31,043 nt of DNA, taken from IMG/VR virus record IMGVR_UViG_3300048818_000230, positions 64,001 to 95,043 of that record; one strand, 5' to 3'. Every line of letters starts with the position of its first letter. Within the stretch, counting starts at the first letter, position 1. Below are positions 1 through 31,043 of the stretch, piece after piece. The DNA comes from a virus. The position numbers and the translations under genes are program-made. The notes beneath the pieces were generated by a model. The model saw only the letters and a list, made by a program, of their open reading frames with translations, did not search any database and was not told the DNA's origin.

Positions 1-705
1 CGTCAGCGGGTAATTACCCGCGGGACGCCGATCCTCGATTTCACTGGGATCGCGTCAATTCGTAACGGTGTCTTCGACGCCAGCACGCTGGTGGCCGACA
101 GCTTCGGCCGTTTCACGCTCCTCAGCGGAACGATTCTCACCAAGTCCTCGACTGACCCGACCAAGGTCAAGGCGTATGCCGGTCTTGGTACGAACCTCGA
201 CGAGGCTCAGACGATCACGATCACCGGCACACCGACGGGCGGCACGTTCACGCTGACCTTCGGCGGCAAGACGACTGCGGGAATCACTTACGCGGCCACG
301 GCTACTCAGGTGCTTACCGCGCTCGAGCTGCTTTCCAGCATCGGGCAGGGCAACATGTCCGCAACGGGCGGTGCGCTTCCTGGCACCGCAGTCGTGGTCA
401 CGTTCATCAACGAGCTGGCCAATGAGGCCCAGGCGGCGATGACAGCCAGTGGTGCAGCCCTCACCGGCGGATCGGTGCCGGCAGTCGCGGTCACGCGCTC
501 CACCCCCGGCACGACCGGAGAAGCGATCTTCGGAATCTACGCCGGTCCCGACAAGGACTTCTTCGGGAATGCAACGGGAGACGACGAAGCCATCCCAGTC
601 CACAACGGCTACACGGTCTTCGACACGACGCTGATCCAGAACTGGGGTGAGTACGGAGAGCTCGTCATTCAGGCACTCCCGCTCTGCCAGTTCGTTGGCG
701 CGTGA
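1..705 (+). CDS. Head decoration protein with inserted Ig-like domain (5'-partial)
   Basis: The frame is open from the first base with no stop, so the gene enters from the left and its true start is outside the window; a GTG at 91 is internal and I do not take it as the start. The visible N-terminal part (TRGTPILDF, then LVADSFGRFTLLSGTILTK) and the C-terminal part (AIPVHNGYTVFDTTLIQNW, ending ALPLCQF) match what I know of actinophage head decoration proteins. The position directly before the capsid gene is that of lambda gpD. Between them, roughly codons 70-172, sits an Ig-like beta domain with the signature GTPTGGTFTLTF and TGGALPGTAVVVTF. The same domain recurs in the tail tube protein at 4403. 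Its likely role is to stabilise or decorate the capsid surface, with the Ig-like domain exposed. Its stop overlaps the upstream region of the capsid gene. Confidence 0.72.
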   Translation, partial: RQRVITRGTPILDFTGIASIRNGVFDASTLVADSFGRFTLLSGTILTKSSTDPTKVKAYAGLGTNLDEAQTITITGTPTGGTFTLTFGGKTTAGITYAATATQVLTALELLSSIGQGNMSATGGALPGTAVVVTFINELANEAQAAMTASGAALTGGSVPAVAVTRSTPGTTGEAIFGIYAGPDKDFFGNATGDDEAIPVHNGYTVFDTTLIQNWGEYGELVIQALPLCQFVGA

Positions 706-737
706 GAGGGCACGACATGAGCAAGGAGTCAACACCC

Positions 738-1916
738 ATGCAAGCCCCCACGAAGGCCGTTCTTGGCGAGAGCTTCTACGAGTGGCTCGTCACCCAGTAC
801 CGCCCGATTATGGGCGGCGATGCCAACCTCAACGTCTTCGACATCTTCGAGCAGGCGGGCTTCACGGATCTCGTGCGGCGTCGTCTCCAAACGATGTGGG
901 AGACGATCCCGGCGATGGGCGACCAGATCGCTCCGATCAAGACGGTCTACGACCGCACGATCGAGCGCGAGATCGCCGAAGTCGCGTCGTTCGGTGTTGC
1001 GCAGTTCCGCGCGCCGGATGCCACGCCGGCGATCTACAGTCCTCAGAACCGCTACACGCAGGAAGTCGTGTCGCTGCTGCTGATCGACGAGATGCAGCGC
1101 ATCGACGAGGATCTTCAGCTCAAGCTGACGTCGCCGACCCCAGACATCCGCGCTCGCGCGGGCGTCGACCTCGTCACCTCGGCGACGATCCTCCAGCTCC
1201 GCAACGAGAACCGCACGGAGCAGATGCGCTGGCTGGCTTTCACCGGCCAGAACATCATCGTGCAGTACCCGCACACCGGCCAGCAGGTCACCATCACCTA
1301 CAACTACACCGCTGGTCATCAACCGAGTGCCGCAGTCCCCTGGACGGATCGCAACAACTCGACGCCGATCGACGACATGATCGCGTGGCAGCGGATCATC
1401 GCCAACGACCTCGGTTACTACGGGTCGCGTTTCCACATGAACACGAATACGTGGCTGACGCTGCAGCGTTCCAACCAGGCGCGTGGTTACCTCACCCAGA
1501 CCGACCGGAATGTCTTCCTTCCGACAGCAGGTGATATCGGAGGGCTTCTGATGGGTTCGACTCCGTCCGACGCTCAGGGCGGCCGCATCGCCGAGGCGCC
1601 GACGATCATTGTTACCGATGCGGGCTTCCGCGACGTGACTGCTGGATACAACCGTGGTGCTTCAGCGATGACGAAGTATCTCGCCGATGGCATCGTGCTT
1701 GTCACCGCGCCGTACGTATTCGAGGGTGAGCCGATCGCTGACACGGCCGATGGAATGGTCGCAGTTCGTCAGGACTGGCAGCGTCTCGCTTGGCTGCAGG
1801 GAATGCAGTCCGAGATCATCCTCGACCACCACACCTACTTCTTCCGCCAGGCATCGGCGCGCTTCGTGCGCCTGCGCCGCCCGGAGGCGTTCCTCACCGC
1901 GACGGTGTTCTCGTAA
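738..1916 (+). CDS. Major capsid protein, lambda gpE-like family
   Basis: This 392-residue protein forms the head shell. The family call rests on overall pattern: an N-terminal helix region (SFYEWLVTQYRPIMGG), a central segment with VPWTDRNNSTPIDDMIAWQR, and a C-terminal part with VLVTAPYVFEGEP, which is typical of the phage major capsid protein E family. Length and position after a decoration protein also fit. The frame is open from a GTG at 702, with ATGs at 717 and 738. I chose 738 because AAGGAG lies 9 bases upstream, the best ribosome binding site of the three; 717 has only a GAGAGGG-like site, and 702 overlaps the preceding stop. The function is secure; the start could be 717. Confidence 0.9.
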   Translation: MQAPTKAVLGESFYEWLVTQYRPIMGGDANLNVFDIFEQAGFTDLVRRRLQTMWETIPAMGDQIAPIKTVYDRTIEREIAEVASFGVAQFRAPDATPAIYSPQNRYTQEVVSLLLIDEMQRIDEDLQLKLTSPTPDIRARAGVDLVTSATILQLRNENRTEQMRWLAFTGQNIIVQYPHTGQQVTITYNYTAGHQPSAAVPWTDRNNSTPIDDMIAWQRIIANDLGYYGSRFHMNTNTWLTLQRSNQARGYLTQTDRNVFLPTAGDIGGLLMGSTPSDAQGGRIAEAPTIIVTDAGFRDVTAGYNRGASAMTKYLADGIVLVTAPYVFEGEPIADTADGMVAVRQDWQRLAWLQGMQSEIILDHHTYFFRQASARFVRLRRPEAFLTATVFS

Positions 1917-1974
1917 GCCACGAAATAGGAGCTGATAGCCCTAATGTCCACACACACTTTGAGGAGCTGAGCAA

Positions 1975-2568
1975 ATGCCTTTCCTCATTTTGAAAACCGT
2001 CACGACGCAGAACGTCAACGGCGATACCTTCACACACGAGCCCGGAACTGTGGTCTCTGACTGGGAAGTCAGCGACTTCATCAAGGGCAAGATCAAGGAG
2101 GGCTCGGCGCACTATCGCGCGCATTTCGAGCCGCTCACTGACGAAGAAGCAAAGCACCATCGTGTGAAGGCGACCATCGCTGCTGGTCCTCGCTACAAGG
2201 ATGGCCAGGAGCTGACAGCGCCTTGGGATGACTATGTCGGTCTGCATCCCGAGGAGATCATCGAGCGTATGCGCGAATCCTCGAGCAGCACGGAGGTCAA
2301 TTCCATCAAGCAGTTCGAGCGCGCAGGGATGAACCGCGGGATGGTTGTGGACTTCACTGCTCCGGTTGAGCGCGAGCCGTTCGTTGGCTACGACGAGATG
2401 CATGTTCGAGAGGTGCTCTCGAAGCTCGCAATCCTCAGTGACCGTGATGTGCGGGACGTGGTCAACTACGAGCTGGCTCATCGCCGGCGTCCGGCCATTG
2501 TCCAGTACGAGCGCGAAGAGGTCGAGGGGCCTGAGCCGGTTGAGGATGAGGTTCCAGCGGCGGTCTGA
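1975..2568 (+). CDS. Putative head-tail joining protein with tandem helical repeat
   Basis: 197 residues; GAGGAG lies 8 bases before the ATG. Residues 1-60 form a small beta-like domain (MPFLILKTVT, EPGTVVSDWE, HFEPLTDEEA) often seen just after the capsid gene in actinophages. Residues 82-132 and 134-184 are two diverged copies of one unit of about 50 residues: APWDDYVGLHPEEIIERM with IKQFERAGMNRGMVV, then EPFVGYDEMHVREVLSKL with VVNYELAHRRRPAIV. The aligned features are P-aromatic, xxY, a helix, and a ExxxxRxxxV-type second helix. This looks like an actinobacterial PWxGYDxM helical repeat. The C-terminus is acidic. The stop overlaps the next start (TGATG), implying translational coupling. 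The role in head completion is inferred from position only. Confidence 0.6.
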   Translation: MPFLILKTVTTQNVNGDTFTHEPGTVVSDWEVSDFIKGKIKEGSAHYRAHFEPLTDEEAKHHRVKATIAAGPRYKDGQELTAPWDDYVGLHPEEIIERMRESSSSTEVNSIKQFERAGMNRGMVVDFTAPVEREPFVGYDEMHVREVLSKLAILSDRDVRDVVNYELAHRRRPAIVQYEREEVEGPEPVEDEVPAAV

Positions 2569-3470
2569 TGGCAATTCTCGGACGAAAGCCAGCAGTCGCT
2601 GAGGATACGCGTGACCCGGTCACCATGGTGCTCGGGCTCACGCAGCCTTCGCTCTACGACGTTGTCACACAGGACGACGGAAGCGCGTTCGATTCGACGT
2701 ATGCCACTTCGGTAGTGACCTTTTCGATGCGTCCGCTGCTCTCGCGCACGCCAGTGCTCGAGTCAGTGGCGGCACGCGTCGTCAATCCCCCGCTCGGCGA
2801 CGACGGCTTCAACATCGCCTACGACTGGGCGTCTGGCGATACGGCCATCGAAGGACCGTACATGTGCTGGTGGGGGATCGATCTGCCGAGCTCGCACTAC
2901 CAGGAGACCAGCGAGTTTCCGCTCGTCATCTCCGATCACGGACCTGGGTACGGCACTCAGATCGGTCCAGTCGTCGATGGGATTGGCCAGTACATGCCGA
3001 TCACCTTCGATGCGCTGCGTAGCGATTACGCTTTCGGCGATCACTTCTTCCAGCGCTTTGCCGACCGTGCCAAGCGAGAGACGCTCGGTTACGTAGACAC
3101 ATCTGATCTAGAGAGCCAGTACGACCCGCAGCTCCTCGATTACCTCTCGAAGCTCGCCGCAAAGCATCTGATCGTTCCCGCGAAGGACTACTGGATGCGC
3201 CAATGGCGCACGCGCACGACGCAGAGCCCAGTGGAGGTCTCGGCCTACCCCGACGCCATCGCCACGCTCGATCAGCTCCACGCGCGTCTGTGTAAAGAGC
3301 TGCCGAGCGATCTACGTCAGCTTCGCTTCTACATCCCCAGTCTTCCAGTGGCGAAGGTCATGGCGGTGCCGATGTCATCGCTCGAGCAACGGCGTCATCG
3401 CACGCTGGATCCAGATCGCACGCCGCGGCCGGCTGTTGGTGGTCCTGAGTGGGGGATGTTCTTCCCGTGA
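2568..3470 (+). CDS. Putative head-tail connector protein with BppU-N-like domain
   Basis: 300 residues. The start ATG shares bases with the previous stop, and there is no strong ribosome binding site, so coupling is likely. Residues about 48-125 (VVTFSMRPLLSRTPVLESV, then FNIAYDWASGDTAIEGPYMC, then TSEFPLVISDHGPG) have the layout of the Ig-like N-terminal domain of BppU-type baseplate proteins: a polymer-property beta strand, YxWxxGDTxxxGxYxxxW, then a closing P strand. The second half (LLDYLSKLAAKHLIVPAKDYWM) is helical and resembles head-tail adaptor segments. Position between capsid and tail tube genes argues for the head-tail interface rather than the baseplate. The last four bases overlap the next gene (GTGA). 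Confidence 0.5.
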   Translation: MAILGRKPAVAEDTRDPVTMVLGLTQPSLYDVVTQDDGSAFDSTYATSVVTFSMRPLLSRTPVLESVAARVVNPPLGDDGFNIAYDWASGDTAIEGPYMCWWGIDLPSSHYQETSEFPLVISDHGPGYGTQIGPVVDGIGQYMPITFDALRSDYAFGDHFFQRFADRAKRETLGYVDTSDLESQYDPQLLDYLSKLAAKHLIVPAKDYWMRQWRTRTTQSPVEVSAYPDAIATLDQLHARLCKELPSDLRQLRFYIPSLPVAKVMAVPMSSLEQRRHRTLDPDRTPRPAVGGPEWGMFFP

Positions 3471-4111
3471 ACACGGTCATGAACCCGTGGCGCACCGTCG
3501 ATCGGCCGGCAATCGGCTGGGACGACTCGAGCGAGCTGATCCAGCGCGCTGCCGCGCTGCAGATCATCGACAATCTTCCGGCGCAGATCACGATTCAGCA
3601 GACGCTCTGGGAAGCGCGCGATCAGGACTGGGCCACAGACACCAATCGTCCGATGGCGTCGACGACGATCAAGTCGGTGAATCCGCGCAGCGTCTACCTT
3701 GGTCATCGCCTTGATCTGCAGGTTGCGCCGAACGACACGCTTCCTGCGATCACGGTGCGCTGTCTCGATTCGGCTCCTTCAGAGGATCGAGTACAGCCAG
3801 ACCAGTACGACTCACTCGAGCTCGTACTGATCGTCGAGGTCTGGGTCAGTAGCGGGCCGTTCGACGATCCGGTCGCCAATCAGAGCGACCAGGATCAGAT
3901 CGATCGCCAGCTTCATCGTCTAACTGCAGCGGTCCGCGGATGTATCAACGCTGACCGTTCTCTCGGCTCGACGACGATGGGAATTCAGCGGCCACCTCGT
4001 AGCCGTTCTTCACTGCCTTTCGTGCGCAAGAGCGACGCTACCAACGTCGGCAAGAAGTTCCTCGTGCAAGCGACGGAACTCACCTATTCCGTCACCTCAC
4101 TCGTCTTCTAG
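3467..4111 (+). CDS. Tail terminator / tail completion-like protein
   Basis: 214 residues from the GTG at 3467, which overlaps the previous stop as GTGA and has GGGGGA ten bases upstream; the same frame also offers GTG 3449 and ATG 3479. The middle and C-terminal parts have the pattern of small tail-terminator proteins: a beta strand (YDSLELVLIVEVWV), a charged linker, a helix (IDRQLHRLTAAVRGCINADRSLG) and a final beta strand (FLVQATELTYSVTSLVF). Its position two genes before the tail tube gene also fits. The family normally caps the tail tube at the head end and stops tube polymerisation. Function is by pattern and position; a head-tail stopper is the main alternative. Confidence 0.55.
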   Translation: MNTVMNPWRTVDRPAIGWDDSSELIQRAAALQIIDNLPAQITIQQTLWEARDQDWATDTNRPMASTTIKSVNPRSVYLGHRLDLQVAPNDTLPAITVRCLDSAPSEDRVQPDQYDSLELVLIVEVWVSSGPFDDPVANQSDQDQIDRQLHRLTAAVRGCINADRSLGSTTMGIQRPPRSRSSLPFVRKSDATNVGKKFLVQATELTYSVTSLVF

Positions 4112-4119
4112 GAGGACAA

Positions 4120-4383
4120 ATGCCGCTTGTCAAATACATCTCCAATCCTTCGCCAGAAGACCAGACGAACGAAGTCAAGCTCTCTGGTGGTCGCTCGCTT
4201 GTTCGTGGTGGCGAAGCACTCGAGCTGAGCGCAGAAGAGCTCTACGCGATCGCTTCCAACGGATACCAGCTTGAGGTGGTCGACGGCTCTCCTGCGCCGG
4301 CGCCCGAAGTGAGTCCGTCCCCACCGACGCAGTCGTTCGGCGCGTCGCCGACATCAACCCCGTCCGCGTCTCCGGGCGCCTGA
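4120..4383 (+). CDS. Small protein with Pro/Ser-rich tail, upstream of tail tube gene
   Basis: 87 residues with a strong AGGAGG site four bases before the ATG, so it is probably well translated. Residues 1-56 look like a small beta domain (LVKYISNPSPEDQT, LVRGGEALELSAEELYAIA, NGYQLEVVDG). Residues 57-87 are a low-complexity tail made almost only of Pro, Ser, Ala and Thr. I do not recognise a family with confidence. Location between the terminator-like and tube genes suggests a head-tail joining or minor virion component. Confidence 0.6.
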   Translation: MPLVKYISNPSPEDQTNEVKLSGGRSLVRGGEALELSAEELYAIASNGYQLEVVDGSPAPAPEVSPSPPTQSFGASPTSTPSASPGA

Positions 4384-4402
4384 ACAGAAGGAGAGCTAGC
4401 AC

Positions 4403-5359
4403 ATGTCTGGCTTCCAGAGAGTCAATCCCCTCGGCGACGCGGTCATTCGTGGCCCTGCTCGTCTGCTCGTTGCCCCGATCACGCAGGCTTTCCCGGCCAG
4501 CATCGAGGCGATCATCAACACTGCTGCGACGTCAGGTTCCTATGTTGCCGACGTGCAGACCCTCATCACTACCGGCACTCCCACGGGAGGCACCTTCACG
4601 GTTTCCTTCCTGAGCGTGCTAAGTGCTCCGATCGTCTACAACGCTGCTGCGTCTGCAGTCCAGACGGCGCTCAATGCGCTGCCTGGCATCGCAACGGCTG
4701 GTGGCGTGGTTTGTACCGGAGGCCCGCTCCCCACTCCTGTGGTGGTCACATTCACCGCTCTGGGTATCCAGCCACTCATCCTGACCCAGTCGACTGCTTT
4801 GACTGGCGGCACGACGCCGCTTGCTAGCGTCGCGCATACAACGCCTGGCATCGGCCAGTGGGACGCGATGGCTGGATGGTCCGAACTCGGATCGACGAAA
4901 TCCGGTGTTCAGGTTACCCGCAACAACACCGAGTCGCTGCTCGACGTCGATCAGATCCTGGGCGCGTTGATGGCGATCCCGGACGAGTGGGAGATGACGG
5001 TCGCGACGCAGTTCGCTGAAACGACACTGGAGAACATCCAGCTCGCTTGGGAAGGCGCTGCAATCTACACTGACGTGACCGAGACGCCGAACGAGCGACA
5101 TCTGCCGGTCGGTGCTCCGCTGTCATACGCCGCACGGCGTCTGGCGGTTCTGCATCAGAAGCTCATCGGAACCTCAGCCGGGCGTATCCGCGCGGTATGT
5201 CTGCGCAATGTCACGCGCTCGCCGGCGAACTCGAGCTTCGATTTCCAGAAGACGGGGAATCAGCAGACGATCGCTCACGCGTTCCGTGCGTTCGCTGACT
5301 TCTCTGTCGCCGATCCGGCGGCTCGTTTCGGCGAGATCATAGAGCAACTCGCGTTCTGA
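4403..5359 (+). CDS. Major tail tube protein with inserted Ig-like domain
   Basis: 318 residues; AAGGAG lies 9 bases before the ATG. The tube fold is indicated by GWSELGSTKSGVQVTRN, then DQILGALMAIPDEWEMTVA and QFAETTLENIQLAW, a pattern shared by siphophage tail tube proteins (a G-x-T-x-x-G-V strand, an acidic Q-G-x-V stretch, then a helix of the type E-T-x-L-E-N). Near the N-terminus, residues 50-150, sits an Ig-like domain (TTGTPTGGTFTVSF, TGGPLPTPVVVTF, TALTGGTTP) clearly related to the one in the decoration protein at the window start. If the tube polymerises as in relatives, this domain would be repeated all along the outside of the tail. A terminator-like hairpin follows the stop. Confidence 0.83.
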   Translation: MSGFQRVNPLGDAVIRGPARLLVAPITQAFPASIEAIINTAATSGSYVADVQTLITTGTPTGGTFTVSFLSVLSAPIVYNAAASAVQTALNALPGIATAGGVVCTGGPLPTPVVVTFTALGIQPLILTQSTALTGGTTPLASVAHTTPGIGQWDAMAGWSELGSTKSGVQVTRNNTESLLDVDQILGALMAIPDEWEMTVATQFAETTLENIQLAWEGAAIYTDVTETPNERHLPVGAPLSYAARRLAVLHQKLIGTSAGRIRAVCLRNVTRSPANSSFDFQKTGNQQTIAHAFRAFADFSVADPAARFGEIIEQLAF

Positions 5360-5376
5360 AAAACAGCTTCCGTGAC

Positions 5377-5415
5377 AAAAGGCGGCGGCTCCGTTCTTGG
5401 CGTCGTCGCTTTTTT
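5377..5415 (+). terminator. Probable rho-independent terminator after tail tube gene
   Basis: After the tail tube stop, AAAAG-bulged G-CGGCGGC can pair with GTCGTCG-C-TTTT across a 12-base loop. The stem has five GC and two GU pairs in its core, extended by a GC pair and AT pairs, and ends in a run of six T. That is the form of an intrinsic terminator. It would separate abundant head/tube transcripts from the fibre genes, with read-through serving the rest. Confidence 0.55.
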
Positions 5416-5438
5416 CACAGAGAACCGAAGAATGAGCT

Positions 5439-8219
5439 ATGACCGTTGAGCTGATCGCAAATAGTCCGACCCTCGGATACGCGTCGCCGATCACAACTCT
5501 TGCTGCGCCGATTACTACCGCGCCAGCATCTGGAACCGTCGAAACATGCACGACAAATGCTGCGGCTCCGCCTGCTCTACAAGGCGGTCAGTTCCGCATC
5601 ACGCTGGTAGACGTCGCATCGTCAGCTCGAGAGATCATTCTCGTCACGGCGGGCCAAAACGGCACTACTTGGACGATTACGCGCGGTGTAGAAGGATCGA
5701 CGACAGTAACGCATCCCACTGGCGCAGCCATCTACCACATTTGGACTGCTGCCGGTCTGGCGACTGCGTTTGATGCATCTGGATCTGCTGCGCTCGCCGC
5801 ACAACGTTTGAACAACCTCTCCGATCTCGCTGATGCGGGTACGGCGCGGCTGAACATCCACATCGCGGAGCTCGCGGTCTGCCAGGTCGCCGCCACAGCG
5901 AATGTCACGCTCTCCGGGCTGCAGACGATCGACGGGTACACGACGCTTGCTAGCGATCTGGTGCTGTGCGCCGGGCAGACGACCGGCTCGCAAAACGGTC
6001 CGTGGCTCGCAGCGTCGGGAGCGTGGACGCGCCCGCACGAGTACGCGTCTGCCGCGTCGATCGTTGCGGGCCGCACGGTCTCCGTGGTCAACGGCACCGT
6101 CAACGGACCATCGCGGTGGATTTTGAAGACGGCTGGCACGGTGACGGTCGATACGACCGCGACGGTGTGGGGTCTTGATCTGCCGCCTTCGGTGGTAACC
6201 GACAGTCAGCTCACGGTCTACCCCTACCCCGGGATCTACGTGAGTCTCAACGCGGCGGTCACTGCTGCGAACGCGGGCGGCGGAGGCATCGTGCGGCTCC
6301 CAGCGGGCGCGACCCCGGTTGGGCCGAAGCTCACGATGCTGTCCGGCGTCACCATCGAAGGCCCCGATCTTGAGTGGTCGGTGACATCGAATGTTCCGAT
6401 GGCATGGCTTGTCGGGGACAGCAGCACAACCGACCCGATCGTGGAGTTCCCGACGACGTGCGTGCGATCGGGCCTGCGCAACATCGGAGTGCTCGGCACC
6501 GGCACCAACCGCCAGGGCGTCGTGCTCGACTTCTCCTCGACGGTTCGCGGCGGCAACAGGCTGCGCAACGTCGAGGTTTACGGGTGCGGCAGCGTCAGCA
6601 ACCCCGCCGTCTATGTCGGGCAGCTCGAAACGCGAATGTGTGACCTGTTCGTCTACTACTCGGTCGGCGACGGCCTCATCGTCGATGCCCCTGACTGCCA
6701 GCTCGACACCTTCCTTTGCGGCTTCAACGGCGGCAACGGCATCGTCACCACCGCGAACAGCGGGGTGCTGCGCGGCGCGACGTGGGACGTGTTCGACAAC
6801 GGCCTCGATGGCATCGTGCTCAACGGCGCCCCGCATCGCCTGACCAGCATCGAGTCGAACAACAACCAGCAGCGCGGCGTGAACTTCCATGCAGTGCAGG
6901 GTGCGGTCCTGACGCTGGTCGGCATCCAGAACAACTCGCGCGCCGGGGCTGGCCTGTACGCCGATGTGGAGTTCACGCACCCGACCACTGGCAACATTGG
7001 ATGTTCGATCGTCGGCGGCACGATCGGCACGTCGGACGGCCTGGAAGCATTCGCTGTCGCGACATCCGAAGCCGTGTTCTCGCACCCCGAGCTGATCGGA
7101 ATCTGGTTCTTCGGCACGTTCCCCGGCGGCTCCGGACCCTCAGGCATCCTGTCGGGCGTCACCGCGTTCAACTCGCGCGGTTGCTACGGCCTCCCGGATC
7201 TCGTGGTCTCCACGTCTGGTGGCAACGCCGGGATGCGGTTCCGCGCGAACACCGGGGCCGGGGATCAGATCAGTTTCACGACTAGCGCCGGTGCCGCGCA
7301 GGCGGGTATAAAGAACAGCGGCGCGCTCTATCTGCCGGTCGTGGCCCAGACACTCGCAGCCCCGGGTGCGGTCACGATCGACGCGTCCGCCAGCAACATC
7401 GCAGCCGTGACGCTGGGCGCCAACGCATCATCCAGTTCGATCACGAACCCGACGACCGGCCAGTTCCTGACGATCGAATGGATTCAGGACGGCACCGGGG
7501 GACGCACATACGTATGGCCTGCCAACGTCGTGTTCGCGGGGGCGTCAACCCCGATAGCGAGCGTCGCGGCTAATGCGCGTGACTCGGTCACGTTCCGCTA
7601 CGACGGCACGAACTGGCAGGAAGTCGCATCCGCCGCCTTTGATGCGCGGTATGCCCCGGCGTCGAACTCTCTGCTCGTTGGCGCGACGCGCGAGTCGGTG
7701 CCACGACAGGTAGCCGGGCAGGCGATCACGACCGTTGGCACGATTTTCTATGCGTCTCCGATCGCGTTCTTCCCCGGCGACGTGATCGCCAACCTGCACT
7801 TCTTCAACAGCGGCACCGCACTGACCAACGGATCGAGCGCTTCACACCTCTGGGCGGCCGTCTACACGCTCTCCGGGACCACGCTGACGCTGGTTCTGCA
7901 ATCGACGGATAACGCGGCAGCGACTTGGGCGCTCAAGACGTGGCTGAAATGCGTGCTCACCGCGCCGATCGTCGTCTCCGTGCCGATCGTCTACTACTGC
8001 GGCCTGTTCGTTGCCGCCGGTACGGGCGGCAGCCCGGTCCAGCCGACCGCTGTCGCGGACGGCTCGTTTTCGTCGGTGGAAATGTTCTCAGCGCAGGCGA
8101 ATCAGCCAGCGGGAATGCTGCCGGTGGCGGTCGCGGCGACGGTCACGCCCGGAGCGACCGCTCCAGGGTCGGTGGCGGCTAGCGCGATCATCGACGGCAT
8201 CTACGTCGCCACTTCCTAG
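5439..8219 (+). CDS. Tail fibre/spike protein 1, beta-helix type
   Basis: 926 residues. Residues 1-107 are an N-terminal domain shared with the next fibre (about 77 of the first 100 residues identical by eye), presumably the virion anchor. Residues 122-135 (RLNNLSDLADAGTA) are a typical fibre linker. Residues 150-245 (VTLSGLQTIDGY, QNGPWLAASGAWTR) form a domain common in phage fibres. Residues about 255-590 have the Gly/Asn-rich strand repeats of a pectate-lyase-like right-handed beta-helix (GGGGIVRLPAG, GVTIEGPDLEW, SVGDGLIVDAPDC, NGLDGIVLNGAPHRL). Residues 640-732 are a known fibre beta domain (TIDASASNIAAVTLGAN, IQDGTGGRTYVWPANVVF, YDGTNWQEV). Residues 745-926 look like a C-terminal jelly-roll receptor-binding domain. 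Host binding or polysaccharide cleavage is likely; I cannot assign catalytic residues. No strong ribosome binding site is visible. Confidence 0.78.
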   Translation: MTVELIANSPTLGYASPITTLAAPITTAPASGTVETCTTNAAAPPALQGGQFRITLVDVASSAREIILVTAGQNGTTWTITRGVEGSTTVTHPTGAAIYHIWTAAGLATAFDASGSAALAAQRLNNLSDLADAGTARLNIHIAELAVCQVAATANVTLSGLQTIDGYTTLASDLVLCAGQTTGSQNGPWLAASGAWTRPHEYASAASIVAGRTVSVVNGTVNGPSRWILKTAGTVTVDTTATVWGLDLPPSVVTDSQLTVYPYPGIYVSLNAAVTAANAGGGGIVRLPAGATPVGPKLTMLSGVTIEGPDLEWSVTSNVPMAWLVGDSSTTDPIVEFPTTCVRSGLRNIGVLGTGTNRQGVVLDFSSTVRGGNRLRNVEVYGCGSVSNPAVYVGQLETRMCDLFVYYSVGDGLIVDAPDCQLDTFLCGFNGGNGIVTTANSGVLRGATWDVFDNGLDGIVLNGAPHRLTSIESNNNQQRGVNFHAVQGAVLTLVGIQNNSRAGAGLYADVEFTHPTTGNIGCSIVGGTIGTSDGLEAFAVATSEAVFSHPELIGIWFFGTFPGGSGPSGILSGVTAFNSRGCYGLPDLVVSTSGGNAGMRFRANTGAGDQISFTTSAGAAQAGIKNSGALYLPVVAQTLAAPGAVTIDASASNIAAVTLGANASSSSITNPTTGQFLTIEWIQDGTGGRTYVWPANVVFAGASTPIASVAANARDSVTFRYDGTNWQEVASAAFDARYAPASNSLLVGATRESVPRQVAGQAITTVGTIFYASPIAFFPGDVIANLHFFNSGTALTNGSSASHLWAAVYTLSGTTLTLVLQSTDNAAATWALKTWLKCVLTAPIVVSVPIVYYCGLFVAAGTGGSPVQPTAVADGSFSSVEMFSAQANQPAGMLPVAVAATVTPGATAPGSVAASAIIDGIYVATS

Positions 8220-8247
8220 CTCTACCGCTTTTGGCGAGAAGCACTAA

Positions 8248-8340
8248 TTGGGCGCAAGGCTCGTTCAGCAGCTTGCTGCTTACGTAGCTGCTAACCTTGC
8301 AGGCTCCTTCGTAGTGTCGCCGAGCTTGCCGGAGTCATGA
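8248..8340 (+). CDS. Possible 30-residue ORF between fibre genes (QLAAxVAAxL)
   Basis: A short frame begins after an in-frame TAA, with TTG as the only start, and ends in a TGA that overlaps the ATG of fibre 2 (ATGA). It codes an Ala-rich, helix-prone segment (VQQLAAYVAANLAGSF). The ten-residue core recurs after fibre 2. The overlap could couple translation of fibre 2, whose own GGAG is only two bases from its ATG. The TTG start, lack of a good ribosome binding site and small size keep confidence low. It may instead be a DNA-level repeat. Confidence 0.28.
   Translation: MGARLVQQLAAYVAANLAGSFVVSPSLPES
8269..8298 (+). repeat. 30-bp intergenic repeat, copy 1
   Basis: This 30-base stretch after fibre gene 1 matches 26 of 30 bases with 10654-10683 after fibre gene 2. 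Differences are two bases in each of two codons if read as QLAAxVAAxL. I found no third copy by eye. The intergenic gap here (8220-8336) holds little else. Confidence 0.7.
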
Positions 8341-10637
8341 CCACCGAACTGCTCGCCAACAGCCCGACGTTGGGCTATCCATCGTCGCTAACTACTCTCG
8401 CCGCTCCGATCACCACGACGCCGGCGTCTGGCACGGTCGAGACGATCACGACGGTCGGAGCTGCAATTACCCCTCTCCAAGGAGGACAGTTCCGCGCCAC
8501 CATAGTCGATGCTGCTGGCACGCCTCGAGAGATCATTCTCGTCACGGCAGGGCAGAATGGAACTACTTGGACAATCACACGAGGAGTAGAGGGATCTACT
8601 CCGGTGGTTCACGCGATTGGCGCGAGTATCTACCATATCTGGACTGCACTTGGTTTGGCGGGCGCGTTTTCTGCGCCTGTTGGGGCCGGCACTCCGGGCA
8701 GCGGCACGATGCCCGATGACATCACCGAAGCATGGGGTACGGGCTATTCGGGCAAGACGCGTCGTCCGCCAATTGCGGATGCCACAGAATACGACCTTCG
8801 CGCGTTCTACGCGGGGTCGTCGCAACCAGCCGATGTGCTCGGCCATATTCAGGACGGGCTCGCACGGTCGGCGCTGACTGGCGGCTGGCTGTTGGTCCCG
8901 GATAGCTACGGCCCCTGGGTCATAAGCGGCCAGATTTTCCCGCCGCCGAACTCGCGGATGAAAGGCCCCGGGCCGGTGTGGTTCAACCAACGCCTCGGCG
9001 ACAACGGCCACGCCAACACCGACTACCAGCTCCCGGCGTCACCGAACCTAATCGGCGAGGCGTGGATTCAGCTCGCGGCTGGCGCGAACTGCCCGATCCT
9101 CGGCCCCGACTACACGAACGCCGACGGCCTGCGAGGACCGTCCGCTGCGAGTGGCAGGTACTCGCAGTGGTTTACGGCGTATGGAATCGTGTTCGATCAC
9201 AACGGCCGCAATCAGACGACCGCTGGTTTGCGCGCGATTGACGTGCGCGACTCTTGGTACTTCAATTTCGCTCATTGTCGTCTTGTTGCGCCCTACGGAC
9301 AAGGTCTCGTCTACGACTATTGCAACACGTGTGACACGGTAAAGTTTTCTGCCGCTGGTGCCGCGACCAATGCGGCGAACGGTGTCGGCGACATCGCGAG
9401 CGGCACGAACACGATCAGCAACCCGACCGGCACATGGGCGCAAGGCGATTTCATTAGCAACGCGCTCATCCCCGCGGGCGCCTACGTGACCGTTGTAAGC
9501 CCGCTCACGTTCTCTGGTTCGCCCGCGACGGGTACGGCAACAGCCCAGGCGTTGACAAAGCTGACATTCATTGCGACGAACCTGATGGCGTGGCAGAACA
9601 TGACGACCGACAGTGACCATATTGGTGTTGATTGTCACGGTGCGTCGAGCGCGACAGGACTCATCGACGGCGCCGGTGGCCTTAGAATCTCCGGGCTTTT
9701 CGGATACTGCGTCGGAGGTCACAACCTTTGGCTGCGCGACACAGCAGCGAACGGTTTTTGCAGTCGCAACAGAATCGACGTGCGTCTTGATAACGCGACG
9801 AAACACAACTGTCGCATCGACTCGGGCGTTCACAGCAACAGCCTTGACATCGCCGCGATGGCACCGGGCATCAACAATACCCCCAACGACTCCGACGGCG
9901 GATGGGCCTCCGTGTTCTGCGACGGCACGGCAAACAAGATCAACGGTGTCGGCGACCGCTTCTCGGTCGGCCAGGTCCCGAACATGAGCTGCGTCGTCGC
10001 GTACGGCCCGAACGCCGAAGACAACATCGGGGGCATGGTCGGCGGGTCGGACCTCACGGCTGGTGTCGCGAAATACAACTGGCGTCCAACATCGGGGACC
10101 GCCCCGGGAACGGCCTACACGAACAGTTCCCCGGCTCCGCCCGCGTTCATGGTCCCGTGGACGGCGTTCGTGGACACCGACGGCACCACGTCCGCTGTTG
10201 TTGCGAACGCGGACGGGACGGCCCATAAGGTCTTGTCGTTCCCGCAAAGCGTTGACAGCTCGGCTGTCGCGTACATCGCACTCCCAACGGGTTGCCGTGT
10301 GTTCACGGTGTTCGCGATGCTTCTCAATCTCACGCCCGCGAACGCCGGAAACGCCGACCTGTACTGCGGCATGGCATCCGCGGTGAACGGTGTCACGCTC
10401 GACGGCGACAACCAGCTCTCCGCCAACCCCTACGTTTTCGCCGTCGCCGCGGTCGGGTCACTGCAAGCGACCAGCTTCGGGGGCGCCCTGTGGACTGGCA
10501 ACGCGGGTGTCGGCACCGCCCCGACCGGCGTCGTCGCGGTGCGATTCAAGCGGCTCGGCTCGAGCGGCGGGAGTGACACGCTCGCAGCATCACTCGGCTT
10601 GTACGGTGTCCGCGTCGTCCCGGTGCTCGTCGCGTAG
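8337..10637 (+). CDS. Tail fibre/spike protein 2, paralogous anchor, beta-helix type
   Basis: 766 residues. Residues 1-110 are the same anchor domain as fibre 1, without gaps. After a Gly/Pro linker (APVGAGTPGSGTMPDD), residues about 150-335 and 410-560 show beta-helix-like strands (GGWLLVPDSYGPWVI, GPGPVWFNQRL, DHIGVDCHGASSATGLIDG). They are interrupted at 345-407 by a small beta domain (SGTNTISNPTGTWAQGDFI, LIPAGAYVTVVSPLTFSG) of a type I know as an insertion in phage fibres. Residues 600-766 look like a C-terminal jelly-roll domain, different in sequence from that of fibre 1. Beyond the anchor the two fibres do not align by eye, so they probably bind different ligands. The start overlaps the short upstream frame (ATGA). 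Confidence 0.75.
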   Translation: MTTELLANSPTLGYPSSLTTLAAPITTTPASGTVETITTVGAAITPLQGGQFRATIVDAAGTPREIILVTAGQNGTTWTITRGVEGSTPVVHAIGASIYHIWTALGLAGAFSAPVGAGTPGSGTMPDDITEAWGTGYSGKTRRPPIADATEYDLRAFYAGSSQPADVLGHIQDGLARSALTGGWLLVPDSYGPWVISGQIFPPPNSRMKGPGPVWFNQRLGDNGHANTDYQLPASPNLIGEAWIQLAAGANCPILGPDYTNADGLRGPSAASGRYSQWFTAYGIVFDHNGRNQTTAGLRAIDVRDSWYFNFAHCRLVAPYGQGLVYDYCNTCDTVKFSAAGAATNAANGVGDIASGTNTISNPTGTWAQGDFISNALIPAGAYVTVVSPLTFSGSPATGTATAQALTKLTFIATNLMAWQNMTTDSDHIGVDCHGASSATGLIDGAGGLRISGLFGYCVGGHNLWLRDTAANGFCSRNRIDVRLDNATKHNCRIDSGVHSNSLDIAAMAPGINNTPNDSDGGWASVFCDGTANKINGVGDRFSVGQVPNMSCVVAYGPNAEDNIGGMVGGSDLTAGVAKYNWRPTSGTAPGTAYTNSSPAPPAFMVPWTAFVDTDGTTSAVVANADGTAHKVLSFPQSVDSSAVAYIALPTGCRVFTVFAMLLNLTPANAGNADLYCGMASAVNGVTLDGDNQLSANPYVFAVAAVGSLQATSFGGALWTGNAGVGTAPTGVVAVRFKRLGSSGGSDTLAASLGLYGVRVVPVLVA

Positions 10638-10644
10638 TGAGGAA

Positions 10645-10710
10645 GTGGATCACCAGCTTGCTGCTTCGGTAGCTGCTAGGCTTCGAGCTATCCTCAACCG
10701 CGAGCTGTAG
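10645..10710 (+). CDS. Possible 21-residue ORF after fibre 2 (QLAAxVAAxL)
   Basis: A GTG start shortly after the fibre 2 stop opens a 21-residue frame, VDHQLAASVAARLRAILNREL-like, predicted as a short amphipathic helix. It contains the same QLAAxVAAxL core and lies in the same relative frame (+1 to the fibre gene) as the short frame after fibre 1. GAGGAA lies only three to four bases upstream of the GTG, and the frame is also open into the fibre gene, so a real start is uncertain. Confidence 0.25.
   Translation: MDHQLAASVAARLRAILNREL
10654..10683 (+). repeat. 30-bp intergenic repeat, copy 2
   Basis: Second copy of the 30-base repeat that follows each fibre gene (26 of 30 bases shared with 8269-8298). 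The rest of this gap (10684-10783) holds a seven-pair hairpin at 10734-10751 without a T tract, and no other gene that I can support. Confidence 0.7.
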
Positions 10711-10783
10711 GCGAGGCCACTGTTCGCGCTCGAGGCCGAGAACCCTCGGTCTACGATGCGCGCGCCTACCAACAGCTACGAGC

Positions 10784-11320
10784 ATGCCTGAAAACGACGT
10801 CCAAGTCGTAGGCGTCCGCTCAAACGTCTCCGCTCTGTCCTCGGCGCGGCTGCATCAGGCGCTCAAGGACATGGTGGAGCGCATTGTTGAGGATTCGACG
10901 GTCTTCATGCGCGCGATCGAGCCTAAGCGCACGGACGAGCTCGAGGCACACACGATCCATACCCACGCTGAAGACGTCGTTGATCTGATTGAGGCCAAGC
11001 TCGGTATCACGGCGATCGGCGAGTCCGTGCCGAGCATCGGCAGCGACTCCTCGCACTACCCCATCTTCGTCGACGTCGGCACGGGCATCTTCGGCGACAC
11101 CGGATCCAGGATCTTCGCGCACACCGCCAAGCGTATGCACTTCGAGATTGACGGCCACGAGATCTTCGCCGAGTCTGTCGCAGGCCAGCGTGGACAGCAC
11201 TTCGTGGCAGCCACCGAGGCGTTCGCACAGGCCCTCCTGCGCACCGACCAACACATCCGCCTTGCGCTCGACGAGATGGCCGCAGAAGCGGCTGCAATGT
11301 CGCTCGAAGAGCGCGCATGA
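10784..11320 (+). CDS. HK97 gp10-like tail completion / head-tail protein
   Basis: 178 residues. The central motif HYPIFVDVGTGIFGDTGSRI followed by MHFEIDGHEIFAESVAGQRG and FVAATEAFAQAL is the hallmark of the HK97 gp10-like family: Y-P-x-x-V-x-x-GTG, a basic or aromatic stretch, then G-Q-x-x-x-x-F and a C-terminal helix. The N-terminus is helical. Family members sit at the head-tail interface and normally lie upstream of the tail tube gene. Here the gene is downstream of tube and fibres, which is an unusual position. No clear ribosome binding site is visible; the end overlaps an ATG at 11317. Confidence 0.62.
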   Translation: MPENDVQVVGVRSNVSALSSARLHQALKDMVERIVEDSTVFMRAIEPKRTDELEAHTIHTHAEDVVDLIEAKLGITAIGESVPSIGSDSSHYPIFVDVGTGIFGDTGSRIFAHTAKRMHFEIDGHEIFAESVAGQRGQHFVAATEAFAQALLRTDQHIRLALDEMAAEAAAMSLEERA

Positions 11321-11352
11321 CATCAACACCGGCTACCGAAGGAGCCAGCCCC

Positions 11353-12102
11353 ATGGAAGCATCAGCAGCAGCACCGAGATACGTCAGCGGCGAACTCATC
11401 GACGGTGAGACAGCCGAAAAGGCGACCGATCAAGGAGTTCTCGCCGGCGCTGCAGACGACCAGCTCGACGATCTCGAGATCCAAGTCGAAGCGCGCGAGT
11501 GGGTCATCGCCGGAGCGATTTCAGTCATCGATCCGCGCAACAACCAGGAGACCAACCTCGACTTCTCGCGTTCCTACATGCAGAAGCCGCTCTCCTACAC
11601 GGCGATGCTTCAGTTTACGGGGCTGATTGGCGATCGCATCAGCACCGTGATGCAGCAGGGGATCACGCTCGAGTCCGTTCTCGGCGACGTCCAGACGATT
11701 GCCGAGGTCTTCACCAACGAGGACGGAATCACGCGAGGGGACTTCTCCGGTGTGGATTCGTTCGTCCGCGGTCTCGCGAAGCTCGCGACCTATCTCCCCG
11801 ATGTCGTCGAAGAATGCCAGTGCATCTGGTTGCGGGTGCCGCTGCACGAGCGTCATGTCGTCAAGGAGATCTGGGGACGCTCGCCCGAGGATGGTGGCCT
11901 CTCGATGCAGCAGGGCGAGGAGATGCTCTCGCTCTTCATCGCCCAGAACTATCAGGAGCTCGAGGATTTTTTCGTCGAGCGGCTACCGCGCGTTCTTCGG
12001 CAATCGAGAAAAGCGAGGACGAAGAAGAGGTCCCTCGGCGCCGGCGGCCAACAGCCCTTGAGGCCCTCGAACACTTCAGCAGCGCCCACCCCGAGACCAT
12101 AG
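11353..12102 (+). CDS. Tail assembly chaperone, short form (lambda gpG-like)
   Basis: 249 residues from the ATG at 11353, chosen because AAGGAG lies 8 bases upstream. An in-frame ATG at 11317 overlaps the previous stop (ATGA) but has a poor site. Position just before the tape measure gene, mostly helical sequence (LEIQVEAREWVIAGAISVID, LPDVVEECQCIWL) and a -1 frameshift site near the end identify it as the chaperone that coats the tape measure protein during tail assembly. The zero-frame product ends in a basic, low-complexity tail (RQSRKARTKKRS). The frameshifted product is listed separately. Confidence 0.82.
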   Translation: MEASAAAPRYVSGELIDGETAEKATDQGVLAGAADDQLDDLEIQVEAREWVIAGAISVIDPRNNQETNLDFSRSYMQKPLSYTAMLQFTGLIGDRISTVMQQGITLESVLGDVQTIAEVFTNEDGITRGDFSGVDSFVRGLAKLATYLPDVVEECQCIWLRVPLHERHVVKEIWGRSPEDGGLSMQQGEEMLSLFIAQNYQELEDFFVERLPRVLRQSRKARTKKRSLGAGGQQPLRPSNTSAAPTPRP

Positions 12103-12440
12103 AAGAACTGATGGAGTGGCCATACCGCAGATTCATCAAGGCGTTCGACGCATTCCAGCGTCGGCTGATCTGCGATGAGTTACGTGCGCGTCGTATCGCA
12201 CATATAGCCGCCCTTCATGCGAACAGCAATCTCGACGGCGAGGACAGTCCTCGCGCCAAGATAGTCAGTGAAATCGAGCTTGCGTATGAGCAGCTAATCG
12301 CAGACGCGTGGAACGGAACCACCGAAGCGCAGCGCATTGAAGAGAGCGGCGTTCTCGAAACAGGCTTTATGCGGGCAAGTAAACGGGCAGCCATTCCAGT
12401 GCTTCCTGGTGAACGAGTCATCGAGAGTCTTCCAGGATAG
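11353..12440 (+). CDS. Tail assembly chaperone, -1 frameshift fusion (lambda gpGT-like)
   Basis: Reading shifts back one base at T TTT TTC, so this is join(11353..11973,11973..12440), about 362 residues. The C-terminal part after the shift (RRAATARSSAIEKSEDEEEV, then HPETIEELMEWPYRRFIKAF, ending VIESLPG) has no strong start of its own. It contains the EWPYxxFxxAFxAF-type helix seen in T domains of actinophage chaperones. It ends three bases before the homing endonuclease start. In lambda and its relatives the fusion is made at low frequency and its T part binds the tail tube protein while G binds the tape measure; I infer the same here. Confidence 0.8.
11967..11992 (+). promoter_or_regulatory. 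Programmed -1 ribosomal frameshift site
   Basis: The zero-frame codons GAT TTT TTC contain the canonical heptamer T TTT TTC (11967-11973). Five bases later, GCGG-CTA-CCGC (11979-11989) forms a compact hairpin that extends by two more GC pairs past one mismatch. Slippage puts the ribosome in exactly the frame that stays open to 12440. Confidence 0.85.
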
Positions 12441-12442
12441 TC

Positions 12443-13285
12443 ATGGCTGAAGATTACACCGATACCGATTTTGCTTGGGCTGCAGGTTTTCTGGACGGCG
12501 AAGGATGTTTCCGTGTTGTCAGCCATCCAGCGCCTTCAGGAGTGATTGCGTGGCGGATACATTTGTCGGCCGGCCAAAAGAAGATTGAGCCACTATTGAA
12601 GCTTCAACGGATGTTTGGAGGTGCGATTAGGAAGCACAACTCCAAAAATGCCCACTATTGGCTGATAACTAACCCAGCTGAAGTACGGCAAATCGTACCG
12701 CTGTTGCTCCCGTATCTAACGGTCAAACAACCGGAGGCCTACAATCTTCTTCTGTACGCACGTACTTTTACGGGCACGCATAAGCTCTCACCGTCGACAC
12801 TTGCGGCGAGAAAGCGTCTTCTAACATCGCAAGACAAGTTGGTCTCTTACGCCACTCCGACCATTTTAGAGGAAGGCGCGGGCCTTGCATGGTCCGCTGG
12901 CTTTCTTGATGCTGAAGGCTGTTTTACGTTGTGCAAAGATGCAGCCAATGCGAACCCGGTCATTCGATCTGTTCTTGTCAGTGTATATCAGCTCTGCCGC
13001 GCACCGTTAGTACGTCTACACGATATTTTCAGTGTTGGGAGCGTGACTACGACTCCTAATACTATGGGCGCATTCGCATGGCGTGTGTATCGAGCACAGC
13101 ATGTGGCAGATGTAGTGGAACAAGTACGCCCATATCTCCTTATGAAACAAAGAGAGGCAGACATTGTGTCTCTCTATGCGAAGGAGATGACATATAGGGG
13201 TACAACTCTGCCCAAGATAACCATCGAGGTTCGACGCGCACTAATAAGTGAGCTAGAGGAAATCAGGCGATGCAATGCCAGATGA
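12443..13285 (+). CDS. LAGLIDADG homing endonuclease (free-standing)
   Basis: 280 residues with two copies of the LAGLIDADG motif: WAAGFLDGEGCF at residues 12-23 and WSAGFLDAEGCF at 150-161, with acidic residues (D18, E20; D156, E158) at the catalytic positions. One chain with two motifs acts as a pseudo-symmetric monomer cutting a long DNA target. AGGA lies five bases upstream of the ATG. It is wedged between the chaperone stop (12440) and the tape measure start (13275) and overlaps the latter by 11 bases, so the tape measure ribosome binding site lies inside this gene. Codons are visibly richer in A and T than in the neighbours, a sign of transfer. Target and activity are unknown. Confidence 0.9.
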   Translation: MAEDYTDTDFAWAAGFLDGEGCFRVVSHPAPSGVIAWRIHLSAGQKKIEPLLKLQRMFGGAIRKHNSKNAHYWLITNPAEVRQIVPLLLPYLTVKQPEAYNLLLYARTFTGTHKLSPSTLAARKRLLTSQDKLVSYATPTILEEGAGLAWSAGFLDAEGCFTLCKDAANANPVIRSVLVSVYQLCRAPLVRLHDIFSVGSVTTTPNTMGAFAWRVYRAQHVADVVEQVRPYLLMKQREADIVSLYAKEMTYRGTTLPKITIEVRRALISELEEIRRCNAR

Positions 13286-16200
13286 GTTCATCATCGAAAT
13301 CCTCTTACGAGCTCGCGACGAGGCAAGCCGACAGATCGATGCATTACAGGCAAAAGTCGATGGACTGCGTGCATCGGCTGCTGGTGGTCGCAGTACACAA
13401 GATCTCGAGCGTGGTTTCAGCGATGTTGGCGTTGCCGCAGGCGATTCTGCTGATGAGACGGCACGTCTTCGTACTGAGAACGAACGGCTGCGACGTGAAG
13501 GACCTCAGCATAGGTCGGCTCTTCAAGGTATCGCGCGTGATCACAATGTAGCTGCTGAAGCTGCTGGGGGCCATGCCGATGCGACATCTGGTGCAGCGGA
13601 TGAAACGGCTCGGATGATTGATGAAGTACGACGCGGACAGAGTGCTTTTCGTGATCAGAAAGTTGCCGTTGATGACACTGCTGTTTCCTACGAAAGGTTC
13701 AACAAAGCGGTGAGAGATGGTCGCATCTCTACATCAGATGCGCGTCGTGGATATCAGGACTTCTCAAACGATTTCAGGAAACTCTCTCGCGGTTTCGAGA
13801 CTGGATCGGAAGACGCTCTCCGATTCGGGCGTGCAGCCGATGAAGCTGGTGGCAAGCTCAAGAACATCCCACTAGCTCAGGCGAGCAACGACTTCGAGCG
13901 AGCGGTAGCGCGGATCTCTCGCGCCGGAGATAGTTTCGGCGTCAAGGTCATCTCTCTCTCTGCCGAGCTACGAGGGCTACGTGTCGTAGGCATCGTCGGC
14001 TTCATCCAGCAGCTCGACACGGCGATCGTGGGGCTCGCCGGCAGTCTGACGGCTGTTGCCTCTGATGCTGCTGAGGCCGGCGCGGCACTCGGCGGAGCGC
14101 TCGTCTCCGGGCTCGCGCAAGCAGTCCCAGTTGCGGCCGTTTTTCTGGCCGGCATCGAGCGCATCAAGAGCGTGCTCTCCGCAGTACAGCTCTCGACGCA
14201 GCTCAAGCAGCAGCAAGCGTTTGACCCCACTCAGCAAGCTGCGACTCAGCTTCAGACCGCTCAGGCGCTTACGGCTGCCCAGAATGGCCTCGTCGACGCC
14301 TACAACAACGTCACCACAGCGCAGACACAGGTCAAGGAATCTCAGCAGGCGCTCACCGATGCGCGGACCGCCGCGATTCGCAACATCATCGATCTGACAC
14401 TCGCCGAGAAGACTGCTTCTGAACAAGCGACTGGAGCTCGGCTTTCTCTCGCGCAGGCCGAGAATGCGCTCCAGCAGCTCGAGCAGACAGGTGGGTCGCA
14501 GCTTCAACTCCAGCAGGCCCAGCTTGCTGTCCAGGAGGCGCGCACAGGCGTCACGCAGGCCAACATCGCGGTTCCTCGGGCACAAGCTGATGCTGCGCTC
14601 GCACGTCGTCGCGGCGTCGCTGGTAGCTCCGGCGTGATGTCAGCGGTTGAGGCTGCGCGTCAAGCCCGGCTTGCTCAAACGCGAGCGCCGCAGCAGGTCC
14701 AGGCTGCGCAGGCGACGCTGCGACTGGCGCAGATGACTGCTGCTAGCCCGAGCGGATCCGAGACCTCGACGCAGGGCCAGCTCAACTACCTGCTGGGGCA
14801 GATGACCGCGCCCGAGAAGGTTCTTTACAACGCGCTCAGCACGCTCGAGGCACAGCTTCGCTCTCCCAACAGCCCGCTGCGCAGACTCAGCGATGCGATC
14901 GTCGCGCCGTTTGCTGACGCCGTGCAGAAGATCACGAGTCTTCTCGGCAATACGAAGTTCATGGCGGTGTTCGACACGCTTGCCAGTGCCATCGGGAAGG
15001 GACTACATCAAGTCCTCAGTCCCAAGGGGGGTACCAACTTCTTCGAGCAGATGGCGGCTGATGCGACCAAGAACGCGCCGATCATTGCCAACATCATCAG
15101 CAACATCGAATCGCTTTTCATGTCGGTGGCTAAGGCTGCCGCACCAGCTCTGCATACGTTGCTTGGATTCATCCAGGATTTCACCCATGATCTCGCCAAC
15201 ACTGAAGGAAGCGTAGCCGGACAGAAGCGGCTGACAGCAGAGTTCTCGCTGTGGGAGACGCGGCTCGAGCATATTCTCGAAGCTCTCCACTCGTTCCACA
15301 TGCTGCTGAAGGCGATCGGCGCCGATGCTGCACCGTCTGGCGACACCGTCTTTACGAGCCTCACCAAGTCAATGGATTCTGCAACAACGTGGGTTCAATC
15401 GCACGGGCCAGAGGTACGCAAGTTCTTCGCAGACGCAGTCTCCGTACTCGGAATCCTCGGCGGGATCTTGCTGAATCTAGGCAAGGTCATGGTCGCCGTA
15501 TTCGATTCTGGCGCGATGAAGGTCTTTGGGCAGTTCATCAACCAGACACTGATTCCGGCCATCGGTGATGTCGCGACAGTTGTCGGATTCCTTGTGACCC
15601 AACTACTTGCGCTCTTCAATCTGATCCCTGGCGGACGCATGATCCTTGAGGGACTCACCGCTGCATTTGTCGGAATGCTCGTTATGAACAAGGTGGCTGA
15701 TGCTTTCCTCGGTGCGACGCGAGCTGTCCAGGGACTCTGGGGAGCGCTGAAGGTCTTCCAAGCTACCGGGTCGATTACGGCGGCGTTCAAGACTTTTGCG
15801 GATCATATGAATGGCGTTCGCGATTCTGCACATCAAGCAACAGGGGAAGTCACGGATCTCGGCGATGCTCAGCAGATTGCTGCTGACAAAACCGTCAAGG
15901 GAACCGTATTGCAGGATGAGGCGACTGGGATTCAAGCGGTCGGCGATCGTTCTAAGGTGGCGGCGCCCGAGGTGGTTGCAGTTGGCGATGCAGAAGCTGG
16001 CATGGGCGATAAAGCCATCGCATCAAGTGTGCTTACTGGAGAGGCGACTGGAATTCGTGCGATGGGTGCTGCGGGCGCTGCAGCAGCGCTTGAACTCGCA
16101 CCATATCTTCTTGCGATGGCAGCTACTGCTGCTGCCGTTTTGGCAATCAATAAGCTACTCGGTAAGGCACCTCCGAATGTAAATACCGGTCCTGGCAGCC

Positions 16201-18941
16201 TTCCTGCTCCGGGGTATTCAGGGCCGGCCGCGTTGGCGGGCCTGAACATCTTCCCGACGACGGGTGAATCGCTGAAGTCTGTAGAGAACACGGTGGCCGG
16301 GCAGGGATACACCCAGGCGCAGATCAACCATATCGACGCGATGCTGAAGGGGGGCAGTTTCTTCCCCGGCGGAAAGTATCAGCCTGTCCCGGCGTCAAAG
16401 GCGGCGCAAAGCGCTGTCAGTCAGTCGCAGAAGAATCTAGCGATAAACACGTCGGCCAGTTCGCCGTCAGGATTCGCGCGCGCATTCTTGCAGCAGATCG
16501 GTGCGCCTGTGACTCCCGCCAGTATGTCGGCACTCAATGCTTGGTGGAATGCCGAGGAAGGCGGCCATGTGCTTCAGCCGGGGCACGGCGGCGCTAATAA
16601 CCCGTTCGAGATTGTCGGTGGATATGGCGTTCCGACGACTGGGGCAGCTAACTCAGTTGGCGTGAGCAACTTTGCGACACCGCAACAGGGTATCCAGGCA
16701 GCGATCAACTACTTCAAGGCCCAGTCGGGCATATCAAACGTTATCGGGGCGTTCCAGCAGCCGGGTGCTACTACGGCGTCGATTGAGGCGGCTGTGCGTG
16801 GACTTGGACCTAATGCATTTGGCTCGGATACTAATGCAGCGTGGGGCGGTGGTTCGCCGTCAACGTCTACGCAGGCTTCGACCGCACCTTCCAGCACAGG
16901 TGGTGGAGGAGGAACAGGAGCTGGTGCGGGTGCTCCGGCGGCACCAAAGACACCATCAGGACCTCCTATGCCAAAGGGACTCCCCTCGTCTGTCGCGTCT
17001 GGGCTCAGTGCATTCGGTCAGAAGATCTTCAATGCGATCCCCGGCGTCGGGGTGCCGAATACGCTCGCTTTCATCGGTGCCGATCCAGCAAATGCGATTC
17101 AGATGATCAGCACTGCATTTACTTCAGTGATCTCTGGTCTGAATCAGTTGCGCAGCGTGGGAGAGAAGCTGCAGCCACTGTCGAGGAAAATCTCCGACTT
17201 CACTAACTTTGCATCGAACTTCATGAATGACACGTGGGGGCAGATAACACAGTTTCTGGCGCAGCTCACGACCAGACTTACCGACGCGGGCATATTGGCG
17301 GGTTTCACGAGCGGGACTCAAGGCATGTCGTTCGGTCAGATTGATCGCAGACCTGCTGGCGTAGGCGACGTCATCTCTGCTGGAGTTGGTGCCGGTGATC
17401 AAGCTGTTATCGGAGGGCTCCAGGAGGAACGCGCTGGGCTGCAGGGACAGCAGTCAATTGCCACGAGGATGATCGCGGGAATCGTCGCGCAGCGCAAGAA
17501 GTCGAAGCTCATCACAAATGCCAAGAAGCGCGCGGCAGCACTGGCCGGGCTCAATACTCAATACGCCCTGTGGGAAGCCGCATCGACAGCTCTTGGCGAC
17601 CAGATTGCGACGAACATTCAGGCGACCTACCAGGCCGAGCAGCAGGTAGTGACGGACGAGCTACAGCAGGTCTCCAACGTCTACGGTACCCAGCTCGCTG
17701 GCCTCACGGCCCAACAGGGCGGTGCTCAGGCACTTGGGCGCTTCGACCTCCTGCCGGCCATCGATCAGGCAATGGCGGTCTCCGCGGCCAATCAAGTCAC
17801 AGCGCTCCAAGACGCTCTGCAGAAAGCGAGCGCAATGGGTGACGCAACGACGGTGTCGACGATTCAGCAGCAGATCGATCAGCTCAACCAGTCCATTGTC
17901 CAGTACACGGCGCAGGCGCTGCAAGACGCCATCTCGGGGGTTCAGCAAGCAGCGCAAACAACCTCTTCCGGTGCATCTCTGTTCGCTGGCCTCGCGAGCG
18001 TCGCCACAACGCAGGGCAACTTTGGGCTCGCCGGCGCACTTGCTAATCGAGGCTTCCAGACATCGATCAGTGGTGACCAATCGCAGATAGCTTCCTACGC
18101 CGGATCTGGAGCTAACTTGCAAGCGATCGCAGGCGGGGACTTCTCGAGCGTTTCTGCGTCGTCGCTGCTCGGTATGGCGATCGTAGCTGGCAATACTGGC
18201 GCGCAAGCAACGATCATTCAAGCGCTCGATGGGATCGGAACTGATCTCGCGACGAATACCCAGGCGCTTGCCGACAACACAGCTTCAACTGACAACGCAG
18301 CATCGGCTTACGTGCAGTCGCGCGGGCAGTTCCAGAGCGGCGTCTACGGAGGACTCGCGCAGATCATCCAGACCATCGGTCAGACAACTGGATCGACTGA
18401 CGTTGGGACACTCATGCAGGCTTACCAAGGCAGCAATAACTCACTAAATATTGCCAACGCAGGGCTTGCTGGAACGCTCAACAGCGACTTCGGCGTGAAT
18501 GTCCAAGGCTTGAGCCCCGGCGATTTGATCAGCAAGCTCATGGGTCTGAATCTGTCGGGGATGGAAGCTGGCATGGATCCAGCTCAGGCAGCGGAATTCG
18601 AGAACCTGATCAACAGCCTGATCACGAATACGCAGGCGATCACACAGAACAATCTCCAGCTTGCCACGCTGAATGGCCAGCTCACTCAGCCCCAGTCCTT
18701 TGCTTCGAGTCTGTGGACGAACTTCCGTGACGCGATCTTCACCGGCATGGGTGGCTTGCAACCTGCTTACGCCTCGTCGTTGGGCATCGCTGCAGCGACC
18801 AACCCAGCCTTCACCGGCACAGGTATCGCTAACTCGAGCACGACGACACACATCAACGTCTCCACGAATCCGGTTTCCCCCGAGGTAAACCCATACACCC
18901 AAGGCAAGCAGATTGCCTTCTCGATGAAGACCCCCGTCTGA
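13275..18941 (+). CDS. Tape measure protein with lysozyme-like domain
   Basis: 1888 residues, the largest gene of the window, placed after the chaperone as expected. Residues 1-220 and about 310-460 are charged or Gln/Ala-rich coiled coils (ASRQIDALQAKVDGL, SLAQAENALQQLEQ). Hydrophobic segments lie near 235-300, 720-745, 770-800 and 930-955 (LELAPYLLAMAATAAAVLAI). Residues about 1065-1192 form a lysozyme/transglycosylase-like domain (FARAFLQQIGAPVTPASM, WWNAEEGG, NPFEIVGG, NSVGVSNFATPQQGIQAAI), with E1094 or E1095 as candidate acid; a Pro/Gly/Thr linker follows. The rest is helical and Gln/Ala-rich. The protein sets tail length and is ejected at infection. At about 0.15 nm per residue it implies a tail near 280 nm. 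AGG lies seven bases before the ATG. Confidence 0.9.
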   Translation: MPDEFIIEILLRARDEASRQIDALQAKVDGLRASAAGGRSTQDLERGFSDVGVAAGDSADETARLRTENERLRREGPQHRSALQGIARDHNVAAEAAGGHADATSGAADETARMIDEVRRGQSAFRDQKVAVDDTAVSYERFNKAVRDGRISTSDARRGYQDFSNDFRKLSRGFETGSEDALRFGRAADEAGGKLKNIPLAQASNDFERAVARISRAGDSFGVKVISLSAELRGLRVVGIVGFIQQLDTAIVGLAGSLTAVASDAAEAGAALGGALVSGLAQAVPVAAVFLAGIERIKSVLSAVQLSTQLKQQQAFDPTQQAATQLQTAQALTAAQNGLVDAYNNVTTAQTQVKESQQALTDARTAAIRNIIDLTLAEKTASEQATGARLSLAQAENALQQLEQTGGSQLQLQQAQLAVQEARTGVTQANIAVPRAQADAALARRRGVAGSSGVMSAVEAARQARLAQTRAPQQVQAAQATLRLAQMTAASPSGSETSTQGQLNYLLGQMTAPEKVLYNALSTLEAQLRSPNSPLRRLSDAIVAPFADAVQKITSLLGNTKFMAVFDTLASAIGKGLHQVLSPKGGTNFFEQMAADATKNAPIIANIISNIESLFMSVAKAAAPALHTLLGFIQDFTHDLANTEGSVAGQKRLTAEFSLWETRLEHILEALHSFHMLLKAIGADAAPSGDTVFTSLTKSMDSATTWVQSHGPEVRKFFADAVSVLGILGGILLNLGKVMVAVFDSGAMKVFGQFINQTLIPAIGDVATVVGFLVTQLLALFNLIPGGRMILEGLTAAFVGMLVMNKVADAFLGATRAVQGLWGALKVFQATGSITAAFKTFADHMNGVRDSAHQATGEVTDLGDAQQIAADKTVKGTVLQDEATGIQAVGDRSKVAAPEVVAVGDAEAGMGDKAIASSVLTGEATGIRAMGAAGAAAALELAPYLLAMAATAAAVLAINKLLGKAPPNVNTGPGSLPAPGYSGPAALAGLNIFPTTGESLKSVENTVAGQGYTQAQINHIDAMLKGGSFFPGGKYQPVPASKAAQSAVSQSQKNLAINTSASSPSGFARAFLQQIGAPVTPASMSALNAWWNAEEGGHVLQPGHGGANNPFEIVGGYGVPTTGAANSVGVSNFATPQQGIQAAINYFKAQSGISNVIGAFQQPGATTASIEAAVRGLGPNAFGSDTNAAWGGGSPSTSTQASTAPSSTGGGGGTGAGAGAPAAPKTPSGPPMPKGLPSSVASGLSAFGQKIFNAIPGVGVPNTLAFIGADPANAIQMISTAFTSVISGLNQLRSVGEKLQPLSRKISDFTNFASNFMNDTWGQITQFLAQLTTRLTDAGILAGFTSGTQGMSFGQIDRRPAGVGDVISAGVGAGDQAVIGGLQEERAGLQGQQSIATRMIAGIVAQRKKSKLITNAKKRAAALAGLNTQYALWEAASTALGDQIATNIQATYQAEQQVVTDELQQVSNVYGTQLAGLTAQQGGAQALGRFDLLPAIDQAMAVSAANQVTALQDALQKASAMGDATTVSTIQQQIDQLNQSIVQYTAQALQDAISGVQQAAQTTSSGASLFAGLASVATTQGNFGLAGALANRGFQTSISGDQSQIASYAGSGANLQAIAGGDFSSVSASSLLGMAIVAGNTGAQATIIQALDGIGTDLATNTQALADNTASTDNAASAYVQSRGQFQSGVYGGLAQIIQTIGQTTGSTDVGTLMQAYQGSNNSLNIANAGLAGTLNSDFGVNVQGLSPGDLISKLMGLNLSGMEAGMDPAQAAEFENLINSLITNTQAITQNNLQLATLNGQLTQPQSFASSLWTNFRDAIFTGMGGLQPAYASSLGIAAATNPAFTGTGIANSSTTTHINVSTNPVSPEVNPYTQGKQIAFSMKTPV

Positions 18942-20566
18942 TGTCGACCTTCGCCCCCATCGCTCGCTCTGCGCTCCCGGCATATCAGTACCTCACGCCG
19001 GTGAACGCCGACATGATTGCGCTCGGGCTTCAGTCGCCGATTCATTACAACGGCCTGATTCTCAATGATCGTCTGCGACCGGATCGTTATTGGGTCACAG
19101 AGATCGATGGCTTGGGCGCTCCAGACATTCGCGACAACCGGGCGCCACGCCCGGCTGATCACGGCGAGATCCCCTACGACGCTTACTGGAGCGGCGATAC
19201 GCTGACAATCGACGGGACGATGGAAGCCGGAAACTTGTTTGAGCTCGCACGCATGGAACGCGATCTCCGAGCCGCTTTCGGCACGCTCGTCGAGTCATCG
19301 ATGAAGTTCTGCTGGTGGGACATCCACGACGAGTTCAGCGACCCACTCACCTCTGCTGCGATGTGGGCTGCGATCTCTCAGTCGGCGGCATTCCCCGGTG
19401 ACGGAACGATGCGCACTGTCTACAGCTCGAGCTCGCTGACGAATCCAGCCGTCCTCTACTACGCGCTGCGTCAATACACAGATCACACCATCACCGAGAA
19501 GTTCACGATGGCGCCGACGACGAATCCCGGTCTAGCGCTCCCCTACGGCGGCATCATCGCGAAATGCTCGTCAGCCACGAACTATCTCTATGTGACGGCA
19601 AGCCCGACGGCGCTGAGTCTCGTGGCCTACTACAACGGTGTCACTGAAGTGCTCGCTCAGAACGCGTTGACGCTTAGCGGGGGGCAACAGTATTGGCTGC
19701 AGCTTCAGATCATCGCTGATCAGGTCATTGCATCACTTTACCAAGTCGATCCAACTACCAACCCTAATGTTCAGGCGTTAGGTATTACATCTTCAGCGCT
19801 CTCAGGAGTCATCGCGCAGCAGTTCGGCTATCTGCAGCAAGGCTTTGCCGGCGTCTTCGTCGGTGGACAGAACGCGACGCAGATTGCAATCGAAGATTAC
19901 CGCGTTGATGCTATCTGGCCGTGCGACATGGTCACCAATGTGCGGCCGATCGCGTCGCCAGTGATCAAGAACGTCATTCAACAGTCTACCTCTTCAGGTG
20001 CTGGCGCAGCAGGAACAATAGGTGCCTCTGCAACTCGCATAAGGCGCGACTTTCAACTGACGGTTCGTGCGTCGAATCCGAGGCTGACGCAGCCGACGAA
20101 ACAAATGCTCTCTACGTCTGTGCTGACTCCGGCCTCGAGCACCGCACTTGGGCGAATCTATCCACGCACTTACCCCCTCCGGTACACCGTCCCGGTGAAT
20201 TCGATGGGGCAGCCGGCATCTCAGTCGGTGTCATCGGTACCGAACGTCGAATGCGTCAATCGTGGGACGTGGCTCGCGCAGCCAATCATCACGATCTTCG
20301 GTGGTGTCAGCATTCCGGTACTTCTCCTCCTCCCGACAAACCAGTTTATTCAGCTCGACGGAACCATCGCCAACGGCGATCACATCGTTATCGACGTGGC
20401 CAAGCACACGTTGACGAACTCTTCTGGCAATAACGTCTTCGGCCTGTGGGATCCATCGTCAACTTGGCTTCAGTTGCCACCTGGCCTGAGTCGGTTTCTG
20501 TTCTTCGGCCAGAAGATCGTGGGCAGTCCATATGTCTCCGTCGCGTGGTCAAACACATGGAAATAG
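18941..20566 (+). CDS. Distal tail protein (Dit-like) with lectin-like insertion
   Basis: 541 residues; the ATG overlaps the tape measure stop. The N-terminal part (YNGLILNDRLRPDRYWVTEI, SGDTLTIDGTMEAGNLFELA) and the C-terminal part (NRGTWLAQPIITIFGG, DGTIANGDHIVIDVAKHTLT, LWDPSSTWLQLPPG) match the two parts of a Dit protein, which forms the hexameric ring joining tail tube to tip. Between them, about residues 125-328, lies an insertion with concanavalin-like features (HTITEKFTMAPTT, NYLYVTASPTALSLVAYYNG, GGQQYWLQLQIIADQVIASL, EDYRVDAIWP). This makes it an evolved Dit carrying a carbohydrate-binding module, probably used for host recognition. Position directly after the tape measure gene supports the call. 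Confidence 0.75.
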   Translation: MSTFAPIARSALPAYQYLTPVNADMIALGLQSPIHYNGLILNDRLRPDRYWVTEIDGLGAPDIRDNRAPRPADHGEIPYDAYWSGDTLTIDGTMEAGNLFELARMERDLRAAFGTLVESSMKFCWWDIHDEFSDPLTSAAMWAAISQSAAFPGDGTMRTVYSSSSLTNPAVLYYALRQYTDHTITEKFTMAPTTNPGLALPYGGIIAKCSSATNYLYVTASPTALSLVAYYNGVTEVLAQNALTLSGGQQYWLQLQIIADQVIASLYQVDPTTNPNVQALGITSSALSGVIAQQFGYLQQGFAGVFVGGQNATQIAIEDYRVDAIWPCDMVTNVRPIASPVIKNVIQQSTSSGAGAAGTIGASATRIRRDFQLTVRASNPRLTQPTKQMLSTSVLTPASSTALGRIYPRTYPLRYTVPVNSMGQPASQSVSSVPNVECVNRGTWLAQPIITIFGGVSIPVLLLLPTNQFIQLDGTIANGDHIVIDVAKHTLTNSSGNNVFGLWDPSSTWLQLPPGLSRFLFFGQKIVGSPYVSVAWSNTWK

Positions 20567-20570
20567 GACG

Positions 20571-21539
20571 ATGATCACAGTTGCTGATGTCCAGAATGAA
20601 GTCCCATCGCTGATCAGCCGGTGGGGTCTTGGCGACGATGTCGGCTCGGCGATGGTCGTCGACGATATCGGCGGGATCAACCTGCTGACAATCGGTACGC
20701 CGGTGCTCTCACTGCCGAGCTTGATCAAGGACGACGTGATTGGTACGAGCGCGTTAGGCAGTGTTGGGAACTACTTCTCATCGGTCGATGTAGCTCCCTA
20801 CGCTTTATCTCATGGACTGACGATCGAGGGTCTATCGACTGCTGACCCTAACGGGAATGCGTTCAATCTGTTTTCGGCTCCCGGTCAGGCCCAACTTCAG
20901 CTCAGCGGATTCAACGTCATCTTCAATGTCTGGATCGAGACTAGTAACTACCAGACATTTACATTACACACATTGACTGCCGCTGGTGTATTGACTGGGT
21001 GGCCGCAGCACATCATTGGCACCTACGATCTTGTCTCGGGGCTTCAATCCATCTACGTCGATAACCAGCTTGTCGCGAGTCAAGGGCTGAGCGGTGCCCC
21101 TGGAATTTCCATCGCGCTTCGTGGCGTCGTGTGCGCGATTTCGGGTGCGTCAAATAATATAACGCTCTTGTCAGGTTACGGAGGGTCGTCTGCCACGACA
21201 GCCGGAATGCAGTTTGGAGCTCCTGTCTCTGATCCAATTCCTCCTGGTGCGAACGTCATACGCTCTGGAACCTTCATCACGTCAATCGTGAGCCCCACTG
21301 TTCTCGCTCTCAGCACAAGACCTACTGCCACAGGCAGTGATCAGATAATGATCGGAATGCCCGTTCAAATCGCCTCTCCGCTGACAGCAGCAGTGACGCT
21401 AGCTGCGGCTCAGGATGTCGCGATCTATGGCGCTCCTCTCTCGGCCGCGCGCATAAAGCAGCACTTCCAAGCTTTCCGACAAATACTTTCCGACCCCGGA
21501 CACGTACGTGTCTACCCACAGATAGGAGTCTACTCATGA
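20571..21539 (+). CDS. LamG/concanavalin-like tail protein
   Basis: 322 residues from the ATG at 20571; the frame is open further upstream, but this start follows the Dit stop (TAGGACG) directly. The body has a LamG/concanavalin A layout: a start strand (ISRWGLGDDVGSAMVVDDIG), NYFSSVDVAPYALSHGLTIE, the typical WPQHIIGTYDLVSGLQSIYV and DNQLVASQ strands, and a closing VAIYGAPLSAARIKQHFQ. An extra beta element (GANVIRSGTFITSIVSPTVL) interrupts the fold around 21143-21365. Probably a sugar-binding tip protein. It is followed by an ATGA overlap with a 13-codon frame, where the next native gene may once have begun. Confidence 0.6.
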   Translation: MITVADVQNEVPSLISRWGLGDDVGSAMVVDDIGGINLLTIGTPVLSLPSLIKDDVIGTSALGSVGNYFSSVDVAPYALSHGLTIEGLSTADPNGNAFNLFSAPGQAQLQLSGFNVIFNVWIETSNYQTFTLHTLTAAGVLTGWPQHIIGTYDLVSGLQSIYVDNQLVASQGLSGAPGISIALRGVVCAISGASNNITLLSGYGGSSATTAGMQFGAPVSDPIPPGANVIRSGTFITSIVSPTVLALSTRPTATGSDQIMIGMPVQIASPLTAAVTLAAAQDVAIYGAPLSAARIKQHFQAFRQILSDPGHVRVYPQIGVYS

Positions 21540-21577
21540 CGGTAACACGTCGCGCGAGACTCAGAAGGGACGAGTGA
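21536..21577 (+). other. 13-codon frame with strong RBS, possible remnant start
   Basis: AGGAG lies seven bases upstream of an ATG that overlaps the previous stop (ATGA), the best translation signal in this stretch, yet the frame ends after MTVTRRARLRRDE. The HNH gene starts five bases later with a poor site. It may be the original 5' end of the gene displaced by the HNH cassette, or a leader that feeds ribosomes to it. Confidence 0.35.
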
Positions 21578-21581
21578 CGAC

Positions 21582-22205
21582 ATGCCGACGCGTCTTTGCT
21601 CGCTCGTTGATTGTGGACGACCGCACGAGGCTCATGGTTGGTGCTCGTCACATTACCATCGGTGGTTACGGTGGGGTAGTCCACTAATCGTCAAGAGCGG
21701 TGGGAGTCCGGCTGATCGTTTTTGGTCGAAGGTAGATAAGGACGGTCCAATTCCCATCCATCGTCCCAAACTCGGTCCATGCTGGATTTGGACAGCGACG
21801 ACTTCAAGGGGTTATGGACAGTTTTGGCGAAGAAAGGATAATGGGGGAACCGTTGCTGCTCATCGATACGCTTACGAACTGCTGGTTGGGACCATTCCTG
21901 ACTATTTGACGCTAGATCACCTTTGTCACAATGACTCGGGATGCCGTGGCGGAGAGACTTGCATACATCGCGCATGTGTCAATCCTGCGCATTTAGAGCC
22001 AGTGTCAATTGGCGTAAACGCTTTACGAGGAACAAGTTTTGCCGCCAACAATGCGCGCAAGACGCACTGTATTCGGGGACATGAATTCACGCCAGACAAC
22101 ATCTATACCAATCCGAGTCAGCCAAGAGGTCGGTTTTGCATCACGTGTAGACGCGATGCTGGACGCGATAACAGGCGACGCAACCAGCTAAATAGGAGTT
22201 CGTAA
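21582..22205 (+). CDS. HNH homing endonuclease (free-standing)
   Basis: 207 residues. Residues 6-24 form a zinc-finger-like C-x4-C-x9-C-x2-H set. The core has FWSKV, CWIWTATTSRGYGQF, AHRYAYELLVGTIP, then LDHLCHN and CVNPAHLEPV: the HNH signature with D112, H113, N134 and H137 plus cysteines binding zinc. A second C-x3-H...C-x2-C set (residues 163-189) ends in a basic tail. This is the standard phage HNH endonuclease architecture. The gene splits the tail-tip operon between the LamG gene and a fibre gene, and its stop overlaps the next start (TAATG). AGGAG for the next gene lies inside its 3' end. Composition is more AT-rich than the neighbours. The start could use a different codon; no good site precedes the ATG. 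Confidence 0.9.
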   Translation: MPTRLCSLVDCGRPHEAHGWCSSHYHRWLRWGSPLIVKSGGSPADRFWSKVDKDGPIPIHRPKLGPCWIWTATTSRGYGQFWRRKDNGGTVAAHRYAYELLVGTIPDYLTLDHLCHNDSGCRGGETCIHRACVNPAHLEPVSIGVNALRGTSFAANNARKTHCIRGHEFTPDNIYTNPSQPRGRFCITCRRDAGRDNRRRNQLNRSS

Positions 22206-22795
22206 TGAAAATAGTACAACGTCGGCCCAGCGGAATCATTTTGCCGGATAGCGAAGGGCGGCTCGTGGTTAGACGCCTCGAATTGCGCTTCGGTCACTTC
22301 ACAGAGTTTGGCAAGGAATGGATGCGCGAGCGTCGTCCATGGTGTTCGATGGATGAAGGTGTTGGATTCCCAGCCATTGCCGGTGGTTCTGGCTTCAGTC
22401 AGTACGCAGAGCAGAAGGCTGTGAATCACGCAAATGGTCAAGCGACATGGTCTGCAGTCGGGGGGTCGTACCTAGCGCTGTGTACTTCTATACCAACGTC
22501 GTCTTCTACTGGATCGACGATCGTCGAGGCGACCTACACAGGATATGCACGAGCCAGTGTCGTTGGTAACTGGACTGCTGCAACAGTCGCAACTCCATCT
22601 GTCGGTGTGAACACGGCAACGATCACGTTTGCCGCCTGTACTGGCAGCACATCGACGTTGAACGCGTTTGCTCTGTGTGACGCTTCGACTGTCGGAAATG
22701 TCATATGGTGGGGTACGCTCAGTATGACGGTAATTTCAGTAACACAAACACCTGCCACCGTGGCAGCAGGCGTGCTCCAAACATCCCTGACCTGA
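22205..22795 (+). CDS. gp80-like tail fibre protein with unusual N-terminus
   Basis: 196 residues; AGGAG six bases before the ATG. Residues about 62-196 are a known small tail fibre domain: SQYAEQKAVNHANGQATW, YLALCTSIPTS, YTGYARASVVGNWT, NTATITFAACTGSTSTL, FALCDASTVGNVIWWGTL. The pattern is a helix, an LALxTxxP strand, a GYxR strand and a closing A-x-T-x-GNxxxWG. Residues 1-60 (MKIVQRRPSGIILPDSEGRL) are charged, Arg-rich and unlike the rest. They directly follow the HNH insertion and may be sequence brought in or fused by it. The original protein may have started nearer residue 60. Confidence 0.6.
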   Translation: MKIVQRRPSGIILPDSEGRLVVRRLELRFGHFTEFGKEWMRERRPWCSMDEGVGFPAIAGGSGFSQYAEQKAVNHANGQATWSAVGGSYLALCTSIPTSSSTGSTIVEATYTGYARASVVGNWTAATVATPSVGVNTATITFAACTGSTSTLNAFALCDASTVGNVIWWGTLSMTVISVTQTPATVAAGVLQTSLT

Positions 22796-22815
22796 TAACC
22801 CTGAAAGGAACCACC

Positions 22816-23199
22816 ATGGAAGCATCAGTAGAAACCGCAGTACCTTATGTGCTCACGGATCCAGCCGGACGCGTGTTGGCATGGATGAATCCGCATAGCG
22901 ATCGGATTGGTAACACGAACTGGCCGCGAAATGAAGCCGCAGGTCTGTCGGCGCATCTGACAGACGATCCGAACACCTATGGCGACACTTCGGTCGAAGC
23001 GGTTGTCGGCTATCTGGCTGAGCTTGTCGGCGCGGGGTTTATTGAACATGCTGCTGATGGCACTTACAACAGAACCGCTAGGGGCGATGAAGTGCTTGGC
23101 GGCGTCTGTTATGCGGATGAGGTCGCCGCAGGACGTCTAGTTGCGCAGGAAGATGGAACGCATGTAGCGGCTGCTGCCGCTGCTCCTGCGGACGCGTAG
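22816..23199 (+). CDS. Hypothetical tail-region protein
   Basis: 127 residues from the ATG at 22816 with AAAGGA six bases upstream; the same frame is open upstream but overlaps the fibre gene. N-terminal strands (PYVLTDPAGRVLAWMNPHSD) are followed by helix-rich sequence (VEAVVGYLAELVGAGFIEHA, DGTYNRTARGDEVLGG) that faintly recalls a winged-helix pattern, and an Ala-rich end. I do not recognise a family; location suggests a virion or assembly role. Confidence 0.6.
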   Translation: MEASVETAVPYVLTDPAGRVLAWMNPHSDRIGNTNWPRNEAAGLSAHLTDDPNTYGDTSVEAVVGYLAELVGAGFIEHAADGTYNRTARGDEVLGGVCYADEVAAGRLVAQEDGTHVAAAAAAPADA

Positions 23200-23209
23200 G
23201 AGACCTACA

Positions 23210-23260
23210 GTGCATAAGCAGTCTGAAGAGGCAGCGGTCCGCGTCTGTCGGGTAGGTTAG
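23210..23260 (+). CDS. Possible 16-residue ORF before tail hub gene
   Basis: AGGAG, formed at the stop of the previous gene, lies seven bases before a GTG that opens a 16-residue frame (VHKQSEEAAVRVCRVG). The hub gene 12 bases later has only a weak site, so this could be a coupling leader. Size makes it doubtful. Confidence 0.22.
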   Translation: MHKQSEEAAVRVCRVG

Positions 23261-23272
23261 GCGCGGCCTGAT

Positions 23273-26266
23273 ATGGCGCTTGCCCACGCGACCGGCTTTC
23301 CTGTTGACGCCTTCGCGACGGGCACGCCATCGTTGTCAATTACGCCGGCACATGTCGGCGATATCGTCATTCTCGGTGTCTACACCAGCGTCACCGGGAA
23401 TCACATCACTGCGGTCTCGAGCCCTAATGTCTCGTGGAAGGGGACCGCGGCCAAGGTAGACGAGAACGCCAGCCAGGGTGGGCACTTGGAGATCTGGTGG
23501 GGCATCGCCACGGCGATAACCGCTGGTGCCGTCGCCGTTACATGGAGCACGGCTAACGCCGCGTTTACTGATTGGTGTGTCGACTCTTGGACGGGTCAGG
23601 GCTCGGGGACGTGGACTCTCGGTGGTACCGGCCAGACTGATACCAATACGGCCAGCACGACGGCCGCCAAGCCGCTAATCACCACGCAGAGTGTTTTGCC
23701 GACGGGGATCTTCGCTTGGCTCGATCTTTCCGTCACCACAGCAACGCCAGTCAACGGGACACCAGCGAACTGGACCTATCACACCGCGGTCGGTGGCGAT
23801 AACCAAGCTGCTGGGCTCAACCTCGCTGCCAGTACATCCGCTGGGCCGACATGGGGGACTGTCACCTCATCGGCGAGCTTCGCCATCTCGGCCGAGTTCT
23901 ATGTTGCCACTCTCTCCGTAGCGCTAACCCCATCGACGGCTGCGACTTCAATTGCTATCGGGGGCGCCAAAGCGTCTGGTCTACTTTCGCCGACATCGAA
24001 CGCAGTCGGTGGATCATCCGGTGCGTTGACTGCTGCTGCACTCCTATCTGCTTCAAGCGACGGTGTCAGCAGCGTGTCATGTTCGGTGATCGCCGGCGTC
24101 ACTATCCCATTGGTCCCTGTGTCAGTAGCTACAAGCGCAACGTCGACAGCAATTGTCACGGCGCAGAACTTGACGCCAGTAGCAACTGCTTCGAGCAGCG
24201 CGACGTGCACCACTGTGACGGTGATGTCGGTTGGATGGGTGAATTACAACGCAGGAACTTGGTCGTGGAGCAATTCTCTTGATGTCTCGTATTGGATCAA
24301 TCCCCCTGGTTCGGTAACAGCGGCCTGGACGACGGGATCTCCATTCCTGTGGGAGACCGCTGGGATCATTCTCACGTTCGGCGTCTCGCTTACGCCACAC
24401 AGCGCTGCGACGAGCAACGCCTTTGTGACGGTCACGACACAAGTGGTTGGCACACCTGTACCAATTGCATTGACTGGTGTCGGAGGGATCGTAGGGTCGG
24501 TCGGTGGGGCGATGTTGGGCTCCGTTGTGTCACAGCTCACGATCGCGCCGTCGGCAAGCTCATCGTCGAGAGCCACATGCATGCTTTCAGTGCCTGCTGC
24601 GGTGGTTACTCCATCGCCGTCCCAGGGAACTTCTTCTGCGAGCTGCACAGTTTCCTATCCACAAGCGGTTTACCCGCTTCTGCTGACTGGTGTTGGTGGC
24701 ACGCTACGGTCGGTGGGAACAACGATGCTGGGGTCGATTGTTCCTCTGATCCTTCTCACCCCGTCGGCGACGTCTTCCTCCGGTGCCGTATGCACGCTAA
24801 CTATACCGACAGCAATGTCGCTTACTCCGACGAGCGCTGCCACTTCTGCCGCGACGGCATTGGTTTTCAGGCCAGGCATTGTCGTTGTCACGCCAACAAG
24901 CGCCGCAATCTCTTCTGCTTCGGCAACGGTTACCAGGCCGAGCGCTGTCCCGCTGACACCTTCATGTACCAGCACGTCTACGACGACTTGCTCGGTCGTA
25001 TTCCCAGGCGAGGTCGTCACTCCGATACCGACGCCGATCACGCCCGTCTTCGTCAGCACCACGCTGGGGCCAGCAGTCAAGTGGGATTGGTATCTGGCGA
25101 CACCGATCTTCTCAAACAACGCCTTCCAAGGCTTCTCAAACATCGGTTTGCTCGATACGGCACAGAATCGCAGCGTGGCGTTGTCTCTAAACGGCGTGGA
25201 GTCTGCAGCATTCAGCGTCAACATCCTCGACTCTATCGCCGAGCAAATCTGGCTGCACACGCTGATCAACTGCTTGGTCCTGTATCGCAATGACGAGATT
25301 GCGTGGAGCGGACCCCTGTGGACTGCTCGCCCCACCGTAAACGCGACGACTCAGACGCTGCAGGTCACTGCGGTCGGTTGGTTCCAGTACCTACTCAAGC
25401 GCCTGCTGAAGTGTGGCGTCATTGGCGTCAACCCAATGGTAGGGCCGACCTCGACCACCAGCGGGATTACGCATACGCCCGGTAACGGCTTGGGGTTGGA
25501 TCCAACAGCGATTGCAGTCGACCTCATTGAAAGGACCAACTTCGAGTATCCGCTTCCAATCAGCGTCGGATCCGTTGAGCCTAACCCACATAACATTCTC
25601 TGGAACGTCACCTATCAGCAGCTCCAGAACATCGGTCAGGCAATCCAGACGCTGTCGAATGTTGAGGGCGGCTTCGACTTCCGCGTCGACCCAGCGACAT
25701 TGCAGCTCGACTTCTACTACGGGCTCGTCAAGGGCGGCAGCACAGTGTACGGCCGCGGTCAGGATCGACCAAACGCTGTCTTCAGCTGCCCAGGCAACCT
25801 GACCGAGCTCACACCGACCGAGGACGCTTCCAACGTCGCGACGCAGATGACTGTGCTCGACCAGCTCACCAACTCTTCCCAGTATCCAGGACCGGGTGAG
25901 ATAACGGAGAGCATTCACACCTACGGAATGATGCAGGACACCGCGTCGCTATCCGACATCAACAGCCTCACGATCACCACTGCTTATGCCGAGTCCGAGG
26001 TGCTCTTCCGCGAAGCTCCCGAAGTCATCTGGACATTCACACCGTTTGCCTATCACGGTGATGCAGACGTTCCGCAGCCATTCGTCGACTACGATATCGG
26101 AGATTTCGTTTATCTGACGGCGAATTACGGGTGCTTGCAGATCCCCCTTCCCACAGCCGGCACTGGACCGATGCCGATCAGGATGTTCTCCTTCACAATC
26201 ACGCTTGACAACGAGGGCAACGAGATGATTTCCAATGTCCAATCCGTCTTTACGAGTACAAGCTGA
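23273..26266 (+). CDS. Tail hub / tail-associated protein with long N-terminal beta repeat array
   Basis: 997 residues. The C-terminal 400 residues (about 595-997: VKWDWYLATPIFSNNAF, RSVALSLNGVESAAFSVNIL, LVLYRNDEIAWSGPLWTARP, LQVTAVGWFQYLLKRLL, YQQLQNIGQAIQTLSNVEGG, DIGDFVYLTANYG) match the ReqiPepy6 Gp37-like / Tal-type hub of actinophage tails. The N-terminal 215 residues are a beta-sandwich (GDIVILGVYTSVTGN, HLEIWWGIATAITAG) related in layout to the start of the protein at 26499. In between, residues 216-578 hold about twelve 18-21 residue Ser/Ala/Thr repeats with LTPxSAATSxA, listed separately. The hub anchors the tip and contacts Dit. Such a long N-terminal extension on a hub is unusual. 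Only a weak ribosome binding site is visible. Confidence 0.72.
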   Translation: MALAHATGFPVDAFATGTPSLSITPAHVGDIVILGVYTSVTGNHITAVSSPNVSWKGTAAKVDENASQGGHLEIWWGIATAITAGAVAVTWSTANAAFTDWCVDSWTGQGSGTWTLGGTGQTDTNTASTTAAKPLITTQSVLPTGIFAWLDLSVTTATPVNGTPANWTYHTAVGGDNQAAGLNLAASTSAGPTWGTVTSSASFAISAEFYVATLSVALTPSTAATSIAIGGAKASGLLSPTSNAVGGSSGALTAAALLSASSDGVSSVSCSVIAGVTIPLVPVSVATSATSTAIVTAQNLTPVATASSSATCTTVTVMSVGWVNYNAGTWSWSNSLDVSYWINPPGSVTAAWTTGSPFLWETAGIILTFGVSLTPHSAATSNAFVTVTTQVVGTPVPIALTGVGGIVGSVGGAMLGSVVSQLTIAPSASSSSRATCMLSVPAAVVTPSPSQGTSSASCTVSYPQAVYPLLLTGVGGTLRSVGTTMLGSIVPLILLTPSATSSSGAVCTLTIPTAMSLTPTSAATSAATALVFRPGIVVVTPTSAAISSASATVTRPSAVPLTPSCTSTSTTTCSVVFPGEVVTPIPTPITPVFVSTTLGPAVKWDWYLATPIFSNNAFQGFSNIGLLDTAQNRSVALSLNGVESAAFSVNILDSIAEQIWLHTLINCLVLYRNDEIAWSGPLWTARPTVNATTQTLQVTAVGWFQYLLKRLLKCGVIGVNPMVGPTSTTSGITHTPGNGLGLDPTAIAVDLIERTNFEYPLPISVGSVEPNPHNILWNVTYQQLQNIGQAIQTLSNVEGGFDFRVDPATLQLDFYYGLVKGGSTVYGRGQDRPNAVFSCPGNLTELTPTEDASNVATQMTVLDQLTNSSQYPGPGEITESIHTYGMMQDTASLSDINSLTITTAYAESEVLFREAPEVIWTFTPFAYHGDADVPQPFVDYDIGDFVYLTANYGCLQIPLPTAGTGPMPIRMFSFTITLDNEGNEMISNVQSVFTSTS
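23918..25006 (+). repeat. About twelve coding repeats, LTPxSAATSxATxTVxxP
   Basis: Protein-level repeat inside the hub. Clear copies are SLTPHSAATSNAFVTVTT, VVTPSPSQGTSSASCTVSYP, ILLTPSATSSSGAVCTLTIP, MSLTPTSAATSAATALVFRP, VVVTPTSAAISSASATVTRP and VPLTPSCTSTSTTTCSVVFP; earlier copies (from VALTPSTAATSIAI) are more diverged. Each unit would form two short strands around a Ser/Ala turn. DNA copies are diverged, so this is not a recent expansion. Confidence 0.75.
24455..24745 (+). repeat. Two copies of a GVGGxxxSVGxxMLGS unit inside the hub
   Basis: PVPIALTGVGGIVGSVGGAM plus LGSVVS (24455-24532) and VYPLLLTGVGGTLRSVGTTM plus LGSIVP (24668-24745) are clearly homologous. Each leads into a Ser-rich repeat (LTIAPSASSSS, ILLTPSATSSS), so a larger block of about 70 residues was duplicated. 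Confidence 0.7.
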
Positions 26267-26499
26267 TGGGACGCGTAACGCGTAGCGCTCATCTGGGCAC
26301 GACCATCAGCCAAGGCGCCGATAAGACGAAGGCGCTCGAACGCACTATCCAGACACTGCCGGGAAGCAACATCCTTTACGGGGCCGGCGCTCCTCCTTCT
26401 TCTGTTGGCACCAACGGACAGCTCTATGTCCAAGAAGACGGCGCAGCGCTCACGACGATTTATCAGAAGCGCTCTGGAGTCTGGGTAGGGATCGTCTAA
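26266..26499 (+). CDS. Small tail-tip protein
   Basis: 77 residues, overlapping both neighbours (TGATG and TAATG), so translated by coupling. The C-terminal half (LYGAGAPPSSVGTNGQLYVQ, TIYQKRSGVWVGIV) has the GxGxPxxxxGxxGxxYxx...IYxKxxGxW pattern common in phage fibre proteins. The N-terminal half is helical and charged. It probably bridges the hub and the enzyme-bearing protein after it; the function is inferred from position. Confidence 0.65.
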   Translation: MGRVTRSAHLGTTISQGADKTKALERTIQTLPGSNILYGAGAPPSSVGTNGQLYVQEDGAALTTIYQKRSGVWVGIV

Positions 26500-29400
26500 T
26501 GGCTTGGGCTTTCGTTCAGGGAACATCTGCGAACCCCAACACCGCTACGCCTTCAGTCGCGTGGCTGGGTGCCACGACTGCCCCACATCTACTCGTGTGT
26601 GCTGTGCAGATAGGAACGAGCGGAAACGTTTACACCGGAGTATCGGTAGCAGATAGTCGCGAGACTTGGAACCTGATCGCACTGTCACCGGCGGCGGCCG
26701 ATAAAGGAATGGTCGCTTTGTTCTGGGCCGTCGCCATCGGCGGTGCTGCAAACACCGTGACTGCGACGTGGACCGGAGGAACTGCTGGCGCTCTCAGTTC
26801 ATCCATTGCCATAATGGAGTATTCGGGCATCGCAGTCAGTTCGCCGGTTGATGGTTACAACTCCGCGGTAGGCACTGTACCAGGAACCGATTGTGGCCCG
26901 GTTTTCGCGCTGTCGGGTGAATTGATGGTCGTAGCTGCGGCAGCCTATGCCAAGCCTGGCATGACTTGGAGTCCTCAAGCCTTGTTTGTCACTCGAGAGT
27001 TCCAGGATGCGGCTACGTTGTATGTGGAAGATGCTACGGTCGTCAGTCCGAGTGACGGTGAATACGGCATAACTGCTTCCGTACCATGGGCTAGCGTCGG
27101 TGCGTCGTTCACACTTTTACCTCCGGTTTACCTGTATCCTGTTTCTTCTGCTGCGACAAGTAGTGCGACTGCAGCAGTTACATATCCAAGTGTGGCACTT
27201 CATCCATCGGCTGCCGCGTTTAGTTCTGCTACTGCATCGGAAGCGATACCGGGGCCGGTACCATTAGCTCCGTCAAGCGTTTCCACATCCAACGCGATAT
27301 GCACAGTCACAGGAGGACGATTCGTCCAAGCAGGCGATTCCGGCTCAGCTCTTCCCTCCGGTGTCTCGTGGAATTTGCCCTTCTTCGTCGAGCGTGGTAA
27401 CGGAGTTGTGTGCGCGATCCATGTTTCTGGTGGCCACAGCGTCCTCGGTGTCGCGGGTGTAGGCGGCTTGTGGCAGCGGGCTGATGGCATCAGCGCGTCG
27501 ACACCTGTTGGAGATCTCGAGTGGTGGTGCTGTATCGACGCAGCGGGAGGCGCCCAGTCAATCACCGTCACGACGACTGGTGGCCTCTACACCGCATACG
27601 CCTCAGAATGGTTAGGCCCCACGGCGTTCTCGGCGGCCGGCACAGCCACATCCACGGACACCAACCCCTCTCTGACGGTCACACCGGCTGCAGCCAACAG
27701 CGTGGTGCTCGTCGCGGCAGCAGGCTTGGCTCCATTCCTTCTCGGCCCTGGTCCTATCATAGCTCCGCTTCTCACGCCTAATGCGATCTCGCTCTCGGCG
27801 GCTACTGGTGCCGCGTCATGGGGGCAGCCGCTTGCGTTGAGTTCCGCAGTGGCGACATCAATTGCATCTGCGACAACGCGAGCTGCAAGCCGAATCGTTC
27901 CTGCTTCTGTTGCTACGTCGCATTCCGTCAACGCTGTTACTGCAGCGACAGTCAGCGGAGGGGGTTCCGCTGGCATCATGTGGATTATCATGGAGAACAC
28001 AGACTGGTCAACTGTTGTTGGTGATTCGGGTTATTGCGGCAATTTGTCAAGAACATATGGGACAGCTACGAATGTGCGCGCGCTTGGTCACTACAGCGCC
28101 CCTAACTACCTTGGCTACGCCTCGGGTATTGACTGTTATAACACCTCAAGCCCTGACTATGACTCGACGATTGTCAATGATAGTGCGGACACCAACTTCG
28201 CCGCGCGCACGACGATCTTTGACCAGCTTCATGCAGCAGGAATGAAGTGGCGCTATTACCTTGAAAGCGGCACGCCTAGTTATCATGAGCCTGGAAGCTA
28301 CTTCCCGCGCGTCACTTCATTGGATGCCGGAAGTTATGGAGTTGCCTTTTCCTTGGGCTCCTACGCCAATATCACTGCCGATCTAAACAGCGCAAGTCCT
28401 CCGCGGTTTATGTGGCTCGGCCTGACTAACAGCGATAGTGGTAGTAATGATCTTGGCGGAAATAGTATCACTACAGGAGGAGATACATTCCTATCTTCGA
28501 TCATCCCTGTGATTCAGGGGACAAGCTGGTATGCAGCAGGTGGTCAGGTTCTTGTCTTCTTCGACGAGGGCGCATCAGGCAGTGTTGGGGACGCAGATGG
28601 TGGTCCCATCGGATGTATCGTCGTCTCACTGGCGACTTACCTCGCAGCCAACTACACGACACAAATCAAGGCTGCTGCAATACTGGGATCGACTGAGACT
28701 GCTCTCGGTCTCAGCAAGCTGGGTACGGCAGCTCTTTCGGGCGCAGGCACTCTCGGCACGCTACTCACGACCGGCGGTGGAGGCTCGGGCGCTCCAGTGA
28801 ATAACGTGGCGCCATTGATCAGTGGCAGCACTGTCGAAGGCAATACGTTGTCCACGACACCGGGCACCTGGACGAACTCGCCGACTGGATACACTTACCA
28901 GTGGCAGAGCAACGGTGTCAATGTTGGCACGGGCGCCAGCACTTACCCGACAGTGGTGGGTGATGAAACCCACACGATTACCGTGACTGTAACGGCTGTC
29001 AACGGATCCGGGAGTGCTTCTAAGATTTCAAATACATTCGGACCGATCACAGCCGTGACTTCGATCGTGCCCTTTTCCAACGGAGTAAGTGCTCCCGGAC
29101 CGGGCGCCAACAATCACGGGGGCCAGCCATGGACGGTCAAGTTCAACGAGAACTGGGATGGTAACGACGCCGTTACAGGAGCGTCCTATGGAGCTACATC
29201 ATATGGTAACGATAATGGCACCAACCTCGGTGCTTGGGCAAATCCTCATTGGGCCGTTCTAAACGGGTCCTCTACTAACGGAAATGTATCTTCAAACCAC
29301 GTATGGGTAACGAGTGGTTTTCTGAATCTGTTGCAGACCACAGGTTTAGGGGCGTGGGTTAGCACCGGAGACTCATGGGGTCAATCACCAGCATTCAACT

Positions 29401-29843
29401 TCATCCGAGGATACTTTGAGGCACGCATATATCTCCCTGGATCTGGTGCCTCAATCTATAACTGGCCAGCATTTTGGGCCGTTGGAAACGACTCGGCCGC
29501 GTGGCCTGACGGAGGAGAGATCGATGTTGCTGAAGGTCTGGGTACTGTACAGCCCACTTTCCATTATGGTACGTCTTCAAGCCCACAACAAAGTAACACC
29601 GCCCCTGGCGGTACCTACTCAAATGCATTTCATGTTTACGGAGCGAATTGGTATGCGTCTGGTAGTAGCGAAGTGATTGACTTCTACTATGATGGCGTGA
29701 AGGTATACACAGCAACGGGCACCATTGACACCGTAGGAAATGGCATGTCTTTGATCTGTAATGTGGGGGATGATGTACCCTACGGTGGAACACCTGCCAG
29801 CAATGTTACTATGCAGGTTGATTACGTAAGGCTCTGGCAGTAG
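26499..29843 (+). CDS. Multi-domain tail protein: phosphoesterase-like, Ig-like and GH16-like domains
   Basis: 1114 residues; AGGG eight bases upstream of an ATG overlapping the previous stop. Residues 1-208 and about 273-420 are two beta-sandwiches (MVALFWAVAIGGAANTVTAT; LEWWCCIDAAGGAQSITVTT). Ser/Ala repeats lie at 209-272 and near 421-487. Residues 491-745 match the phosphoesterase (acid phosphatase/phospholipase C-like) family: IMWIIMENTDW, HYSAPNYLGYASGIDC, FDQLHAAGMKWRYYLES, LVFFDEG, STETALGLSKLG. Residues 766-852 are an Ig-like domain (TWTNSPTGYTYQWQSNGVNV). Residues 856-1114 are GH16-like: GYFEARIYLPG, WPAFWAVG and the catalytic EIDVAE, with E1007 nucleophile and E1012 acid/base. GH16 enzymes cut beta-1,3/1,4-glucans or related glycans. 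The likely role is stripping host surface polymers at the tail tip. The phosphoesterase appears to lack one usual metal-site motif. Confidence 0.83.
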   Translation: MAWAFVQGTSANPNTATPSVAWLGATTAPHLLVCAVQIGTSGNVYTGVSVADSRETWNLIALSPAAADKGMVALFWAVAIGGAANTVTATWTGGTAGALSSSIAIMEYSGIAVSSPVDGYNSAVGTVPGTDCGPVFALSGELMVVAAAAYAKPGMTWSPQALFVTREFQDAATLYVEDATVVSPSDGEYGITASVPWASVGASFTLLPPVYLYPVSSAATSSATAAVTYPSVALHPSAAAFSSATASEAIPGPVPLAPSSVSTSNAICTVTGGRFVQAGDSGSALPSGVSWNLPFFVERGNGVVCAIHVSGGHSVLGVAGVGGLWQRADGISASTPVGDLEWWCCIDAAGGAQSITVTTTGGLYTAYASEWLGPTAFSAAGTATSTDTNPSLTVTPAAANSVVLVAAAGLAPFLLGPGPIIAPLLTPNAISLSAATGAASWGQPLALSSAVATSIASATTRAASRIVPASVATSHSVNAVTAATVSGGGSAGIMWIIMENTDWSTVVGDSGYCGNLSRTYGTATNVRALGHYSAPNYLGYASGIDCYNTSSPDYDSTIVNDSADTNFAARTTIFDQLHAAGMKWRYYLESGTPSYHEPGSYFPRVTSLDAGSYGVAFSLGSYANITADLNSASPPRFMWLGLTNSDSGSNDLGGNSITTGGDTFLSSIIPVIQGTSWYAAGGQVLVFFDEGASGSVGDADGGPIGCIVVSLATYLAANYTTQIKAAAILGSTETALGLSKLGTAALSGAGTLGTLLTTGGGGSGAPVNNVAPLISGSTVEGNTLSTTPGTWTNSPTGYTYQWQSNGVNVGTGASTYPTVVGDETHTITVTVTAVNGSGSASKISNTFGPITAVTSIVPFSNGVSAPGPGANNHGGQPWTVKFNENWDGNDAVTGASYGATSYGNDNGTNLGAWANPHWAVLNGSSTNGNVSSNHVWVTSGFLNLLQTTGLGAWVSTGDSWGQSPAFNFIRGYFEARIYLPGSGASIYNWPAFWAVGNDSAAWPDGGEIDVAEGLGTVQPTFHYGTSSSPQQSNTAPGGTYSNAFHVYGANWYASGSSEVIDFYYDGVKVYTATGTIDTVGNGMSLICNVGDDVPYGGTPASNVTMQVDYVRLWQ
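27123..27317 (+). repeat. Three more Ser/Ala/Thr repeats of the hub type
   Basis: VYLYPVSSAATSSATAAVTYP-like, SVALHPSAAAFSSATASEAI and VPLAPSSVSTSNAICTVTGG in the 1114-residue protein follow the same 20-residue plan as the hub array, linking two separate genes. A looser set lies near 27759-27965. Confidence 0.65.
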
Positions 29844-29909
29844 GGTCTCCGTCCAAGTTGACAATGTCTTCGTCTACTCAGCCCCGTAATCTTCTACGAT
29901 AGGAGCAAC

Positions 29910-30806
29910 ATGACTTTCTTGGCTGCCCAATACGACTCAGCGCTCGGCTACACCCCGCAGCAGGATCGTCTGCTAATCGCTGCAGCAATTTCGCCTGGCA
30001 TTGTCGGGCCAAACGACTTGTTGGCGTACGCAGCGTCAGGGTTCAATTCGCAGATAGCTGGCGGGAGCGCAGCAATCCCAGGTACCGTACAGGCTAACGC
30101 CGGTTCATATTTTGTGACAAACCTAGGCCCTGTGAACGCATTGCATTCCAATCCAGATCCGACGAACTCTCGTCTTGACACACTGTTCATAAAGGTCTTT
30201 GATTCCCGCGATGGAGGAGATGCAAGCGACATCGTTCAGCCAGTAGTGGTCCCTGGCACTCCACAAGCTGGCAACCCGAGTTCGGCGACGCTTTTTGCGA
30301 GCCGTGCTGGCGTCGGTCTGGTACCATCTAACGCGTATCAGTTGGCTGATGTATATGTGCCGGCTGCTGCACCGTCAGCAGCCTCATTCGTATATAGCGA
30401 TCGTCGATCAACAGCGGTAATAGGGTCGTCATGGACTACTTACACACCGACCTGGACGACAACGGGGACTCAGCCAACGCTTGGCAGCGGCTCGTTGATT
30501 GGTGCTTATAGCCGGAATGGGAAGACAATCGCAGTACGTATTTCACTCGAGTTGGCTTTGAATACATCAGGTGGCACTGGTGTATGGAACTTTTTGCTTC
30601 CCTTTATGCCAGAACCTGACGGAGCGAATCAGGTGTTAGGCGGTTACGTTGATCCTAATGGTACTGTCTATGCCGCGATTGGACTTATAACTTCAGGTGT
30701 CCAAACCGTGCAACCGTGGGCTGGATCTCTGCAGATTACGAGTACGCAGCCACAAGCGTGGAGCGCGGGTTCGCTAGCTCTCCAGGGCGTTTATGAATGT
30801 ATTTAG
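29910..30806 (+). CDS. Receptor-binding / baseplate-type tail protein
   Basis: 298 residues; AGGAG four bases before the ATG. Residues 1-160 have the layout of a phage baseplate-fibre N-terminal domain: an N-terminal region (IVGPNDLLAYAASG), a beta region (YFVTNLGPVNALHSNPDPTN, RLDTLFIKVFDSRDGGDASD) and a closing AYQLADVYVPAAAPS. Residues 170-298 (WTTYTPTWTTTGTQPTLGSG, GAYSRNGKTIAVRISLELAL, VWNFLLPF, LQGVYECI) are the well-known YTPTWTxxGTxPxLGxGxLxGxYxRxGxTV fold of tail fibre tips. It is the last gene of the rightward operon; its stop overlaps the end of the convergent gene by four bases. Confidence 0.75.
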   Translation: MTFLAAQYDSALGYTPQQDRLLIAAAISPGIVGPNDLLAYAASGFNSQIAGGSAAIPGTVQANAGSYFVTNLGPVNALHSNPDPTNSRLDTLFIKVFDSRDGGDASDIVQPVVVPGTPQAGNPSSATLFASRAGVGLVPSNAYQLADVYVPAAAPSAASFVYSDRRSTAVIGSSWTTYTPTWTTTGTQPTLGSGSLIGAYSRNGKTIAVRISLELALNTSGGTGVWNFLLPFMPEPDGANQVLGGYVDPNGTVYAAIGLITSGVQTVQPWAGSLQITSTQPQAWSAGSLALQGVYECI

Positions 30807-31043
30807 CGGGTGAGTTTATGTGTGCCAGCCAAGCCATGTCCCACGAGCCATTCATGGGCTGCTAACGAAACACGTCCGTAGGCCATGCGGCTGCACAAAG
30901 GATCCCGACGTACATTGGGGTTTGCGTTCAGCATCTGCCCGGGAGACTGGCTTGCATCAGGCATCCCGAGCGTGTGAGCGTATTCATGGCCGAACGTCGT
31001 GCAGATCGCATACTCCATGGCTGGATTCGTCGATTGCAGCGAA
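30803..31043 (-). CDS. HEYAH metallopeptidase-like protein (5'-partial, convergent)
   Basis: The only minus-strand gene. Reading leftwards from the window edge there is no stop before an ATG at 31018 or upstream of it (SLQSTNPA precedes it in frame), so the 5' end lies outside. The visible 80 residues include YAICTTFGHEYAHTLGMPDA: HEYAH is the HExxH zinc motif, and HTLGMPD after it gives the HExxHxxGxxD layout of metzincin-like or related zinc peptidases, with D in place of the third His. The rest (DPLCSRMAYGRVSLAAHEWL) is unfamiliar. The frame ends in TAA overlapping the end of the + strand gene. It marks the end of the structural operon. Role unknown: lysis, processing or a moron gene. Confidence 0.6.
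   Translation of the reverse strand, partial: SLQSTNPAMEYAICTTFGHEYAHTLGMPDASQSPGQMLNANPNVRRDPLCSRMAYGRVSLAAHEWLVGHGLAGTHKLTR

Follow-up and report, generated by a model that had tools for sequence, protein, structure and literature searches.

The window analyzed in this study, 31,043 bases long, forms the end of an IMG/VR record of 95,043 bases with a G+C content of 0.596, the two ends of which are identical over 127 bases; these identical ends suggest a complete or circular genome. The window carries a tail module in which genes for a tape measure protein, Dit and a LamG-like protein are followed by an HNH gene, small genes, the gene of a 997-aa hub protein, a 77-aa gene, an 1114-aa gene and a gene for a virion-type protein of 298 amino acids (phrog_3398). 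The main features of this module are as follows.

13275..18941, + strand: tape measure protein, 1888 aa (phrog_6090, 4.5e-7; a segment with 59% identity to the related phage L105)
18941..20566, + strand: Dit, the distal tail protein (PF22768, 1.4e-8; phrog_33, 1.5e-12)
23273..26266, + strand: tail hub or tip protein, 997 aa, conserved in its C-terminal half (46% identity over 437 aa to L105)
26266..26499, + strand: 77-aa gene immediately upstream of the accessory tail protein gene, with one-base overlaps with both neighbours
26499..29843, + strand: accessory tail protein gene, an uninterrupted ORF of 1114 aa

The presence of Dit in the module indicates a siphophage-type tail tip. The hub gene, the 77-aa gene and the 1114-aa gene succeed one another with single-base overlaps, and the last of these lies in the tail module after the tape measure, Dit and hub genes, in agreement with the siphophage tail-tip setting proposed in an initial annotation of this DNA. 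The tape measure, Dit, LamG-like and hub genes are likewise present in L105, the Dit protein of which is 45% identical and the hub protein of which matches minor-tail PHROGs. In L105 the hub gene is followed directly by a gene of 319 aa; both the 77-aa gene and a gene that combines phosphoesterase-like and GH16 domains are missing. Since the latter gene is absent from this syntenic phage, it is an accessory tail gene, and the 77-aa gene forms with it an accessory element in the tail-tip region. Searches of phage records with the hub protein and with a 764-aa protein encoded upstream of the structural genes gave no match, and a helicase-type protein gave weak, scattered matches.

The initial annotation had assigned a phosphoesterase-like and a GH16-like domain to one tail protein at positions 27969-29840, an interval that corresponds to residues 491-1114 of the 1114-aa ORF. 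The full-length protein can be divided as follows.

26499..27959, + strand: N-terminal half, residues 1-487, with beta-rich modules and Ala/Ser/Thr repeats
27960..28769, + strand: PF04185/AcpA-fold domain of the alkaline-phosphatase superfamily, residues 488-757 (HMM made without the window; AF2)
28794..29057, + strand: Ig-like linker, residues 766-853 (tblastn to phage proteins)
29064..29840, + strand: GH16 catalytic domain, laminarinase-like and of the EIDxxE type, residues 856-1114 (phmmer; HMM made without the window)
29517..29534, + strand: EIDVAE motif, intact, with E1007 as nucleophile, D1009, and E1012 as acid/base (alignment)

No signal peptide or membrane segment was seen at the N-terminus of the protein, where the hydropathy never exceeds about 1.2. 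Judging from the neighbouring tail genes, the protein is probably part of the virion. Residues 1-487 gave no match in Pfam, PHROGs or NCBIfam; judging from their position, they are probably the virion-attachment and spacer part. Homology of the N-terminal module to the 997-aa hub was considered and rejected as not significant (E 0.22). The Ig-like linker, which connects the PF04185/AcpA-type domain (488-757) to the GH16 domain (856-1114), is genuine, as had been proposed: over residues 766-853 it shares 40-52% identity with proteins of Sinorhizobium, Rhizobium, Microcystis and Brevundimonas phages (tblastn). Linkers of this type are widespread among phage proteins.

The motifs on which the two-domain assignment was originally based are all present in the protein (MEN at 498-500, HYSAPNYLG at 531-539, FFDEG at 687-691, WPAFWAVG, and EIDVAE at 1007-1012), and the assignment itself was borne out by profile searches. 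An HMM of 47 PF04185 relatives, from which the window was left out, detected the phosphoesterase-like domain at residues 491-746 with 109 bits (i-E 1.2e-35), and a second HMM, built from six viral GH16 domains and again with the window left out, detected the GH16 domain at residues 967-1114 with 105 bits (2.1e-34), whereas shuffled copies scored at most 5.7 and 7.6 bits. The PF04185 relatives had been retrieved by alignment-based queries and by patterns based on the MEN and HPSxPNY motifs. General models were less sensitive: the Pfam PF04185 model gave 18.1 bits, under its cut-off of 23, and neither domain was picked up by PHROGs or NCBIfam. Single-sequence searches of IMG/VR, GTDB genomes and phage records with the phosphoesterase-like domain failed to retrieve any relative. 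The average identity of the domain to its relatives is 21-30%. An AF2 model computed from 48 sequences has a pLDDT of 80 and a pTM of 0.85, and the best solved structure for this model is AcpA (2d1g; Z 22.9, 2.9 A over 250 residues), followed by Streptomyces and fungal phospholipases C and plant NPC4 (Z 21-22). The profile similarity and the predicted AcpA-like alpha/beta fold place the domain in the PF04185/AcpA-PLC superfamily, so that the phosphoesterase fold named in the initial annotation is also supported by structure prediction.

Residues of AcpA were matched to those of the window protein through a PDB profile alignment and family alignments. The following active-site positions were identified.

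27993..27998, + strand: E499-N500, metal ligands, kept; AcpA E43/N44, SapM E59/N60 (alignments)
28095..28097, + strand: S533, nucleophile, kept; AcpA S175, SapM S95 (48/48 relatives)
28284..28286, + strand: H596, kept; AcpA H288, SapM H160 (alignments)
28455..28457, + strand: G653 (codon GGC), at the site of AcpA H350, SapM H204 and NPC4 H264; lost catalytic residue
28563..28568, + strand: D689-E690, metal ligands, kept; AcpA D386/D387, SapM D238/E239 (alignments)
28671..28673, + strand: A725, His in 47/48 relatives (HYSLLRTIE motif); lost (alignment)

All five metal ligands and nucleophile residues of active PF04185 enzymes (E499, N500, S533, D689 and E690) are thus present, and H531, N536, Y537 and D662 are also kept. 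The catalytic His of the NDxH loop, which two alignments show in 48/48 and 47/47 relatives, is Gly653 in the window protein. An alignment error was rejected as the cause of this difference, because the two alignments agree and no His lies beyond residue 596: the domain contains only three His residues (531, 578 and 596) and none in 597-757. The spacing around the site is similar to that in SapM, with 34 residues between H204 and D238 and 36 between G653 and D689. Retrieval bias behind the conservation of the His was likewise rejected, since the search patterns (MEN and HPSxPNY) left out the NDxH loop. In addition, position 551, which is Asp in 47/48 relatives, is Ser in the window protein. The loss of the His at position 725 is less decisive and was not used as proof, since AcpA and RePLC also lack that His.

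The importance of the lost residue is known from mutated enzymes. In Mycobacterium SapM, a short-form member of PF04185, alanine mutants of E59, N60, S95, H160, H204, D238 and E239 had no pNPP activity, and the alanine mutant of AcpA H350, the cognate of H204, was also inactive (PMC6635428). In NPC4, the proposed role of H264 is to activate the water by which the phospho-enzyme is released, and activity was dramatically reduced or abolished in the H264A mutant (PMC9837106). Since a His at the site of G653 is needed in SapM, AcpA and NPC4, normal phosphatase activity of the window domain is unlikely, and the earlier view of this domain as a working hydrolase is not supported.

The GH16 domain has a different appearance, with E1007, D1009 and E1012 in register with, and invariant across, the GH16 relatives aligned; the EIDVAE motif had correctly been described as intact. 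A phmmer search of the PDB returned laminarinases (5wut, 1.7e-10; 2vy0, 5.1e-9), Pfam PF00722 was not reported for this domain, and a PF03935 fragment scored 15-18 bits, below its cut-off. The structural model, computed from seven sequences, is poor (pLDDT 51); GH16 enzymes come first among its Foldseek matches, with TM <0.5 and 17-25% identity. When sets of 22 and 296 genomes were searched for GH16, few relatives were obtained, all of them diverged. The domain looks intact as a glycanase, the probable target of which would be a beta-linked glycan of the host cell or its surroundings. GH16 is a polyspecific family. The initial annotation had gone further and deduced a teichoic-acid-like phosphodiester polymer and a beta-glucan layer on the host surface; this deduction is unsupported, owing to the polyspecificity of GH16 and the lack of the required His in the phosphoesterase domain.

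PF04185-type domains were found in seven other viral contigs, L014 (the same as L102), L101, L103, L104, L110, L111 and L112. Export-type N-termini, resembling signal or membrane segments, occur in those that were read (L014, L101, L104 and L110-L112), and the viral relatives keep the NDxH His in the alignments shown. Several are associated with glycosidases: L104 combines a GH99-type domain with the phosphoesterase in one protein (Pfam), L111 contains a similar fusion by sequence resemblance, and in L101 a protein with phosphoesterase and CBM96 domains adjoins a GH99 gene. A Chloroflexi protein, L038, also combines phosphoesterase and GH99 domains. GH16 domains occur in Sinorhizobium phage phiM9 and in several viral contigs; among the loci examined, none had GH16 near a phosphoesterase locus or a phosphoesterase near a GH16 locus. 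No second protein with phosphoesterase and GH16 domains was found within limited searches, and the open-licence papers on GH16 or PF04185 on phage tails described no such pairing. The fusion is unique within these limits. The initial annotation, which regarded two unrelated hydrolase folds in tandem as not known to be a described architecture, was only half right, since this general plan has precedents, both in two-hydrolase tail proteins, such as the GH16 and GDSL/SGNH combination of Curtobacterium phages, and in the fusions of GH99 with a phosphoesterase.

We propose, with moderate confidence, that the 1114-aa protein is an accessory tail-tip receptor-interaction protein in which the GH16 domain cuts and the phosphoesterase fold binds a phosphorylated ligand with little or no cleavage. 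It is the missing residue that points to ligand binding as the most likely role of this fold. The gene would have been added to the module between the hub gene and the tail gene that follows, and its product, if located on the virion as supposed, would dock on the cell with the tail. The phosphoesterase-fold domain would then bind a phosphorylated surface ligand via its metal site, without cleaving it or cleaving it very slowly, and, by analogy with carbohydrate-binding modules, the bound domain may hold the GH16 domain on its substrate while the latter cuts the neighbouring glycan, as predicted from its active site. There is also a very slight chance that the protein is a mechanism-based adhesin, in which the intact, metal-activated Ser533 would attack a phosphoester of the host surface and the phospho-enzyme, lacking the His, would not be released. 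The tail protein would remain covalently or quasi-irreversibly bound to the cell while GH16 digested the surrounding glycan.

Other explanations give the phosphoesterase domain either more or less function than ligand binding. Both domains may be active hydrolases, with the phosphoesterase acting on a phosphodiester or a phosphorylated glycan by altered chemistry. The set of metal and nucleophile residues is complete together with H596, partnerships of a phosphoesterase with a glycosidase recur in viral and bacterial sequences (GH99 fusions in L104, L111 and L038; adjacent genes in L101), and teichoic-acid phosphodiesterases of the GDPD type are known on tails (PMC10194240). However, the missing His is invariant in the relatives examined, alanine in its place abolishes or strongly cuts the activity of three enzymes, and two more near-invariant positions are altered (D551 to S and H725 to A). 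Such activity is thus unlikely, as is the chemistry that it would call for, for example a water activated by a metal or by another side chain. The opposite explanation, that the domain is a decaying relic and a mere spacer between the tail anchor and GH16, might account for the alteration of 9 of the 26 family columns with about 90% or more conservation, and spacer repeats are abundant elsewhere in the 1114-aa protein; it is nevertheless distinctly unlikely, given that the five metal and nucleophile residues as well as H531, N536, Y537, H596 and D662 have been kept at such a low average identity, and that the phosphoesterase fold is predicted with good confidence.

A further explanation concerns the location of the protein, which might leave the infected cell by release or export rather than be built into the virion. 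The export-type N-termini of the other viral PF04185 proteins (L014, L101, L104 and L110-L112) are in its favour, whereas the window protein has no signal, is encoded in a tail operon with one-base overlaps and has a tail-style architecture of spacers and an Ig-like domain, and export is considered very unlikely.

On the proposed reading as a receptor-interaction protein, a domain of the bacterial acid-phosphatase type has been recruited by a phage for one of its tail proteins, where it lies beside a GH16 glycanase, and the recruited domain is apparently disarmed with its metal site kept. If the domain binds, phages would have in it a new kind of receptor-binding module that senses phosphate; if it still cuts, the rule of the essential His derived from SapM and AcpA would need revision; and if it acts as a mechanism-based adhesin, a recycled phosphatase would provide irreversible adsorption. 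Furthermore, the occurrence of PF04185 accessory genes in several viral contigs, repeatedly together with glycosidases, suggests that a class of phage envelope enzymes has been overlooked.

Among known systems, the PF04185 phosphatases Mycobacterium SapM (short form) and Francisella AcpA (long form) have in common with the window domain the fold (Z 22.9 to AcpA), the order and spacing of the E/N...S...H...D/E residues, the nucleophile and the metal residues. The window domain differs from both in having Gly in place of SapM H204 and AcpA H350 and in being part of a phage tail protein without a signal peptide. The L104, L111 and L038 fusions resemble the window protein in joining a PF04185 domain to a glycoside hydrolase, but contain GH99 instead of GH16 and keep the catalytic His, with export-type N-termini in L104 and L111. 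The GH16 laminarinases (ULam111 5wut, Pyrococcus LamA 2vy0 and Zobellia LamA) share EIDxxE, WPAFW and the C-terminal strand pattern with the window GH16 domain, which has diverged from them and is fused to tail-style modules and a phosphoesterase fold. A phosphoester-related domain on the tail is likewise found in the GDPD teichoic-acid phosphodiesterases of the Lactobacillus phage Ld17 baseplate and of enterococcal phages, although these belong to another family (GDPD, PF03009) and have reported activity (PMC10194240). The minor tail proteins of Curtobacterium phages, Pippin15 gp9 and AddiRose gp10, similarly combine GH16 with a second, unrelated hydrolase; in these proteins, however, the second enzyme is a GDSL/SGNH esterase, GH16 is N-terminal and there is no PF04185 domain.

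The window contains an adjacent pair of large fibre-type proteins, which have a 113-amino-acid N-terminal segment in common (77% identity) and diverge beyond it:

Window 5439-8219, large fibre-type protein, with matches to tail-fibre and decoration PHROGs
Window 8337-10637, adjacent large fibre-type protein

These two proteins are possibly alternative fibres or spikes. Two homing-type endonuclease genes are present in the tail module, one of the LAGLIDADG type (window 12443-13285; PF00961, 5e-15) and the other of the HNH type (window 21582-22205; phrog_826, 1.6e-50), neither of which was found at the corresponding site of the syntenic sister phage L105. The C-terminal half of the tail hub is conserved between the two phages (46% identity, window 23273-26266 versus L105:14151-17504), whereas the N-terminal halves differ, with Ala/Ser/Thr repeats in the window and proline/basic repeats in L105.

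At locus L002 (4972-6429), a single TAG stop codon closes an ORF with peptidoglycan-binding and expansin-like parts, and a complete GH16 domain lies directly beyond it in an unchanged reading frame; this arrangement reflects a nonsense change or else a fusion made by readthrough.

A Mycobacterium paragordonae plasmid carries an ORF (L010:117-2894), absent from the plasmid gene table, whose product has a Gly-rich, PE_PGRS-like region at the N-terminus and a PF04185 phosphoesterase domain at the C-terminus. PF04185 domains are repeatedly paired with GH99-type glycosidase domains, both in viral contigs and in one bacterium:

L104:998-2854, viral contig, fusion of GH99-type (Pfam-tested) and PF04185 domains
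L111:3151-4989, viral contig, fusion of GH99-type (by sequence resemblance) and PF04185 domains
L038:4764-7361, Chloroflexi, fusion of GH99-type and PF04185 domains
L101:6761-9189, viral contig, PF04185 with CBM96, the GH99-type domain being in the neighbouring gene
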